Of a stretch of 64,000 nucleotides of DNA, positions 1 to 64,000 are shown piece by piece. Within the stretch, counting starts at the first letter, position 1, and every line of letters begins with the position of its first letter. The position numbers and the translations under genes are program-made. Origin of the DNA: Acidobacteriota bacterium (lineage in GTDB: Bacteria > Acidobacteriota > Terriglobia > Terriglobales > Acidobacteriaceae); the NCBI GenBank assembly GCA_003225055.1, contig QIAU01000134.1, positions 1 through 64,000 of the forward strand. Reading direction: 5' to 3'. The notes beneath the pieces are model-generated. The model was given only the letters and a program-made list of their open reading frames with translations. It ran no database searches and was not told the DNA's origin.

Positions 1-1
1 A

Positions 2-277
2 GGCTTCATCCGAAAGCTATCGTACAAGGCTGAAAGCGCTGGTCGATGGCTGGTGAAAGTGAATGCCCGTGGCACATCGCAACAATGCCCGTGTGGTCGA
101 GCCGTGCCCAAGAAGTTGTGGGACAGGAAGCACCATTGTTCGGCTTGCGGTTTGGACACAATCCGCGACCACGCCTCGGCATTGGAGATTTTAAGGCGCG
201 GACTGCGCCTAAGGACCGAAACGCCTGCGCTAGCTGGCGTGGCCCTTGAAGCCCCTAGCTTTAGCTATGGGGCGTAA
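2..277 (+). CDS. TnpB/OrfB-type transposase, C-terminal fragment (cut by window edge)
   Basis: The reading frame is open from the window edge to the TAA at 275-277 and encodes about 91 residues. It contains a CPCG...CSAC zinc ribbon (two CxxC pairs about 16 residues apart) followed by the D-x-x-A-S-x-x-I-L sequence. This is the C-terminal zinc ribbon and last RuvC segment of IS200/IS605 OrfB (TnpB), an RNA-guided nuclease linked to these transposons. The N-terminal RuvC parts lie outside the window, so completeness cannot be judged. The last codons overlap a hairpin that resembles the element's right end (separate entry). Codons before the ATG at 53 are clearly homologous, so 53 is not the true start. 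Confidence 0.85.
   Translation, partial: GFIRKLSYKAESAGRWLVKVNARGTSQQCPCGRAVPKKLWDRKHHCSACGLDTIRDHASALEILRRGLRLRTETPALAGVALEAPSFSYGA
251..273 (+). repeat. IS200/IS605-like right-end hairpin
   Basis: The sequence has the pattern GCCCC-TAGC-TTTA-GCTA-TGGGG at the end of the transposase gene, folding into a stem of two 4-5 bp blocks with one bulged T. In IS200/IS605 elements subterminal hairpins of this kind are the recognition sites for the Y1 transposase and overlap the scaffold of the guide RNA. A second copy with compensating stem changes lies at 54049-54070 on the minus strand. Confidence 0.6.
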
Positions 278-367
278 GTCACCTGGTTTGACTGACTCTG
301 GCGGAGAAGTGTTCCCATTACTCGAAGAGATTTCGGGGCTCTCGGAAACGAGTCCCAGGAGGAATAG

Positions 368-865
368 ATGAAATCAGTTCGCAGGCGGATACTCGCTATA
401 GCGCTGGCAGTCGCCGGGGTGGGGGCGGCGGCGGTCTCCCAAACCGTGGCCAAAGCGCATCGCCACATGGGTGGCGGTCAGGGACTTGGCCTTGAACCCA
501 TGGTTGGCTTCATGACCGATTACCTCGATTTGACCGATGCCCAGCAAGCACAGGTCAACGCGATCATCGCATCGGAGAAGCCCAACGTCCTGCCTTTGGT
601 CCAACAGGTCCATCAGTCACAGCAGCAGTTACGACAGTTGGAAACGAGCCAAACGTTTGATGAAGGCAAGGTACGGGCCGCCGCCTCCCAGCAAGCCCAG
701 ATCATGACGGAACTCACCGTCCAAAAGGCAAAGATTCACTCGGAAATATTTAACATCCTGACGCCGGAGCAGAAGAGCAAAGCCACTCAGTTCTCGCAGC
801 GCCGGGAAGAGAGATTTCAGAAGCGCATGCAACAAATCGAGCAGGCCCCTCCTGCACAGCCATAG
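368..865 (+). CDS. Spy/CpxP-family periplasmic protein
   Basis: The 165-residue product has an N-terminal signal peptide (basic MKSVRRR, then an Ala/Val-rich core to about residue 28). Two LTxxQ-type segments, LTDAQQ near residue 56 and LTPEQK near residue 135, are the hallmark of the Spy/CpxP family of periplasmic chaperones and metal/stress sensors. The middle is a Gln-rich amphipathic helical region (QQVHQSQQQLRQLE). Start ATG at 368 has an AGGAGG ribosome binding site 6 nt upstream. In Acidobacteria such proteins often stand alone, as here; a role in envelope stress or metal binding is inferred from the family, and no cognate two-component pair is adjacent. Confidence 0.75.
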   Translation: MKSVRRRILAIALAVAGVGAAAVSQTVAKAHRHMGGGQGLGLEPMVGFMTDYLDLTDAQQAQVNAIIASEKPNVLPLVQQVHQSQQQLRQLETSQTFDEGKVRAAASQQAQIMTELTVQKAKIHSEIFNILTPEQKSKATQFSQRREERFQKRMQQIEQAPPAQP

Positions 866-961
866 ACGGGGTATCTGAACCAAGGCCGGGACGGGAGTCG
901 AGAACTTCCGGTTCCCGGCCAGGTCTGCGGAACTAAAGTATCGGGAAGGAGTGATTCAACC

Positions 962-1180
962 TTGCAAACCACACCTGTCCAGAAGGACTTTGTAGACGCG
1001 ATAGCGGCCGAGATGGTGACCTGCGTCGATAAAGCGGTGGAATGTTGGATGGCGGAATTTGACTCGGTCCTTCAGGACCCGCGGCTCACTACCCTGGGCA
1101 GGTTGCAGGCCATTGGCGCGGTGGTAGAGCGCTACAAACATGCAACTGGGAAGAGCCAACTGCGCAAACGCAGCCACTGA
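962..1180 (+). CDS. Small hypothetical protein
   Basis: A 72-residue, largely helical, acidic-then-basic protein with no motif I recognise. It is read from a TTG start at 962 that follows AAGGAGTG about 10 nt upstream, which is why the start is believed. It is preceded by an untranslated 96-nt gap after the Spy-like gene and runs the same way, so co-transcription is possible. It has two Cys residues (CVDKAVEC) spaced by six residues. No membrane segment. Function unknown. Confidence 0.45.
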   Translation: MQTTPVQKDFVDAIAAEMVTCVDKAVECWMAEFDSVLQDPRLTTLGRLQAIGAVVERYKHATGKSQLRKRSH

Positions 1181-1395
1181 GGCGTACGGCAATCCAGAGC
1201 AAAACGGCATGGACCTTGATCGTCTGTACTCGTTTTTATTCGAACTCGATTGCTTTTTTCTGATCACCTGCGCGCTGCTGGTCGCCGCCGCCAGCATGAT
1301 CGTCTTGCGCGATGATCTCGTGCCGCCGGGAACCGGATTCCGTCAGTTCTGGAAACTGAAGCCCATGCTGCTAAAATCGCATCTACTAAAAGCAC

Positions 1396-3144
1396 ATGGT
1401 GCCCAAGAACCTGCGTCCACTCCTCCCCTATTTGAAGAAGTACCGCCACGGCTACGTGGTGGGCACGCTCTGCGTCTTTCTAACCAACGGCATTTGGATT
1501 CTCTTTCCTCAGGTCATTAAAAGAGCAATCGACGACCTGCACCTGGGGGTGACCGAGCGGAAGCTGCTCCTCTATGCCTCGCTGTTGATTGCGGTGGCTT
1601 GTGTTAAGGGCATCTTTCAATTCCTCACCCGCTGGATTGTAATCGGCATCTCCCGCGACATTGAGTTCGATCTGCGCAATGATCTGTTTCGACATCTGGA
1701 ACGACTCAGTTATCCCTACTACCAGCGCACCCGCACTGGCGACATCATGGCGCGAGCCACCAATGACCTGAATGCTGTCCGAATGCTGCTCGGCCCCGCC
1801 ATCATGTATTCGGCCAATACTGTCGTGTTTACTGCGGGGGCGCTGGTCTTCATGCTCGCCATCAGCCCGCGGCTCACACTCTATGCTTTTCTGCCCCTGC
1901 CCGTGGTGAGCATCGTGGTGCAGTATTTCGGTCGACAGATCCACGAGCGCTTTGAGCGCATCCAGGCGATGTTTTCCGATATTTCCGCGCGGGCCCAGGA
2001 GAACTTCTCCGGCGCGCGCGTGATTCGCGCCTACGTGCAGGAAGAGCCGGAGATCGAGGCTTTCGAAAAAGCCAACCAGGAATACATTGCGCGCAGTCTG
2101 AAGCTGGTCCGATTGATGGGCATGTTGTGGCCGACCCTGGAAACCATGCTGGGCTTTGCTGTGGTGCTCGTGTTGTGGCTGGGCGGCCGCGAAGTTCTGT
2201 TGGGCCGCATCAGCGTGGGCGATTTTGTCGCCTTCAACACTTACATGGTGCAACTCACCTGGCCGGTAATAGCTCTGGGTTGGGTGATTAACATATTTCA
2301 GCGGGGAACTGCGTCCATGGGGCGCATCAACCAGATTCTTGTGGAGCAACCGGAGATTCGGGACCGTGAAGTCGCGGTCCCCATCCCTCCCGAACCTGTG
2401 CGCGGCGAGATCGAATTTCGCGGTCTGAATTTCGCGTACAACGGAACGGGGGTGTTGAATGATGTGAACCTGCGTATTGCCGAGGGAACAAGCCTCGCGA
2501 TCGTGGGGCCAACCGGTTCCGGCAAAACCACGCTGGTAAGTCTCATTCCCCGCATTTACGACGCTCCGGCGGGGACGGTGTTGATCGATGGCCGGCCCAT
2601 TCGCGAGTTCCCGCTTGAGATCCTGAGGCGCAACATCGGCTTCGTGCCCCAGGAAACCTTCCTCTTCAGTGACACCGTGCGGGAGAACATCGCTTTCGGC
2701 ACCGAGGAAGTTACCGATGAAAAAATTCGGCAGTCCGCCGAAGGCGCCGACATCGCGTCAGATATTGAGAGTTTTCCGGAGCAATATCAGACGATCGTGG
2801 GCGAGCGCGGCATCACGCTCTCCGGCGGACAGAAGCAGCGTACGGCGATTGCTCGCGCCATCATCCGCAATCCTCGCATCCTGATCCTGGATGATGCGCT
2901 TTCCAGCGTCGATACGCATACCGAAGACAAGATTCTCAATCATCTCCGCGAAATCATGCAGGGGCGTACCACGATCTTTATCTCCCATCGTGTCTCGACC
3001 GTGCGCAATGCCGACCGGATCGCGGTCCTCGACGGGGGCCGCATCGTGGAACTGGGTACGCACGACGAACTGATCGCCCGCAACGGTTACTACACCGATC
3101 TGTACAACAAACAATTGCTGGAAGAGGAACTGGCCCAGGTTTAG
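1396..3144 (+). CDS. ABC exporter, fused permease-ATPase (MsbA/YheI-like half transporter)
   Basis: 582 residues: a six-helix type I exporter domain (about 1-310) followed by a nucleotide-binding domain. Walker A GPTGSGKTT is at about 371-379, the signature LSGGQKQR at about 475, Walker B ILILDD at about 495 and the H-loop in SHRVST at about 532. The residue after the Walker B Asp is Asp, not the usual catalytic Glu (LILDDALSSVD). This DD arrangement is known from the degenerate subunit of heterodimeric exporters such as YheI/YheH, yet no partner half-transporter is next to it. Homodimeric lipid or drug export remains possible. It lies 20 nt upstream of a methyltransferase gene. Confidence 0.9.
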   Translation: MVPKNLRPLLPYLKKYRHGYVVGTLCVFLTNGIWILFPQVIKRAIDDLHLGVTERKLLLYASLLIAVACVKGIFQFLTRWIVIGISRDIEFDLRNDLFRHLERLSYPYYQRTRTGDIMARATNDLNAVRMLLGPAIMYSANTVVFTAGALVFMLAISPRLTLYAFLPLPVVSIVVQYFGRQIHERFERIQAMFSDISARAQENFSGARVIRAYVQEEPEIEAFEKANQEYIARSLKLVRLMGMLWPTLETMLGFAVVLVLWLGGREVLLGRISVGDFVAFNTYMVQLTWPVIALGWVINIFQRGTASMGRINQILVEQPEIRDREVAVPIPPEPVRGEIEFRGLNFAYNGTGVLNDVNLRIAEGTSLAIVGPTGSGKTTLVSLIPRIYDAPAGTVLIDGRPIREFPLEILRRNIGFVPQETFLFSDTVRENIAFGTEEVTDEKIRQSAEGADIASDIESFPEQYQTIVGERGITLSGGQKQRTAIARAIIRNPRILILDDALSSVDTHTEDKILNHLREIMQGRTTIFISHRVSTVRNADRIAVLDGGRIVELGTHDELIARNGYYTDLYNKQLLEEELAQV

Positions 3145-3164
3145 CTTGCGGCGTCTGTGGTTCC

Positions 3165-3833
3165 ATGAAACGGGTACCCACCACCGAACTGCTGGATAGC
3201 GATGCAGGCACCCCGGCTGAGATTGCCGCTTCCCTGGCCGACCTCGGCCGCGTCAACCGTTGGTTTGGAGGAGTCGACACCAGCGAAGCCCTGATCGAGC
3301 GGGTGGCGCGCCGGCTTGGCCCTCGCGACCTTTCCCTCCTGGAGATTGCCGCCGGCTCCGGAGACGTGCCCAACTTGGCCGCCGCGCGCCTGCGTCGCCG
3401 CGGAATCAATGTCCGTGTCCTGCTCCTGGATCGCGCCCGCTCTCACCTGAGCGGCTCGAATCCTCGAGTCGTCGCCGACGCGTTGGCTCTCCCTTTTAGT
3501 GACGGCAGCTTTGACCTGGTGAGCTCCTGCCTATTCGTACACCATCTGGCGCCGCAGCAACTCACCGAATTCGTGCAGGAAGGTTTGCGAGTTTGTCGAA
3601 AAGCCTTCCTGATGAATGACCTGATCCGCAGTCCCTTGCATCTCATCGCGGTATACGCCGGATATCTGCTCTACCGAAGCCGGCTCACGCGCCACGACGC
3701 TCCCGCCTCTGTGCGCCAGGCTTACACAGTTGAAGAAATGCGCAACCTGACTAGTCGAATTCAGGGAACCCAGGTGGACATCCAGCGCCACTACTTTTAT
3801 CGGATGGGTGTCACGGTGTGGAAAGAACCGTAA
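3165..3833 (+). CDS. Class I SAM-dependent methyltransferase
   Basis: 222 residues. The glycine-rich SAM-binding motif I appears as LEIAAGSGD (about residues 57-65), followed by the acidic strand-2 end LLLD and the motif DLVSSCLFVHHL, where the HH is common in UbiE/small-molecule methyltransferases. It begins 20 nt after the ABC exporter and is followed 31 nt later by an FAD oxidoreductase. Pairing of such a methyltransferase with a geranylgeranyl-reductase-type flavoprotein is seen in polyketide and isoprenoid quinone tailoring gene sets, but no polyketide synthase is visible here, so the substrate is unknown. Confidence 0.8.
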   Translation: MKRVPTTELLDSDAGTPAEIAASLADLGRVNRWFGGVDTSEALIERVARRLGPRDLSLLEIAAGSGDVPNLAAARLRRRGINVRVLLLDRARSHLSGSNPRVVADALALPFSDGSFDLVSSCLFVHHLAPQQLTEFVQEGLRVCRKAFLMNDLIRSPLHLIAVYAGYLLYRSRLTRHDAPASVRQAYTVEEMRNLTSRIQGTQVDIQRHYFYRMGVTVWKEP

Positions 3834-3864
3834 ATTGTGATCGCAGAATGACAAAAGATCTTTT

Positions 3865-4989
3865 ATGAACCCGTACGACCTCATCGTGGTCGGAGGCGGA
3901 CCGGCAGGAACGGCGGCGGCCATCACTGCGGCACGATACGGGGCGCGCGTGCTCCTGCTGGAGCGAGGCCGATTCCCACGGCATAAGGTCTGCGGTGAAT
4001 TCGTTTCGGCCGAATCACTGGAGCTCCTTGCCGGGCTGTTGAATTCTCGAGAGCCGGCGCGTCAAGTTTTGCAACACATTCCGCGCATTGGCCGAGGACG
4101 CCTCCTCATCGACGGTAAAGTGCTAGAGTCCCCGGTTCAACCACCAGCGGCGAGCATCTCTCGTTTTGAGCTGGACGCGGCCCTCTGGCAGGCAGCTGAC
4201 AACCTGGGCGTCGATGCCCGAGACCGGCATGCTGTGCGGGCCATCGCCCGCAACCGTCATTTCCTGGTCTCAACTTCCACCGAAATGTTCGAAGCTCGTG
4301 CCGTGATCAACGCATCGGGCCGATGGTCCAACCTGAAGCACTCAGATACCGAAAATCCTTGGCCAGCCAAGTGGCTTGGTTTGAAAGCCCATTTCTCTGA
4401 ATCTACCTCTGCTTCCTCGGTGGATCTCTACTTTTTCGAAGGCGGTTACTGCGGGGTGCAACCGGTGAAGATGAGCGGGAACGATGCCGAGTCTCGAATC
4501 AACGTCTGCGCCATGGTGCATGCCGATGTCGCGTGCTCTCTCGAGGAGGTGTTCGCTTGTCACCTGGCGTTACGAGAACGCAGTTCGTCTTGGCAAAGGT
4601 TGACGGATCCGGTAGCGACGTCGCCATTGAAGTTTGGCACGCCAAGTCCTGAGTACGACCGTGTGCTGATGGTAGGCGACGCCGCCGGCTTTGTTGATCC
4701 CTTCATTGGCGATGGGATCTCGCTGGCCTTACGCAGCGGAAACCTGGCGGCTCAATCCCTGAGAAACTTTCTGCGAGGTCAGGCTTCCCTCGAGCAAGCG
4801 ATGAGCAGCTATTGCGAAGCATACCGGCAACAACTCATGCCTGTATTTCGCACTTCTGCCAAAATCAGAGCGCTATTCGGCTTGCCGAAACCACTGCGCG
4901 CCGGATTGCTCCACCTTTTTGGGAACGTTCCCGCGCTGACGGGCTATTTGTTCCGCAAGACACGCCCGGTCAGCCCAGCCGTGGGCTAG
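3865..4989 (+). CDS. FAD-dependent oxidoreductase, geranylgeranyl reductase-like
   Basis: 374 residues. The N-terminal Rossmann motif VVGGGPAGTAAA binds FAD; HKVCGEF near residue 40 is the conserved Cys-Gly segment of geranylgeranyl reductase-like flavoproteins; a second FAD motif, GDAAGFVDPFIGDG, is at about 271-284. These enzymes reduce or oxidise lipids and small aromatic compounds. It sits directly after a methyltransferase in the same direction, suggesting the two tailor one product. The gene ends 2 nt from a convergent methyltransferase gene, leaving no room for a separate terminator. Confidence 0.82.
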   Translation: MNPYDLIVVGGGPAGTAAAITAARYGARVLLLERGRFPRHKVCGEFVSAESLELLAGLLNSREPARQVLQHIPRIGRGRLLIDGKVLESPVQPPAASISRFELDAALWQAADNLGVDARDRHAVRAIARNRHFLVSTSTEMFEARAVINASGRWSNLKHSDTENPWPAKWLGLKAHFSESTSASSVDLYFFEGGYCGVQPVKMSGNDAESRINVCAMVHADVACSLEEVFACHLALRERSSSWQRLTDPVATSPLKFGTPSPEYDRVLMVGDAAGFVDPFIGDGISLALRSGNLAAQSLRNFLRGQASLEQAMSSYCEAYRQQLMPVFRTSAKIRALFGLPKPLRAGLLHLFGNVPALTGYLFRKTRPVSPAVG

Positions 4990-4991
4990 TG

Positions 4992-5756
4992 CTACCGCAC
5001 CACTAGAACTTCCCTGACATTATCGCGGGCGAGGAAAAATTTGATGGAGGCGAAATCGCGGAAGAGATTTTCAATGTTACGGTTGTTGAAAACGCGCTGC
5101 AGCCGGAAGTGCGTTTTCGACGCCGGGTATGCCCGGCCACTCGAGCCCGGATTTGGGCCGGCCTCGGGACGAGCCACAATGTGCTGCATTTCCAGCGTGT
5201 CCTTGTTGACGATGTGATAGCGGTAGCAAGGGGCATCGGGCCCGGCGTCACGTGTGTGAAAGAAGGCCAAAAGCATCCCGCCTGGTTTTAACGCCGTCCA
5301 GAAGCGCCCCACTACCGGCTTGACCAGCGATTCGTCCAGGTAGTCGGCAAGATTCCAGCAGAACACCACGTCGAACAGAGAAGGCTCGTACACCAGGTTC
5401 TCGGACAAGAAGCGTTTCTCGTCGAGGACTCGATTTCCCTGGTCGTCCTTGGTCACCAACGAAGGATCGAAGGACGCCAGGAGCACGTCTTCGCTGTAGC
5501 ACTTGTGGCCCAACTCGGTTAAGTATCGGATGTTGCCTGGCGAAGTCGCGCCCAAGTCAAGGACGCGCAGGCCGTCCTGGCTCGACAACGTCTCCGACAG
5601 TTCTACCAACCCGCTTGAGCGGCGTGTCAACCTCTGCGGGGTGACGGGCGAAGCTTTCTGCTGTCCCGGACCGGTGGTTGCTCCGCGAAAAATTTTCATC
5701 AGATTTTGGGCTGTGGACGCCATTTCTAAGCTTTCCGGCTCCTCCCGCTGCGGCAT
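4992..5756 (-). CDS. SAM-dependent methyltransferase-like protein
   Basis: 254 residues with a degenerate class I methyltransferase core: LRVLDLGATSPGNI (motif I, about 65-78), then DVVFCWNLADYL and LKPGGMLLAFFHT, the usual motif of strand 5. An extra N-terminal segment of about 60 residues is Ser/Arg-rich. Alternative starts at 5756 and 5723 cannot be separated. It is 36 nt downstream of the bactofilin gene in the same direction, so the two probably form an operon. Substrate unknown. Confidence 0.7.
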   Translation of the reverse strand: MPQREEPESLEMASTAQNLMKIFRGATTGPGQQKASPVTPQRLTRRSSGLVELSETLSSQDGLRVLDLGATSPGNIRYLTELGHKCYSEDVLLASFDPSLVTKDDQGNRVLDEKRFLSENLVYEPSLFDVVFCWNLADYLDESLVKPVVGRFWTALKPGGMLLAFFHTRDAGPDAPCYRYHIVNKDTLEMQHIVARPEAGPNPGSSGRAYPASKTHFRLQRVFNNRNIENLFRDFASIKFFLARDNVREVLVVR

Positions 5757-5792
5757 CCCCGACTAGTTTATCGCGCCCGAATGCCCACCATA

Positions 5793-6236
5793 TCATGACT
5801 TCCTAGGCTCCGGTGCCGTGGCCGCTGCTGGACTGGGCGCTTTGCCCGACGAGATCCCGGCCGCTTTCGCCTCCGGCCGGGCAACATCTCTCTGGACATC
5901 GACTCCGCCCTTGAAATAAGCCCCCTCCTCGATCGAGATACGCTGTGTGGCGATGTCGCCCAAAACGACGGCAGACTGTTTTAAGTCAACCCGATCGGTC
6001 GCCCGGATATTCCCTTCCAGCTTGCCCTGTATCACCGCGCTCCCTGCATTCACGTTCGCCTTGATGCGGCCGTTCGGCCCGACCATCAGGCTATTGCCAT
6101 GCAGATCGATCGCACCTTCCACCTGGCCATCGATATAAAGGTCCTCGCTGCCGGAAAGCTCGCCGCGGATGCTTAACGACTTGCCGAGATTCGCCATTTC
6201 ACCACGAACACCATCCGGTGCTTTCGCTGTTTCCAT
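5793..6236 (-). CDS. Bactofilin (polymer-forming cytoskeletal protein)
   Basis: 147 residues. The core, from about residue 15 to 110, is the repetitive beta-helix of bactofilins: short hydrophobic turns such as LYIDGQVEGAID, LMVGPNGRIKANVNAG and VIQGKLEGNI recur at 17-20 residue steps. Tails are unstructured; the C-terminus is Ala/Pro-rich. Bactofilins polymerise without nucleotide at the membrane and guide cell shape, wall synthesis or appendage placement. The start at 6236 is chosen because GAGGAGG lies 8 nt upstream; a longer in-frame start at 6296 lacks such a site. It is the first gene of a pair with a methyltransferase. Confidence 0.88.
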   Translation of the reverse strand: METAKAPDGVRGEMANLGKSLSIRGELSGSEDLYIDGQVEGAIDLHGNSLMVGPNGRIKANVNAGSAVIQGKLEGNIRATDRVDLKQSAVVLGDIATQRISIEEGAYFKGGVDVQRDVARPEAKAAGISSGKAPSPAAATAPEPRKS

Positions 6237-6525
6237 GAATCGAACCTCCTCGGAAGAAACTGGCTGGAAAATAGGATTCTTCTCCCTCTCCTGCAACCTG
6301 CGCAGTGGGCCACCGAGGGGTTGAGCGAAGCGCGGCCGGATGCGGCGAAGCGAGCACCCGCACGAGCTTCACAGACTATACCGGAGGCAGGGAAAGCGGG
6401 CAAGACCGGCGCAGCCCGCCACCAGGCCGCCAGAATCAAGAGGTTGCAAACTGAATAAAAACGCTGCATCTAAGTGATGGTAGAGCTGGCCGCCGCATAT
6501 AAATTACTGTTGGGCGGCGGCCCGG

Positions 6526-6577
6526 CTTCAGCCCGGCCGCTGAAGTGGCTAAAAGGGGCGGCTTTTAGCCCCTGAAG
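6526..6577. repeat. Intergenic REP-like double hairpin in the 6237-6599 gap
   Basis: The 363-nt gap upstream of bactofilin carries no convincing gene. It holds two nested palindromes in tandem: CTTCAG-N8-CTGAAG at 6526-6545 and GGCTAAAAG-N6-CTTTTAGCC at 6547-6570, the latter 9 bp and perfect. The left part of the gap (6300-6480) must contain the bactofilin promoter. The form is that of dispersed extragenic palindromes; no T-run follows. Confidence 0.45.
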
Positions 6578-6599
6578 CATCTCCCGCCGGATACCATTT

Positions 6600-7538
6600 A
6601 TGAAACCAGCTCTATATAGTACGAGGGTAGGGATGGGGTCTTTCCGACAGCGCGAGCTTGCGAGATGGTGCGATCGAATTCTGAGAGCCGCGGCATTAAT
6701 TCTGGCTCTTAGCCTGTCGCTTGCCGCGCAAACATTGTCGGTGGCGCCCGGTGATCTGGTTCGTCAGACGGCCGACAACGAACTGAAGGCTGCCGGCGAC
6801 AACATCAATTTCATGTTCCGCTCCCGCCGGGAAACTCCCCACGGCTCGCAAACCAAGCTTTTCGTGCAAACTCGAGATGCCACCGCTGGCTTGCTGATCG
6901 CCATCAATGATCGGCCTTTGAGCCAGGATCAGCGCCGCGCCGAAGAAGCTCGTCTCGAGAGCCTGGTCAGCGATCCCGACGAGCTCCGACGCAAGCAGAA
7001 ACAGGAAAAGGAAGATGCTGATCGGGTAAGCCGCATTATGCGCGCGTTGCCCAATGCGTTTATCTACGAATACGACGGAATCGAAACCGGAAGGCCAGGC
7101 ATCGGTAAACAGGGCGACGAGTTGGTGCGGCTGAAGTTTCGCCCCAATCCTAAGTTTGATCCGCCTTCCCGCGTCGAGCAGGTACTAACCGGAATGCGGG
7201 GCTACCTGTTAATTGACGCCAACCAGCACCGCATCGCCAAGATCGATGGCTCGCTCTACAAAGAGGTAAGCTTCGGCTGGGGCATTCTGGGCCATTTGGA
7301 TAAAGGCGGACAGTTTCAGGTCGAGCAGGCCAGCGTGGGGGATGGCGACATCTGGCAAATTACCCGCATGAGCCTGAACTTCACCGGCAAGCTCCTCCTC
7401 TTCCGGAGTCTTGTGATCAAGAGTAATGAGACCTTCAGCGATTTTCGCCGGGTTCGGAGCGATCTGACGTTCGCGCAAGGGGTCGACTTGTTGAAACGAG
7501 AAGAGAGTGCTTCCGCTCTCAATCGCAGCGGAGAATGA
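6600..7538 (+). CDS. Secreted protein of unknown function
   Basis: 312 residues. A signal peptide is clear: basic residues, then AAALILALSLSLAAQ with cleavage likely after about residue 43. The mature part begins with a charged helix and a Lys/Glu-rich region (RRKQKQEKEDADRVSR, about 137-152), then beta-rich segments resembling lipid-carrier outer membrane proteins (GYLLIDANQHRIAKIDG, GGQFQVEQ). I cannot assign a family. Start ATG 6600 or ATG 6633 are both possible; the second gives a more usual signal peptide. It converges with the racemase-like gene, ending 18 nt from it. Confidence 0.7.
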   Translation: MKPALYSTRVGMGSFRQRELARWCDRILRAAALILALSLSLAAQTLSVAPGDLVRQTADNELKAAGDNINFMFRSRRETPHGSQTKLFVQTRDATAGLLIAINDRPLSQDQRRAEEARLESLVSDPDELRRKQKQEKEDADRVSRIMRALPNAFIYEYDGIETGRPGIGKQGDELVRLKFRPNPKFDPPSRVEQVLTGMRGYLLIDANQHRIAKIDGSLYKEVSFGWGILGHLDKGGQFQVEQASVGDGDIWQITRMSLNFTGKLLLFRSLVIKSNETFSDFRRVRSDLTFAQGVDLLKREESASALNRSGE

Positions 7539-7556
7539 CGTAGATGCCTGCCCTCC

Positions 7557-8681
7557 TTATTGGCCGGCTGCAGCGGTACGAAGGGTCTGTTTGCGAACCG
7601 TGAGTTTCTCGATCAGGTCTTCGCGCACGCGGTACCCTGTCCCAGGTTCGTCCTTAATCGCAGTCGTCCCTTGCGGCGAGACCTCCACCTCCGGTTCGAT
7701 AATGTCTTCCTTCCAGTAACGTTTCGAGGCTGACACGTCGCCGGGCAGTCGAAAGTTCTCCAGCGTGGAGAGCGCGACGTTGTGGGCGCGGCCCACCCCG
7801 GACTCCAGCATGCCTCCGCACCAGACCGGGATGTTATGCGCTTGGCAGACATCATGGACGCTTTTCGCCTCTGTGAATCCCCCCACCCGACCGACTTTAA
7901 TGTTGATAATCCTGCAGGCCCCCAGTTCGATGGCAGCCTCGGCGTCGCGCGCGTTGCGAATGGATTCATCCAGGCAGATTTTGGTTTTAAGCTGCTTCTG
8001 CAGACGAGCATGAAAATAGATGTCGTCGTTCCATAGCGGCTGCTCGATCATCAGCAAGTTGAACTGATCGAATTTCCTCAGATGTTCGACCTCGCTCAGC
8101 CGATAAGCAGAATTAGCATCGCAACTCAGCAAGATATTGGGCCAGCGGGAACGGACCCGCTCCAGAACGTTGATGTCCCAGCCCGGTTTCACTTTGACCT
8201 TGATTCGCCGGTAACCTGCGGCAAGTTCGGCTTCAACCTTTCCTAATAATTGCTCGACGCTGTCCTGGATGCCGATCGAAACTCCACAGGCGATTTCGCT
8301 GCGGGTCCCGCCCAGGAGTTTCCACAGCGGTTGCTTCTTCTGTTGGGCTTCGACGTCCCACAATGCGTTCTCGACAGCAGCTTTGGCCATCCGGTGACCC
8401 CGCACCTGAGCAACCAGCGCCCCGCATTCCCTGGCTTGGTTCAGAGTGCGGCCGATCAGGGCAGGCGCCAGGTAATCGCAAATCGTAGCCCATGCGGTCT
8501 GGACCCATTCATCGCTGTAATACGGGTTCTCTCCCGCCACGCACTCCGCCCAACCATTCAATCCTTCGCAGTGCGCCGTGATCAGCAGGATGCGGCGGCT
8601 GGTGGTACGGCCAAAGCTCGTCTCAAAAAAATGGACGAGCGGCATTTGAATCTCGCGGATGGTAATGGCTTCGATTTTCAT
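7557..8681 (-). CDS. menC: Enolase superfamily OSBS/N-succinylamino-acid racemase
   Basis: 374 residues. An N-terminal capping domain precedes a barrel carrying the muconate-lactonising subgroup residues: K-x-K in RIKVKVKPG, metal ligands in SCDANSAY, IEQPL and CLDESI, and the opposite Lys in NIKVGRVGG. This set fits o-succinylbenzoate synthase (menaquinone) and N-succinylamino-acid racemase, which cannot be separated by sequence. The ATG at 8681 overlaps the stop of the upstream acetyltransferase gene by ATGA, so translation is coupled. An adjacent GNAT gene is the known signature of the racemase pathway that converts D- to L-amino acids, and no other men gene is visible, so racemase function is at least as likely. 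Confidence 0.85.
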   Translation of the reverse strand: MKIEAITIREIQMPLVHFFETSFGRTTSRRILLITAHCEGLNGWAECVAGENPYYSDEWVQTAWATICDYLAPALIGRTLNQARECGALVAQVRGHRMAKAAVENALWDVEAQQKKQPLWKLLGGTRSEIACGVSIGIQDSVEQLLGKVEAELAAGYRRIKVKVKPGWDINVLERVRSRWPNILLSCDANSAYRLSEVEHLRKFDQFNLLMIEQPLWNDDIYFHARLQKQLKTKICLDESIRNARDAEAAIELGACRIINIKVGRVGGFTEAKSVHDVCQAHNIPVWCGGMLESGVGRAHNVALSTLENFRLPGDVSASKRYWKEDIIEPEVEVSPQGTTAIKDEPGTGYRVREDLIEKLTVRKQTLRTAAAGQ

Positions 8682-9451
8682 TGAACTGGTCCATACGACC
8701 ACTGCTCATCCCATTCACCGAGCAGGAATTTCCCATTGCCCTCTGAATCCCGTTCATAGCCTAGAATGCTCAACCCTTCCGAAAATGCTTTCAGAAACTC
8801 TACGCGGTTTCGACCTTGCACATCTTGCGCCCGAGCACGATGATCGGCGGACGCCTTCCATTCATAAATTTGTGCGGGTACGCTGACGGTCTTCAATGTC
8901 TTAAAGGGCGGTCGAGAACCAGAACGCAGCAGGCCATCAACCCGCTTGGACTTCATCCACCATTCCGCCACCAGCCGATCTGTGGGGAGTCCACCTTGCA
9001 GCGGCGAAGAGCTGACCCCGTACTGGTTGACGGTGTAACGGCGCGTAATTGCTCCTAGCTTTTCCAAATTCAGGTAGGCGTTCTTGATCTCCAGCGGGTC
9101 GAATGTCCATTCCATCAGCTCGAAGCCGCGTGCCAGCGCATCATCACGCTGAGCCAATTTCATGCGACGGCCCAATCCCGAATTGCGGTAGCAAGAGCGT
9201 ACCGCGAGCATTTGTGAGTGCAGGTAGGAATGCCCGCCACGAGCGCCCGGAATGGCCAGAGCGAAGCCCACTATCTCGCTTCCGTTGAAGGCGCCAATGA
9301 CCTGTCCGCCGATCTTCTCCGCCACCACGAACAGCCGCAAGGGGACAAGTTCCGCGTCGCTGAAGTTCCAAACTTCCTTCTGCAACGCCACACACGCCCG
9401 CATTTCATCCAGGCCGTGGCACTTGCGGATAGCAATCGCCTCAGCGCTCAC
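8678..9451 (-). CDS. GNAT-family acyltransferase (COG3375-like)
   Basis: 257 residues. The acetyl-CoA-binding region of the GNAT fold is visible as SQMLAVRSCYRNSGLGRRMKL with the R/Q-x-x-G-x-G/A-like CYRNSGLGRR turn, preceded by the central strand GSEIVGFALAIPG. The C-terminal half is specific to the COG3375 group. The start is a GTG at 9451 that overlaps the mazG TGA stop (GTGA), and the gene's own stop overlaps the next gene, so three genes are translationally coupled. The substrate is probably an amino acid if the downstream enzyme is a racemase: GNAT partners of that pathway transfer succinyl groups to D-amino acids (known for Gram-positive homologues, inferred here). Confidence 0.82.
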   Translation of the reverse strand: MSAEAIAIRKCHGLDEMRACVALQKEVWNFSDAELVPLRLFVVAEKIGGQVIGAFNGSEIVGFALAIPGARGGHSYLHSQMLAVRSCYRNSGLGRRMKLAQRDDALARGFELMEWTFDPLEIKNAYLNLEKLGAITRRYTVNQYGVSSSPLQGGLPTDRLVAEWWMKSKRVDGLLRSGSRPPFKTLKTVSVPAQIYEWKASADHRARAQDVQGRNRVEFLKAFSEGLSILGYERDSEGNGKFLLGEWDEQWSYGPVQ

Positions 9452-10356
9452 CGGCCTGATTTTTCCTGCTGTTTCGACTGTTGCCACAGAGATTCCAGTT
9501 CCTCCATGGAGGCCTGTTGCGGACCACGCCCCGAAGCCCACAACTGCTCTTCCATCCACTGAAAGCGGCGTTTGAATTTCCGGTTCGTTTTCTTCAGCGC
9601 TGATTCTGGATCGAGCGACAGATAACGTGCGATGTTAACCAGAACAAAGAATAAGTCTCCAACTTCCTCCTCCAGCCGGTCACGCAGTTTCTGTGGGATC
9701 TTCTGCCTTCCAGACGTGGCCGTTCCACGCCAGTGAGGCTGCGGACCGGGAGCCGGAAACTCCCTTAAGTTCTCCCTAAGCTCTTCGGTTTCTTCGTGCA
9801 ATTTTTCAAACAGCCCATCCAGGTTGGGCCAGTCGAAGCCCACATGAGCCGCACGCGAGCTTAGCTTGAAGGCCTCCAGGAGCGATGGAATCCCGCTGGA
9901 GACACCTGTCAGGACCGACTCGGGTTTGCTCTCTGCTTTCTGCGACTCGCCCCCGCCCGCCTCCAGCCGCTTTTTTTTCTCCTCCGCCTTGAGCGCCTGC
10001 CAGTTGCGCAGCACGTCGGAAGAAGTTTCGGCCTTCACATTGCCGAACACGTGCGGATGCCGGTCCACCAGTTTGTTCGAGAGCCGGTCCAGAACTTCAT
10101 CGATAGAGAAGTTGCCTTCCTCCTTGCCCATCTGGGCATAGAAGAGAACCTGGAGCAACAGGTCTCCGAGTTCACCGGTCAGTTCTTCCCAATCCCGGTT
10201 GTCGATAGCTTCCAGGACTTCGTACGTCTCCTCGAGTGTGTAGGGTTTAATCGAGTCGAAGGTCTGTTCCCGGTCCCACGGGCAGCCCCCGGGGGCGCGC
10301 AGACGCGCCATAATGGAAACGGCTCGCTCGAAACGTTCTCCTGTGGTATTGGACAT
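9448..10356 (-). CDS. mazG: Nucleoside triphosphate pyrophosphohydrolase MazG
   Basis: 302 residues with two MazG domains. The first has GGCPWDREQTFDSIKPYTLEE with the metal ligands EETYE and ELGDLL (about 36-70); the second has HEETEELRE and EEEVGDLFFVLVN (about 175-240). MazG hydrolyses NTPs or dNTPs to NMP and pyrophosphate, protecting against damaged nucleotides and tuning ppGpp. A linker of about 30 residues near 115-145 is rich in Lys/Ala/Glu. The ATG at 10356 starts at the family's usual N-terminus. First gene of a coupled operon with the GNAT and racemase-like genes; the link in function is not obvious. Confidence 0.92.
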   Translation of the reverse strand: MSNTTGERFERAVSIMARLRAPGGCPWDREQTFDSIKPYTLEETYEVLEAIDNRDWEELTGELGDLLLQVLFYAQMGKEEGNFSIDEVLDRLSNKLVDRHPHVFGNVKAETSSDVLRNWQALKAEEKKKRLEAGGGESQKAESKPESVLTGVSSGIPSLLEAFKLSSRAAHVGFDWPNLDGLFEKLHEETEELRENLREFPAPGPQPHWRGTATSGRQKIPQKLRDRLEEEVGDLFFVLVNIARYLSLDPESALKKTNRKFKRRFQWMEEQLWASGRGPQQASMEELESLWQQSKQQEKSGR

Positions 10357-10514
10357 CGAAATTAATTTAAATGACCCGTGCGCATGTGGGCAATGAAGGA
10401 TCAGTTTTTGAGGGCACTCGAACGTTACTTTGCTCCAGTCGAGTTTCAATGCAGACTTGAAGCTCAGGAATATTCTTTTTCGTGCCTCCGCTCAGGAATC
10501 GCATCCAAGATGGT

Positions 10515-12152
10515 ATGAACCTTGCACAGAAAACCCGCCCTTCGCTGGATGGCCAGCGGTTTCAGGTGGTGGTGATCGGCGGGGGCATCAACGGGGTCGC
10601 CATTGCTCGCGAGTGCGCCCGAGCGAAACGGCGAACCTTGCTGCTGGAACAGCATGACTTCGGCTCAGGCACAACCAGCCGCTCCACTCGCATCATTCAC
10701 GGTGGGCTGCGTTACCTCGAGTTCGGCGAACTCGGTCTCGTGCGCGAGTCTTTACGGGAACGCCAACGACTGCTTCGGGAGCGTCCTCACCTGGTGCACA
10801 CGGTTCAGTTCCTGCTCGCGTTGGGAGAAAACAGCCGTCGCAGCGCCATGAAGATTCGTCTCGGCCTGTGGCTATACCGGCGCTTGGGTGGGAAGGCCCC
10901 TGCGGCCAATGGCGCGGCGGAGCGAGCGAGATTTGAACGCCTGCTCGATGCTGGCAAACGTTGGTCCATTTTCAATTTTGAAGATGCCCAGTGCGAATTT
11001 CCGGAGCGGCTGGTGGCGGAGTGGCTCCTGGAGGCCGCGGCCGCCGGCGCCGTCGTACGAAACTATGCCCAGGTTCTCGCTGTGGACGTTGCCTACGGCC
11101 GTGCCAAGGGATTGCTATTCCGCGATCTGCCGACCGGTACTGAGCAACGGGTCGAGGCTGCATGGATCATCAACGCTACCGGCCCTTGGGCCGACCGAGT
11201 TTGCCAGCGTTCCGGAATCAACACGCATGGTCCGATGGTCGGTGGAGTTCGCGGCTCCCACATCGTACTGCCACGTTTTCCTGGCGCACCGGATGCCGCC
11301 GTTTTCACCGAGGCGGTGGACGCACGCCCGATTTTCCTGATCCCGTGGAACGAGCAGGTGCTGGTGGGCACGACCGAAGTGCCCGATCAGTCCGATCCTG
11401 GTAAAACGCAACCCTCGCCCGACGAAATCGAATACTTGCTCAATTCGCTCGATGCCCTCCTCCCCGGAGCCGGCGTTTCCGCTCACGATGTTCGTTACGC
11501 ACTCGCAGGAGTGCGTCCGTTACCGTTTATTCGCGGGAAGAATCCTGGCGGGATCACACGCCGCCATTTCCTGCATGATCACGGAAAGCACGGTGTCGAG
11601 CGCATGATCTCCATCATCGGAGGCAAACTGACGACTGCAGCCGAACTCGCCCGGGAATGCGCTGCCAAGATTGGCATACCGGTCGCGGAATCGAAGGCAG
11701 CCGTCTGGGTGGCCGAAGGCGAGATCGATGCCACCATGGACGACTGGATTGCGGAAATTTCCGGCCTCTCCGGAATTTCTGCGGAAGCCGCCGAAGCCAT
11801 CGTGACCTGGCATGGGAAACGAACCCTCGTCATCGCCCAACTGGCGCGCAGCGGCGCCCATATGCGCGCAGCCTTATGCCCCCATAGCCAGCACATCGTG
11901 GCCCAGGCGGTCGATGCTTTTCAGAACGAATACGCGGTTACTCTGGGAGACGTGTTGCTGCGCCGCGTGCCTGTAGCCATGGCCGCCTGCTGGTCTGAAG
12001 AATGCAGCCGGACGGCCGCCAGCCGCATTGCAGCCGCGCTGGGCTGGAGTAAGCCTGAGGAGATGTCCGAATTGGAAGCTTTTGAACGGGAACGGAAGGC
12101 GTTTCTCGTCAAGCCATCCCCGGCGCGTGTCGGCCGTGAAGTCCCCGGCTAG
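10515..12152 (+). CDS. glpD: Aerobic glycerol-3-phosphate dehydrogenase
   Basis: About 545 residues. FAD-binding VVVIGGGINGVAIARECA at the N-terminus, then DFGSGTTSRSTRIIHGGLRYLE, the GlpD/GlpA signature, and a C-terminal helical DAO_C domain. It oxidises sn-glycerol-3-phosphate to dihydroxyacetone phosphate at the membrane and feeds electrons to quinone. The ATG at 10515 leaves about 17 residues before the FAD motif; a GTG at 10482 is an alternative. Its stop overlaps by 4 nt the stop of a convergent glycerophosphodiesterase gene, whose product would generate the substrate, so the pair serves phospholipid turnover. Confidence 0.92.
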   Translation: MNLAQKTRPSLDGQRFQVVVIGGGINGVAIARECARAKRRTLLLEQHDFGSGTTSRSTRIIHGGLRYLEFGELGLVRESLRERQRLLRERPHLVHTVQFLLALGENSRRSAMKIRLGLWLYRRLGGKAPAANGAAERARFERLLDAGKRWSIFNFEDAQCEFPERLVAEWLLEAAAAGAVVRNYAQVLAVDVAYGRAKGLLFRDLPTGTEQRVEAAWIINATGPWADRVCQRSGINTHGPMVGGVRGSHIVLPRFPGAPDAAVFTEAVDARPIFLIPWNEQVLVGTTEVPDQSDPGKTQPSPDEIEYLLNSLDALLPGAGVSAHDVRYALAGVRPLPFIRGKNPGGITRRHFLHDHGKHGVERMISIIGGKLTTAAELARECAAKIGIPVAESKAAVWVAEGEIDATMDDWIAEISGLSGISAEAAEAIVTWHGKRTLVIAQLARSGAHMRAALCPHSQHIVAQAVDAFQNEYAVTLGDVLLRRVPVAMAACWSEECSRTAASRIAAALGWSKPEEMSELEAFERERKAFLVKPSPARVGREVPG

Positions 12153-12805
12153 CTCGGATTGCCGAGCGTGCGCACCAGCAACTCCGTGTCGTCAGAGATG
12201 ATGGCATCAACACCCCATTTCGCCAGACGTACCATGTCTTCCGCGCGATTGACCGTCCATACGAAGACTTGCTTGCCCGTCCTGTGCACCTCGTCCACCA
12301 GTTCCCTTCTGGTCAAGCCATGGTGTGGGATCACGTGCGTGATGGGAAGTTGACGCCAGCCTGCGAGTTGTTCGTGCCGGTCACAGAGGAAGCCAAGCGG
12401 AGTCGCAGCATCTCGAGTGTTGAGTTCACGCAGGACCCGGGGAAGAAACGATGACACGACAAAGCCTCGTTCCGGCCGATGCTGTTGAAGCGCAGCCAGA
12501 GTCGCCTCTTCTAGTCCCGGCACCTTCAACTCGATGTCGAGAAACGCTCGAGATTTGTAGCGCGCCAGCAGATTCTCGAAAAGCGGCAGTTCTTCGAAGC
12601 ATTCGCCCTTAGCCTGCGAGATCTCCAACCCCTTATAACGTGGATCGTGGCAGATGACCGGACGTCCATCGCTCGTCAGCCTGACATCGAATTCAAATCC
12701 GTGGCAGCCATGCTCGAGAACCAAGTCAAACGAGGGGAACGAATTTTCGGGAATTGAAGTAACGGCGCGAGCTCCGCGATGACCGAGCAGGAGAGGATGG
12801 CGCAT
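12149..12805 (-). CDS. Glycerophosphodiester phosphodiesterase
   Basis: 218 residues. Catalytic GDPD motifs: HRGARAVTSIPENS (His-Arg and the Pro-Glu-Asn turn), FEFDVRLTSDG with two metal-binding acids, and ICHDP with the second catalytic His. The end VDAIISDD is the usual last barrel strand. It lacks a signal peptide, so it is cytoplasmic and UgpQ-like rather than GlpQ-like. It hydrolyses glycerophosphodiesters to glycerol-3-phosphate, the substrate of GlpD encoded on the other strand with which it overlaps by 4 nt. Confidence 0.92.
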   Translation of the reverse strand: MRHPLLLGHRGARAVTSIPENSFPSFDLVLEHGCHGFEFDVRLTSDGRPVICHDPRYKGLEISQAKGECFEELPLFENLLARYKSRAFLDIELKVPGLEEATLAALQQHRPERGFVVSSFLPRVLRELNTRDAATPLGFLCDRHEQLAGWRQLPITHVIPHHGLTRRELVDEVHRTGKQVFVWTVNRAEDMVRLAKWGVDAIISDDTELLVRTLGNPS

Positions 12806-12901
12806 CTAAGAATAGTTTGCCAAAAATGATATGGGTGTGCGACGGGGTCTCTGATCGCTCGTTTGGGGGCGGGTCTTCGGCTCCGCCCTTGCCCAACCGG
12901 G

Positions 12902-13210
12902 CTATTCCAAGTCCCAGTCCCGGATCGGTTTTCCGGTGTCGGGCGACTCCTTGGCCTTCTTCACAGCCTCCTGGAACTTCTTTTCCAGCAAGTCAGAGGC
13001 GTGTTTCTGGGCCTCTACCGACTGCCGGAAAATGGAGTCGCGCCGGCTGTCCTGCTCTTTCATCGCCTTGGCGGCAGCTTCAATGTCGGCAAAAGTCTTG
13101 GGATGGACAGGAGCAGTGTGCGAGATGACCGCCTGGGTTCCAGGGTCCACCTTCAGGACTGCATGGCAGCAGGGGCAGGTGACTTCGAAAGGAGGCGCAG
13201 GCTTCGGCAT
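12902..13210 (-). CDS. Small zinc-ribbon-like hypothetical protein
   Basis: 102 residues. The N-terminus has a CPCC knuckle within VTCPCCHAVLKVDPG, followed by a long charged helix (about 45-95; Lys/Glu/Ala-rich, SVEAQKHASDLLEKKFQEAVKK) likely to form a coiled coil. It ends in DWDLE. Single-knuckle proteins of this shape occur in many Acidobacteria, role unknown. It is 27 nt downstream of a small membrane protein gene in the same direction, suggesting an operon. Confidence 0.65.
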   Translation of the reverse strand: MPKPAPPFEVTCPCCHAVLKVDPGTQAVISHTAPVHPKTFADIEAAAKAMKEQDSRRDSIFRQSVEAQKHASDLLEKKFQEAVKKAKESPDTGKPIRDWDLE

Positions 13211-13236
13211 TCACAGAAAATCATACCGCAAACCCG

Positions 13237-13575
13237 TTACCGTGGCGCCAGCTTTATCGGGAAGATGTGCAACAGGTTGAGGATTTCCCAGCCCAGCAAG
13301 CTGATAGAAACCATGACCACCAGCACCGCCAGTACCTCCCCAAAGCTCAGCCGGCTACGGTCCGGTTCGAAGCGTCGCGCCACTAGTCCCAAGATGTTCA
13401 GAGTGGCAAATCCGAAGACCAGAACCCAAAGAATGCTGTAGAGATCGCCCTTGCGTCCCGGGTATTGCACTGCCAGCAACGAGCCCAACACCAGGAAAAA
13501 ATGCAGGAGTGCCACCAGGTCTGGCCTGAGCGCATAAGCAACTCCTGTCATCAACGTGACGAGCACGACGTTCAT
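13237..13575 (-). CDS. Small integral membrane protein
   Basis: 112 residues, mostly hydrophobic. Three or four membrane helices are visible: NVVLVTLMTGVAYAL, LVALLHFFLVLGSLLAVQ, LYSILWVLVFGFATLNILGL and VLAVLVVMVSISLLGWEIL, with basic loops between. The ATG at 13575 is chosen because upstream codons are hydrophilic and unlike the family. It shares a 116-nt divergent promoter region with the HAD hydrolase gene. No family assigned. Confidence 0.65.
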   Translation of the reverse strand: MNVVLVTLMTGVAYALRPDLVALLHFFLVLGSLLAVQYPGRKGDLYSILWVLVFGFATLNILGLVARRFEPDRSRLSFGEVLAVLVVMVSISLLGWEILNLLHIFPIKLAPR

Positions 13576-13691
13576 GGTTCGCAGTTTGCCGATGCGGCCA
13601 GAGCGACAACCAGCGTGTAAGAATACCACTCCGAGATGTTCAGTAGCATTTCCTCCGCTAAAATGGTGCTGATCCACTTTGATTGCGAATC

Positions 13692-14366
13692 ATGCCAGGC
13701 AAAACTGAGGTCGTGCTTTTCGACGTGGGGAACACGCTCCTGTTTCCCAATTGGCCGCGTATCCTGAAACCCCTTCAAGAGCTAGGAATCATACCCACCC
13801 GGGATCAACTTCAGGCTACCGAAAGAAAAACCAAGAAGGAGTGGGACGAGTTGGTTTTAGGGGGGCATCGGGCCGACCGCGGCTTCTGGTACAGGTTTTA
13901 TGGTCACCTGCTACAACTACTCGACGTCTCCGATCGCAATCTCCAGCAGAAGTTGACCGACGTCACCGCGTGTTCGGCGAGCTTCGACCAGATTCGCCCC
14001 GGCACTCGCCAGATCCTGGAACGTATCGGCCAGAACTACCGCATGGGCGTGATTTCCAACGCGGATGGCCGGGTTGCCGATGTTCTCACCCAATGCGGCA
14101 TTGGCGACTGCTTTTTGAACATCACCGATTCCGGCGTGGTGGGAGAGGAAAAGCCACATCCGGCAATTTTCGAAGCTGCCCTGCGCGCCATGAACGTTGC
14201 TCCGGAGGGAGCCTTGTACGTTGGCGATGTTTATAGCGTGGACTATGCCGGTGCCACAAAAGCGGGCATGCAGGCCCTGCTGTTCGACGTTTCTGGCACC
14301 TACCGCGAAGCCGGCCTTCCCCGCGTGGAGTCCTTGGAGGAACTGAGCACCCATCTGGGTTGCTAG
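13692..14366 (+). CDS. HAD-superfamily hydrolase
   Basis: 224 residues. Motif I is FDVGNTLLF (nucleophile Asp, with Gly-Asn replacing the usual second Asp-Gly, a variant known in this family), motif II GVISNAD, motif III Lys in GEEKPHPAIF, and motif IV YVGDVYSVDYAGA. A C1-type helical cap lies between residues 15 and 90. Such enzymes dephosphorylate small metabolites. ATG 13692 is preferred to the TTG nine bases upstream. It converges with bshC across a 177-nt gap containing a hairpin. Confidence 0.85.
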   Translation: MPGKTEVVLFDVGNTLLFPNWPRILKPLQELGIIPTRDQLQATERKTKKEWDELVLGGHRADRGFWYRFYGHLLQLLDVSDRNLQQKLTDVTACSASFDQIRPGTRQILERIGQNYRMGVISNADGRVADVLTQCGIGDCFLNITDSGVVGEEKPHPAIFEAALRAMNVAPEGALYVGDVYSVDYAGATKAGMQALLFDVSGTYREAGLPRVESLEELSTHLGC

Positions 14367-14418
14367 AGCGGCGCAGAGCCGCCGCCACCCTGGCGGAGCT
14401 TCGGCGCGCGAAGCGAGC

Positions 14419-14447
14419 CCAAGCGGAGTTGAAGGATCTCTGCTTGG
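14419..14447. terminator. Hairpin between convergent genes, possible bidirectional terminator
   Basis: CCAAGCGGAG and CTCTGCTTGG form a 10-bp stem with one G-U pair around a 9-nt loop. It lies between the ends of the convergent HAD hydrolase and bshC genes, where termination is expected, but no T-run follows on either strand. Confidence 0.35.
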
Positions 14448-14543
14448 CCCGGTCTCTAGGTTCTTGCTGGTGACACAAAAAGGAATTCCGGCCTCAAGGG
14501 TGGGGCGAAGAAATGTCTTGCCACCGTCTCTCTCAGTCTCTAC

Positions 14544-16220
14544 TCAGCTTTCGAGCGACACTACCTGGTGGTCCAAACACTCCGTATGAAGGGCGCCGTA
14601 CAACTGGCGTAGTAATTCTTTTCCGTACCTCGCGACGAAGTACACTCCCGCTACTTCGCGTTCCTGCAAGCTCTTGTCGGGATAGAGCGCATGACTGAGT
14701 TGTTCGGCGTGCCGATTCAATATTTCGCTCTGCCGGAGTTCTGCGCGGGCCGCGCTGGCGCGCAAGTGTTCAAGCTGATATTGCATCTTCGACCCGGCGC
14801 GCGTGGCGGCATCTGCCAGAGTTGCATCCAGGCGGGACAGCGACTCGCGAATCGCAGCCAGGGATTTCTCCAAACTCAGGGCGGCCTGATCGAAAGCCGA
14901 TTGCAGGTCTGCGGGCAGAGTGCGCCCCGCCAGAATCTCGCGCAAAGCTTCTGGTCCGCGAAATAGGTCCGTCAGCTTCAGTTCGTACCGTTCCATTAGA
15001 CGCTGTTGCTTGGACTCGGCCAGCGTGGCCGAAAAACGAGGCACGATCGGAGTTACGCGTCCCAGCAGGGCTTCATGGACCACCGCACCTTGCGCGAAAT
15101 ATGCCACCTCCGCCGATCCTCCCGTGTAGGCGAGCGTGGGCAGAAGATAATCCTGTACCACGGGACGCAGTAGAACATTTGGGCTGAAATGATGAGGCGC
15201 AGAGGAGACGAGGCGTAACAGTTCCGATTGAGGAAGCTTTTTTTCTTCAATCAAAAAATCCGCTTCTGAGCTCCCGTTCGGACGCCGATGCACCGGCACC
15301 CTCGCGCCGTTGTGCAGCGTAAATAAGAGAGTCGAAGAGGGGGTTACCTTGACCTGCTGATGGTACCCGGCAGACTCCAGCTCCTTGCCACGCTTGAGTA
15401 GCGCGTCATCAATTTCAGCGGCACGTTCAATTACGGCCTGGTAAATGGATGCGCTAATTTTGTGTAATTCGGGGTCGGCGGCATCCAGCAGAATCACGCC
15501 CCAGTCCGCGAACAGCCGGCTAAAAAGCCGGGCAAACGCGCTGCCCAGAGTCTCTCCCGGCCGATATGAATCGCGCAACCAGTGGATGACCTCAGATGCC
15601 CCCAACAGGTCACAAGCCTGCTCCACGACCGCCTGTATGTCCTCGCCGAATTGCACGGTGCCAACTGGCGCGTCCGGCAGCCCTTGCGTGGGAGTCTTGA
15701 GTCTCTCCAGGGATCCCTCGCCGTTCAGCAGGCCCGCATTGTTCACCTCCGCAAGGTCGTGATCTTCAGTGGCCAGCCAGAAAACCGGGACGCAATCGAC
15801 GCCAGCCGCCGTAGCCTCGTCCGCCAGTTTAACAGCGGTCAGGGCCTTGAAAATCGAGAACAGCGGACCGCCGAACAGTCCCACTTGCTGTCCGGTTACG
15901 GCCGCCAGCGCTCCGGTCCGAAAGCGCGCGATATTCTCAAACGTTTTAGGAGATGCGCCCCACTGCTGGTTCTGCCGTTTCAGGATCTCAGCGACCAGCT
16001 GGCGCCGAAACCTCTCATAACGGATGTTCGCTGTTTCCTGTTTCAGCCACTCGGCAAAATGGGGGGAGCGCGGGTAGAACCGTCGAACATCGCCAGCGTA
16101 GGAGAGGAAGTCACTGAAAAGCCGCGTGGTATGAGGGATCTGGCTGAAGGGCAAACACTCCGTTTTCACCGGAAGCTCTCCTCCGATCTGGTCCGAAACA
16201 GCTAGCGGCAGGCTGTTCAT
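14544..16220 (-). CDS. bshC: Bacillithiol biosynthesis cysteine-adding enzyme
   Basis: 558 residues, the usual BshC length. Diagnostic segments are AVTGQQVGLFGGPLFSIFKA near 110, VFWLATEDHDLAEVN near 145, and a C-terminal coiled coil (about 430-500). BshC links cysteine to glucosaminyl-malate as the last step of bacillithiol synthesis, making the low-molecular-weight thiol used instead of glutathione. Bacillithiol genes are known in Firmicutes, Bacteroidetes, Deinococci and Acidobacteria. bshA and bshB are not in this window. Upstream lies a 344-nt non-coding gap. Confidence 0.92.
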   Translation of the reverse strand: MNSLPLAVSDQIGGELPVKTECLPFSQIPHTTRLFSDFLSYAGDVRRFYPRSPHFAEWLKQETANIRYERFRRQLVAEILKRQNQQWGASPKTFENIARFRTGALAAVTGQQVGLFGGPLFSIFKALTAVKLADEATAAGVDCVPVFWLATEDHDLAEVNNAGLLNGEGSLERLKTPTQGLPDAPVGTVQFGEDIQAVVEQACDLLGASEVIHWLRDSYRPGETLGSAFARLFSRLFADWGVILLDAADPELHKISASIYQAVIERAAEIDDALLKRGKELESAGYHQQVKVTPSSTLLFTLHNGARVPVHRRPNGSSEADFLIEEKKLPQSELLRLVSSAPHHFSPNVLLRPVVQDYLLPTLAYTGGSAEVAYFAQGAVVHEALLGRVTPIVPRFSATLAESKQQRLMERYELKLTDLFRGPEALREILAGRTLPADLQSAFDQAALSLEKSLAAIRESLSRLDATLADAATRAGSKMQYQLEHLRASAARAELRQSEILNRHAEQLSHALYPDKSLQEREVAGVYFVARYGKELLRQLYGALHTECLDHQVVSLES

Positions 16221-16264
16221 TTTACAGGCGGCGCAGGTAAATCAGATGATGGAATCACAAGCAG

Positions 16265-16292
16265 GATGCAAGATAGTTGATGCAAGATAGTT
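16265..16292. repeat. 14-bp perfect tandem duplication upstream of bshC
   Basis: GATGCAAGATAGTT occurs twice head to tail at 16265-16278 and 16279-16292, 45 nt before the bshC start. It may be a simple slippage duplication or a paired regulator site. Confidence 0.6.
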
Positions 16293-16380
16293 AGAAGACC
16301 GGTCCATGCTTCCGGCCTTCCTTAAGCGCCAACCGGCTGGTCACCAACCTTCATGAGCCAAGCTGATTTTGTCATGTTGA

Positions 16381-16487
16381 GAGTTTGTGACTTTCGGGAT
16401 GGATTTAAGACGATTTTTGCGGCTCGTAAGGTTGCCTGTTTTCAGCATCAGTCGGTGCGAGAAAAATCGGGAAGAAGTCGCAAACTC
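16381..16487. repeat. Long imperfect inverted repeat in the 16221-16564 gap
   Basis: The arms GAGTTTGTGACTT (16381-16393) and AAGTCGCAAACTC (16475-16487) pair over 13 positions with one G-U, and an inner pair CGATTTTT with AAAAATCG (about 16411-16470) extends the structure. No protein is supported here; the gap lies between the cfa stop and the bshC start, both on the minus strand. It could be a structured RNA, a terminator-like element or the remains of a small mobile element. Confidence 0.45.
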
Positions 16488-16564
16488 TGAGCGGAAGCCC
16501 CGGACCTGCTCTACTGAAATCGGTCTTTGGTTCTACGAAGTGATTGCGGTTTTGTCCGAGTCGT

Positions 16565-17854
16565 CTACTTGCGGTACCAATCCTCTCGCCTAAGCGGCAG
16601 GCCACTGCTTCCACTCACTGACTTGGTGAGCAGCGACTGGTACAGATTCAGTCGGCCGGAGCGGAAGGCATGGGCCGAGCTAGCCATGTACAGGCGCCAG
16701 ATGCGGTAGGTAGTGACGTCGGCAATACGGCGCGCCTGCTCCGCATTCGCTTCCAATCTTTGCCCCCACTGATGAAGGGTGAGGGCGTAGTGCTCGCGTA
16801 AGCTTTCCACGTCTCTGACTTCAAAGCCGGCATCCTCCGCCGCGTGCAGCGTGGTGTTGATGGGCACCAACTCGCCATCCGGAAAGACATAACGGTCGAC
16901 AAAGGACGGACCTCGCCTCTGATACTTGGCGGAATAAGCGATGCCATGGTTTAAGAACACGCCCCCGGGTTCGAGAAGCCGCCAAGCTCGCGCGAAGTAC
17001 TCGGGCAGAAGCGCTTCGCCGACGTGCTCGAACATGCCCACACTGACGATCTTGCCGAATTTGGCAGTGCCGTTCAGATCGCGGTAGTCGCGAACCTGAG
17101 CGCTACAGTTCTCTTCCAGACCCCCCTCGCGGATGCGCTGCCGTGCCAGCTCCGCCTGCGACTCGCTGAGAGTAACGCCGAGAGCTTGAACGCCGTAGTG
17201 TGCGGCGGCATGAATGATGAGCCCTCCCCACCCACAACCGATATCCAGCAAGCGCTCGCCGCGGCGCAAGCGGAGTTTCCGGCACAAATAATCCAGCTTG
17301 TGTTCTTGGGCCACATCCAAATTCTCCTCAGGATGCTGGAAGTAAGCACAGGAATAAATCATCCGCCTGTCGAGAAACAGCTGGTAAAACTCAGGTGGCA
17401 AGTCGTAGTGGTAAGTGACGGCCTGGCGGTCCCGGCTTTTGGAGTGTACAGCTCCCCTCAGTTTTCTGGGTTGCGCCACGGCGCGGGGACGCCCGTGCGC
17501 CGGTAGTTTCTCCAAAATTGTGCCCAGGTGCAATCTCTCACTGAGGCTATACTCCCGCGAAAGCAGGTGTTCGCCCATTTCCAGCGCGGCTTCGATGTCG
17601 CCTTCAATATCGAAGTCGTTGTAGATGTAAGCTTCCCCCAGCGTGAGTTCGCTGGGGTTCAGGAACATCGCCCGCAAGGCTCCGGGGTGCTCGAGGACGA
17701 GCGTAAGGCGCGGCTGGTCTGCTCTTCCCCACGTGCTTCCATCCCAAAAACACACCCGAAAATCATGGTAGGGATATCCGGCAAACAGGTGCTCGAGAAA
17801 ATCGGCGCTGATCTGGACCGGAGTCTCTCTGGTGACTTTGGCCAGGAGTCCCAT
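16565..17854 (-). CDS. cfa: Cyclopropane-fatty-acyl-phospholipid synthase family protein
   Basis: 429 residues. The N-terminal CFA lipid-binding region (about 1-120) is followed by YHYDLPPEFYQLFLD and CAYFQHPEENLDVAQEHKLDYL, then the SAM site LLDIGCGWGGL (about 200). MFEHVGEALLPEYF and the C-terminal WGQRLEAN are typical. It methylates cis double bonds of membrane phospholipid acyl chains, using SAM, to form cyclopropane rings in stationary phase or acid stress. Monocistronic by spacing, with a long upstream region before the divergent tmRNA gene. Confidence 0.9.
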   Translation of the reverse strand: MGLLAKVTRETPVQISADFLEHLFAGYPYHDFRVCFWDGSTWGRADQPRLTLVLEHPGALRAMFLNPSELTLGEAYIYNDFDIEGDIEAALEMGEHLLSREYSLSERLHLGTILEKLPAHGRPRAVAQPRKLRGAVHSKSRDRQAVTYHYDLPPEFYQLFLDRRMIYSCAYFQHPEENLDVAQEHKLDYLCRKLRLRRGERLLDIGCGWGGLIIHAAAHYGVQALGVTLSESQAELARQRIREGGLEENCSAQVRDYRDLNGTAKFGKIVSVGMFEHVGEALLPEYFARAWRLLEPGGVFLNHGIAYSAKYQRRGPSFVDRYVFPDGELVPINTTLHAAEDAGFEVRDVESLREHYALTLHQWGQRLEANAEQARRIADVTTYRIWRLYMASSAHAFRSGRLNLYQSLLTKSVSGSSGLPLRREDWYRK

Positions 17855-18247
17855 GGCATCTCCGACGCGCCAAGTCTATCGGAATTGGCCACCTAAGAAC
17901 AGAGTCGCTCGCAGCGTTTTCTCAGCGTTTATCGCGGAGCAGCCGACTGCTATCAGGGCACGTCTTCAGAGGCCGCGGAAACGTCGGTTTTGGGTGGCGC
18001 AGCGCTTTAGCACCTTATTCTCATTGGCGGCTTAGCCGCTGAGGTCATTATTTCGATTTTTTCCCCCAGTTCTGTTCATACCTGGTCGCGAGCGGCTCAG
18101 AAAGCGTGTAGGTTTAGGTTTAGCCCAAGACCTCTCCCTGCCGATGGTTAAAGCGGCCTCCAACTCCGGTTTCGACGCACCGGCCAAGCTGGCGTCCGGA
18201 CACGAACTTTGGTTCGAACCGAGGCATGCCCGCATCTAATCGACTGT
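17855..18247. other. Non-coding region between cfa and the tmRNA promoter
   Basis: About 390 nt without a supported gene. It must contain the cfa promoter on the minus strand. The only structure I see is a GCGGC-TTA-GCCGC palindrome at about 18027-18040; nothing else recognised. Confidence 0.5.
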
Positions 18248-18276
18248 TTGACTTCCAACTGTTTGCCACCTAGATT
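18248..18276 (+). promoter_or_regulatory. Sigma-70 promoter of ssrA
   Basis: TTGACT (18248-18253), a 17-nt spacer and TAGATT (18271-18276). The predicted transcription start is near 18283, about 26 nt before the mature 5' end of tmRNA, which is normal for a precursor trimmed by RNase P. Confidence 0.7.
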
Positions 18277-18308
18277 GGAAGCAGCTCTTTGAATGGCCTT
18301 CCCGCACT

Positions 18309-18677
18309 GGGGGCGTCACGGCTTCGACGAAGATGCTTGCGGCCAAGAGGCATGCCGGGGTGCACACACCCGCAATCGAGTGCAAAACAATAATTGCCAA
18401 TCAACAGATGGCATACGCTGCTTAATTAATTAAGTAGCCGTCCTCTGCGGCTTTGCCCGTGGGCCGCAGAAGGGCGTCGCACAGCGGGCTGGCTCTGGTA
18501 GCTACGTCTGGGTTATCGGAGCGAGACCTTCAGGCTAGCGGCTTGCGTTTCTTGTCCGTTCTGAGCGTCGGCCGCGAACGTTCCAGGGTAATGCCTGGGG
18601 CAGGAACCGGACTAAGCATGTAGGCTCTTGACCAGTGACATTTTCGGACGCGGGTTCGACTCCCGCCGCCTCCACCA
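18309..18677 (+). ncRNA. ssrA: Transfer-messenger RNA (tmRNA)
   Basis: The tRNA-like ends pair: GGGGGCG at 18309-18315 with CGCCTCC at 18667-18673, followed by encoded ACCA. The 5' part reads GGCTTCGACG and the T-arm GGGTTCGACTCCC, both conserved. The tag reading frame is GCC AAT CAA CAG ATG GCA TAC GCT GCT TAA (18396-18425), giving ANQQMAYAA; the AYAA end is a protease degron of the type reported for Acidobacteria. tmRNA rescues stalled ribosomes with SmpB and tags the incomplete proteins. Its 3' end is a common integration site and is repeated twice downstream. Confidence 0.93.
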
Positions 18678-18702
18678 GCTAATTTTCAATAAGCTAGAAG
18701 AC

Positions 18703-18861
18703 ATGTGTGTGGTTCAAACCAGAAACAAGAAACTTGTTCCCAAGAACCCGATCATAATCATTAAGGTCTATGAAGTCTTGCCGCGTCCCAGGCAGACGCG
18801 GCTCGATGGTGGGAAGGATGATGAGCCACCCTCTCGATCAATTACCTTCGGCGACGTTTGA
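18703..18861 (+). CDS. Possible small protein directly after tmRNA
   Basis: A 52-residue frame from ATG 18703, with an Ile-rich strand (PIIIIKVYEV) and a polar Asp/Lys tail (GGKDDEPPS). The composition is more protein-like than surrounding frames, but there is no good ribosome binding site and no recognised family. It may be a cargo remnant of the island. Confidence 0.22.
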   Translation: MCVVQTRNKKLVPKNPIIIIKVYEVLPRPRQTRLDGGKDDEPPSRSITFGDV

Positions 18862-19070
18862 GCCTTAGCCCACGGCGATAGACTGATTACGCCGGCTAAT
18901 TGAGCTGTTCCTCCAGCTTGAGCGAAAAACGCGCTCACTCTCAGCTCACGATTCATTGTTCCCGAAACGTTCCCGACGGCGTTTTTTGTGAGCTTGGACA
19001 AAGGCGGCTGTGTGTTTTTCCAAGTGGGTTCGTTCGCAGCCAGTAAAGCAACCCACAAAGAGTTGCTGTC

Positions 19071-19229
19071 CTACTCGCCCCACTTTGGCGGAGGCTCCTT
19101 ACGGTATTCGTCTAAAGCACGTTCAAGTTCTCTGGTGAGTTCCAACAGGCGTTGTGGATCTGTTTCCCGCGATGCTTCGTCGGCTATTTCCTGCCATCGA
19201 CGCCGGGGTTTGGCATCATCTTGCGGCAT
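19071..19229 (-). CDS. Small conserved-type protein (RRRWQEIADEAS...)
   Basis: 52 residues from ATG 19229 to TAG 19071. The sequence is a strongly amphipathic charged helix: RRRWQEIADEASRE followed by LLELTRELERALDEY and a Pro-rich end (PPPKWGE). Very short proteins of this pattern (R-R-W-x-x-I-A-x-E-A-S-x-E) are frequent in acidobacterial genomes; their role is unknown. It seems intact within the otherwise decayed island. Confidence 0.55.
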   Translation of the reverse strand: MPQDDAKPRRRWQEIADEASRETDPQRLLELTRELERALDEYRKEPPPKWGE

Positions 19230-19447
19230 GAGGCACCCCCCTATGAGGTAAATGAAGTAGCCCAGACGTAACGTGTATGTTCAAACAAGCGGGGGGGAAC
19301 TGCTGCTTTTTATATCGCAATACGATGCGCCAAATCAAGGAAGGGCGCCGTGGAGGTCGAGTAGTGGGCTACTTTGAAAAAATTGTTAAATGCCGTACCC
19401 GACAGGCAGCAGCAAAAATCCGCCGACGACCACCCGCGTGTGCCACT

Positions 19448-19567
19448 TTACTGGCGGTTTGCCGTAGCCACGCAAGCAGAAAGGAACAGGAATGCACCCA
19501 TCAAGATCGGCGCATAGTTAACGAGTGCATTGCTGATCGTGTAGATACCTCCGTCAATCGGAGTCAT
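19448..19567 (-). CDS. Possible small membrane peptide
   Basis: 39 residues from ATG 19567, with one convincing membrane helix (YAPILMGAFLFLSACVA) and a short polar tail. The frame is open 36 nt further upstream without a better start. It may be the C-terminal remnant of a larger membrane protein carried by the island rather than a gene. Confidence 0.22.
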   Translation of the reverse strand: MTPIDGGIYTISNALVNYAPILMGAFLFLSACVATANRQ

Positions 19568-19605
19568 GCCGCCCTTGCCCTCCGTCCGTTCAGCGGATTC
19601 CTAGA

Positions 19606-19695
19606 GAGCTACAAGTCGAGTATGAGAGCGCGAGTCAGTTCAACCGCGAGTATAAACGCTTCTTCGGCCAGCGCCGATGGGGGATATCAATGCGC
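19606..19695 (+). pseudogene. AraC-family regulator, C-terminal remnant
   Basis: The frame at 19606-19665 reads ELQVEYESASQFNREYKRFF, the second helix-turn-helix of AraC regulators (the YESASQFNREYKRxFG motif). After GQ the expected continuation PMGDI appears one base out of frame, so a frameshift is present, and the N-terminal effector domain and first HTH are missing. A clear decay product of a transcription factor. Confidence 0.6.
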
Positions 19696-20093
19696 GTCGG
19701 CTCGCCGAGCCCGCAACAACTGGCGACTGACAACGACTCACTCAACGGGGATGAAGCAGTTCTTCACTCAAGTCCGATCTGCTGATCGCCACTGTGCCCA
19801 AGCCCTTGCCGATGCGCCATTCATGGGCGTGTCTGTTCCCAACCACTGAACGCGATATGTGCAATCGATGATGCCCGGATCGGCCAGCCGGAAACTAATC
19901 CGGCCATCGAAAGTTATTTTCGTTGCTGGCGATTTGCGCCATGCTCTTCGCCTCGGAGCCGCAGTTTTCCAAGTGCATTTCGCCGTTTCAGAAAATGGGT
20001 ACCGTTTTTATACCGCCGACCCGGCAAAGTGGCATTTTGGGCACCTGCCCCCCCAAGGTAGGCCCAACTTACGTAGAATCAATGGGTTGAATA

Positions 20094-20120
20094 GTTGTCG
20101 ATCCCCCGTCGCCTCCACCA
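20094..20120 (+). repeat. Degenerate tmRNA 3'-end repeat (att-like copy 2)
   Basis: The last 16 bases, CCCGTCGCCTCCACCA, match the tmRNA 3' end (CCCGCCGCCTCCACCA) at 15 positions, and TCGA upstream aligns with the T-loop. It is what remains after site-specific integration into ssrA. Confidence 0.65.
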
Positions 20121-20198
20121 GACTGGACCTCCTAATGGCCTGGACCGTCCCGGTTCCGGTATTGTAAGACCTAAAACAGCACCACGGCGGAGTTCGCC

Positions 20199-20651
20199 AT
20201 GTTCGCAGGATATCTCGCTCTGGTGACTGCGGCCTTGTTTACCGGTGCGGCATTTTACGTCAGTTTTGCCGAACAGCCGGCATGACCGGGTCTTAACGAT
20301 CATGCGCTTCTCGCTCAATGGAAGCCCGCGTATAAACGCGGCTTTGCAATGCAGGCGCCGCTCGCGGTCACAGGTTTTGTTTTGGGAATCGTCGCTTGGC
20401 GGCTCACAGGCGGCGTGATGTTCCTTATTGGAGGGGCGTTGCTACTTGCCAATTGGCCTTGGACCATTTTCGGCATCATGCCTACCAACAAGGTGCTACT
20501 GGCGACAGAACTGGAGGCTGCGAGTTCGCAGAGCCGGGCTTTGATTGTGAAGTGGAATCGTCTTCACTCTGTACTCAGACCTATCCGTGATCGTCGCCGG
20601 CGGACAGTCCTTGGATGCCTCGCGATCCTAGCCTTTCTGATCGCGCTGTGA
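20199..20651 (+). pseudogene. DUF1772-family membrane protein interrupted by one in-frame TGA
   Basis: ATG 20199 opens a frame with GYLALVTAALFTGAAFYVSF then EQPA, a TGA at 20283-20285, and continues in the same frame with LLAQWKPAYKRGFAMQ, three more hydrophobic helices and GIMPTNKVLLAT to a TGA at 20649. Together this is a complete DUF1772 protein (about 150 residues, four membrane helices, E-P-A and W-K-P-x-Y-x-R-G motifs). A single C-to-T change of an Arg CGA to TGA explains the break. DUF1772 proteins are often near AraC genes and oxidoreductases; function unclear. Confidence 0.72.
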
Positions 20652-20700
20652 CGATCCCAGTACCGAGACATTTCGGAATTGCCAGCTGGCGTCGATGTCT

Positions 20701-21125
20701 CGTAACCAGCGCAAAACATCAATCCTTGATGCGCGGAAGCTTGGTTACATGGTGGACGCGTTCACCGTGAGCGGCGTGAGCTGTCGGACGAGGACATTGC
20801 ACCGAAGAACGCCGGCAAATATATAAAAAAGATGTCGCCGGTTTCTGCAAGAGCGCGACTACGGAGGAAATCGCCGCGCAGGGCTACATTTTGACTCCGG
20901 GCCGGTATGTGGGCGCCGAAGAGGTACAGGATGACGGGGAGCCGTTCGAGCAAAGATTGAGCGTCTTACGGCTCAGTTTGAGCAACAGTTCATCGTGTCC
21001 GGATGGGCAACTCGGAAGTTGAGTTCTGCTCACGATGGTGAGGAATGCAGACACAACTCTGTTCATCGAGGCTCAAGCATTGCAATTGACATGAGCGGAA
21101 GGTCGGTTACGATAAAGGAAAGATG
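20701..21125 (+). pseudogene. Type I restriction methylase HsdM, C-terminal remnant
   Basis: Frame pieces align with the end of HsdM: DARKLGYMVD at about 20731-20760, RRELSDEDIA about 20 nt further in another frame, then GFCKSATTEEIAAQGYILTP and GRYVGAEEVQDDGEPFEQ at 20850-20955, the standard HsdM C-terminal motif. At least two frameshifts and loss of the methylase domain make it a pseudogene. It would have methylated adenine as part of a type I restriction system carried on the island. Confidence 0.68.
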
Positions 21126-21302
21126 AGATTCATGAGTTTTGAAGTGAAGGTCAAGTTGAAATTCTCGCAAGAAAAAGCAGACCAAGCAAGTGTGCCTCGC
21201 CCGACACTGCCAACTGTACGATAGATGCGAAATTGTGGGCCTTTTTGAGCCTTCTGCCTCTTAATGAAATCAGTAAGTTACAAGGGGTCAACAAAAGTTT
21301 TT

Positions 21303-21327
21303 AGTCCGACCCCCGCCGCTTCCACCA
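21303..21327 (+). repeat. Degenerate tmRNA 3'-end repeat (att-like copy 3)
   Basis: AGTCCGACCCCCGCCGCTTCCACCA here matches the tmRNA terminus over 25 bases with four differences, all transitions. It marks the right boundary of the decayed island. Confidence 0.7.
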
Positions 21328-21620
21328 ACATTCCAGCCTCTTCTTTTTGGACAACATCCTCCTGATCCAGTGCTCCGGAATCGTGCGCATTACTTCTGTA
21401 ATCCAAGGCTACTCTGCGTAAAAACGGCGCCCTTCCACGTATAAAGATTCATTCTTTCGTTAGTCAAGCCGGTTAATGTTGTTGAGCAACATAGTGGGCC
21501 GAACGGCCCTGATCGTGCTCCAGAACTGCAGTGTTCGCTCCGAGAAGGCCCTCCCCTCTGAGGAACAACATTCACCCAAATCACCCTCTTCACGCCCCAC
21601 CGGCCCTGATCGGCAAAGGT

Positions 21621-21980
21621 GTGCCCCGCAGTGTTGCGCGAGCCTTCGTGCGCTTGCCGGCGTGGATCACGGTTGGCTCTCCCCGCTCCGAGGAGCACGT
21701 TGCCTTTGTGCGTGACATTTCGCCGCGCGGAATTTTTTTCTATTCCGATTTCAAGCTGACCAAGGGGGACCATGTCGACTTCGTCCTGGAGTACCTCAGT
21801 GGCACCAGCCGTGTTCGGCTTCACCTCAGTGGCCGCGTAGTCAGGGTGGAACAGGCCGCGCCCAAGTCTGCCGTCGGCATTGCGGTGCTCTTCGATTCCC
21901 GGCATGACGAGGTACCGAACTCGCGCATTGCGGCCAGCGGCAAACCTGCCGCAAATTCCGCAGCCTCGAAGAAGTCCTGA
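21621..21980 (+). CDS. PilZ-domain protein
   Basis: About 119 residues. The PilZ core is visible: RAFVRLP (start of the domain), RDISPRGIFFYSD (the D-x-S-x-x-G c-di-GMP motif as DISPRG) and HLSGRVVRVE leading to GIAVLFDS. The N-terminal RxxxR that binds c-di-GMP is only partly visible. The start is uncertain: a GTG at 21621 places the domain at the N-terminus, while an ATG at 21531 adds 30 low-complexity residues. Probably a c-di-GMP receptor or PilZ-like adaptor. The next gene (STAS-like, broken) follows by 44 nt. Confidence 0.7.
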   Translation: MPRSVARAFVRLPAWITVGSPRSEEHVAFVRDISPRGIFFYSDFKLTKGDHVDFVLEYLSGTSRVRLHLSGRVVRVEQAAPKSAVGIAVLFDSRHDEVPNSRIAASGKPAANSAASKKS

Positions 21981-22024
21981 TTAGCGAACCACCAGGCAAT
22001 GTGCGCGGGCCCCCTCGTGGCACC

Positions 22025-22450
22025 ATGTCCCAGATTGCCGGCTCCGTATTCCCCGGTGGTAAGCGGCCTGTAACTCTCACGATCAATGTCGAGAAGCGCC
22101 TGGCCTACTCTGCATTTCTGGGGGATGTAACGGAGGGAGGAATTTGTACAACATTCCCGGACCATTCGATCGCATCCCAATTTCGATCCCACGTTCTTTG
22201 CAATTATCGATTTTCGCAGCGTCACCGACGCCAACATTTCAAACGATACTTTGCAAGCCATGGCCGGCAGCAAGAGCATTTTTGCCAACGAGGCGCACCA
22301 TGTCGTCATTGCCTCTCCAGCCTGATCGCGGGACTGGCCAAAATGTTCCAGGTCATGGCTGAAGAGACTCGCCCGAACTTCGCCGTCGTAAGAACGTCCC
22401 CTGAAGCGTACGAATATTTGCGGGAACACTTAGGAAAGAAAGCTAATTAG
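22025..22450 (+). pseudogene. STAS-like protein gene with two compensating frameshifts
   Basis: The frame from ATG 22025 encodes TINVEKRLAYSAFLGDVTE; from about 22137 the homologous reading moves one frame (PNFDPTFFAIIDFRSVTDAN, SKSIFANEAHHVVIASP) and near 22317 returns to the first frame (LIAGLAKMFQVMAEETRP to YLREHL). One extra G in GGAGGGAGG and one missing base near 22317 account for this. The restored protein of about 140 residues has the two-helix-plus-strand pattern of SpoIIAA-like/STAS-like proteins. Both halves look well conserved, so either the mutations are recent or the assembly has two errors. Confidence 0.6.
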
Positions 22451-22583
22451 GCAACTCCTTCGCGTTCTCCAGCAACGGCTGGCACCTAGGCGTGCTTTGC
22501 CAAGCCCGGCGAAGGCCGGGGACGCATGAAGCTGAGGACTAGCACTGGACGCTGAGAGTGATAGAGTTTAGGTGAGGTCAACC

Positions 22584-23252
22584 GTGCGTGTCCTGATTGT
22601 CGAAGACGAACTACGGATGGCGGAAAACATCGCGCGCAGCCTTCGCGAAGGCGCCAGCTACGCTGTAGACATTGCCACCGACGGTGAAGAAGGCCTATAC
22701 ATGGCTCAGTCAGAGCCATACGATGCGGTACTTCTGGACCTGATGCTGCCTCGCTTGGACGGTCTGAAATTATTGAAGCAGCTACGCCATAGCAAGCAGC
22801 ACACCCCCGTGCTTGTCCTTACAGCTCGCGAGGAAAAAGAATCCGTGGTAGCCCTGCTGAATGCCGGAGCGGATGATTACCTGACCAAGCCTTTTGACTT
22901 GGGCGAACTGCTGGCTCGGACCAAGGCGCTCATCCGCCGTGGCAAGGGTCAGGCCTCGCCTGTGCTGACGATTGGCAATTTGGAAATCAACACCAGCAAT
23001 CGCGCTGTGCGCAGGGCAGGCAAGAACATTCCTCTGACCGCTATGGAATATCGCGTATTGGAATACCTGGCGCACCGCCCGGGCGCCATCGTTTCCAAGG
23101 CCGAACTTCTCGAACATCTTTACGACTACAACTGGGAAAAATTCAGTAACGTGATCGAGGTATATATCTCGGGGCTACGTCGCAAACTGAATGATGATTC
23201 CGAGCGTCAACTGATTCACACTCTGCGTGGCCAGGGTTACATGCTTCAATGA
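22584..23252 (+). CDS. OmpR/PhoB-family response regulator
   Basis: 222 residues. Receiver domain with acidic pocket VEDE, phosphoacceptor Asp in LLDLMLPRLDG (about 50), T in LVLTAREE and K in YLTKPFD; then a winged helix with LTAMEYRVLEYL, the recognition helix region NVIEVYISGLRRKL and RGQGYML. The GTG at 22584 is chosen because AGGTGAGG lies just upstream. The stop overlaps the histidine kinase start (ATGA), so both are coupled. It binds DNA when phosphorylated; its targets are unknown. Confidence 0.93.
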   Translation: MRVLIVEDELRMAENIARSLREGASYAVDIATDGEEGLYMAQSEPYDAVLLDLMLPRLDGLKLLKQLRHSKQHTPVLVLTAREEKESVVALLNAGADDYLTKPFDLGELLARTKALIRRGKGQASPVLTIGNLEINTSNRAVRRAGKNIPLTAMEYRVLEYLAHRPGAIVSKAELLEHLYDYNWEKFSNVIEVYISGLRRKLNDDSERQLIHTLRGQGYMLQ

Positions 23253-24673
23253 AGGGCCCGACCAAATCGATCAAGGGACATCTGATCCTGACCGTGGTAT
23301 TGTCCCAGCTTGTACTGGCGGCCGGTCTGGTCTTCACGGGCGTATTCTACCTGCAGCGGCGTTTGCAGGCGGCCCTCGACGCTGACTTGCAGGCGCGAGC
23401 CATGAGCGTTGCCGCCCTCGTACGCTACGCGGAGGACGGCAGCCATAACCTGGTTTTTGAGAAGAGCTTGGTTCCACCTCCGCTGGACTTGTCTCATCCC
23501 GATTTTTACGAAATTCGAAAAGACACGACCGTCCTGGCACGATCCCCTAACTGGCCGGCCGACCTGACCTTCGACAACACCAAGCCCAGAGCCTATCGTT
23601 CGCTGATGTCCTCAGGCCTACCCTACCGGGCGCTGCACCTGAATGAAGTTCCCATTCTGGATCGAGAAGAAGCCCCACCGTCCAGTTCTGACACGTTGAT
23701 CGTGGTCTACGCTGAGCCCACCCTGGCCCTGCGCAAGCAGGTTTTGGCCGCGGGAGTTTACATTGCGCTGGCCAGTCTCATACTGCTGGGGGCAACCGTT
23801 CTTCTGGCGCTTTGGGGCATTCGTCGCGGGCTTCTCCCATTGCAACTCCTGGCTGCCGAAGCAGCTCAAATCTCATCCCAGAACTGGGAACTGCGAGCGC
23901 CTCCAAACGCCATGCGGGTCGAGGAACTCAAACCGCTCACCGATGCCATGGGTACCATGCTCGATCGTCTCCGGCAGTCGTTTCTGCAGCAGCGCGAATT
24001 TTTAGGCAACGCTGCGCACGAGCTGAAAACCCCGGTCGCCATCCTGAAATCAACTCTGCAATCGCTTCTGCAAAAGCCGCGGACAGCGGCAGAATACGAG
24101 GCCGGCCTGGGCCAGGCCCTCGAGGATATGGAGCGCCTGGAAAAACTGCTGCATTGGATGCTTCGCCTGGCGCGCGCTGAACAGTGGGCGCAGGGCGCCT
24201 TGCAGCGCGACCTCGAAGAGATCGAAATATCGAACACTTGCGAGGAAGCCATCGCGGGACTCCGTGGTCTGGCTCGTTCGCGCAACATCAATCTCGAACT
24301 CAAGGCGGAGAGCAGCCTGGTCTGCAAGGCAGATCCCGAGGACTTGGAACTCGTCTGGGTCAATCTCCTGGAGAACGCCATCCGCTACAGCCCCGCCGGC
24401 GGGACGGTGAAGGTCAGCATCAGCCGCCATAATGGACGAGGTACGGTGGTGGTGGAGGACCACGGCCCCGGGATCCCGGACAAAGATCTCCCTCACATTT
24501 TCGAACGCTTCCGCCGGGCCGATCCCTCCCGCACCCGGGAAAGCGGAGGATTCGGATTGGGCCTTGCGATTGCAAAAGCGCTGGTCGAGGCGTACGGGGG
24601 AACCATCACTCCCGAGAGCACTCTAGGACAGGGCACCCGGATGATGGTAATGCTTCCTTCCGAGCGGAAGTAG
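23249..24673 (+). CDS. Membrane sensor histidine kinase
   Basis: 474 residues. Two membrane helices (about 11-33 and 168-190) flank a periplasmic sensor of about 130 residues; then a HAMP-like linker, the H-box NAAHELKTPVAILKST with phospho-His near 253, N-box VNLLENAIRYS, G1 DHGPGIPD, F-box HIFERF and G2 GFGLGLAIA. It autophosphorylates in response to an external signal and transfers phosphate to the OmpR protein encoded 4 nt upstream. The sensor domain is of no named type that I recognise. Confidence 0.93.
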   Translation: MKGPTKSIKGHLILTVVLSQLVLAAGLVFTGVFYLQRRLQAALDADLQARAMSVAALVRYAEDGSHNLVFEKSLVPPPLDLSHPDFYEIRKDTTVLARSPNWPADLTFDNTKPRAYRSLMSSGLPYRALHLNEVPILDREEAPPSSSDTLIVVYAEPTLALRKQVLAAGVYIALASLILLGATVLLALWGIRRGLLPLQLLAAEAAQISSQNWELRAPPNAMRVEELKPLTDAMGTMLDRLRQSFLQQREFLGNAAHELKTPVAILKSTLQSLLQKPRTAAEYEAGLGQALEDMERLEKLLHWMLRLARAEQWAQGALQRDLEEIEISNTCEEAIAGLRGLARSRNINLELKAESSLVCKADPEDLELVWVNLLENAIRYSPAGGTVKVSISRHNGRGTVVVEDHGPGIPDKDLPHIFERFRRADPSRTRESGGFGLGLAIAKALVEAYGGTITPESTLGQGTRMMVMLPSERK

Positions 24674-24712
24674 TCAGCAGGCTCTATCCATATTCCGGGG
24701 TTGCTTGATCGA

Positions 24713-24870
24713 TTAGCTCTCCATCCCGTGAATCCAAAGCCGCAGGCCGGTCAGGGTTGCTCCTATCACCAGTAGCCAAATAGTGGAGTCTGAAGCGCCG
24801 ATAATTGGGCTCCCGCAAAAAAGAATGAGCCCCAGAACCAGCGCCCCTCCTGTAAGGTGTTGTCCAGGTA
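24713..24870 (-). pseudogene. Possible small membrane protein remnant in the 24674-25019 gap
   Basis: On the minus strand the frame ending at 24713 reads GGALVLGLILF, GASDSTIWLLVIGATLTGLR and LWIHGMES, two plausible membrane helices, but has no start codon before an upstream stop. In the frame one base away an ATG at 24902 (GSCLLAGLSVT) could supply the N-terminus, so one frameshift near 24850 would join them. No ribosome binding site supports an intact gene. The remainder of the gap is featureless. Confidence 0.3.
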
Positions 24871-25019
24871 ACGCTTAGACCCGCCAACAAGCAACTCCCC
24901 ATCCCTCATCCTGGTTGCTGCTGGCGGCCATGCCGTGGGATTTGTGAACAATGACCTAGACTAGTGATCTTACGTCAATCAGGTGACGCCTGAACGAGGA
25001 GAAAATCAGCGGTGGGAGG

Positions 25020-25406
25020 TCAGTTGGTCTTGTGGCTTTCTAGAAGTTCTTTGATTTTGGCCAGCAGGTATTGCGGATCCTCTTCGCCTTTCCGAATCCA
25101 TAAGTCGGCCACGCCCAGAGCTTCGTCCAGCAGGGTTCCATAGGCCGACAAGATGATGATTGGGGTTGATGGACGCAGGCGCTTAAGTTCGCGCGCCACG
25201 GCTACACCGTTCATACCCGACATCCAGTAGTCCAAAATGACGGCATCAACCGGCTCCGACTGGAACATCCGGATGCCCTCGCCACCGGAGCGCGCCGTGA
25301 TGACCCGGTGGCCCGCGGATTCCAGCAGGATCTTCCGAACTTTTAGTCCGGGTTCCTCGTCGTCAATGCACAGAACCGTTGTGGACTTATCTTCCGTTTT
25401 CGGCAT
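25020..25406 (-). CDS. Stand-alone receiver protein (CheY-like)
   Basis: 128 residues, a single receiver domain: LCIDDEE acidic pair, Asp in VILDYWMSGMNG (about 59), S in IILSAYG. The conserved Lys of the last strand is shifted (WIRKGEED), so signalling geometry may differ from CheY. No output domain. Last of four minus-strand receiver genes, downstream of a NarL-type kinase, and likely part of a multi-receiver relay. Confidence 0.85.
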   Translation of the reverse strand: MPKTEDKSTTVLCIDDEEPGLKVRKILLESAGHRVITARSGGEGIRMFQSEPVDAVILDYWMSGMNGVAVARELKRLRPSTPIIILSAYGTLLDEALGVADLWIRKGEEDPQYLLAKIKELLESHKTN

Positions 25407-25446
25407 GTGGTTCCGACTATGCTACTCGAAATGGGGGTAGCGTGCC

Positions 25447-25869
25447 TTAATTGGCTCTTCCGGACAGCCTGGAACCATGGTCAAGTTGGTGGAGAATCGA
25501 GTCAATCATTTCAGCGGCAGGGCTTGACTGTTTGTAAATTTCTCTTACTCCGTAATTAATAGCGGCCTGCAAGGCCAATACGTCAGGTTCGGTCGGCGAA
25601 ACCACGCAGACGAAGGCTCTGGGAAAGACCAAATGCAATACCCCGGCCAGGGTCCAGCCATCTCCGCCTTTTGCCAATTGTGAAGAGACAATTGCGATCT
25701 CGAAGTAATGCTCGGTCATGGCCGAAAGGGCCTGCGGCAATTCCCCCGCGACGATGGTCACAAATCCTTTTTCCAAGAGCGCCACTTGCAGCTTGGAAAT
25801 GACGGCCTTATCGCTGTGTACCAGCAAGGCCATCCTGGGAGGTTTGCCCACCGCGGCCTTAGCGCTCAT
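25447..25869 (-). CDS. Pseudo-receiver domain protein lacking the phosphoacceptor Asp
   Basis: 140 residues with the receiver fold but an altered active site. The acidic pair is reduced to HSDK, and the strand that normally ends in Asp reads IAIVSSQLAKGGDG, with Ser at the phosphoacceptor position. It therefore should not take phosphate from a kinase in the usual way. Its start overlaps the preceding receiver gene by 11 nt, so the two are translated together; it may bind or block its partner. Confidence 0.72.
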   Translation of the reverse strand: MSAKAAVGKPPRMALLVHSDKAVISKLQVALLEKGFVTIVAGELPQALSAMTEHYFEIAIVSSQLAKGGDGWTLAGVLHLVFPRAFVCVVSPTEPDVLALQAAINYGVREIYKQSSPAAEMIDSILHQLDHGSRLSGRAN

Positions 25870-26263
25870 CGGCGCCTCCCAACTGGCGCTGCTTGGAAAT
25901 CAGCCGGTTCAAGGCGGAAATCAGGTCCCGCAATTCTACCGGCTTGTGTGCCAGATAATCGATGCCCATTTCCAGGGCGGCACGTGAATTCGCCATGCTG
26001 GCAAAGCCGGTGCAGACTACCACCGCAGGCCGTGGCTTCGCCATCATCGCCACACGCGCCACTTCCAGCCCGATGTCCTCTTCCTCCATATTCAAGTCCG
26101 TGATAACGGCATCGAATCGGCCGTTTCTCTTGATCAGGCCGACCGCCTCGGTGCTGCTTTTCGCCGTAGCCACTTCGTATCCTTCGCGCTCGAAAGCCAG
26201 TCGAAGGGTCTCAAGAATACTGCTCTCGTCATCCGCAAGAAGGATCGAACGCTTCGCGAGCAT
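25859..26263 (-). CDS. Stand-alone receiver protein
   Basis: 134 residues, one receiver domain: LLADDES, Asp in VITDLNMEEEDIG (about 56), T in VCTGFAS and K in HKPVEL. The insertion EEED after the Asp is shared with the neighbour at 26294 (DFSLEKEDLG), suggesting a local duplication. Overlaps the next gene by 11 nt. No output domain, so it probably acts through protein contacts. Confidence 0.85.
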   Translation of the reverse strand: MLAKRSILLADDESSILETLRLAFEREGYEVATAKSSTEAVGLIKRNGRFDAVITDLNMEEEDIGLEVARVAMMAKPRPAVVVCTGFASMANSRAALEMGIDYLAHKPVELRDLISALNRLISKQRQLGGADER

Positions 26264-26293
26264 AAGATTATTCCGAAGGCGCCAGTTTAGAGA

Positions 26294-26740
26294 TCACCGG
26301 CACCCCATGGGCTCTCTCCTTCGCTTCAGCCCTTGGCTCCAACTCCAGGCAAGCGATTCCGCGCGCCTGGCTGCGAGCCGTGATATGGCGGTCTTAATTT
26401 CTTCAGGGTCAACCGGCTTAAAGGCAAAGTAATCGATGGGAAGGGCGTGAGCCGCGCGCAGCCGCTCTATCGTGGGATAATCACTGTAAATTAGGACCGC
26501 CGGGGCCGGAGTTCTTTTCTTGGCTTCCCGGGCCAGTTCCAGTCCCAAATCTTCTTTTTCCAGGCTGAAGTCCGTTATCACGACATCGCACTGATCTCGC
26601 TCAATCCATTTCTTGGCCGCTTCAAACGTCTGGGCCGCACGAACCCGAAACCCTGCCTCTTCCAGGATCTCTTTAAAGGTGTACAAAATTCCGGGCTCAT
26701 CCTCGGCTAGAAGGATCGTGGCCCAAGGCTCCGAACTCAT
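26294..26740 (-). CDS. Stand-alone receiver protein
   Basis: 148 residues. Receiver domain with LLAEDEPG, Asp in VITDFSLEKEDLG (about 56) and K in AFKPVDPEE; the C-terminal tail of about 25 residues is basic (LKRRREPMGCR). ATG 26740 is preceded by GGGGAGG 9 nt upstream, better than an upstream ATG at 26812. Close paralogue of the protein encoded at 25859. It lies 158 nt downstream of the kinase gene. Confidence 0.85.
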   Translation of the reverse strand: MSSEPWATILLAEDEPGILYTFKEILEEAGFRVRAAQTFEAAKKWIERDQCDVVITDFSLEKEDLGLELAREAKKRTPAPAVLIYSDYPTIERLRAAHALPIDYFAFKPVDPEEIKTAISRLAARRAESLAWSWSQGLKRRREPMGCR

Positions 26741-26898
26741 CGCCAATGCCTCCCCGGAGATGAAGATGCCGATTTTTGCGCCCGGACGACTCAGCGCCCC
26801 GGAGCACGGCATGTCAGCTACGCCGATGTCACGCAGGCGCCCTCTTTGGCTAGGTAGACCCGTTCGTCAGATGTCGATGTCCGGCCTGGAGGTTGCAT

Positions 26899-28050
26899 TC
26901 AGTCCTCAGCGGGCAGGGGAAACTCGCAGTCGAGAGCTGTACCCGGGTTGCCAGAGCGAATCTGCATCTGGCCTCCCAGCTGGCACACGCGTTCCTGAAT
27001 GCCGCGAATACCCACTCCTGGCGTCAAACGCTTCTGGTCTTCCGATGCTCCCGCGGACTGCTGGTTCATGCCCTTGCCGTGATCTTGGATACACAATCTG
27101 AGCAACCCCGGAGATTTCTCAATCGCAATCTCTGCTGTGAGGCTTCCTGAATGGCGGTGAATGTTGGTGAGACCTTCCTGCACAATGCGGAATACCGCGA
27201 GTTCAAGTTCTCGCCGCAACCTGCCCAGATTCTGAGGGAGACGCAGCTCGACCTTGATCTTGCTGCGCTCTGAAAAGCCATCCACATACCAGCGCAACGC
27301 CGAAGTCAAACCCACCTCGTCCAACAAAGGTGGGTGCAGCAGGTGTGAAATCGTTCGAATTTCGCTCAAAGCTTGAGCAATGAGCTTGTTACTTTCGGAG
27401 AGAAACCTTGCTGCTTCCGGCTCAACGTTCCCTAGGTGCTCTTCGAACAAGGAGAGATTTACGGTCGCTGCAACCAGTAACTGGCCCGCACTGTCGTGCA
27501 ACTCGCGCGCCAGGCGGCGGCGTTCCGTGTCCCGCAGGTTCAGCATTCGGCCGGAGAGGCTTCGCAACTCTTCTTCTGCCCTTCTCCGTCCCGTGACATC
27601 GTTATGGACTTGCAGCCAGCGCGGTTGTCCCGACGCGTCCCCTCTGCTGGTGAAGCGGCACGCCACTATGACCCGTCTGCCATCGCGAGCCGTCTGCGTC
27701 AACTCGCCTTCCCAGCACCCTTGCCCGGAAATTCTTTTTTCAATTTCCTGCGGTGGTAGCGAGGACTGCGTTTGCAGGAGTGTCTCGGGCGATTTGCCCA
27801 GCACCTCGCTCCTGGTCCATCCGTAAAGGCGTTCTGCACCTTGGTTCCAGAAAATCACACGCCGTTCGGCGTCGAGAACAAGAATGGCCTCGCTCGCTAG
27901 TTCCAGCAGATCGGACTTCTCGAGTAACTCGTCCTGCCGCTTCTCCAGCTGTGCAGGCTCCGCTTCTCGGACCGAATCTCTTTTGGACACCGCGACCGTC
28001 CCGGCGCTTTGCCGACTTGCATCCACAGCCTCGAACTTAGGAGAATGCAT
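26899..28050 (-). CDS. Soluble PAS sensor histidine kinase, NarL type (HisKA_3)
   Basis: 383 residues without membrane helices. A coiled coil (about 25-45) leads into a PAS domain (LLELASEAILVLD to VTGRRRAEEEL, about 48-165), then the HisKA_3 dimerisation helix with ERRRLARELHDSAGQL, phospho-His near 188, and an HATPase with NIHRHSG and DHGKGM. Kinases of this class usually pair with NarL/LuxR regulators; the nearest one is at 48304, 20 kb away, so its partners may instead be the receivers next to it. Divergent from the receiver-RsbRD-like gene at 28272. Confidence 0.9.
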   Translation of the reverse strand: MHSPKFEAVDASRQSAGTVAVSKRDSVREAEPAQLEKRQDELLEKSDLLELASEAILVLDAERRVIFWNQGAERLYGWTRSEVLGKSPETLLQTQSSLPPQEIEKRISGQGCWEGELTQTARDGRRVIVACRFTSRGDASGQPRWLQVHNDVTGRRRAEEELRSLSGRMLNLRDTERRRLARELHDSAGQLLVAATVNLSLFEEHLGNVEPEAARFLSESNKLIAQALSEIRTISHLLHPPLLDEVGLTSALRWYVDGFSERSKIKVELRLPQNLGRLRRELELAVFRIVQEGLTNIHRHSGSLTAEIAIEKSPGLLRLCIQDHGKGMNQQSAGASEDQKRLTPGVGIRGIQERVCQLGGQMQIRSGNPGTALDCEFPLPAED

Positions 28051-28271
28051 TTCCTCACCCGCGTCCGTGTGTTGCTACTATTAGCAGGGCGCTATCCTGC
28101 CGGGGAATGCCGGGCAGCGGTTCCGTCCGGGAAAGCTGTGACTTCCGAACCGTGCTTGCCGTCGCACACTTCGCTTCGGAGAAGATATGCTGCCGTCTGC
28201 TCCGGCGAGAGTTATTATATCGCGTATAAAAGCTTGTACGCTGGCAATTGACGGACTGAGAAACGACAAAG

Positions 28272-29114
28272 ATGCCCGCCGGCAAACGTATTCTTTTTGT
28301 TGATGATGAAGCCAGCATTCGTCTGACTCTCCCTCCCGTCCTCGAGAAGGAAGGTTTTCAGGTCCATGTCGCGGGAAGCGTCGCGGAAGCACTCGTCGAG
28401 ATCAACAGCTATCAGTTCGACGTTCTTCTTACCGATCTCAACATTGGGGAAGAGGGCGATGGTTTCCTGGTCGTCAGCGCCATGCGCCACCTTCAGCCGA
28501 ACTGCGTTAATCTCATTCTGACCGGTTATCCGGCCTTCGAGACAGCCCTGCAGGCAATCCACAACCAGGTGGACGACTACCTGGTCAAACCAGCCGATGT
28601 GGAATCGCTGATCAAAACGATGCAGGAGAAATTGGCCACTCGCGATTCCCAACCCACTGCTGGACCGAAGAAGCTCTCTGCCATCCTCAGAGAAAACAGC
28701 AGTGAGATCACTCGGCAGATGTTGCAGGCAATGAAGAGGGATAGAAAGATCGCCAGCGTTCCTCTATCCGACGAAGAACGCATTGGTCATCTACCCGAAC
28801 TGCTCAACGCTTTGATCGAGCTGCTGGAGCGAGAACGCGACGAACCGAGTGCTGCAGAATTGCGCCTCGCGGGCGAACATGGAAAACGCCGGAAGAAGCA
28901 GGGCTACTCGATTCCGACTATGCTCAAGGATTTCCACTTTCTCCACCAGCCCGTCTACGACTTGATCCAAAGCAAGTTGATGGGAATGGACGTGACCGGA
29001 TTGGTTTCAGATTTGAAGCGCCTCGAGAAGAACTTGCACGCCATGCTTGAAAAGTCGCTGGAAGTATACGCCAAAGATAAACGCTCCGCCCGGTCGACGG
29101 CAATCCGTGGTTGA
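28272..29114 (+). CDS. Response regulator with RsbRD-like C-terminal domain (copy 1)
   Basis: 280 residues. Receiver domain 5-125: FVDDEAS, Asp in LLTDLNIGEEGDG (about 55), T in ILTGYPA, K in LVKPAD. The C-terminal helical domain (about 140-270) carries EHGKRRKKQGYSIPTMLKDF, the HG-x-x-R-x-x-x-G-Y pattern of the N-terminal domain of RsbRD stressosome proteins. No DNA-binding motif. A paralogue with the same layout is at 37730, and the two bracket the gas vesicle cluster, suggesting a shared role in its control. It converges with the end of that cluster. Confidence 0.8.
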   Translation: MPAGKRILFVDDEASIRLTLPPVLEKEGFQVHVAGSVAEALVEINSYQFDVLLTDLNIGEEGDGFLVVSAMRHLQPNCVNLILTGYPAFETALQAIHNQVDDYLVKPADVESLIKTMQEKLATRDSQPTAGPKKLSAILRENSSEITRQMLQAMKRDRKIASVPLSDEERIGHLPELLNALIELLERERDEPSAAELRLAGEHGKRRKKQGYSIPTMLKDFHFLHQPVYDLIQSKLMGMDVTGLVSDLKRLEKNLHAMLEKSLEVYAKDKRSARSTAIRG

Positions 29115-29333
29115 GATTTGTTTCCCGGTTTTTTCGGCCACGCCCCAGAGCAGAATCAGCAAGGTCGAGGCAGTGACCCAAGCGGGACGCCTCTTTCGCG
29201 CGATCGTGCAGCGGTACAAGACGTGGACCTTGGTCGCGCGCGGCAGGCGCACTAGGAGGCTAATCGTTCCAGTAGTTTTGCTTTATCACTGATGCTTTGC
29301 CTTTTCCCTGAGCGCTGAAAAATTACCCATGAA

Positions 29334-29681
29334 CTATCTCCTCTTCGGTTCCTGATCCTGATGCAAGGTTACCGAAGCCTCGGCCTGATCCTGCCCACCA
29401 CCCCGAAACACCAGTCCCCGATCGGCGTGTTCGGGCGGCAAGCCAGCCAGCGCACGCTTGCGTCTTTCGATCTCACGCAGTTCGCGCAAAATGGCAGCTT
29501 CCTTTTTCACATACTGTTTCTCAGTGATTTCGCCTGATTCCAGCTCCAATTGCAGCTCCAACAGACGCTGTTTAATCGTGGCATCGTCCGTCCACTGTTC
29601 CTCCGCCACTTTGGACAGAGTACGGGCGATGAACCTTAGGCCGAAAACCGGCAGCAACAGCAGATCGTCAATTAGCAGCAT
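29334..29681 (-). CDS. gvpG: Gas vesicle protein GvpG
   Basis: 115 residues. Starts with LLIDDLLLLPVFGLRFIAR, the conserved GvpG N-terminus, then a charged helical region LLELQLELESGEITEKQYVKKEAAILRELREIERRK typical of the family, and a polar tail. ATG 29681 is chosen to match other GvpG proteins; an upstream ATG at 29702 adds seven residues. GvpG is an accessory protein needed for gas vesicle assembly. Last gene of the minus-strand gvp array, 21 nt after gvpF/L. Confidence 0.85.
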   Translation of the reverse strand: MLLIDDLLLLPVFGLRFIARTLSKVAEEQWTDDATIKQRLLELQLELESGEITEKQYVKKEAAILRELREIERRKRALAGLPPEHADRGLVFRGGGQDQAEASVTLHQDQEPKRR

Positions 29682-29702
29682 GCAAAATTCTCGGGCAACC
29701 AA

Positions 29703-30602
29703 TCAGGTCGCCGATACGCGTTCCAGCTTGAGCCTTATGTTGACGAAGTTGTAGGGCGGCCACGGGCCCGTGTACTTGAACTTTAAGCGCTTGCCGTATT
29801 TTCTTGCAATACGATTGACCACGGCATCAAAATCAGCCTCCCGGTGGCGCTCCACGAGGAACGCTGCGTTCATGATCATCTTGTCTCCGATAGGCTGATT
29901 GTCCCGGGAGGCAACACACACGCTGCGCAGCGATTCATAGATGTCGCGAACATATTGCGTGGCCTTCTCGACCAGCGCCTTGTCAATCATACGCCCCAGC
30001 TGCATTCGCGCCAAATAGGTCGATTGCAAGTGTTTGCGAATGATCTCCTGATGAAACTGCCGGATCTCTTCGTCGTCCAGCTTCAATTCCTCGATGATCT
30101 GATCGCGGTCCCAGTTGATTTTCAACCCGAACTCGAGCTTACCCTCCATCTGTTTCAAAACGTCTTTCAATGACGAGTAAATGCTTTTGAGCACCTCTCG
30201 AATATCGTCATCCGTGCGGAACACGGTTCCAAAACTCATGGGAATAATGGTGTAGTTCTTCATGACTGTTTCGATCACGTGTTCGTGCGCTAACGCGTTC
30301 TCTCGCGTGGGATCAAAGATGTAGACCGAGGTCTTGCTGACCACCGCGGCGATATCGAGGTACTTGACCATGTAGACTTGCTCACCTTCGCCGCCAATTC
30401 CTATTTTTCCGAAAGTCGTCTGCTCCTTGGCTTCAACCACCCCGTATACATAACGGCCACGGCCACCCTCCCCAGGTCGAACTTCAGGAGCCTGCGGCAG
30501 CTGCTCGGCAATCTTTACGTGAAAGTCCTCCTTGAGCAATTTCTTACGGCTTTTGCGTGGTCCACTCGCCGCTCTTGTCGCCATGCGCTTTCCCTTTTTC
30601 AC
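29703..30602 (-). CDS. Gas vesicle protein GvpF/GvpL (copy 1)
   Basis: 299 residues. YVYGVVEAKE (about 52) begins the GvpL/F domain; VIETVMKNYTIIPMSFGTVF and the C-terminal TGPWPPYNFVNIRLK are diagnostic. A basic N-terminal extension of about 40 residues (RKSRKKLLKED) precedes it. ATG at 30584 (residue 7) is an alternative start. GvpF/L proteins are accessory factors that contact GvpA and help nucleate vesicles. It follows the histidine kinase gene of the array by 53 nt. Two other copies are at 33995 and 34909. Confidence 0.9.
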   Translation of the reverse strand: MKKGKRMATRAASGPRKSRKKLLKEDFHVKIAEQLPQAPEVRPGEGGRGRYVYGVVEAKEQTTFGKIGIGGEGEQVYMVKYLDIAAVVSKTSVYIFDPTRENALAHEHVIETVMKNYTIIPMSFGTVFRTDDDIREVLKSIYSSLKDVLKQMEGKLEFGLKINWDRDQIIEELKLDDEEIRQFHQEIIRKHLQSTYLARMQLGRMIDKALVEKATQYVRDIYESLRSVCVASRDNQPIGDKMIMNAAFLVERHREADFDAVVNRIARKYGKRLKFKYTGPWPPYNFVNIRLKLERVSAT

Positions 30603-30655
30603 ACCCGCCTTCTATCGACTTCGCCAAAACGTGTCCAGCACTCCAAAGACCGCTC

Positions 30656-32782
30656 CTAGCGACGCACTGGCGCCGCTGAATCAATTGAAATCGGAAATGA
30701 CAGCCTGAACACCGTCCCTTTTCCTACCGTGCTGCGCACCTGAATGCGACCGGCATGATTCTCCACAATGCCTTTTACGATCCAGAGCCCCAACCCAGTT
30801 CCCTTCTCTCCTTTGGTGGTGACGAAAGGCTCGAACATTGACCGGTAAAGTCCCTTTGGGATACCGGTCCCCGTATCCGCCACCGTAATCTGAAGCGTGC
30901 CATGAACGCCATCGGTTGCCCGAATATACTTGGTCTTAATAATCAGTTTCCCGCCCTCGGGCATGCTGTCGCGCGCGTTGACCACCAAATTCGAGAACAG
31001 CTGGCGAAACTGGTCCGCCGAACCTTTCATACCGGGCAGTGCGCCGAGCCGTTTGTCCACGGCGACGCCCACCTTGGCCAGCGGACGGCCAAACAGCGTC
31101 AGAGTATCTTCCACCACGGCATTCAGGTCGAAGGCGCCCAGCTGTCCGGCATTTCGATAAAGTCCGAGCATCTGTCGGACAATGCGCGTCACCCGTTCGG
31201 TCTCGTTCTTTAGAACCTCGTAGATGGGCTGCGACGGTGCATCCAGCCGCCCCTTCAGCAGGTAAATAGCATTCTTGATCGCCTCCAATGGGTTGTTGAT
31301 CTCATGCGCGATCGTGCCCGCCAGCCGCCCGGTAGCGGCGAACTTCTCCATTTCCAGGATCCGCCGCTCCAGTTGGAGCTGCTCCAGCCGTTTCCACGTG
31401 GAAAAGTCGCGAAGCACCGTCACCGTATACGCAACCTGCCCGCGTGCGTCATAAATTTTCCCGGATCGGGCGGCATACTCGATCTCGCTGCGCGAGCCGG
31501 CGTGGTAGAGGCGTAAGGGTTTATTCTCCTTATCGGCGAAGGAGAAGGTAAAGGAAGTCAGATAAGCGTCTAGCTTGACCTGGTTCTTGACCACTTCCGG
31601 ATGCCGGTCGGCTTCTACCGAAGCAAACAGCTCTTTTGCCAGGGGATCCAGCATCACAATCTTCGCCGAATTATCGGCCACCACGATCGGGTCGCCCACA
31701 TTCTCAATCACCAGGTTCAAGCGGTCGCGGTCCTGGCGTACATTTTCTTCGGCAGCGCGCAGCTTCTCGAGATTGGCCCGGACCTCTTGGTCCGCTCGCC
31801 GTAAATCAGTCACGTTGCGCAGGACCGTCACCATGCCTGTGCGCGTCCCAGCCCGCGTATAGGTGGGAGCACAAACCGCTTCAAACAGAACTTCCTCGCC
31901 TTCCATAACGTCGACCAACGTCAGATCCCGGGATGCATCACTGGCGCCGACCACCATCGACGACAATGCCGCTGAAAATAGCAGATTGTTCAACTCGACC
32001 GCCCGCCGCCCCCCTTCGCTGATTCCTTCCGGTATCCGGAAGAACCGCTCTGCCGCCCGGTTCTGAATAATTACCCGATGCTGGTTATCGGTCAGAATGA
32101 CCGGATCGGCCATGCTTTGCATGACCGTGCCCATGCGGGAAATGGTGATCTCCATGTCCCGCACGCGGTCGAAGTAGTACTCCACTTTGAACAGTCGCGA
32201 CAAATGAAGATTGCCGCGGTCAACCAACTGGCGTAGTTGTGCCAACTGCGCCTGGCTGGGGTCCTTACCTAGCTGCGCCAGAGCCAGACTGGCATAGCTC
32301 CGCATCCCGCAGGCTGCACAGACTTGTTCCTGGAGTTGAAGCTTCCCTGAGGACTCGGAATTTCGGAGCGCGAGACAATCTCGGCGCCGTTCTCGCTCCG
32401 CTTCCCAGCAGCCGGTAGGGCTGCTGTAAATCATAGGGCAGGCGTAAAGGGAGCCTTCTTTGACCAGACCGGGTGGCAGTAGAGCCGGCCTGAGACTCTG
32501 TAGCACCGAAATCACCGGGTTCTCGCTGGCCCAGAGAGAGGTGTGGAATTTCTTCAAAAATGCCTTATCGCAATTCAGCGACGCCGTGGGCTCAACTTCA
32601 CCCGTCTCCAGGTCGACCTCCAGCACCAGGGCTCGGGGACAACCGAGAGCAACAATCTCCTCCAGAAGAATGGGCAAAACTTCTTCCCGCCGCACAGCGG
32701 CAAGCAAGCGCAATGCGGCTGGCTCCGTGGAAGACTTTGACTCAGATGGATCTGGCTTTGGTCTCGGCAGTGGGCTCGCCAT
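30656..32782 (-). CDS. Cysteine-rich PAS histidine kinase inside the gas vesicle array
   Basis: 708 residues, soluble. The N-terminal 165 residues have five Cys at 115, 125, 136, 155 and 158, the last two as CAAC, suggesting a bound metal, Fe-S cluster or redox switch (inference). Then two PAS domains (about 225-340, 365-480), the H-box TIAHEINNPLEAIKNAI, and an HATPase with NLVVNARDSMPEGG, DTGTGIPKG and GEKGTGLGLWIV. ATG 32782 is chosen because longer frames overlap the upstream gvpA gene. Its location between gvpA and gvpF/L on the same strand implies co-expression with the vesicle proteins. Likely partners are the receiver proteins flanking the cluster. Confidence 0.88.
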   Translation of the reverse strand: MASPLPRPKPDPSESKSSTEPAALRLLAAVRREEVLPILLEEIVALGCPRALVLEVDLETGEVEPTASLNCDKAFLKKFHTSLWASENPVISVLQSLRPALLPPGLVKEGSLYACPMIYSSPTGCWEAERERRRDCLALRNSESSGKLQLQEQVCAACGMRSYASLALAQLGKDPSQAQLAQLRQLVDRGNLHLSRLFKVEYYFDRVRDMEITISRMGTVMQSMADPVILTDNQHRVIIQNRAAERFFRIPEGISEGGRRAVELNNLLFSAALSSMVVGASDASRDLTLVDVMEGEEVLFEAVCAPTYTRAGTRTGMVTVLRNVTDLRRADQEVRANLEKLRAAEENVRQDRDRLNLVIENVGDPIVVADNSAKIVMLDPLAKELFASVEADRHPEVVKNQVKLDAYLTSFTFSFADKENKPLRLYHAGSRSEIEYAARSGKIYDARGQVAYTVTVLRDFSTWKRLEQLQLERRILEMEKFAATGRLAGTIAHEINNPLEAIKNAIYLLKGRLDAPSQPIYEVLKNETERVTRIVRQMLGLYRNAGQLGAFDLNAVVEDTLTLFGRPLAKVGVAVDKRLGALPGMKGSADQFRQLFSNLVVNARDSMPEGGKLIIKTKYIRATDGVHGTLQITVADTGTGIPKGLYRSMFEPFVTTKGEKGTGLGLWIVKGIVENHAGRIQVRSTVGKGTVFRLSFPISIDSAAPVRR

Positions 32783-32810
32783 CCCGTCTGCACCCCTCAC
32801 GGACGTCCCT

Positions 32811-33107
32811 CTAGCTGCGATGTCTGCCACGACGGACGGGTACACCCGTGATGCGTCTGGAAGTCTCCACCGTGGTCTCCCGCACTTCCACTCCCGGCAA
32901 CTGCCCAACCAGCCCTAACGCACCCACTCGGTCGGCGTATTTCAAATAGGTATCGATCGAGGCCACCACTATCCGCGCCTCGACCGTGATCAGATCAATG
33001 CCGGCCAGGGAAATGCGCATCCAGGCGTCGATTACGATGCCCTTGTCAAGTACCCGGTCGAGAACGTCTATCAGGCTGGAACCGCCTGGGACACGCTCCA
33101 CGGCCAT
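32811..33107 (-). CDS. gvpA: Gas vesicle structural protein GvpA
   Basis: 98 residues. The segment [20 protein letters not shown] and [28 protein letters not shown] match the helix-strand-strand-helix core of GvpA, the shell protein that forms the ribbed gas-permeable wall. The tail after residue 65 is longer and more basic (VRRGRHRS) than in typical GvpA of about 70 residues. It is the best candidate for the main shell protein because it retains DAWxRxSLxGI and ARxVxASxxTYLKYA. 48 nt separate it from the upstream gvpJ-like gene. Confidence 0.9.
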
Positions 33108-33155
33108 GAAGTCTTCCTCCTAAGACCCCGCCAACCGCCTGAACCCTGGCTAACC

Positions 33156-33455
33156 TCAGCGATTGCTGCGCAGCGGCCTCACCACTCGAGTCCGCCGCAC
33201 GCGTCGAGAAGCCGGAAGCGCGACCGGTGCCGTGCGAGCTCCCATCGTCAAATGCGGATCGAATTTCCACCAATCTATACCAAGCCTTTCCGCCTTATCT
33301 ATAGAGCAGATCAACAGGCGAATCCGGATGGTCAGTAACTGCACGTTCCCCAGCGAAATACTGATGTCGCCCGCGATCACCACACCTTTCTCCAGCACGC
33401 GGTCTAGGACGTCGAGCAGATTGATCGTTCCCGTAGGCAGAGGTGTTCGTTCCAT
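33156..33455 (-). CDS. Minor gas vesicle shell protein, GvpJ/GvpS-like
   Basis: 99 residues. The GvpA-type core is NLLDVLDRVLEKGVVIAGDI, SISLGNVQLLTIRIRLLICS and IDKAERLGIDWW. IAGDIxISLxxVxLL and the Trp-Trp end separate it from GvpA and match the GvpJ/M/S subfamily that shapes the conical caps. The C-terminus is very basic (RRVRRTRVVRPLRSNR). Part of the gvp array; 189 nt lie between it and gvpK upstream. Confidence 0.85.
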   Translation of the reverse strand: MERTPLPTGTINLLDVLDRVLEKGVVIAGDISISLGNVQLLTIRIRLLICSIDKAERLGIDWWKFDPHLTMGARTAPVALPASRRVRRTRVVRPLRSNR

Positions 33456-33644
33456 TTTGTTGGCTCTCTTTGAGGGGGGGAACAGCTACGCGTCCGGGTG
33501 ATGCTAATTGCTTCTCTAGACTATGTCAACGAATCGGTTCTTTGCCTTCTTTGCCAGGGGGGCGGAGCCGCTTAGATTTGGCATGAATCCAAAACAGTTG
33601 CTCATTTATCCCTTTATCTAAGGGATGTCACTATCTAAGCGACG

Positions 33645-33998
33645 TCACTTCTCCAAGAGTCGGCCCAAAGGCCCGAGGTCCAGGTTTAAATCCTGCGGCG
33701 TTAGCCCAAAATGTGTGGACAATTCGTGGATTTTAGCCTCCAACTTCATCAATGCCTCTCCCATCTCCTCTACTTGTTGGTCGCTCAACGAACCGCCTTC
33801 CATCCGACGAATGGCCTGCCGCTCCAGCAACTGGCGCAATAGCTCAATCAGGCTGAGCACCAGCTTGGCCATCCCCTGCTCTATGTTTTCGGGTGAACAG
33901 GCAATGCGCTCGGGAAGACTGGCAGGCGTCGGGAGATTGCCCTCCCCCTTATTCCCCGATCCCCCGGTGGAAGCGAATTCGGCTTCGTCCTCGATCAT
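33645..33998 (-). CDS. gvpK: Gas vesicle protein GvpK
   Basis: 117 residues. CSPENIEQGMAKLVLSLIELLRQLLERQAIRRME followed by LMKLEAKIHELSTHFGLTP and the end LNLDLGPLGRLL, all hallmarks of GvpK, an accessory protein required for vesicle growth. Acidic Gly/Asn-rich N-terminus of about 30 residues. Its ATG overlaps the stop of the upstream gvpF/L gene (ATGA), so the two are translationally coupled. Confidence 0.9.
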   Translation of the reverse strand: MIEDEAEFASTGGSGNKGEGNLPTPASLPERIACSPENIEQGMAKLVLSLIELLRQLLERQAIRRMEGGSLSDQQVEEMGEALMKLEAKIHELSTHFGLTPQDLNLDLGPLGRLLEK

Positions 33999-34645
33999 TC
34001 CTCACTCACAAATTCTGTGGCGGGCCATGGTCCACTGACCCGAGCAGAAACCCTCGGCGGCACATCCACCACAACCAATGCGCGCTCGAACTCAGCTACC
34101 CCGCGCCGGCTGACCAGGGCGTAACAACGAATATGATGCCGCGAGACATGCTGATGCCAGCCGCGAATCCAGTTCCTCCCTGCCTCCTGGAATTGCCCAG
34201 CTAGCTTTTCCAGCGCGGCCTGTTCCGCCTGTCGGCCTTTCAGGTACCCAGTCCCTGTCTGCCTCTCTGGCGCACCCTGCTGGGAACCCTCTAAGTCAAG
34301 ACGGACTTCCATCTGTACCACATCGCGCAAGCGTCCCAACGCTTCATGATATTCGGCCGCATGCTCGCCCAGATGACCGGTCAATTCGGCCTCGTCCGAC
34401 AGCACCGTAGGAAAGCGAAAAGGAATGATGGCGGTTTGTCGAAAGATCTCCTGCAGCACGCGATGAAAGGCCAAGGCCGCCTCGCGTGCCGGCGGACCCA
34501 GCATTGCATCGGAACTCGAGCTGCGCGATACAAAGCAGCGTAAGCCGGAGTGCTCCACGCTCTCCACCGCCATTCCGGCAACGCCCGCCGAGGAAACTTC
34601 AATAGGCACTGCGGATTCCGTAATACAGTAAGTGAGCGCCGGCAT
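33995..34645 (-). CDS. Gas vesicle protein GvpF/GvpL-like (copy 2, short)
   Basis: 216 residues. The N-terminus reads ALTYCITESAVPIE instead of the usual Y-x-Y-G-V-x motif, but FHRVLQEIFRQTAIIPFRFPTVL, the EVRLDL strand and the C-terminal SGPWPATEFV place it in the GvpF/L family. Shorter and more diverged than the other two copies. Ends in a 4-nt overlap with gvpK and starts 20 nt after the GvpA/J-like gene at 34666. Confidence 0.8.
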   Translation of the reverse strand: MPALTYCITESAVPIEVSSAGVAGMAVESVEHSGLRCFVSRSSSSDAMLGPPAREAALAFHRVLQEIFRQTAIIPFRFPTVLSDEAELTGHLGEHAAEYHEALGRLRDVVQMEVRLDLEGSQQGAPERQTGTGYLKGRQAEQAALEKLAGQFQEAGRNWIRGWHQHVSRHHIRCYALVSRRGVAEFERALVVVDVPPRVSARVSGPWPATEFVSEE

Positions 34646-34665
34646 AATTAGGAAGTTCGCGAAGC

Positions 34666-34902
34666 CTATTGCTTCGCTCGAGTCGGAAGTGCTCGCACGG
34701 GCATGTGCTGTAGTGCAGTCTCGACCGAGGTAAGGATGGCATCAAGCCCTAGGTAAATCAGGTCCACCCCAGCCAGAGAAATAATCAGGTTACCGTGGAT
34801 GATCACACCTTTGTTGAGGACGTGATCGAAAATATCCAGCAGTGAAGCTTCATCACGGGCAACTTCAGCACTAAGGAGTATCTTGCTTGCCACGCTGGGC
34901 AT
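34666..34902 (-). CDS. Minor gas vesicle shell protein, GvpJ/GvpM-like
   Basis: 78 residues. SLLDIFDHVLNKGVIIHGNLIISLAGVDLIYLGLDAILTSVETAL is a GvpA-fold core; HGNLIISLAGVDLIYLGL is closer to GvpJ/M than GvpA. N-terminal extension of about 20 residues. Six nt downstream of a gvpF/L gene, in the tight part of the array. Confidence 0.82.
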   Translation of the reverse strand: MPSVASKILLSAEVARDEASLLDIFDHVLNKGVIIHGNLIISLAGVDLIYLGLDAILTSVETALQHMPVRALPTRAKQ

Positions 34903-34908
34903 ATCTGA

Positions 34909-35688
34909 TTACCCGTTTCCCCGCGGGCCCGCATGGGCTCGCGTCACAAAAGAATACGGCGGCCAAGGCCCGGTGATTTCAATCTTTCGCACCTCCGCCC
35001 ATTCTTCTGAGAATTTCTGCAGAAGCGACTCCAGCTTTTTTCGATCACCGCGCTTCAGCAGCAGTGAAATCTGCCACTTCAACCCCCGCTGCGCTCCGCT
35101 GATCTGGCCGCCGGCCGCTGTTCGTACTGCGATGCGCCTCAGGGCCTTGGCGAATTTCTCGACCTCCGAATCCGTCTCCCGCACGGCAGGTCTCTGCAGC
35201 ATCGCGGCCTTGGCTTTAAGATATTCCCTTCCGCTCTTCATCGGTTCGGGCGGCGACTCCGGCTTTGCCGTCACAGCAAACACCTTCACCCCCCATTCTT
35301 CCGAATCCTTCACCCTGGCGAAGTCGGCTTCCAGAACGCGCTTGTTCTTGCGAACGTCCGCTTCGAGCGACGACGCACTAAGAAAAAGCGTGCCCAGACG
35401 GGCCGGCAAAATCTCGGTATGCTCGGCGATCGCTGATGCTACCTGCTGGTGCCGCATACTGGTTTCTGTCAACCAGTCCAGATTTTCCAGTTTGCTTGCC
35501 AGATTGTCTGCAAATGCACCCTTGTCGACGCGGCTGATCCAGCAGACTAGGCCCTCACATTCGAGCGGCTCAATCGAAGTAGTGCTATCCACCCCGACAA
35601 CGCCAGCCGCCAGCGCCACCTTCTTCTGTGTAACCCCATACAGGTAAAGCGCGGACGCGTTTGCCTTCGGCTTCACGTGACTTGCCAT
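34909..35688 (-). CDS. Gas vesicle protein GvpF/GvpL (copy 3)
   Basis: 259 residues. YLYGVTQKKV at about 15, then MRHQQVASAIAEHTEILPARLGTLF and the C-terminal ITGPWPPYSFV identify the family. A long coiled-coil-like stretch is at about 125-200. It overlaps the end of the upstream Get3-like ATPase gene by 16 nt, so it is coupled to it; this ties the ATPase to vesicle assembly. Confidence 0.88.
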   Translation of the reverse strand: MASHVKPKANASALYLYGVTQKKVALAAGVVGVDSTTSIEPLECEGLVCWISRVDKGAFADNLASKLENLDWLTETSMRHQQVASAIAEHTEILPARLGTLFLSASSLEADVRKNKRVLEADFARVKDSEEWGVKVFAVTAKPESPPEPMKSGREYLKAKAAMLQRPAVRETDSEVEKFAKALRRIAVRTAAGGQISGAQRGLKWQISLLLKRGDRKKLESLLQKFSEEWAEVRKIEITGPWPPYSFVTRAHAGPRGNG

Positions 35689-37622
35689 AATTCACCTGTA
35701 AACGCCCGCAACCCCGCTCTTCCTGTAATTTCTTTCGGAAAGTTCCGCACAACGTAGATATCAAGCTGCGGAAACCGTCGCTTGAAAGTATTCACCGTTG
35801 CTTGCTGCCATTTCATGGCCCGGCGGCATCGGCGGCATTTACCCACGTCTTCTGCAAACAAAATGCGATTGATAAACATGGACTTTGTGGGTAGATGCAG
35901 CTTGCCTAGGTCCTTTATCAGTCTCTCGGTCTCGCGGTCAGGCAGGGGCTCGGCCAGCATCACGGTATGTGTGCAGGCGCGTCGGGGGTTCTTGAGAACG
36001 CCTGCTAGTTGGCGGACCTGTTGCCCCACCTCCGCGACCTTCACTCCGGCATCGCGGGCAAGGGCTAGTGTACGGTGGGCGGCCAAGGTTTTCAACAAGG
36101 TCCGCGTCCAACCCAGGATTCGCTCCGGCATCCGCAAAAGCTCCAGCGCATGACCTGTGGGGGCCATATCGATCACCACTCGTTTGGAGCCTCGGCTCAG
36201 GAAACCGAGAATACGGAATATTGCCAATACCTCATCCACCCCAGGCGGAACGATCTCCAGCAATTCCGACAAGAGCTGCCGCTCAAAGCTCAAATCTATG
36301 TGAACCCCGGAAATCTCAGCGGTCGTTGCTTCCTCGATGCTGGACCTGATTTCAGTCACCCATTGTTTGAACAGCGCTTCCGAATCCATCTCCGATGCGC
36401 GAAACTCCCGGTCGCCAAGCACCGGCTCGGCGCGATCTCCAATCTCTTTTTGAAAGACATCATCCAGCGACGGCGCCGGATCCACGGAACAGATTTCGAC
36501 CGGGGCTTTCACTTTGGACCGCGTGTTAAACCCCAAACCCGCAGAAACCGTAGTCTTCCCCACGCCACCCTTGCCCACCACCAGTGAAAGAGGTGTCTCC
36601 AGAACCGGCCAGCGTGCGGATTTCAGGCGTACTTGCGGGCTCTTGGGAGCAGGAATATCCAACTTCAGAGGACCGCCGGAAAATACGTGTTCGGCAAACA
36701 ATCTCAGATTGCCGACGCCCAGAATCGGTGATCCCGGATCCTTTCCTAAATATATGTGTACCCCGCGGAACTGTTTCTCGAGAAAACTACGAGCTGCGCG
36801 GGTGGCTTGCGCCTTTTCCTGACACATTCGACACCGAGGCGAGCCGGTCACAGCGCGGTTTAGTACCACTGCCGCAATGCGCACCGGCGGAGAAAAGCTT
36901 GCCAAACGAGCGCTCGATCGGACCGACTCATTCAGCGAAAATTTCTCCGAGGTCGTCACCAGAAAAACTTTCGCATTTTCGGTCAGCACTTCCTGGATAC
37001 CCTCGAACATCTGTCGCCAATCGCTCAGAAATTCATCGCCCACCCGCCTGCTGGGGCCGCCAAAATGTGCCGCCAGCACGCGGTCGCGGCTCGCTGCCAG
37101 TTCCAGAAAATTGAGGAATCTCAGGAAATGTTCCGGCAACTGAAACAGCCTGAGGGTGTGCCCGAAGGGCGCAGTATCGACCACAATGCGCGCATATTTT
37201 CGCGAGATCAGAGCATCGTGCAATGCGAGCAGCGCTGAAACTTCTGCCATCCCGGGCAGCGTGCTGTCCAGCAAGGGCGCAATATCCTCGCGCGAGAAGA
37301 TGGCTCCGGCATCGATGATGGCCAGTATCTCCTCCTTGTATCGGTCCAGAAAATCACGAAACAGCTTCTCTCGATTGACTTGCCAGGCATACAGCTTTCC
37401 GCGGCCCCGCAAACGAACCGGCTTCGCCTCCTCGTCCAGCCGCACTTCCAGAATGTCAGCCAAGGAGTGCGCCGGATCGGTCGACATAAGCAGCACCCGT
37501 TGCGAAGGATTCTCTACGGCGCGGCGCACTGCGTATGCGGCAGAGACCGTGGTCTTCCCCACGCCACCTTTTCCCACAAAAAAGGCCAGTTCAGGCACAC
37601 GCCTATTGTATCCAGTTGACAC
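35673..37622 (-). CDS. Tandem Get3/ArsA-family ATPase leading the gas vesicle array
   Basis: 649 residues made of two homologous halves. Each has a deviant Walker A GKGGVGKTT (about 17-25 and 347-356), a switch I Asp segment (STDPAHSLADIL, SVDPAPSLDDVF) and a switch II VDTAPFGHTLRL / IDMAPTGHALELL. Each half also has a CxxC (CRMC near 263, CRRC near 596), a Get3 trait used for zinc and dimerisation; bacterial ArsA relies on other Cys. Get3 shields hydrophobic tail anchors; ArsA drives arsenite efflux. No arsB/arsR is near, and a GvpF/L gene overlaps its 3' end, so a chaperone-like role for vesicle shell proteins is inferred. GTG 37622 or GTG 37598 may be the start. Confidence 0.85.
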   Translation of the reverse strand: MSTGYNRRVPELAFFVGKGGVGKTTVSAAYAVRRAVENPSQRVLLMSTDPAHSLADILEVRLDEEAKPVRLRGRGKLYAWQVNREKLFRDFLDRYKEEILAIIDAGAIFSREDIAPLLDSTLPGMAEVSALLALHDALISRKYARIVVDTAPFGHTLRLFQLPEHFLRFLNFLELAASRDRVLAAHFGGPSRRVGDEFLSDWRQMFEGIQEVLTENAKVFLVTTSEKFSLNESVRSSARLASFSPPVRIAAVVLNRAVTGSPRCRMCQEKAQATRAARSFLEKQFRGVHIYLGKDPGSPILGVGNLRLFAEHVFSGGPLKLDIPAPKSPQVRLKSARWPVLETPLSLVVGKGGVGKTTVSAGLGFNTRSKVKAPVEICSVDPAPSLDDVFQKEIGDRAEPVLGDREFRASEMDSEALFKQWVTEIRSSIEEATTAEISGVHIDLSFERQLLSELLEIVPPGVDEVLAIFRILGFLSRGSKRVVIDMAPTGHALELLRMPERILGWTRTLLKTLAAHRTLALARDAGVKVAEVGQQVRQLAGVLKNPRRACTHTVMLAEPLPDRETERLIKDLGKLHLPTKSMFINRILFAEDVGKCRRCRRAMKWQQATVNTFKRRFPQLDIYVVRNFPKEITGRAGLRAFTGELWQVT

Positions 37623-37639
37623 TTTATGAGTGTGCTCAA

Positions 37640-37695
37640 CTGTCCGAGCTGTCCGAGCGGTTCCGATTGCCTTGGCTTTCCTGGTCGTTTAGAAT
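37640..37695 (+). promoter_or_regulatory. Candidate promoter and 9-bp direct repeat between the gvp array and the receiver gene
   Basis: CTGTCCGAG is repeated head to tail at 37640-37648 and 37649-37657. Ten nt further, TTGCCT (37667-37672), a 17-nt spacer and TAGAAT (37690-37695) form a sigma-70-like promoter for the receiver-RsbRD gene at 37730. The repeat lies between this promoter and the divergent ATPase gene, a good place for an operator controlling both. Confidence 0.45.
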
Positions 37696-37729
37696 CTGGC
37701 GAGCGTCACAGCCCGCCCGTAAATCAATC

Positions 37730-38554
37730 ATGGTTTTGGCCAGCCGCATTTTGTTTGTCGATGACGAGCCCAGCATCCGGATGATGCTGCCACCCGTCCT
37801 GCAGCAACATGGCTTTGAGGTGCGGGTCGCTGGAAGCGTCGCGGAGGCCCTGGTCGAGATCAATGCCTGCAATTTTGACATGTTGATATCCGATTTGAAT
37901 ATCGAAAAGCAAGGGGATGGATTTCTGGTGGTCAGCGCCATGCGCCATCTCCAACCTGACTGCGTCAACCTTATCCTGACCGGTTACCCAGCCCTGGAAA
38001 CCGCTCTGCAGGCGATTCATGACCAGGTGGATGACTACCTCGTTAAGCCGACCGACATCGACTTATTGATCAGAACCATTGAAGGAAAGCTGAAATCCCG
38101 GAAGCTCCGCGAGCCCGTGGCTAGGAAGAAGCTGTCGGTTCTCTTGAAGGAAAATGCTGCTGAGATTCAGCGCCAAGTCCTCGCCTTGATGAAACAGGAC
38201 CCCACCCTGCGATCGGGTTTCAAGGACGAAGCTCAAGCGAATAAGTTGGCGACTTTGTTAGCCGGTCTATTTGACCACTTAAACGGACGGGCCCGAGTCC
38301 CGAAGGACGAGCTCTTGAACGCCGCTATCGAACACGGCAACATCCGTAAGAAGCAGGGCTACACGGTCTCCATGCTCTGCAGAGATTTCCAATTGATCCA
38401 ACAAGCGGTGTACAAAGTAATCCGAACCAACCTGCATGTCATGAGCCCGGCCGGCTTGATTGGCGACTTGGAAACATTTCACGTCACCTTGAACTCGGTA
38501 ATGGCAAGGTCCATCCAGGTTTATGAGACCAAGACCAAGCGCTCGATCGCCTGA
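37730..38554 (+). CDS. Response regulator with RsbRD-like C-terminal domain (copy 2)
   Basis: 274 residues. Receiver 5-125 with FVDDEPS, Asp in LISDLNIEKQGDG (about 55), T in ILTGYPA and K in LVKPTD, then a helical domain (about 140-265) with EHGNIRKKQGYTVSMLCRDF. Closely similar along its whole length to the protein at 28272, for example VAGSVAEALVEIN and GDGFLVVSAMRHLQP, so the two arose by duplication. It is divergent from the start of the gas vesicle array with 107 nt between, hence likely to share control with it. ATG 37730 fits the receiver start. Confidence 0.82.
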   Translation: MVLASRILFVDDEPSIRMMLPPVLQQHGFEVRVAGSVAEALVEINACNFDMLISDLNIEKQGDGFLVVSAMRHLQPDCVNLILTGYPALETALQAIHDQVDDYLVKPTDIDLLIRTIEGKLKSRKLREPVARKKLSVLLKENAAEIQRQVLALMKQDPTLRSGFKDEAQANKLATLLAGLFDHLNGRARVPKDELLNAAIEHGNIRKKQGYTVSMLCRDFQLIQQAVYKVIRTNLHVMSPAGLIGDLETFHVTLNSVMARSIQVYETKTKRSIA

Positions 38555-38789
38555 CTTGCTTCTGTCCCCGGGCAACCGTTGCGGTTCAAATTCTGAAATC
38601 CTCCCAGCACCGTGGTGGGGCGGCGGGGTTTGTGACCCGTCGATCCGCATCAAGCAACCTGGCCACACCTCATCCACCCCGCGCGCACACTGAAGCTCGC
38701 TATATCTCCTCATCGTACAAGTTACTTCGGGAACGTTCGATTCTTCCGCCGCTTACGATTTCCTGTTGCATAAAGTAAGTACCAAGAAT

Positions 38790-40592
38790 ATGGTGACTCC
38801 AATTGGGAGTTTTTTTGTGTCGGTTCGCCAGTCTGTGAAGCGTTATCTGGGCAAAAAGGAATCAATACACTTCCGTATTTTGCGGGAGACGAGAAACTGC
38901 TGGCGGCATCTGGCGGGGATCACCGCCTTAAGCTTTCTGTCCTTGCCGCTGACTCTGCTTTACCCGCTGCCTTTGAAGATCGCTGTGGACAGCGCTCTCG
39001 GTCACCAACCGCTACCGGACTTCCTGTCCCCTTTTGTGCCAACCAACCCTCCCTTCGCTGTCGCCCTGGGTTTCGCTATCGGTCTGCTCTTGTTCATCGC
39101 GGTCGTGACAAACCTGCAGGGTCTGGCCAGTTGGTGGCTGCAAACCTATGCCGGAGAGAAACTAGTTTGGGATTTCCGGGCACAACTGCTGAATCATGTC
39201 CAGCGACTTCCCCTGGCGTTTCATGACCGTTACGGCACGACCGACTGCGTCTACCGAATTCAGCATGATGCGCCCACAATCCAGTACGTTACGATCCAGG
39301 GCATCATTCCCCTTATCACCGCCTTTTTCACCCTGGCTGGCATGATTTATGTCACAGCGCGCATTGACTTCACCTTGTCTTGGATCGCACTGGCCGTCAC
39401 GCCGCTGCTTTTCCTGTTATCTCTGGGGTCAAGCCGCCTGGTACGTCATCGTTCCCGCCAGGTGAAAGAGCTGGATAGCTCCGCCCTGTCTGTGATCCAG
39501 GAGGTGCTAGGTTCGATTCGGATCATTAAGGCCTTTGGCCAGGAAAACCGCGAGCATGAGCGCTTTGTGCGCCATTCCAGCAAGCGGATGTCCGGTCAAG
39601 TAAAGCTGTCCATAATGCAAGCGATTTTCAATGTCCTGGTCGGCTTGACCATAGCCGGCGGCACAGCTGCCGCCATGTACACGGGCGTGATCCACGTCCG
39701 GGCTGGCGTCCTGAGCGTGGGATCGTTGCTGATGGTCATGGCCTACATCGCCCAGATGTATCAGCCCCTGCAGCTTCTTAGTACCAAGATCACAGACCTG
39801 CAAGTCTGGCTTGTCAGCCTGGAGCGTGTATTCATGCTCCTGGACCAGGTACCCGAAATTGCCGAGAGTCCCCATGCCTTACCCTTGGTCAGGGCCGAAG
39901 GATCTTTCGAATTTCGCGACGTTGGCTTCGTCTACGAGGGTGGGCGCGGCCTGAAGCATGTCTCCTTCCAGGTACCCGCCGGGGCGCGCGTTGGAATCGT
40001 GGGAGAAACGGGCGCAGGCAAGAGTACCCTGCTCAACTTGATGATGCGCTTTTATGACCCGACTGAGGGACAGGTCCGCTTGGATGGCAGGGACATTCGC
40101 GATTACCGCATTGCCGACTTGCGCCGGCAGTTCTCAGTCGTGCTGCAGGAGCCGGTGCTGTTCGCAGCCAGCATCGCCGAAAACATCGCTTACGGCAAGC
40201 CCGACGCCACCGACGAGGAGATCATCGCCGCCGCCAAGGCCGCCAGTTCGCACGATTTCATCATGCGCATGCCCGAGGGTTACGACACCCGTCCCGGAGA
40301 GCGCGGAACTCTGCTTTCCGGCGGAGAGCGCCAACGTATCTCTTTGGCCCGCGCCTTCCTGCGCAACAGTCCGATTCTGATTCTGGACGAGCCGACCAGT
40401 TCGGTGGACGTTCAAACCGAAGCCTCCATCATGCAAGCTACGGAAGCGCTCATGCGGGGCCGTACCACCTTCATGATTGCCCACCGCCTGAATACATTAA
40501 AGAGTAGCGACCTCATTCTGGTACTTGATCGCGGAACTCTCGCCGAAGTCCGTGAAAACCTACCCGAGCGGTTGTCTCTTTCCGCCGATTGA
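38790..40592 (+). CDS. ABC exporter, fused permease-ATPase
   Basis: 600 residues: six membrane helices in about 40-330, then an ATPase domain with Walker A GETGAGKST (about 405), the Q-loop in SVVLQEP, signature LSGGERQR, a complete Walker B LILDEPTSSVD with catalytic Glu, and the H-loop in AHRLNT. Unlike the exporter at 1396 all catalytic residues are standard, so a homodimer is expected. Family members export lipids, peptides or drugs. Starts at TTG 38766, ATG 38790 and GTG 38817 are all possible. No partner genes nearby. Confidence 0.9.
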   Translation: MVTPIGSFFVSVRQSVKRYLGKKESIHFRILRETRNCWRHLAGITALSFLSLPLTLLYPLPLKIAVDSALGHQPLPDFLSPFVPTNPPFAVALGFAIGLLLFIAVVTNLQGLASWWLQTYAGEKLVWDFRAQLLNHVQRLPLAFHDRYGTTDCVYRIQHDAPTIQYVTIQGIIPLITAFFTLAGMIYVTARIDFTLSWIALAVTPLLFLLSLGSSRLVRHRSRQVKELDSSALSVIQEVLGSIRIIKAFGQENREHERFVRHSSKRMSGQVKLSIMQAIFNVLVGLTIAGGTAAAMYTGVIHVRAGVLSVGSLLMVMAYIAQMYQPLQLLSTKITDLQVWLVSLERVFMLLDQVPEIAESPHALPLVRAEGSFEFRDVGFVYEGGRGLKHVSFQVPAGARVGIVGETGAGKSTLLNLMMRFYDPTEGQVRLDGRDIRDYRIADLRRQFSVVLQEPVLFAASIAENIAYGKPDATDEEIIAAAKAASSHDFIMRMPEGYDTRPGERGTLLSGGERQRISLARAFLRNSPILILDEPTSSVDVQTEASIMQATEALMRGRTTFMIAHRLNTLKSSDLILVLDRGTLAEVRENLPERLSLSAD

Positions 40593-40767
40593 TGACCGGG
40601 CCAGGGTTGACACCCTACCGCGACTCTTTCCTTCCAGTACAGAGTTTGCCGGATTCCCCTCTAACCTCAACCCGGCAGATAAAGAATTCGGCGCTTGGTT
40701 GATGACGCATCCGTCATTCGGAACTGTTTCCCAGTATTCAATAAGCGCAGATTAGGAGCGGTTAAAC

Positions 40768-41060
40768 ATGGCAAGGCTATTTTGGTTCTTGGCCGGAATC
40801 GGTATGGGAACCGTCGGGGGATTGTTATACGCGCCGCGTTCTGGTCAGGAGTTGCGAGAGGCCCTTCGCAGCAAGGCCGAAGCAGGACGCGATTTTTTGC
40901 GCGATCGTGCCGGGCGGGCCCGGGAGCAAGCTAACGAGTGGGTTGAACGTGGATGAGAAGCGCTCAATGAACAGAAGGAGAATGTCCGCGCCGCCTACGG
41001 AACCGGACGCCAGGCCTATCAAGAGGCCACCACTCCTAGGACCGGGGACCCCGTAGCGCA
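40768..41060 (+). pseudogene. YtxH-like small membrane protein with an in-frame TGA
   Basis: The frame from ATG 40768 gives a membrane helix FWFLAGIGMGTVGGLLYAP, then RSGQELREALRSKAEAGRDF, and stops at TGA 40954-40956 after WVERG. The same frame continues with EALNEQKENVRAAYGTGRQAY, which is what follows in full-length YtxH-type proteins. A CGA (Arg) to TGA change would explain it. The truncated 62-residue form may still be made, as the helix is intact and an AGGAGCGG site precedes the start. YtxH proteins are stress-associated envelope proteins. Confidence 0.6.
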
Positions 41061-41243
41061 CCGGGATCGGGGAGCATGCTTGCTTTCGACCTTCGTGCTA
41101 ACTCTTCATTTTCCGCTCCTCGACCAAATCTTCTCGAGCGGAGGCTTTAGGGTGACAATACAGGAACTCCTCCGTCGAGCTACATTCCACGCTGTATAGA
41201 AGTCCCGAAGGCCGTTCCGTCATTGTGTCTAGCTGACGTCATA

Positions 41244-42959
41244 ATGGCCAATTCCAACTCCAGAGATGCGAATTTTTGGGTTTTTCGCGATGGTCGAAAG
41301 AAGGTTTGCGGCCGTCGTGTCCTTCGCGAGCTGCTCGCTGCGTTAGAACGTTTAGCGCAGGGAGTCATCACCCTGGACTCTGTAATCACCGCGCTCATGG
41401 TTGCCGGGGAACTCGAGTCCGCCCTCGCCGACTCTGATTCCATAGGCTTGTCCAAAGTGGAGCAACTGACTGATGGTTTGGCAGCAATGCTTGGAAGCCA
41501 GCGCCCGGTATCCTATTTGCACGCTCTGATGGAAGAGGTGAGCCGGGTGCCGGTACCGCAGGAGATCGTACTCTCTCCGGCAGAAGGCTTCGCCTATTAC
41601 GCCCTTCATCCGCTCGACTTCGCGATCCTCGCCGAACAGACGGCCGGTCTCCGCAACACCAGGCTGGCAGTGATCGGGATCCGAAGTATAGGGACGACCC
41701 TGAGCGCGATCGCCACTGCTACGTGCAGCCAGCGGGGGCGTTCTGCCGAGCGCATCACGGTTCGTCCAACCGGTCATGCCTACAATCGCTCGCTCCAATT
41801 CACCTCCCCACAACTGGAGTGGGTGCGCCGCCAGAACACTGTTTCAGCGGATTTCCTTGTGGTGGACGAAGGTCCCGGTCGCAGCGGCTCTTCGTTTTTG
41901 TCGGTTGCAGAAGCACTCGTCGCGCAAGGTGTCTCCCCGGACCGGATCCTCTTCTTGGGCAGCCGTCCCGTCGATCCCGCTCAGCTTTGTGCCCACGATG
42001 CCGTGTCGCGCTGGAACCGCTTCCGTTTTTTCCATCCCCCGACTCATGTCTATCGACGTTTCTCGAACCACCTTTATATCGGCGCCGGAACCTGGCGAAA
42101 TCTGCTCATCGACGGTCAATCGCAATGGCCTGCCTGCTGGCCCCAGATGGAGCGTGTCAAGTTCCTCTCCCGGGACAAAACTTCTATTTTCAAATTTGAA
42201 GGCTTCGGACGGTTCGGAGATCAGGTTCTCCATCGTGACCACTGCTTGGCCCAAGCGGGTTTCGGGCCCCCTGCCGAAGCTGCTGGCGATGGAATGATCC
42301 GCTATCAGTTCATCCCCGGGACTCTCCTCGACGCAACGCAAGTTTCACATTTCCTGCTCGAGCACATTGCCCAATACTGCGCCTTTCGCAGGAGCGAGTT
42401 CTCTGTGCCGGAAGAGCCTAGCCAGGTTGCAGAGATGTTCCGCTTCAATCTCCATCAAGCCTTTGACATCGATTGGGACTTTGATCCAGCACTGCTGGCC
42501 ACCAAGAACCCGGTGCTCGTCGACGGCCGAATGCAGCCTCACGAGTGGATTCGTTCCAAAGATGGCACCATCATCAAGGTGGACGGATGCACCCACGGTG
42601 ACGATCATTTTTTCCCAGGCCCCACAGATATAGCCTGGGATTTGGCAGGCGCGATTGTCGAATGGAACCTGGACGCCGCAGCCACCGAGTTCTTGCTCGC
42701 AAGCTTTCACCGTCTTACCGGCGACGACCCGCGCATGCGGATCGAGATTTTCACTTTGGCGTATAGCGTATTTCGCTTGGCGTACTGCAAGATGGCCAAG
42801 ACCACGGTTTTGGAATCGGACGACGAACCCATACTCCAAAGCACGATTGCGAACTATTGCGCCCAAGCCGAGCGCCAACTCCTCACGCTTCAACACAGCT
42901 CGACCCAACGAACTCTGCCCACATTGCGCGTACCGAATCTGTCAGGCGTCGCCGACTAG
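41244..42959 (+). CDS. Predicted two-domain protein: phosphoribosyltransferase-like plus APH-fold kinase-like
   Basis: 571 residues. After a helical region, residues about 105-245 resemble a type I phosphoribosyltransferase: LAVIGIRSIGTTLSAI, then LVVDEGPGRSGSSF (206-217), which fits the PRPP loop (hydrophobic-DE-x-x-x-x-x-G-x-S/T). The C-terminal 270 residues resemble the APH/choline kinase fold: MQPHEW (catalytic-loop analogue) then IIKVDG and DIAWDLAGAIVEW (metal-binding and DLA motifs). I know no named family for the fusion. No neighbour explains its job; it is alone between the YtxH pseudogene and a convergent dehydrogenase. Start ATG 41244 is preferred to TTG 41223. Confidence 0.6.
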   Translation: MANSNSRDANFWVFRDGRKKVCGRRVLRELLAALERLAQGVITLDSVITALMVAGELESALADSDSIGLSKVEQLTDGLAAMLGSQRPVSYLHALMEEVSRVPVPQEIVLSPAEGFAYYALHPLDFAILAEQTAGLRNTRLAVIGIRSIGTTLSAIATATCSQRGRSAERITVRPTGHAYNRSLQFTSPQLEWVRRQNTVSADFLVVDEGPGRSGSSFLSVAEALVAQGVSPDRILFLGSRPVDPAQLCAHDAVSRWNRFRFFHPPTHVYRRFSNHLYIGAGTWRNLLIDGQSQWPACWPQMERVKFLSRDKTSIFKFEGFGRFGDQVLHRDHCLAQAGFGPPAEAAGDGMIRYQFIPGTLLDATQVSHFLLEHIAQYCAFRRSEFSVPEEPSQVAEMFRFNLHQAFDIDWDFDPALLATKNPVLVDGRMQPHEWIRSKDGTIIKVDGCTHGDDHFFPGPTDIAWDLAGAIVEWNLDAAATEFLLASFHRLTGDDPRMRIEIFTLAYSVFRLAYCKMAKTTVLESDDEPILQSTIANYCAQAERQLLTLQHSSTQRTLPTLRVPNLSGVAD

Positions 42960-43039
42960 TCCTTTTCGCGCATCCGCGCACGCCTTCACAGCCTGCGGAA
43001 AAACCAGTCCGGCTTCCGCCGCCGCTCCCGGAACAGCAT

Positions 43040-44233
43040 TCAGGCCGCTCTCGCTTCTTTCCAAGGATCCAGCACCACTTTGACGCACTGGTTCTGTTTC
43101 TTCTTGAACATGTCGTAAGCCTCGGGCCCGTCCTGAAGGCTCACGCGATGGGTAATGACAAAAGAGGGATCGATCTCCCTGCGCTGCACCCTCTCCAGCA
43201 GAGGCTTCAGATATTTATGCACGTGCGTTTGTCCAGTGCGAACCATCAGCCCTTTTCCGAATATCGCTCCAAATGGGACCTTGTCGAGCCATCCTCCGTA
43301 CACTCCCGGAATTGACAGCACTCCGCCCTTCCGGCAAGCCTGAATCGCCTCGCGCAGTGCAGTTGGCCGATCAAAAGAAAGTCTGAGCGCCAGTTTGGCC
43401 GAGTCATAAACGGAGAACATCCCGTGACCGTGGGCTTCCATGCCCACCGCATCAATGCATGCGTCTGGACCCCGCCCGCCCGTGAGATATTTCAGCACTT
43501 CGATGACATCATCCACTTCTTCATAGTTAATCATCTCCGCGTTCCCTGCCCCTGCCATCTGCAGACGTTCGGGAAAGCGGTCGATCGCAATCACGCGCTC
43601 TGCTCCGAGAAGGAAGGCACTGCGGATGGCGAACTGCCCCACCGGGCCGCAACCCCAGACGGCAATCACATCGCCCGGTTTGATGTCGCAGTTCTCCGCG
43701 GCCATGTATCCGGTCGGGAAAATGTCCGACAGAAACAGGACTTGTTCGTCGTTCAGCTCCTCCGGGATCTTGATCGGTCCCACATCCGCGAAAGGCACAC
43801 GCGCGTACTGCGCCTGGCCTCCCGCGTAACCTCCCAGCATGTGGGAATATCCGAATAGCCCCGAACCGGAAAATCCGTACATTCTTTCCGCGATCCATGC
43901 ATTGGGGTTGGAGTTATCGCACGACGACCACAGTTGCTGCTGGCAAAAAAAACAAGTTCCGCATGCGATGGTAAAGGGCACCACCACCCGATCGCCTTTC
44001 TTGAGATTTTTTACCCCACTTCCGATCTCCACCACCTCGCCCATGAATTCATGGCCGAGGATGTCCCCAGGCTCCATGGTTGGAATGTACCCGTCGTATA
44101 AGTGAAGATCGGAGCCGCAGATTGCACTGCGCGTAATCCTGACAATCGCGTCGCGGGGATTAAGGATTCCTGGATCGTTTACAGTTTCTACCTGCACATT
44201 ATTCTTACCTTGCCAACACAGTGCTTTCACCAC
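43040..44233 (-). CDS. Zinc-dependent alcohol dehydrogenase, formaldehyde dehydrogenase-like
   Basis: 397 residues. Catalytic zinc site [11 protein letters not shown] (Cys 39) and [12 protein letters not shown]; structural zinc loop [15 protein letters not shown] (four Cys); NAD-binding [11 protein letters not shown] near 190. The length and the insert near 115-145 fit the glutathione-independent formaldehyde dehydrogenase-like group of medium-chain dehydrogenases. Substrate is probably a small alcohol or aldehyde. It lies 34 nt downstream of a SRPBCC protein gene on the same strand, a possible operon. Confidence 0.88.
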
Positions 44234-44267
44234 ATGTCTCCTATAAAATAAGTCAAAAGCTTCGTTG

Positions 44268-45053
44268 TCAGTCTCCCACTATCATGGGTTGTCGAGCCGA
44301 GCGCTCCACCCCCTGAGGCGGCATCTTTTCGCGATATAGGCTTTCGAGAATTCTGCCTTTGATTCCTCGGCGCCCCGTCGGCTGGCCTGCCGTGGTAGCG
44401 ATTTCGCCCGTCTCCATCAGCTGTTTCAGCCGCCGTAACCCTCCTCTGACCTGCTGTTCCGGATGCTCACCAAAAACCGCCGTCAAGCCTCTTCCCAAAC
44501 CGCCACCCGGCAACTGGTATCCGAATGCGAGAGTGACTTCCGTCCCTCGCTTTCCCGGTGCCTCGCGCAACTCCAAAGAGCCTCGATGCTGAAATGCAGA
44601 ATCTGCCATCGACTCCCAAGCGACAAACTGATTCTCGCGTTGATCGATGGGTTGAGTTCTTATCTCGAATTCTCCGAACCTTCCTCCGAAAATCAGCGCG
44701 AGGCCGGGCCCTCGATCGTGTACGTTGACTAGATTGGGCACTAATCGGAGAATGTTTTCCCAGTGGCGCAGAAACCGATAAATCTCTTCTGCGCTGCGAT
44801 TAATCGTGTAACTCACCTCAATAATATTGGTTATTCCATTGGTTCTGTCCTTGATGCCGCGATAGACAATGTACCCACCTGCGCTGGCAAGCGCTGCTCC
44901 CGTCCATGAGCGTCGCGAGATTCCGAAAATGGCAAGTCCTACCCCGCTGATCAGTGAAACCGCCTTGCGCGCGCGCCGCATTCGACAGCGGCCATTCGGC
45001 TCACCGACAGCATAGTTTTTCTGTGCTACAGGTTTCTCAATGCTGGAACTCAT
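44268..45053 (-). CDS. SRPBCC (polyketide cyclase-like) protein with membrane anchor
   Basis: 261 residues. Two short hydrophobic helices at about 28-62 ([32 protein letters not shown]) come before a START/SRPBCC domain beginning with [25 protein letters not shown] and ending near 210. The domain forms a hydrophobic ligand pocket. Start ATG 45053 has GAGGAGG immediately upstream. Members with this anchor plus domain are common next to dehydrogenases in Acidobacteria; ligand unknown. Confidence 0.78.
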
Positions 45054-45160
45054 AACCTCCTCTAATTTCTGAGCTGGTTTCTTAAGTCGCCTCGAGGACA
45101 GCGTGGACTCAGAATCGGCAGAACGCGCCCGATTCATACCCGGGCACGTCTTTCGTATCA

Positions 45161-45200
45161 GGGCAGGCCTTTAGAGCCTGCCCTGAGCGAGGTCGAAGGG
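45161..45200. repeat. REP-like palindromes upstream of the SRPBCC gene
   Basis: GGGCAGGC and GCCTGCCC form an 8-bp perfect stem with a 7-nt loop (45161-45183), directly followed by CCCTGAGCGAGGTCGAAGGG (45181-45200), an imperfect palindrome of a type dispersed in many environmental bacterial genomes. It lies between the SRPBCC gene and a pseudogene, in non-coding sequence. Confidence 0.5.
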
Positions 45201-45369
45201 CGTGCCGCACAACGCTCAAAACATGTGCGGCTTTAGCCGCTGCGTCTAAACAGTGCGAGCTTTCAGTACCCTGTCCGACGGTGCCGCCCAGAATCGGCAA
45301 CCTCGCGGAATTGTCCGCCGGGGTGTTCCGCCTCCGTGCCCGAAACCTTCTTGAAGCCAGTTCTCGGTT

Positions 45370-46162
45370 ATTTGGGTTTTTGTTTTGCTGCCGTTGCTTC
45401 TGCAGCAACTTCTTAAGCGACTTGGTTGTTCGTCGCGCGGCTCGCTCATCCAGAACCGTGACCATGATGGAGAAACGGATGAGAAACTCTCGCTGGCCTC
45501 TTGCTCGATCGTTGCCAATTCCTCCTGCCCTGGTCGAAAACGATCAGCGAGTGCAAGCAGCGACAGACTTATCTCGGGAAACATGCGTGCCCTTTGATGC
45601 CAGCTTCGCTGGAACCGAAAGAACGACGCGGCCCTGTCCAGGCTCGCAAGCAGACACAATCCGGCGCACCGCCGATGGTGAAGCAAGCGTATTCTGCGCG
45701 CTGCTTACTTTTGAACGTTGCATTACGGGGGCTACCGGTTCCTATGACCCCGGGGTAAACGGTTGTGACGTAAACGTTATCCCTAATATCTATGGCCCCC
45801 AAAGGCGGACACGCACCGCCTGCACTATTCGCTCCACTTGCTCTCGCACCACGACGTCACAAACGAGCGCGAGCACTTCTGCTCCGCGCGACCGTAAATC
45901 GGCTTCTGCCCGCTCCAACTTCCTGCTGATCCGGTGCGCAAATGGCCACTCGCGCTCCACGCCGCGCGAACTCACGAGCTAAGGCCAGCCCCAGACCCCT
46001 CGATCCACCAGTTATGAGAACGGTCTTGCCGCGCAGAGGGTAGTTCCGACTGCGCCGCAGCAGTCCCTTCGTTGCCAAAGCCGCACCCAGCAGAGCCAGG
46101 CTACTGATCGTTGTACCGGCGGCTAGGCTGTGACGGAATTTTCTTTGTCGGGGAGTTCTCAC
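45370..46162 (-). pseudogene. Short-chain dehydrogenase/reductase, multiply broken
   Basis: From GTG 46162 the frame reads [20 protein letters not shown], the NAD-binding TGxxxGxG motif, then RRGARVAIC. The next parts are in other frames: [19 protein letters not shown], then DNVYVTTVYPGVIGTGSPRN and FKSKQRAEYACFT, and near the end SESFSSVSPSW and LTVLDERAARRT. The middle of the gene with NNAG, the catalytic Ser and YxxxK is missing, so there is a deletion of roughly 200 nt as well as at least three frameshifts. Upstream lies a membrane segment ([15 protein letters not shown]), as in membrane-linked SDRs. Confidence 0.7.
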
Positions 46163-46360
46163 GGGGCCTCGTTGATCATCATCAAGATGACACCCCTAAC
46201 CGGAGGGTTGGACTAGGAGCACTGCTTGTGCCCTTTAATCGCGTGCACCTTGCCGAGACCACCGTCCTAGAACAGAACCTGTCTGCCCCACTTTGCTACA
46301 GGAATGTTCCTTGCCGCATACAGGACGCGCCCGATTTTTTGGGGAGCCTAACTGGCGTAT
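46163..46360. other. Non-coding stretch between SDR pseudogene and small genes
   Basis: I see no gene, RNA or strong repeat here. It would contain the former promoter of the broken dehydrogenase gene and the 3' end of the small gene transcript from the right. Confidence 0.4.
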
Positions 46361-46459
46361 TTAAGAGAGGAATCCTCCTTGTGACCCGATAGGCAGATGT
46401 TTGGGGACCTGAAAAGGGACCCAGCATCTGCCCTCTTTCTTAATCTTCCCCCTCTCCAT
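46361..46459 (-). CDS. Possible 32-residue basic peptide
   Basis: An ATG at 46459 follows AAAAGGAGAAC 5-6 nt upstream, a strong ribosome binding site, 14 nt after the stop of the small repeat protein gene. The peptide begins MERGKIKKEGRCWVPFQVPK and is basic with one Cys. Too short to test by composition; the ribosome binding site is the main support. Confidence 0.3.
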   Translation of the reverse strand: MERGKIKKEGRCWVPFQVPKHLPIGSQGGFLS

Positions 46460-46472
46460 GATGTTCTCCTTT

Positions 46473-46700
46473 TCATGCCGCGTTCTTACGGCCCGAGGAG
46501 CGCTGTGAACGGGCAACGTCGCCATCTTTGTCGATGAAATACAGGTACTTGTTGTCCCGCTGCACGGCATTGCTGACCAGAATCTCGGAACCGCCCTCCC
46601 CCAACTTTGACTTCTGGCAAACATTTCCATTGCCATCAATGAAATACAGATATTTCTTATAGTCACGCTGGAGATTGAGTTTTTTCACTTTTTCTGCCAT
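46473..46700 (-). CDS. Small protein with two YLYFID repeats
   Basis: 75 residues. Two internal repeats are obvious: RDYKKYLYFIDGNGNVCQKSK (about 13-33) and RDNKYLYFIDKDGDVARSQR (about 49-68), each a strand-turn-strand with an Asx/Gly turn. The basic tail RSSGRKNAA could touch nucleic acid. ATG 46700 has AGGAGA 6 nt upstream. Conserved-looking but of unknown function. Confidence 0.7.
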   Translation of the reverse strand: MAEKVKKLNLQRDYKKYLYFIDGNGNVCQKSKLGEGGSEILVSNAVQRDNKYLYFIDKDGDVARSQRSSGRKNAA

Positions 46701-46793
46701 TGGCTGGTCTCCTGGGTCTTCTCTTGGATTCCGTGCCCACACTGCCCGATGCCTTCCAGATCTCAATGGAACGCAGGTGTGGACTATGTTCGA

Positions 46794-47459
46794 TCAGGCG
46801 GCTGCGCGCTCTTCCTGCAGCAGATCGGCAATCCGCTTAAGATCCTGAACGAAGCGCTTCATCTCGGCATGGCGGGTTGCGGAATCGGGCGAGCGAAGGA
46901 CGGAGGACGGGTGCACGGTGGCCATGACATGCGGCGCAAGGGAACTTTCGACAAATCTCCCACGGTCCTGGTTCACGCTGACGTGTCTTCCTAAGAGCGC
47001 TTGTGCGGCGGTAGCACCCAGGCATAGCAAGACCTGCGGCCGGACGACGGCCAGCTCCGCGTCCAGCCAGGGGCGGCACGCATTGATCTCGGAAGCACGG
47101 GGCTTTTTGTGGATACGGCGCTTGCCGGGCGCCGCTCCTTGCCAGCGAAAATGCTTCACTACGTTGGTCACATAAACATCCGACCGGTCGATTCCGACTT
47201 CCCTTAGTGCGACATCAAGGATCCGCCCCGCCGGGCCAGCGAAAGGTCTGCCTTCCCTGTCCTCGCGGTCCCCCGGCTGTTCACCGACCAACACGACCTT
47301 AGCGTTCCCGCTGCCTTCCCCGAATACCGTCTGCGTAGCCTTCTTCCAGAGATCGCACCCCTGGCACTTGGCAGCAGCCTCGCGCAGCCCGGGAAGGGTA
47401 GCATTCGGAGGGATCAAGGCGGAAACCGGCAGCTGGATATCGGAATTCTTCCCCGGCAT
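46794..47459 (-). CDS. udgX: Uracil-DNA glycosylase of the UdgX type
   Basis: 221 residues. Family 4-like Fe-S glycosylase with C-x-x-C (32, 35), motif A GEQPGDREDREGRPFAGPAG (59-78) and the UdgX-specific loop KRRIHKKP (113-120). In UdgX the loop His (here His117) forms a covalent bond with the abasic sugar after uracil removal, leaving the enzyme crosslinked to DNA; this is known biochemistry of the family. The C-terminal TVHPSSVLR is motif B. Monocistronic by spacing. Confidence 0.9.
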   Translation of the reverse strand: MPGKNSDIQLPVSALIPPNATLPGLREAAAKCQGCDLWKKATQTVFGEGSGNAKVVLVGEQPGDREDREGRPFAGPAGRILDVALREVGIDRSDVYVTNVVKHFRWQGAAPGKRRIHKKPRASEINACRPWLDAELAVVRPQVLLCLGATAAQALLGRHVSVNQDRGRFVESSLAPHVMATVHPSSVLRSPDSATRHAEMKRFVQDLKRIADLLQEERAAA

Positions 47460-47696
47460 CTCTAGCCCTCCTCACTTCGACTTTGAGATGACTCGAGCTT
47501 TCTATCGGTCAACTGCCTAATTCTTCAGCCGGGGTTCTAAGTCTCCGAACCAATGACCGCGTGTCCTATCCGCGCGTCTTTAACCTGAACGTTACGAAGC
47601 AAAAATACAGTACTCACCCGATTGGGTGTGATTTTCCAATAGCTCTATACTTTCGCCACATTGGTCATCTGCTACGCGGTCTGAGGGGCCGCGCCA

Positions 47697-47993
47697 ATGC
47701 TCTCGCAATGCGCCAATCCGACCTGTGCTAAACCTCTTACCTCCTTGTCCGAAGGACGGCTCTTCCAGTTCGAGATTGTCTCGATCTCGGTTTCGGCTAC
47801 TGACGATACCAGCGAAGATTTTGATGAGACCCCGCGCCGAGAAACCGCTCATTTCTGGCTATGCCCCCAGTGCGCAGCCACCATGGCTCTCACTCTGGAA
47901 CCGGCTTCCGGCCTGCGGCTGATTCCCTTGGAGTCAGACACGGGGACGGCCAATCGGCCTCTTCCCGCCCCCCGGGAATTCCACGACTGCTGA
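47697..47993 (+). CDS. Small zinc-binding protein (two CxxC knuckles)
   Basis: 98 residues. CANPTC near 5-10 and CPQC near 56-59 could bind zinc; between them is GRLFQFEIVSIS and an acidic loop DDTSEDFDETP, followed by HFWLCPQCAATMAL. Short proteins with this C-x4-C ... F-W-L-C-x-x-C pattern occur in Acidobacteria, of unknown function. It faces away from udgX with a 237-nt spacer. Confidence 0.65.
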   Translation: MLSQCANPTCAKPLTSLSEGRLFQFEIVSISVSATDDTSEDFDETPRRETAHFWLCPQCAATMALTLEPASGLRLIPLESDTGTANRPLPAPREFHDC

Positions 47994-48119
47994 TTTTTCT
48001 CACTACAGCAAATTTCGCAAAAAGCTACTCAATGCTACCGATGTACGGCTGCCAACCACTTGCTAGAGTGATACCTTTTGAGTTCATTTTGCAGCTGAGA
48101 GGGTGCCTCTTAAGCTACT

Positions 48120-48140
48120 CGCACAGGATGCTTCTGTGCG
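48120..48140. promoter_or_regulatory. Palindrome in the 47994-48303 gap upstream of the NarL regulator
   Basis: CGCACAG and CTGTGCG form a perfect 7-bp inverted repeat with a 7-nt loop, followed 2 nt later by TACAAT, a fair -10 element. It lies 160 nt before the regulator gene and is a candidate operator. No gene is seen in the gap. Confidence 0.4.
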
Positions 48141-48303
48141 GGTACAATTTAGAGAGTGATTTACATTCCTGGGGTAAGATTTACACCGCGGTAAGCTGGT
48201 GGGACTTTCCAACCGCGGTTTTACGCAGGGTTTCAGTCTGGCACAGTTAATGCTTGGGGCTTGAAATCAGTTCTTACCCTTAAGCGAAGGTGGAGGTAAT
48301 CGC

Positions 48304-48975
48304 ATGTCATTCCGAATACTCGTAGCGGATGACCATGAAGTCGTACGGCGGGGCTTGTGCGCACTTCTGCAGGCGCAGCCCGATTGGGAAATCTGCGGCG
48401 AGGCCAACGACGGCCGCGAGGCCCTGGAAAAGGCCCAGAAACTCAAGCCGGACGTGGTAATTCTCGACATTGGCATGCCTAGCCTGAACGGCCTGGAAGC
48501 CACGCGCCAGATACTCAAATCAAATCCTCAGACCAAGGTGCTGATCCTCACCTTGCATGACTCCGATCAAGTCGTTCGTGAGGTGTTGAACGCCGGTGCC
48601 CGGGGCTTTCTGTTGAAGTCGGATGCAGCGCGGGATCTGGTGGCCGCCGTCGAAGCTCTGCGAAGAGACAAAACCTATTTCACGTCTAAAGTCGCCGCTA
48701 TGGTCCTGGAGGGCTATCTGAAGAACGGCACCCCGGGTGCGCCTCCGGTTTCTCCCAGCCGAAGCCGTCTCACCCCTCGCGAGCGTGAAATTGTGCAACT
48801 GCTAGCTGAGGGCAAGAGCACCAAAGAAGTCGCCGTCGCGCTCGGATTGAGCGTGAAGACCGCCGAGACCCACCGCTCCAACATCATGCGCAAGCTGGAA
48901 CTCCATTCGGTCAGCGATCTGGTCCTCTATGCCGTCCGCAATAACATCGTGCACGTAGTGCAGCCCTCGCTTTAG
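48304..48975 (+). CDS. NarL/LuxR-family response regulator
   Basis: 223 residues. Receiver with ADDHE, Asp in VILDIGMPSLNG (about 56), T in LTLHDSD and K in LKSDAA; C-terminal LuxR helix-turn-helix LTPREREIVQLLAEGKSTKE, then GLSVKTAETHRSNIMRKL. Ribosome binding site GGTGGAGG before ATG 48304. A single-gene unit closed by a strong terminator. The kinase at 26899 is of the class that normally pairs with NarL proteins, though the genes are 20 kb apart. Confidence 0.93.
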   Translation: MSFRILVADDHEVVRRGLCALLQAQPDWEICGEANDGREALEKAQKLKPDVVILDIGMPSLNGLEATRQILKSNPQTKVLILTLHDSDQVVREVLNAGARGFLLKSDAARDLVAAVEALRRDKTYFTSKVAAMVLEGYLKNGTPGAPPVSPSRSRLTPREREIVQLLAEGKSTKEVAVALGLSVKTAETHRSNIMRKLELHSVSDLVLYAVRNNIVHVVQPSL

Positions 48976-49002
48976 TCACCGACCGTCATGCGAACATGCG
49001 AA

Positions 49003-49035
49003 AAGGTCCTCTTTTTAGAGGACCTTATTTATTAG
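49003..49035 (+). terminator. Rho-independent terminator of the NarL regulator gene
   Basis: AAGGTCCTCT (49003-49012), TTTT loop, AGAGGACCTT (49017-49026): a perfect 10-bp stem followed by an A/T-rich tract ATTTATTA. It also lies downstream of the convergent trehalose synthase gene (ends at 49139). Confidence 0.75.
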
Positions 49036-49138
49036 GTTTGAATTTCTTGTCATTCCGACTCGGCTTCGCCGGGTCGAGGAATATGGGTTTCTTGCCTCCT
49101 CGCAACGGGTGCCGCCGCGGCATTTCCAAGCGATCCTC

Positions 49139-50518
49139 TCACTGCCGCGCAATCCCCATCATGATCTGGAACAACAGAAGCCAGCGCTTTACATTGGAGG
49201 TAATCAGGAAATTCTCCTTCACGTGCTCGCGCCCGTTCTTGCCCAGTTGCTCGGCAAACTCGGGATGGGTAAGCAGGTACCGGATCTGGTACGCGCATCC
49301 TTCCACGGAATGCACCAGGGCGCCGGTCAATTTGTGGATCACCTGGTTGGGAATTCCTCCCACCGCACTTCCGATGGTCGGCTTCCCTTTCCAGAGCGCC
49401 TCAGTCACCGTGAGACCGAATCCTTCTTTTAGCGATTTTTGAATTATGATCGTGGAGGCGCTTTGCAGGGCGTTAATCTCCAGCCCGGACCAGGGGGGCA
49501 GATTCAGCACAATGATGTCGGGATCATCACCAGCGGCCTGCATTACTTCCGCCAAAACCACGGCTCCCTCGGGATCATCCGTAGCGCTGCCACCGGCCAA
49601 AACCAGCTGGCAGTCCGCATACTTCTTCGCCAGCTGGTACGCCTGAATCACCCCCAAGGGGTCTTTCAGGCGGTCGAAACGCGAAATCTGGGTCAGGATT
49701 GGTCGTGAACGGTCGATGCCGAAATCATCACAGACCTGCTGGATAAAACTCGCATCGAGCTGCTTGTTCTTTTCTGAGAGCGGATCGATGCAGGGATAAA
49801 ACAAATATTGCGGGATGGATAGCTGCCGCGCAAAAGCCTGGGAAGAAAAAATAGCTGCATCGTGCTGCTCGACCAAAGGACGCAGAAATCCCCATACTTC
49901 AGGATGGGGATTGGAAAGATCAATGTGACATCGCCATATCCAGCGCTGGTGGTTATCAGTCTTGGACTTTATGAGTGCCGCCGGTTGCGGATCGTGCAAT
50001 ATGATGACGTCCTCGTCGAACCGCATCCGCGCCCGGTTCTGTTCATTATGTAAGAGAAAAATTTCGCGCGCTTCATTGGTCAATTGGTAGGCGCCGCCAT
50101 GCAAGGCATTGTGAAACGCCTTGGTGACCTCAAAGAAATCGTTCCCGCCGGTAATCACGTCCCAGTGCGTCGCCACTTCCAGCTCCGTTAGCAATGGAGT
50201 CAGGCGGTTCAGAATTTCCGCGACTCCACCCCCGACCGCGGTCGAGTTCACCATCTTGACGGTTTTGCCGTGCAATGCCTGCGCCAGAAAGCGGAGTTCG
50301 TCCAATTCCGCCTTCCCAATCAGCGGCTCGTAGTCGTCCAGTCTGGGAGGAGGCGGGGGCGTGGGTGGGGTCTCTCGAATCCTTGGCTTCTTGCGCCGAT
50401 CCCGGGGGGGAGCTTCTGTCGGGGCCAGCACGGACGAAGGCTGCTTCCCCTCGCCGTTCGACCCGTTGCTTGCTCCTTCGGAAAGAGCAGTACTCTGCTC
50501 CCTATTCTGCGGTTCCAT
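49139..50518 (-). CDS. treT: TreT-like trehalose synthase (GT4 glycosyltransferase)
   Basis: 459 residues. A Pro/Lys-rich tail of about 60 residues precedes the GT-B core starting at VKMVNSTAVGGGVAEIL. WRCHIDLSNP, then GIDRSRPILTQISRFDRLKDP and the nucleotide-sugar motif LKEGFGLTVTEALWKGKP are those of trehalose glycosyltransferring synthase, which joins NDP-glucose and glucose to make trehalose directly. The DUF5752 gene is 17 nt upstream and the OtsA fusion gene before it, forming one operon for two trehalose routes, consistent with osmotic or desiccation protection. Confidence 0.85.
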   Translation of the reverse strand: MEPQNREQSTALSEGASNGSNGEGKQPSSVLAPTEAPPRDRRKKPRIRETPPTPPPPPRLDDYEPLIGKAELDELRFLAQALHGKTVKMVNSTAVGGGVAEILNRLTPLLTELEVATHWDVITGGNDFFEVTKAFHNALHGGAYQLTNEAREIFLLHNEQNRARMRFDEDVIILHDPQPAALIKSKTDNHQRWIWRCHIDLSNPHPEVWGFLRPLVEQHDAAIFSSQAFARQLSIPQYLFYPCIDPLSEKNKQLDASFIQQVCDDFGIDRSRPILTQISRFDRLKDPLGVIQAYQLAKKYADCQLVLAGGSATDDPEGAVVLAEVMQAAGDDPDIIVLNLPPWSGLEINALQSASTIIIQKSLKEGFGLTVTEALWKGKPTIGSAVGGIPNQVIHKLTGALVHSVEGCAYQIRYLLTHPEFAEQLGKNGREHVKENFLITSNVKRWLLLFQIMMGIARQ

Positions 50519-50535
50519 TTCTTACGGCCCTCCTG

Positions 50536-51237
50536 TCAGGCCAGTGCGGTTTCGACAATGCGCAAAATCCGGTTGCGCACTCCCTGCAGAGTCGAGGTAT
50601 AAATATCGATTCGGTTGATTAACTCGGCTGTTCGTTTGAGGCCCATTTGCTCTTCCACCCACATCGAGAAATCGTTGGAGTTCAGCTTCAGCCGTAAACG
50701 AGCTTCTATAAAATGATAATGGACGCAGTGCACACTGATTTGCTCCAGTGCCTCTGCGAATTCAGCCATGTTGCGCGCTACAAACGCGGTGGGAACCACC
50801 ACGCTGGTCGAGGCACAGAAATAAAATGGCTCCAGCGCCATCCGGTCCTTTATCGTGGGCTGCTGCCCCAAGTACTCTTCCATGATTTCTATCAACCGGC
50901 TGCGGAGCGCCTGAAGGGAAATGAATTCGCAGACATCCACGCCCGACAGCCGTTCTGCCAGGCCATTCTCGTTGCAGGCGAAAAACGTCCAATGCGCAAA
51001 GTCGTTGGAATAGCCTTCCTGGATAAAGTGGTGCTCCTGGAGCGTTCGGAACGTGTGCTGGAAGATCGAAGCATCCGAGCAGGTTTTGATTGCCGCCAGC
51101 AACTCGCCCAGCGTACTGGCCCGTTCCCGTTCGATCCTCAGCAGATGCTCGGCTGAGTTGAAGTAAAAAGGCGTTTGCGCCCAGCGGGGTTCCGATGGTT
51201 CGCGTGGTGTTTGCGCTGAAGAGGATTGACTTGGCAT
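50536..51237 (-). CDS. DUF5752 family protein
   Basis: 233 residues, no signal or membrane segment. Two similar parts: FYFNSAEHLLRIERERASTL near 24 and FYFCASTSVVVPTAFVARN near 137, with a helical region rich in charged residues between (LQALRSRLIEIMEEYL). This matches DUF5752 proteins, repeatedly found next to trehalose glycosyltransferases; enzymatic activity is unknown. It lies between the OtsA fusion (7 nt upstream) and treT (17 nt downstream), so a role in trehalose metabolism or its control is inferred. Confidence 0.75.
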   Translation of the reverse strand: MPSQSSSAQTPREPSEPRWAQTPFYFNSAEHLLRIERERASTLGELLAAIKTCSDASIFQHTFRTLQEHHFIQEGYSNDFAHWTFFACNENGLAERLSGVDVCEFISLQALRSRLIEIMEEYLGQQPTIKDRMALEPFYFCASTSVVVPTAFVARNMAEFAEALEQISVHCVHYHFIEARLRLKLNSNDFSMWVEEQMGLKRTAELINRIDIYTSTLQGVRNRILRIVETALA

Positions 51238-51244
51238 AACAACT

Positions 51245-53584
51245 TCAGGCAGCGCTGTGATCGGTTACCTTTTCCGCACTCGGCAGGCGCTGTTCGGGCC
51301 GTATGTCACAAAGTTGCGAAATGAGATCGCCCGCCCAGCGGTACACGTTCTGTTCTTTTACCACCTGCCGCAACCGCCGCATGCGGGCGCTCCGCTGCGC
51401 CGGGTCCATCTCTAGGCAGTACCGAATAGCTTCCGAGGTCTGCTCGGTGTTATACGGATTAACCACCACCGCATCCCGCAGCTCTCGCGAGGCGCCGGCA
51501 AATTGACTGAGCACCAGCATTCCCTGCTCGTCGTCCCGGCTCGCCACGAATTCCTTCGCTACCAGGTTCATTCCATCATGTAAGGATGTAACCAGACACA
51601 AGTCCGTTGCTCGATAAAATCGTCGGACTTCCTGATGGCTATGCTGGCGCTTCAGAAAGACGATCGGCTTCCATTTGCCGGTTTGAAAACGCCAGTTGAT
51701 GCGTTCGGCCTCAGCTTCCACTTCGTTGAGCAGGTCGTAATAGCGTTTGATATGGGTCCGGCTGGGCGCGGCCACCTGGATGAAGGAAAATTGCCCGCGA
51801 TACACCGCGTATTTCTCCAGGAATCGCTCAATGGCCGCAAATCGCTCCAGGATTCCCTTGGTGTAGTCAACACGGTCCACCCCCACACCCAGAAAAAGAG
51901 CCTCCACACCCAGCTCTCTCAGAACCGCCGCCCGGACCGCGCTGTTGTCTTGTTCGTCTTCCACGGCAATTCTGCCGGCATCCTCAAAAACCACGCTGAT
52001 AGGAAACGGCTTGACGTAGGTCAGGTGCCCTTTCCGGTTCACGGCCGAGTGCTCCCGATCCAGCCGGCACTCCAGCGCGCGGTCCACGGTTTCGAGGAAG
52101 TTGTCACAGTGGGATTGAATGTGGAAGCCGATCAAATCAGCTCCCAGCAGCCCATCCAGCAGTTCACTCTGCCAAGGGCAGATACCGAATGCCTCCGGAT
52201 TGGGCCACGGAATATGCCAGAAAATTGCCACCCTGGCTTCCGGCCGCTTTTGCTTTATCAAACGCGGTAGCAGGGCAAAGTGGTAATCTTGCACCAGGAT
52301 CACTGGATACTCAGTGTCGGCCATCGCCTCCAATGCCGCCGCGCAAAATTTCTCGTTGGCCTTGCGGTAAGCCTCCCAATCTCCCGCTCGAAAAATGGGG
52401 CGCGTGTGCGCGATATGGCACAGCGGCCACAACCCTTCGTTGGAAAACCCGAAGTAGTAACCCTCTTCTTCTTCTTTAGTCAGCCACACGCGTCGTAACG
52501 TGTATTTGTGCTCTTCCGGTGGCACTCGCAATGAATCGTTGGCATCCACTACTTCGCGATCCGCATCTCCGCTGCCGTGCGCTACCCAGGTCCCGTCACA
52601 CGCTCTGAGGATAGGCTCCATCGCAGTAACCAACCCGCTCGGGGGGATTACTACCTCCAGGGACTTTCCTTTTCGCAAATGCTGGTAAGGCTCACGATTG
52701 GATACTACAAACAGCCGTGAACCTTTCAGCTTGTTGCGCACGTGGACCGACAGTCTCTCCGCCGTCCATAGCGATTCTCCTGCTTCCCGGAGTTGCGCTT
52801 CCTGTTCTGCCGCAGCCCGCGCCGCTTCCAGGCTAGCCGCCAGGTTGGTCACCTCTTTGGTGAGCGGTCGGAATAGCTCCAAGTCCGTATGCTCCGGCCT
52901 GGGTACAGTTCTCCCTGTCCGCAGCGATCGAATCCATTGTGCCGTCTTCGCAATCGGACCTTCCACGCTGAGCCGGATAATGACCAGCGTGATCAGGACA
53001 ATGAACGCGCCTTCGGCAAGCACCCGAAGAAAACTGTCCCGCCAAACCCGCTCGCCTCGAGTCTCAATGTACGAGGTGTCGTGAACAATGGCTAAAGCAC
53101 CCGTCACTTTCTCGTTTACATGGAGGGGCAGCGCATAGACGTGCACGGGCGTGGAACCGAGCTTCACAAAATCCCCGCGCCCCCCATTGCTGACAATCGC
53201 CTCTTTAACCACCGAAATCTGGCTCATGAGCTCGGCAGGAATGGCGGAAGAGGCTGCTAGCACCTCGCTGTGATCGCCGTAGATGGCTACCCCGGTTAGG
53301 TGTTCGCGGTTTCCAAACCGTTCCACGATGCGTTGCAAAGGTTTGTGTGATCTCCTCTCCAGAAGAGGCTCGACACTATCCTGCAGACTCTCTGCCAGGA
53401 CTTCGGCGCGCTTGGACAGATCCCGCTTCAGACCCCGTTTCTCTACGGCCACCTGGTGGTACGAGAAGAGCAGCGACACTCCAGCCACGGCAATAATCAG
53501 CGAGACGATTAGCCGAACACTCAAGAAGCGCACCAGACTCTCCCCCGGAACTGCCTTCGCTGGGTAAGATGGAGGCCCGATCAT
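51245..53584 (-). CDS. otsA: Membrane sensor-HAMP-trehalose-6-phosphate synthase fusion
   Basis: 779 residues. N-terminal membrane helix (LSVRLIVSLIIAVAGVSLLFSY), an extracytoplasmic segment of about 140 residues, a second helix (FLRVLAEGAFIVLITLVIIRLS), a HAMP-like linker, and a coiled coil, then a complete GT20 domain from about 290: RLFVVSNREPY, VQDYHFALLPRLI, FWHIPWPNPEAF, VGVDRVDYTKG and DGMNLVAKEFVA. The synthase makes trehalose-6-phosphate from NDP-glucose and glucose-6-phosphate. Attachment to a receptor-like module suggests direct control by an external signal. No phosphatase OtsB domain is seen. ATG 53584 is preferred to a TTG at 53632. Confidence 0.88.
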   Translation of the reverse strand: MIGPPSYPAKAVPGESLVRFLSVRLIVSLIIAVAGVSLLFSYHQVAVEKRGLKRDLSKRAEVLAESLQDSVEPLLERRSHKPLQRIVERFGNREHLTGVAIYGDHSEVLAASSAIPAELMSQISVVKEAIVSNGGRGDFVKLGSTPVHVYALPLHVNEKVTGALAIVHDTSYIETRGERVWRDSFLRVLAEGAFIVLITLVIIRLSVEGPIAKTAQWIRSLRTGRTVPRPEHTDLELFRPLTKEVTNLAASLEAARAAAEQEAQLREAGESLWTAERLSVHVRNKLKGSRLFVVSNREPYQHLRKGKSLEVVIPPSGLVTAMEPILRACDGTWVAHGSGDADREVVDANDSLRVPPEEHKYTLRRVWLTKEEEEGYYFGFSNEGLWPLCHIAHTRPIFRAGDWEAYRKANEKFCAAALEAMADTEYPVILVQDYHFALLPRLIKQKRPEARVAIFWHIPWPNPEAFGICPWQSELLDGLLGADLIGFHIQSHCDNFLETVDRALECRLDREHSAVNRKGHLTYVKPFPISVVFEDAGRIAVEDEQDNSAVRAAVLRELGVEALFLGVGVDRVDYTKGILERFAAIERFLEKYAVYRGQFSFIQVAAPSRTHIKRYYDLLNEVEAEAERINWRFQTGKWKPIVFLKRQHSHQEVRRFYRATDLCLVTSLHDGMNLVAKEFVASRDDEQGMLVLSQFAGASRELRDAVVVNPYNTEQTSEAIRYCLEMDPAQRSARMRRLRQVVKEQNVYRWAGDLISQLCDIRPEQRLPSAEKVTDHSAA

Positions 53585-54048
53585 AGCCCTGGCTTTGGAT
53601 ATTAGTTTCACTCGGAAGGTCACTGCCAGCAATTACGACTGGGTTTTGAAACGAAAGATGAAGCAGCCAGGCAGACTACCGGCGCGACCCAGTCCCTTTT
53701 CTCTGCTCTTCACGCGGGCCCCATCTCCTTCGCCTATAAAGGAAAACGTATAGCGCGGGCCGACCCCCGTCCATACCGTGAGGACTGTATTTTGGCCTTC
53801 AGAGCCTGTCTATTCAGGGCCTTGCGGCCCGCGAAACCTCATGAAAATCGTCGAGAGTCAGGACACAATGGGAAAGGACTTGGGAGCGGCGAGGTCGAAG
53901 TTTCAATGGAGCAGTTGAGGCTGTGAGCCTGTCTGACCCGGAGCGTGCGTGGTGAGACCACGTTGTGGTTTGATTTGTTGCCTTCCAGGGCCATACTGAT
54001 GTTTATACCTAATGAAGCAATCTAAGACAAGGCAAAATCACGCCTTAT
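53585..54048. other. Non-coding region upstream of the trehalose operon
   Basis: About 460 nt. It should contain the trehalose operon promoter, which I cannot place with confidence. No gene or RNA is supported. The right end borders an IS-type hairpin. Confidence 0.4.
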
Positions 54049-54447
54049 ATCCCCAGCCCTAAAGGGCGGGGCTTTACGGCGCTTCTCGGTAATGCTCCAC
54101 TCGCTGAGCCGCAGTATGATTGCAGCGTCGCGTACATCTTCGTCTTCGGCTTTCTTCACCACATCGTTGCCTTCCTTGATGATGCCCTCCATTCCCTTGC
54201 ATTTCTCCCCTTTCAGCTTCTCGCCTAGGTTTTCAAAAATCCGTTCTATGCGCCCGGCCTGCTGCTTCGTTATTTCGAGGTGCTCGTTCAGCGCACTTCC
54301 CAGCTGTTCTGAAGAAACTTCGCTGATCATCTTGGGAAACGCCTTGCTGATCTGATGCTCCGCATCATACAGATCCCTGAGTTCTTCCACGTAGAGTTCA
54401 CGCAGTGATCTCGCTTTCACCTTCGGCCTCCTATAAAGATTTTCCAA
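54022..54447 (-). pseudogene. YciF/DUF892 ferritin-like protein, truncated
   Basis: ATG 54447 opens SLRELYVEELRDLYDAEHQI and LNEHLEITKQQAGRIERIF, typical of YciE/YciF proteins. After DEDVRDAA the frame shifts: the expected AAQRVEHY occurs one base away at about 54110-54090, then homology ends at an IS-type hairpin. The last third, with the remaining iron-site residues, is absent. The residual 141-residue product ends in unrelated residues (RKAPPFRAGDIRRDF) read from the IS end. Stress-related family. Confidence 0.7.
54049..54085 (-). mobile_element. Solo IS200/IS605-type right end
   Basis: On the minus strand the sequence GCCCC-GCCC-TTTA-GGGC-TGGGG has the same layout as the hairpin at 251-273 after the TnpB gene, but the inner stem is GCCC/GGGC instead of TAGC/GCTA, so both bases of each pair changed together. 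It directly follows the point where the yciF-like gene loses homology. No transposase is present, so it is a solo end or a non-autonomous derivative. Confidence 0.5.
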
Positions 54448-55100
54448 AATCAGATGGTGAACCGCGTTAGCTCATTACTCGAAAGATGGCCAAAAAGGCG
54501 AGAGGCAGGAGCCAGCTGCTTAATGGGTAGCCGGCGCCTGCCCGGGTGGTGGGTATCTGAGGGCAACTTTCACTTTGCGAAGACAAAGATAGAGGGGTGA
54601 CCGGCCTTCAACAATCCTGCCGAGTCTGTAGTTAGCGGTAAGAGTTTCTGTACCTGCATCCAAGAACATGCTGAAGGGCAGCCTGGAACTCGGTATGAAC
54701 GACTAAGGTGCTTTGCTCCTGGCTGAGGCACAGACGTCCACTCCTGTTCCCGATTGCTGCACCTAGCCAAGCCGTCATTTTCTGGATTCCGAGCTGGCGA
54801 GGAACATTACCTCTTGCGCATCAACTCGCCAATCCAGAAGGGGCTGTAGACGCCCCGCGGAATTCACTGTAGGAAGCTCCACTAACCATTTCGTTGCTTC
54901 GTTGCCTCATGCCCGAATCACATTCAGGGGCTGCCTTGCTGACCCGCAAAGCCGGGCTTTCACTGGGGCATCCCGCCTCAAGTGAGTCTTCACAATGGTG
55001 TTACAGCAACATATCGGGTGAACTACGGGGTGCACCGGATGGACCGAGAACACCAGTCATCCTACTCTGCGTTCATAAGTTAGCGGGCCGCACTTAGACC
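54448..55100. other. Non-coding region between truncated yciF and the sigma factor gene
   Basis: About 650 nt with no supported gene; short frames have random composition and lack ribosome binding sites. Some small GC-rich palindromes exist, but no clear RNA or promoter. Confidence 0.45.
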
Positions 55101-55130
55101 CTGGGAACGCACCGACTGGGAACGCACCGA
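55101..55130. repeat. 15-bp tandem duplication just upstream of the sigma factor start
   Basis: CTGGGAACGCACCGA occurs twice in a row, ending 13 nt before the GTG start and immediately before the AAAGGAGAGG ribosome binding site. GGGAAC resembles the -35 element GGAAC used by many ECF sigma factors, but no -10 follows at the right distance. Confidence 0.6.
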
Positions 55131-55142
55131 AAGGAGAGGCTA

Positions 55143-55925
55143 GTGAACCCCGAACTCAACACCACCGCACAATACGAGTCGGATCTTGACCTGGTTCGGA
55201 AAGCTCAACGAGGAGATGCTGACGCCTTTGCCGCGCTCTTCTATGCGCATCGCCCGCGAGTCTACTCGCTCTGCCTGCGCATGACCAACAACACCGCTGA
55301 GGCCGAAGATCTGGCCCAGGACGCTTTCTTGCAAGTCTTCCGCAAGCTGTCCACGTTTCGCGGCGACTCTGCACTGTCGACCTGGCTTTATCGCGTAGCC
55401 GTCAATACCGTCCTCATGCATTTTCGCAAAAAGGGCCTCCGCCAGATCTCGCTCGACGAATCCAGCAACCAGGACACCCGCCTGGTAAAGCGTGAATATG
55501 GAACCGCCGACGAGCGTCTCGCCGGCTCCGTCGATCGCATCGCCCTGGCGCGAGCCATGCAGGAACTCCCCGCCGGCTATCGCACCATCTTCTTGCTTCA
55601 TGAAATCAAGGGCTATGAGCACCAGGAAATCGCCCGCATTCTCCGTTGCTCAGTTGGGAACTCCAAATCCCAGCTCCATAAGGCCAAGCTCAAGATGCGG
55701 GAGTTGCTTGGATATCACGACGAAGGGATCGAGAAGACACCGGTGCAAAAAAAGAAGATCAAACAGCGCCACCCGGAAACGGACAACTATGCTGTCCAGG
55801 AAGAGGCGCACCTCCCTGCTGCCTGGGATTCCATGGATATGAATGAGGATCTCGCAGATAAGCAGCCGGTTACCTTCCCCCTTGGCGACAGTGCTTCTCA
55901 GCTCTGGGCGGAAACCAGTTTGTAG
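55143..55925 (+). CDS. ECF-type RNA polymerase sigma factor
   Basis: 260 residues. Region 2: AEAEDLAQDAFLQVFRKLSTF and LSTWLYRVAVNTVLMHFRKK; region 4: ARAMQELPAGYRTIFLLHEI with GYEHQEIARILRCSVGNSKS. A C-terminal extension of about 70 residues (KKKIKQRHPETDNY onward) is unusual and acidic at the end. GTG 55143 has AAAGGAGAGG upstream. No anti-sigma gene follows; the next genes encode a nucleotidyltransferase and polysaccharide enzymes it may control. A dead ECF/anti-sigma pair is at 61 kb. Confidence 0.9.
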   Translation: MNPELNTTAQYESDLDLVRKAQRGDADAFAALFYAHRPRVYSLCLRMTNNTAEAEDLAQDAFLQVFRKLSTFRGDSALSTWLYRVAVNTVLMHFRKKGLRQISLDESSNQDTRLVKREYGTADERLAGSVDRIALARAMQELPAGYRTIFLLHEIKGYEHQEIARILRCSVGNSKSQLHKAKLKMRELLGYHDEGIEKTPVQKKKIKQRHPETDNYAVQEEAHLPAAWDSMDMNEDLADKQPVTFPLGDSASQLWAETSL

Positions 55926-56082
55926 ATGCTCGTGAATCGGTTGGGCGAGTCAGAACCTGGGCTCGCCCGACGTCGCGGGCTTGATGGGACGGAAGAATTC
56001 TTAATGGCATCACGAACGGCACACCGGCTGGATCCGAAGATCCTCGGTGTTACCTTTGTAGTCTGCGGGACCGAGGTCATTT

Positions 56083-57141
56083 GTGGAACTGGGCGCGATC
56101 ATCATCACCGGGAATAATCAGCCGAAAAACTCCGGCCAGATTTCGCGTAGCAACGGTACGCGCAGTACGCGCAACCCTTCAACACTTTCCGCCAGCAGCT
56201 ACCCGATCGCCTTTTGGGATCTCTTGGGCCACAGCGTCCTCGAGCGCACGATTGAACGTCTTCGTCGTTTCGGCGTCGAGCTCATATCCGTTTTCAACAA
56301 CCAGGAATCGGTAGCCAGCATTTCGCACGGCGAGCCCTGGGAAAAAGCTGTCATCGAACATGCCCGCAACGGCGTCGAGCGCATTCTACTGATCACCTTG
56401 GGTGCCTACAGCGAGTTTCATGTTGACGACCTCATGCGTTTCCACATCGAGAACGCCTGCCGCGTGACCAACGTCTCGGACGGGCAGGAGCCGCTCGGCA
56501 TCACCCTGGTGGAATCCAAGTGTGTCGCGAATCACAATACTCCGCTCCGAAACCGTCTCACGGCATTAGTCTCGTGCTCCTGCAATTACGAGTACACGGG
56601 GTTTCTGAATCGCCTCGCCAGTCCCGCCGATTACCGCCAACTCGTGCAGGACGCTCTTGCCGGGCACTGTGACATTAAGCCTATAGGAAAAGAGATTCAG
56701 CCGGGCATATGGATTGCCGAGTGTGTTCGCATCCCACGCTCGGTCCGCGTGCTCGGCCCCTGTTATGTTGGCGCCCATACCAGGATCCGCCCGGGAGCTT
56801 TGATCTGCCCCGGTACTGCCCTGGAACGCCAATGCGAGATTGATTGCGGAACCATTGTGGAAAATTCCACGATCCTTCCGAGCACCTATCTCGGACCAGG
56901 CCTGCACGTCTCGCATTCCTTGATCAGCGGCAGTCGCCTGATTCACCTTTACCGCAATCTCGATGTGGAGCTGGGGGACACCGGATTGCTGGGCTGGACC
57001 CAGAATCCCGCATCCTTGCGGGTGCTTGCCGCTCTTGGTTCCCTGTTTACATTTGCCGGAGCCCCGGGCATGCGGGTGCCAACCCCGTCCAGAGTTCCCG
57101 CAGCTTTAGACTACATTCGCGGCAACGGTTACCTTGGCTAG
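56083..57141 (+). CDS. Nucleotidyltransferase-like protein with left-handed beta-helix
   Basis: 352 residues. The N-terminal half is Rossmann-like (FWDLLGHSVLERTIERLRRFG, then SVFNNQESV), as in sugar nucleotidyltransferases, though the usual G-x-G-T-R-L loop is not clear (GAIIITGNNQ). The C-terminal half has hexapeptide repeats: GPCYVGAHTRIRPGALICPG and CGTIVENSTILPSTYLGPG. It could activate a sugar for surface polysaccharide. GTG 56083 start; 157 nt after the sigma gene. Confidence 0.72.
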   Translation: MELGAIIITGNNQPKNSGQISRSNGTRSTRNPSTLSASSYPIAFWDLLGHSVLERTIERLRRFGVELISVFNNQESVASISHGEPWEKAVIEHARNGVERILLITLGAYSEFHVDDLMRFHIENACRVTNVSDGQEPLGITLVESKCVANHNTPLRNRLTALVSCSCNYEYTGFLNRLASPADYRQLVQDALAGHCDIKPIGKEIQPGIWIAECVRIPRSVRVLGPCYVGAHTRIRPGALICPGTALERQCEIDCGTIVENSTILPSTYLGPGLHVSHSLISGSRLIHLYRNLDVELGDTGLLGWTQNPASLRVLAALGSLFTFAGAPGMRVPTPSRVPAALDYIRGNGYLG

Positions 57142-57199
57142 TTGGGCAGGGGCTGCTCGCGCGGGAACGACATCGGCGACAGAGGGAAGGAGAAGTATC

Positions 57200-57577
57200 A
57201 TGCAGCAAGTTTCGGTGGCGGTGAAAGAATTTCCAGATTGCCTGAATGTCGCGGCTTGCCGCGCGTTTCTGGGTGACCTCGACCTTTTGTTGTCGCAATC
57301 CTACCGTCCCCAGATCATTTTTGACCTATCCGATGTCCCCCACATGAACGCAACAGGCATCGACCTGCTCCTGCAATGCATTTCGGAAGTCGCGAATCGG
57401 GATGGCACTCTGAAATTGGCCGCGCCCGCGCCCCAAACCGCTCTCGTCCTGGAGTTGACTCAGTTGAATGAGATCGTCGAGATTTTCAATTCGGTTGAGG
57501 AAGCGATGGCCAGCTTCGGTGTTTACCAAATTCCGCCGCAGCCGGTACGGCCAGAATCGCTGCCCCACGCCGCTTAG
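57200..57577 (+). CDS. STAS-domain protein (anti-anti-sigma type)
   Basis: 125 residues. The STAS core is IIFDLSDVPHMNATGIDLLLQCI, with Thr in the place of the usual phosphorylated Ser (M-N-A-T-G). N-terminus MQQVSVAVKEFPD. ATG 57200 has AAGGAG 8 nt upstream. In partner-switching systems such proteins bind anti-sigma factors; the kinase partner is not nearby. It is located in the polysaccharide gene set, suggesting posttranslational control of it. Confidence 0.85.
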   Translation: MQQVSVAVKEFPDCLNVAACRAFLGDLDLLLSQSYRPQIIFDLSDVPHMNATGIDLLLQCISEVANRDGTLKLAAPAPQTALVLELTQLNEIVEIFNSVEEAMASFGVYQIPPQPVRPESLPHAA

Positions 57578-57627
57578 AGGCAGTCCCCGCACTGGGAACT
57601 CAGCAATTGCGCGCTCCGTCTGTTGAA

Positions 57628-58113
57628 ATGGAGAATTTATCGGTGCATCGTTGGACCCTGCACATTTCGGCGACGTTGTTGGCCGCTCTGTTACTCACGC
57701 CCGAGCTGGCACCGGCCGTGCCTAGCCAGCAATCGGATCCAGCCACCACGCCGCCACAATCTGCCGAACCGGCAAATCAAAAGCAAGAAAAGCAAAACGC
57801 CCCGCGGTCGGCCAACCCGGCGCCGTTGCCGGACGCGCCCAGTGCTCAGTCAACTGCGGCCGACCAGAACCAAAATAATAATAACGACAACTCACCCCAG
57901 CAGGCCCCCGAAGGTACGGCTGCCGCCCAAGTTGCAAAAACTAAGGGTGGGGCCGCTTCCAGGCCCGCAGGTGCCGCAATCGCGCCCGCCAAGCAGCGCC
58001 GAACGCGATCGCTGCTCATTAAGATGGGGGTCATCACCGGTGCCGGCGTTGCCCTAGGTTCGGTCTACGCCCTGACCCACGGGAGCCCGGCGCGGCCTCC
58101 GGGGGCGCACTGA
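57628..58113 (+). CDS. Pro/Gln/Ala-rich membrane-anchored or secreted protein
   Basis: 161 residues. A hydrophobic N-terminal segment (ISATLLAALLLTPELAPA) acts as signal or anchor; then a low-complexity region rich in Pro, Gln, Ala and Asn (about 35-110) and a C-terminal membrane helix (MGVITGAGVALGSVYAL). Probably spans the periplasm. No family. ATG 57628 is preferred to the TTG at 57607. Confidence 0.55.
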   Translation: MENLSVHRWTLHISATLLAALLLTPELAPAVPSQQSDPATTPPQSAEPANQKQEKQNAPRSANPAPLPDAPSAQSTAADQNQNNNNDNSPQQAPEGTAAAQVAKTKGGAASRPAGAAIAPAKQRRTRSLLIKMGVITGAGVALGSVYALTHGSPARPPGAH

Positions 58114-58165
58114 GTTTCTGTCGTCATCCAATCCAGGCGTAAGAAACCAGGCGTAAGAAATCGGC

Positions 58166-58873
58166 ATGCTATCCAATTCGAAACCGCTCGTCATCAGCTT
58201 CTCGGGAATCGACGGCGCTGGCAAAAGCACGCAGATTGACCGCCTGCATGCCCGCCTGTCGCAGGCGGGCGCATCCGTGACCCGGTTGACGTTCTGGGAC
58301 GATGTCGCCTTCCTGTCCCGGTTCCGTGCTGCTGTGAGCCAAAGATTTCTCGGAGGCGAACAGGGCATCGGTGTTCCGGGAAAGCCGGTTGCGCGCAACG
58401 ACAAGAATGATCGCCGTTGGTATCTCACCTTGGCGCGCTCGCCGCTCTACTTGTTTGACGTCCTGAGTCTTCGTCGTGTCGTGGCTCGGGCCCACGCCGC
58501 CAAGCCCGATGTCATCGTCTTTGACAGATACATCTATGACCAACTGGCCCACGTGCCTGACTGCTGGATCGGACGGTGGTACGTTCGATGGCTCCTTTGG
58601 CTTGCACCAAGACCCGACATTGCCTACCTGCTAGATGTCTGCCCGGAAGCCGCGCTCGAGAGAAAGCCGGAGTATCCCTTGAATTTCCTGCACCGCTACC
58701 GAAATTCATACTTTGAGCTGCGTTCGATGGCGCCGGAACTGGTCGTGATTTCCTCCCTGGACGTCGATTCTGTCGAGCGCACCATATGGGAAGAATTCCA
58801 GGGTCGCTTTTTAGCACAGCGACAAATACTCAGGGGTCGCGCCGTATCCCGTGCGCAGCGCAGCATCGCCTGA
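58166..58873 (+). CDS. Thymidylate kinase-like P-loop kinase
   Basis: 235 residues. Walker A FSGIDGAGKSTQIDRL near the N-terminus, DRYIYDQL (the DRY motif) near 117 and a C-terminal helical region. It differs from housekeeping Tmk in the middle part and in its setting among glycosyltransferases, where such proteins are thought to phosphorylate sugars or polyprenols (inference). 52 nt after the anchored protein gene. Confidence 0.78.
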   Translation: MLSNSKPLVISFSGIDGAGKSTQIDRLHARLSQAGASVTRLTFWDDVAFLSRFRAAVSQRFLGGEQGIGVPGKPVARNDKNDRRWYLTLARSPLYLFDVLSLRRVVARAHAAKPDVIVFDRYIYDQLAHVPDCWIGRWYVRWLLWLAPRPDIAYLLDVCPEAALERKPEYPLNFLHRYRNSYFELRSMAPELVVISSLDVDSVERTIWEEFQGRFLAQRQILRGRAVSRAQRSIA

Positions 58874-58986
58874 GTACCCTGCTCAAACGCAGCGATTACA
58901 GAAACTTAGGACGACCCTTCACGAGACAACATCTCGTCCACCCAGCCCATCCAAAAGCAGCAATCCCTAAAAGCGGTGGATCAGTT

Positions 58987-59724
58987 ATGCAGTCAAACGA
59001 CTCGGTTGGCAAGTTCGCTCTTGCCATTCCTACCCTAAACGAAGGGGGAAATATTGAACCGCTCATCGACCGGATCCGGACCGCTCTCGATCCACTCCCC
59101 ATTGCATATGAACTGATCGTAGTCGATGACGGCAGCACCGACGGTACACGTGAGATCGTCTCAGCCTGCGCCGACAGCGACCCTCGCATCAAGCTCCTGG
59201 TACGCAAGAACCAGAAGGGACTGGCTGGCGCAGTGATTCACGGCTGGCGTCACACGGATGCTGATTTCCTGGGAGTGATGGATGCCGACCTGCAACATCC
59301 TCCCGAAGTTCTCCCTGCTTTGCTGCGGGCAATTCAGCAAGGCAACGACATCGCCATCGGCAGCCGTTACACAAAGGCAACCCGCGTTGATGGGTGGGGT
59401 CCACTTCGCCAGTGGGTTTCTCGCCTGAGCACCTGGGCTACTCTTCCCTTCCAGAAAAACGGGGTGCGCGTCAAAGACCCCATGTCCGGATTCTTCATTG
59501 TGCGCCGCGAGTGCGTCGATGGAATCGAGTTTCAGACTCAGGGCTTCAAGATTCTTCTCGAAGTCCTGGTCCGCGGCAAAATTCACTCGGCGGCGGAAGT
59601 TCCCTTCCTATTCGGCTTGAGGCACGCCGGCAAAAGCAAAGCAGACGTTAAAGTTGCGTTCCACTACTTTTCATTGCTGGGGAAGCTCTCGCGCGACCTC
59701 ATTTTCAAGCCGGGTCACCAATGA
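58987..59724 (+). CDS. Glycosyltransferase family 2 (polyprenol-phosphate sugar synthase-like)
   Basis: 245 residues. IPTLNEGGNIEPLI, VVDDGSTDGTREI, the DxD-type MDADLQHPPEVL and IGSRYTK are those of DPM1/GT2 enzymes, which transfer a sugar from NDP-sugar to dolichyl or undecaprenyl phosphate. No C-terminal membrane helices. ATG 58987 with GGTGG upstream. Its stop overlaps the next glycosyltransferase start (ATGA). Confidence 0.88.
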   Translation: MQSNDSVGKFALAIPTLNEGGNIEPLIDRIRTALDPLPIAYELIVVDDGSTDGTREIVSACADSDPRIKLLVRKNQKGLAGAVIHGWRHTDADFLGVMDADLQHPPEVLPALLRAIQQGNDIAIGSRYTKATRVDGWGPLRQWVSRLSTWATLPFQKNGVRVKDPMSGFFIVRRECVDGIEFQTQGFKILLEVLVRGKIHSAAEVPFLFGLRHAGKSKADVKVAFHYFSLLGKLSRDLIFKPGHQ

Positions 59725-61058
59725 AGATTTGTCTGGTCACTGCATTCCCGCCGAGCCGACAAGGCCTCAACGAGTACGGCTACCATATTGCCCGGGAACT
59801 CAACCAGCATCCCGGGCTCACCCTGACCATTTTGGGCGATGATCTGCCCCACTCCGAACCGGAGTTACCCGACTTCCAAGTCATCCGCTGCTGGGGTTTC
59901 AATAAGTTGAGCAATCCGGTGCGGCTGTCGCATGCGATCACTCAGTCGAAGCCCGACGTTGTGTGGTTCAACATCGGCCTTGCCAGTTTTGGAGGAAGAC
60001 CGTTGCCGGCATTTGTCGGCCTCGCGATTCCCGCTCTAACTCGCATGCGCGGGGTCTACACCCACGTCACCTTGCACCAGCTCGTCGAGACGGTGGACCT
60101 GAAAGATGCTGGCGTCAAATCACAGAAGCTTTACCGTCGTGCCGGTTCGATCGCCACGCACATGCTCCTGAGTGCAAATTCTCTTTCGGTGCTGTTGCCT
60201 GCCTACCGGAAAATCCTGCAGGAACGTTACCGCCGCGGGTCAGTGTACGTCCGCGCTCACGGCATTCTTTCCGGGCGCCCCGAGTATCCGGATCTCTCCA
60301 AGCGAGGTAATCCGCAGCATCGCATTCTGGCGTTCGGCAAATGGGGTACGTACAAGCGACTCGAGACGCTGATCGGCGCATTCCATCTGGTCGCGGCTCA
60401 CAGTCCCCAGGCCAGGCTCACGATTGCCGGCGGCGATCACCCAAAAACTCCCGGATACGTTGCTTCAGTTGCGCAGCGCTTCCGCAATGACCCCCGTATC
60501 AAGTTCACTGGCTACGTCCCGGAAGATGGGATCGCGCCGCTCTTCCAGAGCGCCAGCGTTGCTGTCATGCCCTATTCGTCGTCCGCAGGCTCGAGTGGGG
60601 TGGCTCACCTGGCTTGCGAGTTCGGCGTGCCGATTGTTGCCTCCGACATCTCCGACTTCCGCGAACTGGCTGACGAAGAAGGTATTGCCATCGACTTCTA
60701 CAAAACGGGCGACATGCAGAGCCTGGCCTGCCGCCTCCTCGAACTGCTCGAGTCGCCGGGAGTGCTGGAGGCGATGGCCATGAAGAATTTTTCGGCAGCG
60801 CTGCGCATGAGCATGCCGGAAATTATTCGCCAGTACATCCGCTCCTTTGATCTGCAACAGCGGATCAAGGTACTGCGCGCGGCGTCGCGCTTTCGCCGCA
60901 TGCCGCGCTGGATGCCGCTGCGGCCTGCCCTGCGCCGGCGAGTCGGCCGCCAGCTGGCGAGCTGGCACGACACCGAGTTTTCCGAATACCGTGACACCAA
61001 GCAGGCCGAGGCCGATCTGGCTGCTGAACAACCACCGGAGCGCAAACTGGGGACTTAG
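59721..61058 (+). CDS. Glycosyltransferase family 4
   Basis: 445 residues. GT-B fold: N-terminal KICLVTAFPPSRQGLNEYGY, and the C-terminal nucleotide-sugar site with GTYKRLETLIGAF, KFTGYVPEDGIAPLFQSASV and CEFGVPIVASDISDFRELAD. It likely extends a lipid-linked oligosaccharide made by the GT2 protein encoded upstream, with which its gene overlaps by 4 nt. The last 75 residues are basic and helical. Confidence 0.88.
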   Translation: MKICLVTAFPPSRQGLNEYGYHIARELNQHPGLTLTILGDDLPHSEPELPDFQVIRCWGFNKLSNPVRLSHAITQSKPDVVWFNIGLASFGGRPLPAFVGLAIPALTRMRGVYTHVTLHQLVETVDLKDAGVKSQKLYRRAGSIATHMLLSANSLSVLLPAYRKILQERYRRGSVYVRAHGILSGRPEYPDLSKRGNPQHRILAFGKWGTYKRLETLIGAFHLVAAHSPQARLTIAGGDHPKTPGYVASVAQRFRNDPRIKFTGYVPEDGIAPLFQSASVAVMPYSSSAGSSGVAHLACEFGVPIVASDISDFRELADEEGIAIDFYKTGDMQSLACRLLELLESPGVLEAMAMKNFSAALRMSMPEIIRQYIRSFDLQQRIKVLRAASRFRRMPRWMPLRPALRRRVGRQLASWHDTEFSEYRDTKQAEADLAAEQPPERKLGT

Positions 61059-61073
61059 TTTCGAGTTTTTGGC

Positions 61074-61235
61074 GTGCTGACAGAGTGCTCCAAACCGCCC
61101 GGTGTGGATCGCAACGAGATCAGCTATGCCGAAATTGGCGAGACGCCCGGAGTCCCGGGGGGAACAGTCATGTCGCGCCGCTTGCGCGCCGGAAAGGCGC
61201 CATGCGCGATCTGTTGGCAACCAAATTACCGAGGG
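61074..61235 (+). pseudogene. ECF sigma factor region 4 remnant
   Basis: A frame around 61110-61220 reads NEISYAEIGETPGVPGGTVM then SRRLRAGKAP, the region 4 helix-turn-helix of ECF sigma factors (S-Y-A-E-I-x-x-x-L-G-V-P-x-G-T-V-x-S-R-x-x-R-A). Region 2 is missing and the end is degenerate. It precedes an anti-sigma remnant. Confidence 0.55.
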
Positions 61236-61244
61236 CTTCGCGCG

Positions 61245-61985
61245 ATGAGGTGTGACCTGTGGAAGGACAACGGTGGGTAGGGATTCTCCCTGCCCGGAAC
61301 ATGGGCCCGCAGGACGCAAAGAGCATTTGCGCAATTGTCCATCCGGCGCGGCAGACCGACTCGGTCGCTTGCAAATGAAACGCCTGACGCGGGCTGCCGC
61401 CGTGCGATACGCGCCATCGCTGGCGTTCCGTTTGCGAATTTCCAAAAATATCCGGAGAAAAATCAAACAATCTGGGCCCGGGGATACCCAGATTGGTGAC
61501 TGCGGCCGTTGCGCTTGTGCTAGTTGTTGCCTCGATTGCCGCCTGGATGCGGCAGTCGGCTTGCGGGCAGACCCTGGCGGGGCTACTTGATCTGCCCGTC
61601 GTCGTGGAGGTGATTTCCAGTAATCGACATACTGTGAAACCATGGTTCCAGGGGAAGCTGCCATCCACCTTCAGTCTTCCCGAACTCGAGAACTCCCGTT
61701 CACTCTGGTCGATGGCCGAGCCATGTATTTTCGAGCGCAGGCGGGGCGTCCAGTTGCTGTTCGGCCTTCACAATCATCAGCTATCGGTCTTTAGTCTCCC
61801 AGCAACACCCGGGAAGGATCCCACTGCAGACCGGCGTCGCCACGGTGCGGCAGATGGCTTTTAATTTGGAGACAGGGGAAGAAGCTGGATTCCAATACGT
61901 CATCATCGGCGATGTCCAGTGCGGCCGACGTTCACCCGTTCGGCGAATGATTCAGGATTGCCCCACATTTGTGATGTGTGAGTTT
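61245..61985 (+). pseudogene. Anti-sigma factor (zf-HC2 type), frameshifted
   Basis: MRCDLWKDN at 61245 is the usual start; then HLRNCPSGAAD (a zinc Cys is changed to Gly), RLQMKRLTRAAAVRYAPSLAFR in the same frame, and after a frameshift near 61485 VTAAVALVLVVASIAAW (membrane helix), SSNRHTVKPWFQGKLPSTF and GFQYVIIGDV. This is a full membrane anti-sigma layout broken by at least two frameshifts and a stop at 61278. Together with the preceding remnant it is a dead sigma/anti-sigma pair. Confidence 0.62.
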
Positions 61986-62179
61986 CTCGTTTCGAGTTTC
62001 TAAATAGTTTACGGTTTTCATCAAGGGGAACGGTAGGCCACCCTCATTTTGAGCCTTCCAATTCCTTGCTTCGTTTATGATGGAAACATTCCATCGCCAC
62101 CTCCGCCGGCGAACACTGTGCTTTCCTTTGTACAGGTCGTGAGTCTATAGCTGTTATGACCTTTCCTGGAGACCACCTC

Positions 62180-64000
62180 ATGCTGAACCGTTTCTGCCAA
62201 TACTCTTCCCTTTTATTTCTCATCGCTTCGCTGGCCTGCGCTGCCTCGGCCCAAAAAGCCAAGCCTGCGAACGAGTCGAAGGTCCCCCTTCCCCAGATCA
62301 AATACGAAAAAATCAAACTCAAGAATGGTCTCGACGTGATTCTTTACGAAGATCACCGTCTACCCCTGGTGGCGGTCAATCTCTGGTATCACGTCGGCCC
62401 TGCCAATGAGCGCCCCGGCCTCACCGGTTTTGCGCACCTGTTCGAGCACATGATGTTCCAGGGCTCGCAGCACGTCGGACCCAAGGCGCATTTCCGCTAC
62501 CTGGAAGGTGCCGGTGCGAGCGACATCAATGGCACCACGGAACCGGACCGCACCAATTACTTTGAGACTCTGCCCTCCAATCAACTGGAACTGGCACTGT
62601 GGCTGGAGAGCGACCGTATGGGCTACCTGCTGGAAACGCTGGACCGCGAGAAGCTTGCCAACCAGCGCGATGTCGTGCGCAATGAGCGTCGCCAAGGAGT
62701 TGAGAACGAACCCTACGGTTTGGTCGAAGAGCAGCTCTATCACCAGCTCTTCCCGAAAAACCATCCTTATTATGCGGACGTGATCGGCTCCCACGAGGAC
62801 ATCGAGGCCGCGCGCCTCAACGACGTGCGCCAGTTTTTCCGGCAGTACTACACGCCCAACAATGCCAGCCTGGCGATCACGGGCGACATCGATCCGGCCA
62901 AAACCAAAGCTCTAGTGGAGAAATATTTCGGCACCATTCCGGTCGGACCCCCGGTTCCCAAGATCACCGCGGTCACGCCGCCCATCACTTCCGAGCGCCG
63001 GTCCGTAGTTAGCGATCAGGTCGAGCTGCCGCGCGTCTACATGGGATGGATCACTCCGCCGATCTATAAGCCGGGCGATGCCGAGGCCGATCTCCTCGCG
63101 CAATTACTGGGCGGCGGCAAATCCAGCCGCCTGTATAAGACGCTGGTTTACGAAAAACAGATTGCCCAGGACGTCCAGGTCGACAACCAGAGCCAGCTGC
63201 TGGGCTCGATTTTCGAAATCCAGGCAACGGCCAAGCCCGGCGTTAAACCGGAAGATCTCGAAAGAGCCATCCACGACGAACTGGCCAAGCTCCGTAGCGA
63301 AGGCCCTACGCAGGCGGAGTTGGAGCGGGCGCGCAACGTGATCGAGACCCGCGTCATACAAGCCCTGGAGCGGCTCGGCGGATTCGGTGGCGTCGCCGAT
63401 CGCTTGAACCGCTACAACCACTACTTGAACGACCCCGGCTACCTTGCTAAAGATATCGCACGCTACAACAACGCAACTGTCGCTGATTTGAAGCGCGTAG
63501 CCAATGCTGCGCTGCTGCCCAACGCTAGCGTCGTGGTCTACGGCCTGCCCGGCAAAAAAGTGATTGACGATCCGCCGCGCACAAAGGAAGAACAGGAAAA
63601 AGAAGCCAAACAGACCAGCACAGTTGCCAGCACGATGCCGGACGAGCCTTGGCGCAGAACCGCGCCCCAGCCCGGACCGTTGTCACAGATGAGTCTGCCC
63701 GTCCCGTCGACCATAAAACTCTCCAACGGCCTGACCGTGTTGTTGGTCGAAGAGCATAAATTACCGGTGGTATCGGCCCATCTGGTGGTGCTGACTGGAA
63801 GTGATGCCAATCCGGTGAAGAAGCCGGGCCTGGCCTCCTTCACTGCGGCGATGCTGACCGAAGGCACGAACCGGCGCAGCGCGCTCGAGATTGCCGACGA
63901 CGCGGCGCAAATCGGCGCCTCCATCGGCAGCATTTCCACTACGGATTTCTCGTCCGCGAGCATCCGCTTGCTCAAGCAGAACGTCGAACCCGGTCTAGAT
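62180..64000 (+). CDS. M16-family zinc metalloprotease, N-terminal 607 residues (cut by window edge)
   Basis: Open from ATG 62180 to the edge. A signal peptide (RFCQYSSLLFLIASLACAASAQ) exports it to the periplasm. The zinc motif HLFEHMMF (HxxEH) is near 83 with the third ligand Glu expected near 160 (RNERRQGVENEP). The first M16 pair of domains ends near 450, and a second peptidase domain begins with TIKLSNGLTVLLVEEHKLPVV at about 512 but has no HxxEH in the visible part (LASFTAAMLTEGT), so it is the inactive half. GGAG precedes the start. Likely a peptide-degrading pitrilysin-like enzyme. Confidence 0.9.
   Translation, partial: MLNRFCQYSSLLFLIASLACAASAQKAKPANESKVPLPQIKYEKIKLKNGLDVILYEDHRLPLVAVNLWYHVGPANERPGLTGFAHLFEHMMFQGSQHVGPKAHFRYLEGAGASDINGTTEPDRTNYFETLPSNQLELALWLESDRMGYLLETLDREKLANQRDVVRNERRQGVENEPYGLVEEQLYHQLFPKNHPYYADVIGSHEDIEAARLNDVRQFFRQYYTPNNASLAITGDIDPAKTKALVEKYFGTIPVGPPVPKITAVTPPITSERRSVVSDQVELPRVYMGWITPPIYKPGDAEADLLAQLLGGGKSSRLYKTLVYEKQIAQDVQVDNQSQLLGSIFEIQATAKPGVKPEDLERAIHDELAKLRSEGPTQAELERARNVIETRVIQALERLGGFGGVADRLNRYNHYLNDPGYLAKDIARYNNATVADLKRVANAALLPNASVVVYGLPGKKVIDDPPRTKEEQEKEAKQTSTVASTMPDEPWRRTAPQPGPLSQMSLPVPSTIKLSNGLTVLLVEEHKLPVVSAHLVVLTGSDANPVKKPGLASFTAAMLTEGTNRRSALEIADDAAQIGASIGSISTTDFSSASIRLLKQNVEPGLD

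Follow-up and report, generated by a model that had tools for sequence, protein, structure and literature searches.

How can a gas vesicle be built by a gene cluster that has no GvpN? How assembly keeps the very hydrophobic GvpA soluble and brings it into the shell is still an open question, and gvpN is described in a review as conserved in all gvp clusters (PMC9501494). On the minus strand of the window (the whole stretch of 64,000 nucleotides that was analysed), positions 29334-37622 carry a ten-gene array which is a real gas-vesicle gene cluster and which begins with a tandem ATPase. We regard this array as a GvpN-less kind of gas-vesicle operon, and its ATPase as a Get3-like chaperone, made as a single chain, that serves GvpA-family subunits, a reading to which we would give a probability of about 0.6. 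The features are as follows.

35673 to 37622, minus strand: tandem ArsA/Get3-family ATPase, 649 aa from GTG 37622, two PF02374 stretches (2e-88)
37548 to 37574, minus strand: first P-loop of the ATPase, GKGGVGKTT, residues 17-25, by alignment
36822 to 36833, minus strand: CxxC of the first half, residues 264-267, by alignment
36549 to 36575, minus strand: second P-loop, GKGGVGKTT, residues 350-358, by alignment
35826 to 35837, minus strand: CxxC of the second half, residues 596-599, by alignment, aligned with the CxxC of Get3
34909 to 35688, minus strand: GvpF/L-1, 259 aa, PF06386 (3.1e-34), overlapping the ATPase gene by 16 nt
34666 to 34902, minus strand: GvpA-family protein 1, 78 aa, PF00741 (3.9e-14)
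33995 to 34645, minus strand: GvpF/L-2, 216 aa, PF06386 (3.5e-26)
33645 to 33998, minus strand: GvpK, 117 aa, PF05121 (1e-35)
33501 to 33529, minus strand: promoter-like TTGACA-17-TAGCAT 5' of GvpA-family gene 2, a consensus match only
33156 to 33455, minus strand: GvpA-family protein 2, 99 aa, PF00741 (1.3e-15), nearest model GvpJ, under its cut-off
32811 to 33107, minus strand: GvpA-family protein 3, 98 aa, 107.1 bits with a GvpA subfamily model (cut-off 100)
30656 to 32782, minus strand: sensor histidine kinase, about 708 aa, start put at ATG 32782 from its relatives
29703 to 30602, minus strand: GvpF/L-3, 299 aa, PF06386 (6.1e-75)
29334 to 29702, minus strand: GvpG, 122 aa, PF05120 (7.5e-16)

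Pfam recognises three PF06386 (GvpL/F), three PF00741 (GvpA family), one PF05121 (GvpK) and one PF05120 (GvpG) proteins in the array, and the gene content and coordinates given by the initial annotation, tandem ATPase included, are correct. The same holds for the 16-nt overlap, as the ATPase gene runs to 35673 and gvpF/L-1 starts from 35688. The kinase inside the array was absent from that description. It has one PAS, a HisKA and a HATPase_c domain by Pfam, while an N-terminal alpha/beta domain and a second PAS-like fold are seen only in its predicted secondary structure. Among the GvpA-family proteins, the third is a candidate for the main shell protein from its model score, and the first, which scores far under the cut-offs of all named GvpA, GvpJ and GvpM models, is perhaps a minor paralogue. 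The promoter-like element is the sole 10/12 match among seven promoter-like matches, where 3.7 were expected. Among 41 genomes, seven further ones, all of the window's family, encode a close relative of the ATPase (identity 51-64%), and every one of them has the ten genes in identical order, so that the array is more than a product of chance. A GvpN-less, kinase-bearing gvp cluster type, new as far as we searched, occurs both in the window's phylum and in Myxococcota, where a related cluster is found in four genomes (G430, G434, G615 and G792). The cluster of the window belongs to this little-described kind, which is without GvpN and often has its own sensor kinase. A plasmid collection searched with the GvpK of the window gave no GvpK match, and PADLOC gave marginal scores only.

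What kind of ATPase leads this array? It reaches 298.7 bits with TIGR00345 (cut-off 135), and each of its domains has the characters of the ArsA/Get3 superfamily, namely the deviant Walker A motif GKGGVGKT and a DTAP-type switch (DTAPFGH in the first half, DMAPTGH in the second). The two P-loops and the Get3-type CxxC of each half, already seen in the initial annotation, are all present. Residues are numbered here from GTG 37622; judged from the sequences, the true start is probably GTG 37598, eight codons after it, because five relatives have a stop codon just before the matching residue. In an AF2 model of the monomer, with no ligand and no client (pLDDT 87.8, pTM 0.88), the predicted fold has closed ArsA as its best whole-length match (Z 33.1 across 531 residues). 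For the predicted C half, the match is to a Get3 structure that holds a transmembrane segment (4xvu_B; Z 26.0 across 275 residues), and for the N half, which is less covered, to a bacterial Get3-like protein (6bs3_A; Z 19.3 across 263 residues). The segments aligned with the client helices are longer in the gvp-type than in the ars-type proteins (means of 67 and 62 versus 54 and 43 residues) and richer in A, I, L, V, M, F and W (43 and 48% versus 36 and 35%). By the mean Kyte-Doolittle score, the segment of the C half is more hydrophobic in the gvp type (0.07 versus -0.50) and that of the N half is not (-0.34 versus -0.26).

Could the protein simply be an arsenite ATPase which happens to lie beside gvp genes? 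Its family-level annotation is ArsA, and ArsA is also the structure it resembles best along the whole chain. It is to be noted, however, that the arsenite-binding cysteines (C113, C172 and C422 of E. coli ArsA) are found in none of the 44 rows of the gvp clade, while all 35 non-gvp (ars-type) tandems have the three. In a tree of 79 sequences, a branch with a support of 100 keeps all 43 gvp-linked tandems together on one side. Of the cyanobacterial rows, this tree retains a selection of 12 and, in addition, L147; L033 (frameshifted near its end), the duplicates L235 and L312, and rows with fewer than 520 aligned residues, including single-domain ones, were left out of it. By sequence, the gvp-linked tandems thus appear as a clade apart from arsenite-type ArsA, which is new as far as we searched. 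With the arsenite-driven ArsA equivalog TIGR04291 the ATPase scores 132.5 bits, under the cut-off of 650. As the initial annotation had said, arsenic genes are not nearby: among 33 scanned proteins of the window, no arsenic-resistance family was found besides the ATPase itself. From the absence of the cysteines, the separate clade and the conserved place among gvp genes, we reject an arsenite function, and consider it very improbable indeed. A two-component pair at 22572-24673 has its best scores against heavy-metal regulators, under their cut-offs.

The Get3-type CxxC shows another distribution. Both halves keep it in 24 of the 31 non-cyanobacterial gvp tandems, a conservation which is new as far as we searched; in the other seven, including one of the window's family (G002), one or both are missing. 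None of the 13 cyanobacterial rows has an aligned CxxC, and at the four aligned positions a cysteine occurs in at most one of the 35 ars-type rows. Has the gvp tandem then arisen by its own duplication? A tree that holds the N halves together has an AU p of 0.025, one that holds the C halves together an AU p of 0.173, and the grouping of the gvp halves, with single-domain versions left out, reaches a support of only 58. An internal duplication separate from that of ArsA, also new as far as we searched, is favoured but not settled by these comparisons. In the gvp clusters of Chlorobiaceae the ATPase is a single-domain version. The initial annotation had named homologues regularly lying away from gvp genes, with ars operons, as evidence against its reading. 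This applies only in a loose sense: of the 80 relatives examined out of 148, 74 show no gvp genes in the surrounding DNA and six lie near gvp genes. However, the tandem relatives away from gvp genes that were placed in the tree fall in the other clade, except the cyanobacterial L147. The ATPase gene lies less than 600 bases from a gvpF/L gene in 15 of 16 kinase-bearing clusters, in four of eight other clusters without local GvpN, and at 23 of 30 cyanobacterial loci.

Does the ATPase stand in place of GvpN, as was first proposed? That GvpN is missing is borne out beyond the window: across the whole genome, which is 98.7% complete, the GvpN model TIGR02640 (NCBIfam, cut-off 266.8 bits) gave 24 bits at best and no match at 1e-10. 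The weak scores (24, 22.3 and 20.6 bits) were rejected as GvpN, as the loose threshold which they clear is also cleared by 12 of 14 control genomes. Nor was GvpN found in the seven relatives with the ten-gene array, or in G430, G434, G615 and G792, the Myxococcota genomes that carry the related cluster. Replacement as a general rule is nevertheless rejected by co-occurrence. Four phylum samples gave 113 genomes with GvpK; the ATPase is present at the gvp locus in 68 of them, and because 54 of these 68 also carry GvpN, the ATPase is no general replacement of it (Fisher p 0.62; without the four centre genomes the table is 52 with both, 12 with the ATPase only, 38 with GvpN only and 7 with neither, p 0.80). 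Even in the window's family, G111 and G158 have both in one cluster. Nor is the ATPase universally needed, since 38 of 92 GvpN-bearing genomes have no ATPase found at the gvp locus.

These counts follow certain rules. The four samples cover the window's phylum, Myxococcota, Cyanobacteria and Bacteroidota. The seven array relatives and loci found through the ATPase were not entered, save the centre genomes (G000, G434, G429 and G432) and G433, which were known beforehand to carry the ATPase; G040, found earlier via the ATPase, was drawn in the sampling as well. For the last three, the search for the ATPase was confined to about 10 kb around GvpK and used a profile built in this analysis. The whole genome was searched for GvpN in each sampled member of the window's phylum (23) and of Myxococcota (15), and also in those cyanobacterial (10) and Bacteroidota (13) genomes where no GvpN lay at the locus; in the remaining 36 cyanobacterial and 16 Bacteroidota genomes it was judged by a local profile match. 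G207 (a 9.6-kb contig, one ATPase half recognised) was counted as having the ATPase, G1372 (a weak 436-aa match on the opposite strand) as without it, and G105 and G290, whose ATPase lies with GvpG and GvpF/L on a different contig from GvpK, as gvp-linked. G1392, a GvpN-less Bacteroidota genome with an ATPase fragment at the end of a cut contig, was entered as lacking it; with the opposite choice, p becomes 0.33.

A narrower form of the idea is that in the window's lineage the ATPase has assumed the task of GvpN and drives GvpA insertion and vesicle elongation. Besides the failure to find GvpN in the genomes named above, this is favoured by an anticorrelation in the window's phylum and Myxococcota, where the ATPase occurs in 14 of 17 GvpN-less versus 8 of 21 GvpN-bearing genomes (p 0.009; p 0.019 without the two centre genomes). 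Seven of all 21 GvpN-less genomes were counted as without the ATPase, and the three outside Bacteroidota (G329, G353 and G360) have gvp sets that look incomplete or cut off nearby; three of the four Bacteroidota are on cut contigs. However, GvpN-less rows lie together in the ATPase tree, and therefore few events account for the anticorrelation. A tree of GvpK (108 rows), too short with its 102 columns to resolve the lineages, requires the GvpN state to change 8 times and the ATPase state 17 times, and an independent-pairs test on this poorly resolved tree gave a median p of 0.625 with five starred pairs. With the co-occurrence in 54 genomes and the different families of the two ATPases (AAA+ for GvpN, ArsA/Get3 here), we consider such a takeover rather unlikely. 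A somewhat better but still small chance may be given to action at a different step in parallel to GvpN, such as nucleation by minor GvpA paralogues, metal loading or regulation. The two ATPases coexist in all four phylum samples, the next downstream same-strand gvp gene in seven GvpN-bearing clusters is a GvpA-family gene or gvpK, and distinct but related functions were already proposed for them in 2010 (PMC2963123); the linkage of the ATPase, on the other side, varies among phyla.

We thus return to a Get3-like chaperone, which is supported by the CxxC in both halves, the clade without arsenite cysteines and the C half matching Get3; the delivery of GvpA itself we infer. Because both P-loops and both zinc-type CxxC are kept, the two fused halves should act as a single-chain equivalent of the Get3 homodimer. 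With ATP binding and hydrolysis, the protein would open and close around the hydrophobic face of new GvpA-family proteins. It would hold these in solution until they are handed to GvpF/L and GvpG or to the shell as it grows. Many gvp clusters have the ATPase as an accessory, whether GvpN is present or not, and in the window's lineage it may remain as the sole assembly factor that uses energy. That the only ATP-driven GvpA loader of a GvpN-less system is a Get3 whose two zinc hinges lie in one chain, and that it is under control of the in-operon kinase, is an improbable combination when taken as a whole. We know of no experiment on any gvp ATPase. For the handling of GvpA, a Get3-like ATPase which occurs at gvp loci in each of the four phylum samples is a concrete candidate, and natural GvpN-less clusters could separate its role from that of GvpN.

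How does this ATPase compare with known systems? The literature searched hardly mentions a Get3/ArsA-like ATPase at gvp loci. The link was first reported in 2010 by Castillo and Saier, whose clusters 4 and 6 are gvp-linked two-domain ArsA homologues, including Aba1 of Acidobacteria bacterium Ellin345, with the arsenite cysteines lost; the genes listed for the acidobacterial cluster are two L/F and one each of J, K and M, with no N (PMC2963123). The ATPase of the window likewise lies among gvp genes, has two domains and falls in a separate clade, in a tree built without their sequences. The parts seen of that paper call the gvp versions two-domain, unlike those of Chlorobiaceae, and do not mention the CxxC, an embedded kinase or a separate duplication. 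In a cyanobacterium, the gvp-adjacent 'ArsA' nsp15480 was grouped with arsenate genes (PMC3610870), an assignment which our analysis suggests should be reread. E. coli and L. ferriphilum ArsA (1f48, 9nbw) give the best structural match (Z 33.1) and share the whole tandem architecture, whereas the gvp type lacks their arsenite cysteines. GvpN is likewise an ATPase, acts in gas-vesicle assembly and belongs to the canonical cluster, in contrast to the one described here, and GvpF has been proposed as the GvpA chaperone (PMC11445434). According to PMC11170914, Get3 is a homodimer of single-domain chains, and algal ArsA1 is a tandem pseudodimer carrying tail-anchored proteins. Get3/TRC40 shares fold, P-loop and CxxC with the ATPase of the window, whereas client and receptor are known for Get3. 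Chlamydomonas ArsA1 (5zme) is its best PDB sequence match and a weaker structural one (Z 20.4 across 292 residues); it is eukaryotic, without CxxC and with tail-anchored clients, unlike the gvp protein, but it is a precedent for a single-chain tandem that carries membrane proteins.

The initial annotation had described a gas vesicle (gvp) array led by a tandem ATPase, and ten uninterrupted reading frames, including three GvpF/L, three GvpA-family proteins, GvpK and GvpG, confirm it. In order of transcription, followed by neighbouring regulators, the genes are:

37622-35673, minus, tandem ATPase (gene 1)
35688-34909, minus, GvpF/L-1 (gene 2)
34902-34666, minus, GvpA-family 1 (gene 3)
34645-33995, minus, GvpF/L-2 (gene 4)
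33998-33645, minus, GvpK (gene 5)
33455-33156, minus, GvpA-family 2 (gene 6)
33107-32811, minus, GvpA-family 3 (gene 7)
32782 (inferred start) to 30656, minus, histidine kinase (gene 8)
30602-29703, minus, GvpF/L-3 (gene 9)
29702-29334, minus, GvpG (gene 10)
28272-29114, plus, receiver-RsbRD_N protein, flanking the array
37535-38554, probable start near 37727, plus, receiver-RsbRD_N protein (RsbRD_N score below cut-off), flanking the array
26899-28050, HisKA_3 kinase, near the array

For the ATPase the likelier start is GTG 37598, because in five relatives a stop codon lies directly ahead of the matching residue. The kinase start is placed at ATG 32782 because a MAxP sequence there is common to the relatives; beginning instead at the TTG listed for this ORF would make the kinase run into GvpA-family 3. 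Strand, spacing and conservation suggest that the ten genes form one operon; in the gap ahead of GvpA-family 2 stands the region's best sigma-70-like sequence, a consensus match only. Elsewhere in the genome are two lone GvpA-family genes, G000:C67:3618-3728 (loci L004, L046) and G000:C231:62432-62542 (L005, L047), with no further gvp genes beside them within the stretches examined. The window also holds a two-component pair (22572-24673; best models heavy-metal regulators, below cut-off) and the bacillithiol enzyme BshC (14544-16220, above its cut-off).

How far is this arrangement conserved? When the ATPase was compared with 41 genomes, the window's own included, matches were found in 16. 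Seven genomes besides the window's have close relatives that share 51-64% identity with this ATPase; one of these relatives carries a frameshift close to its end. The ten-gene order including the kinase is kept in all seven. Among the weaker matches whose surroundings were examined, those of two genomes (G039 and G040) are also linked to gvp genes, in a different order, and no gvp genes were seen near the weaker matches of G022, G004 and G029 or near the second gene of G040.

The embedded kinase has PAS, HisKA and HATPase domains by Pfam, and its predicted secondary structure suggests another PAS-like fold besides an alpha/beta domain at the N terminus (pLDDT 78.7, pTM 0.40). The two flanking receiver-RsbRD_N proteins are paralogues (53% identity) and plausible candidates for its phosphorylation partners; a homologue lies by the G015 array, and one more distantly related lies next to the G185 array. 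Across the window's phylum and Myxococcota, 18 distinct gvp loci have a close homologue of the kinase (more than 500 bits to a profile built in this analysis). In none of the 18 genomes does TIGR02640, the NCBIfam GvpN model, detect a GvpN, and no such kinase was found at GvpN-bearing gvp loci among those examined. GvpN-less clusters of family f28 and of G105 share this set of gvp genes but not the kinase; those of G105 and G290 are each on two contigs. One kinase-bearing GvpN-less cluster (L131 in G360) lacks the ATPase, GvpF/L-1 and GvpA-family 1 all together, as if these were one functional module.

No GvpN had been seen in the window, and the absence extends beyond it: TIGR02640 found none in the whole genome (7.41 Mb, 98.73% complete) or in those of the seven close relatives. 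By contrast, G111 and G158, two further members of the family, carry a gvp cluster of another kind in which GvpN and the ATPase occur side by side in one cluster. A 2022 review calls gvpN a conserved gene of every gvp cluster (PMC9501494), a rule to which the GvpN-less clusters here are exceptions; a 2010 paper lists an acidobacterial cluster without N (PMC2963123). Deletion of GvpN in other systems is reported to give small vesicles or bicones without elongation (PMC11445434, PMC9501494), and this phenotype makes a clear prediction for organisms with GvpN-less clusters.

Does the ATPase then stand in place of GvpN, as initially proposed? GvpK-positive genomes (n=113) from four phylum samples, each centred on a genome known beforehand to have the ATPase, were surveyed.

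Hand-compiled numbers of GvpK-positive genomes with both ATPase and GvpN; ATPase only; GvpN only; neither
Window's phylum (23 of 396 GvpK-positive): 4; 11; 5; 3
Myxococcota, phylum of Labilithrix (15 of 377): 4; 3; 8; 0
Cyanobacteria, phylum of Nostoc (46 of 292): 30; 0; 16; 0
Chlorobiaceae-centred phylum sample (29 of 375): 16; 0; 9; 4
All 113: 54; 14; 38; 7

By these counts GvpN is therefore also present in 54 of the 68 ATPase-bearing genomes, and the two proteins show no significant association (Fisher p 0.62; 0.80 with the four centres removed), so general replacement is not borne out. Within the window's phylum and Myxococcota only, the association is negative, with the ATPase in 14/17 GvpN-less vs 8/21 GvpN-bearing genomes (p 0.009; 0.019 with the two centres removed). 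In the ATPase tree one branch (SH-aLRT 94, not starred) separates the 21 rows of GvpN-less genomes from the GvpN-bearing rows, if two f64 rows are taken as GvpN-bearing, their genomes having GvpN on another contig; the poorly resolved GvpK tree needs 8 changes of GvpN state. We read the ATPase as an older partner of gvp genes, in many cases optional; in one or a few lineages GvpN is missing and the ATPase has been kept, and there it may have taken over the task of GvpN. Two f64 genomes (G326 with L127, G302 with L140) have second, partial ATPase copies and two GvpN copies, these genomes apparently having more than one gvp cluster each on fragmented contigs. At another locus (L292 in G1068, 7885-12400) three GvpK copies recur at an exact 2020-base period, GvpF/L following the first two, from recent amplification or an assembly artefact.

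Membership of the ATPase in the ArsA/Get3 family is close to certain. A tree was built of 79 tandem proteins (quick search, SH-aLRT support). One of its branches, of support 100, starred, has all 43 gvp-linked proteins on one side, plus a cyanobacterial protein at whose locus no gvp genes were seen, and the 35 non-gvp tandems on the other. All three arsenite cysteines occur in 35/35 of the non-gvp tandems vs 0/44 of the gvp-side clade; their lack of conservation in gvp-linked proteins is already mentioned in PMC2963123, in which the CxxC pattern was not found. Cysteine stands at the four CxxC positions in 23, 20, 23 and 17 of 23 rows without local GvpN, at each position in 7/8 non-cyanobacterial GvpN-bearing rows, and in at most 2/13 cyanobacterial and 1/35 arsenite-type rows. 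When the halves are separated, the single-domain gvp ATPases of Chlorobiaceae and kin form one group with the N and the C halves of the gvp tandems (98, starred), apart from the arsenite-type halves (97, starred). A separate duplication behind the gvp tandem would give this pattern; constraining the N halves together was rejected (p 0.025), the C halves not (p 0.173). In Chlorobiaceae and kin (L149, L151 and several of L241-L264) the single-domain ATPase lies beside GvpN in gvp clusters.

A role of the ATPase in gas vesicle formation is likely. It would act as an ATP-driven holdase for GvpA-family proteins, alongside GvpF/L, the proposed GvpA chaperone; GvpA as its client is a reasoned guess. 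The ATPase gene adjoins a gvpF/L gene in at least 15 of 16 kinase-bearing clusters, at least 4 of 8 further clusters that lack a local GvpN and at least 23 of 30 cyanobacterial loci, all lower bounds as overlapping frames were thinned. A literature search, most subscription papers being outside its reach, found no link of gas vesicles to Get3 or to an anion-transporting ATPase; PMC3610870 lists nsp15480 of Nodularia spumigena CCY9414, whose number follows gvp genes, among arsenate genes, and this is probably the gvp-linked ATPase of locus L290 (G1097).

The AlphaFold2 model of the ATPase (21 sequences; pLDDT 87.8, pTM 0.88) resembles as a whole the closed-form ArsA of L. ferriphilum (Z 33.1, 2.9 A over 531 residues). 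Its C half resembles Get3 bound to a transmembrane segment (Z 26.0, 2.2 A over 275 residues); coverage of the N half by the listed matches is lower. Segments at the place of the Get3 client-binding helices are longer than in arsenite-type tandems and have a larger proportion of aliphatic and similar residues, but only in the C half is their mean Kyte-Doolittle value higher. By sequence, the nearest PDB entry is Chlamydomonas ArsA1, a pseudodimer in one chain that serves as a carrier of tail-anchored proteins and has no CxxC (PMC11170914). The gvp ATPase thus unites the one-chain form with the two CxxC motifs.
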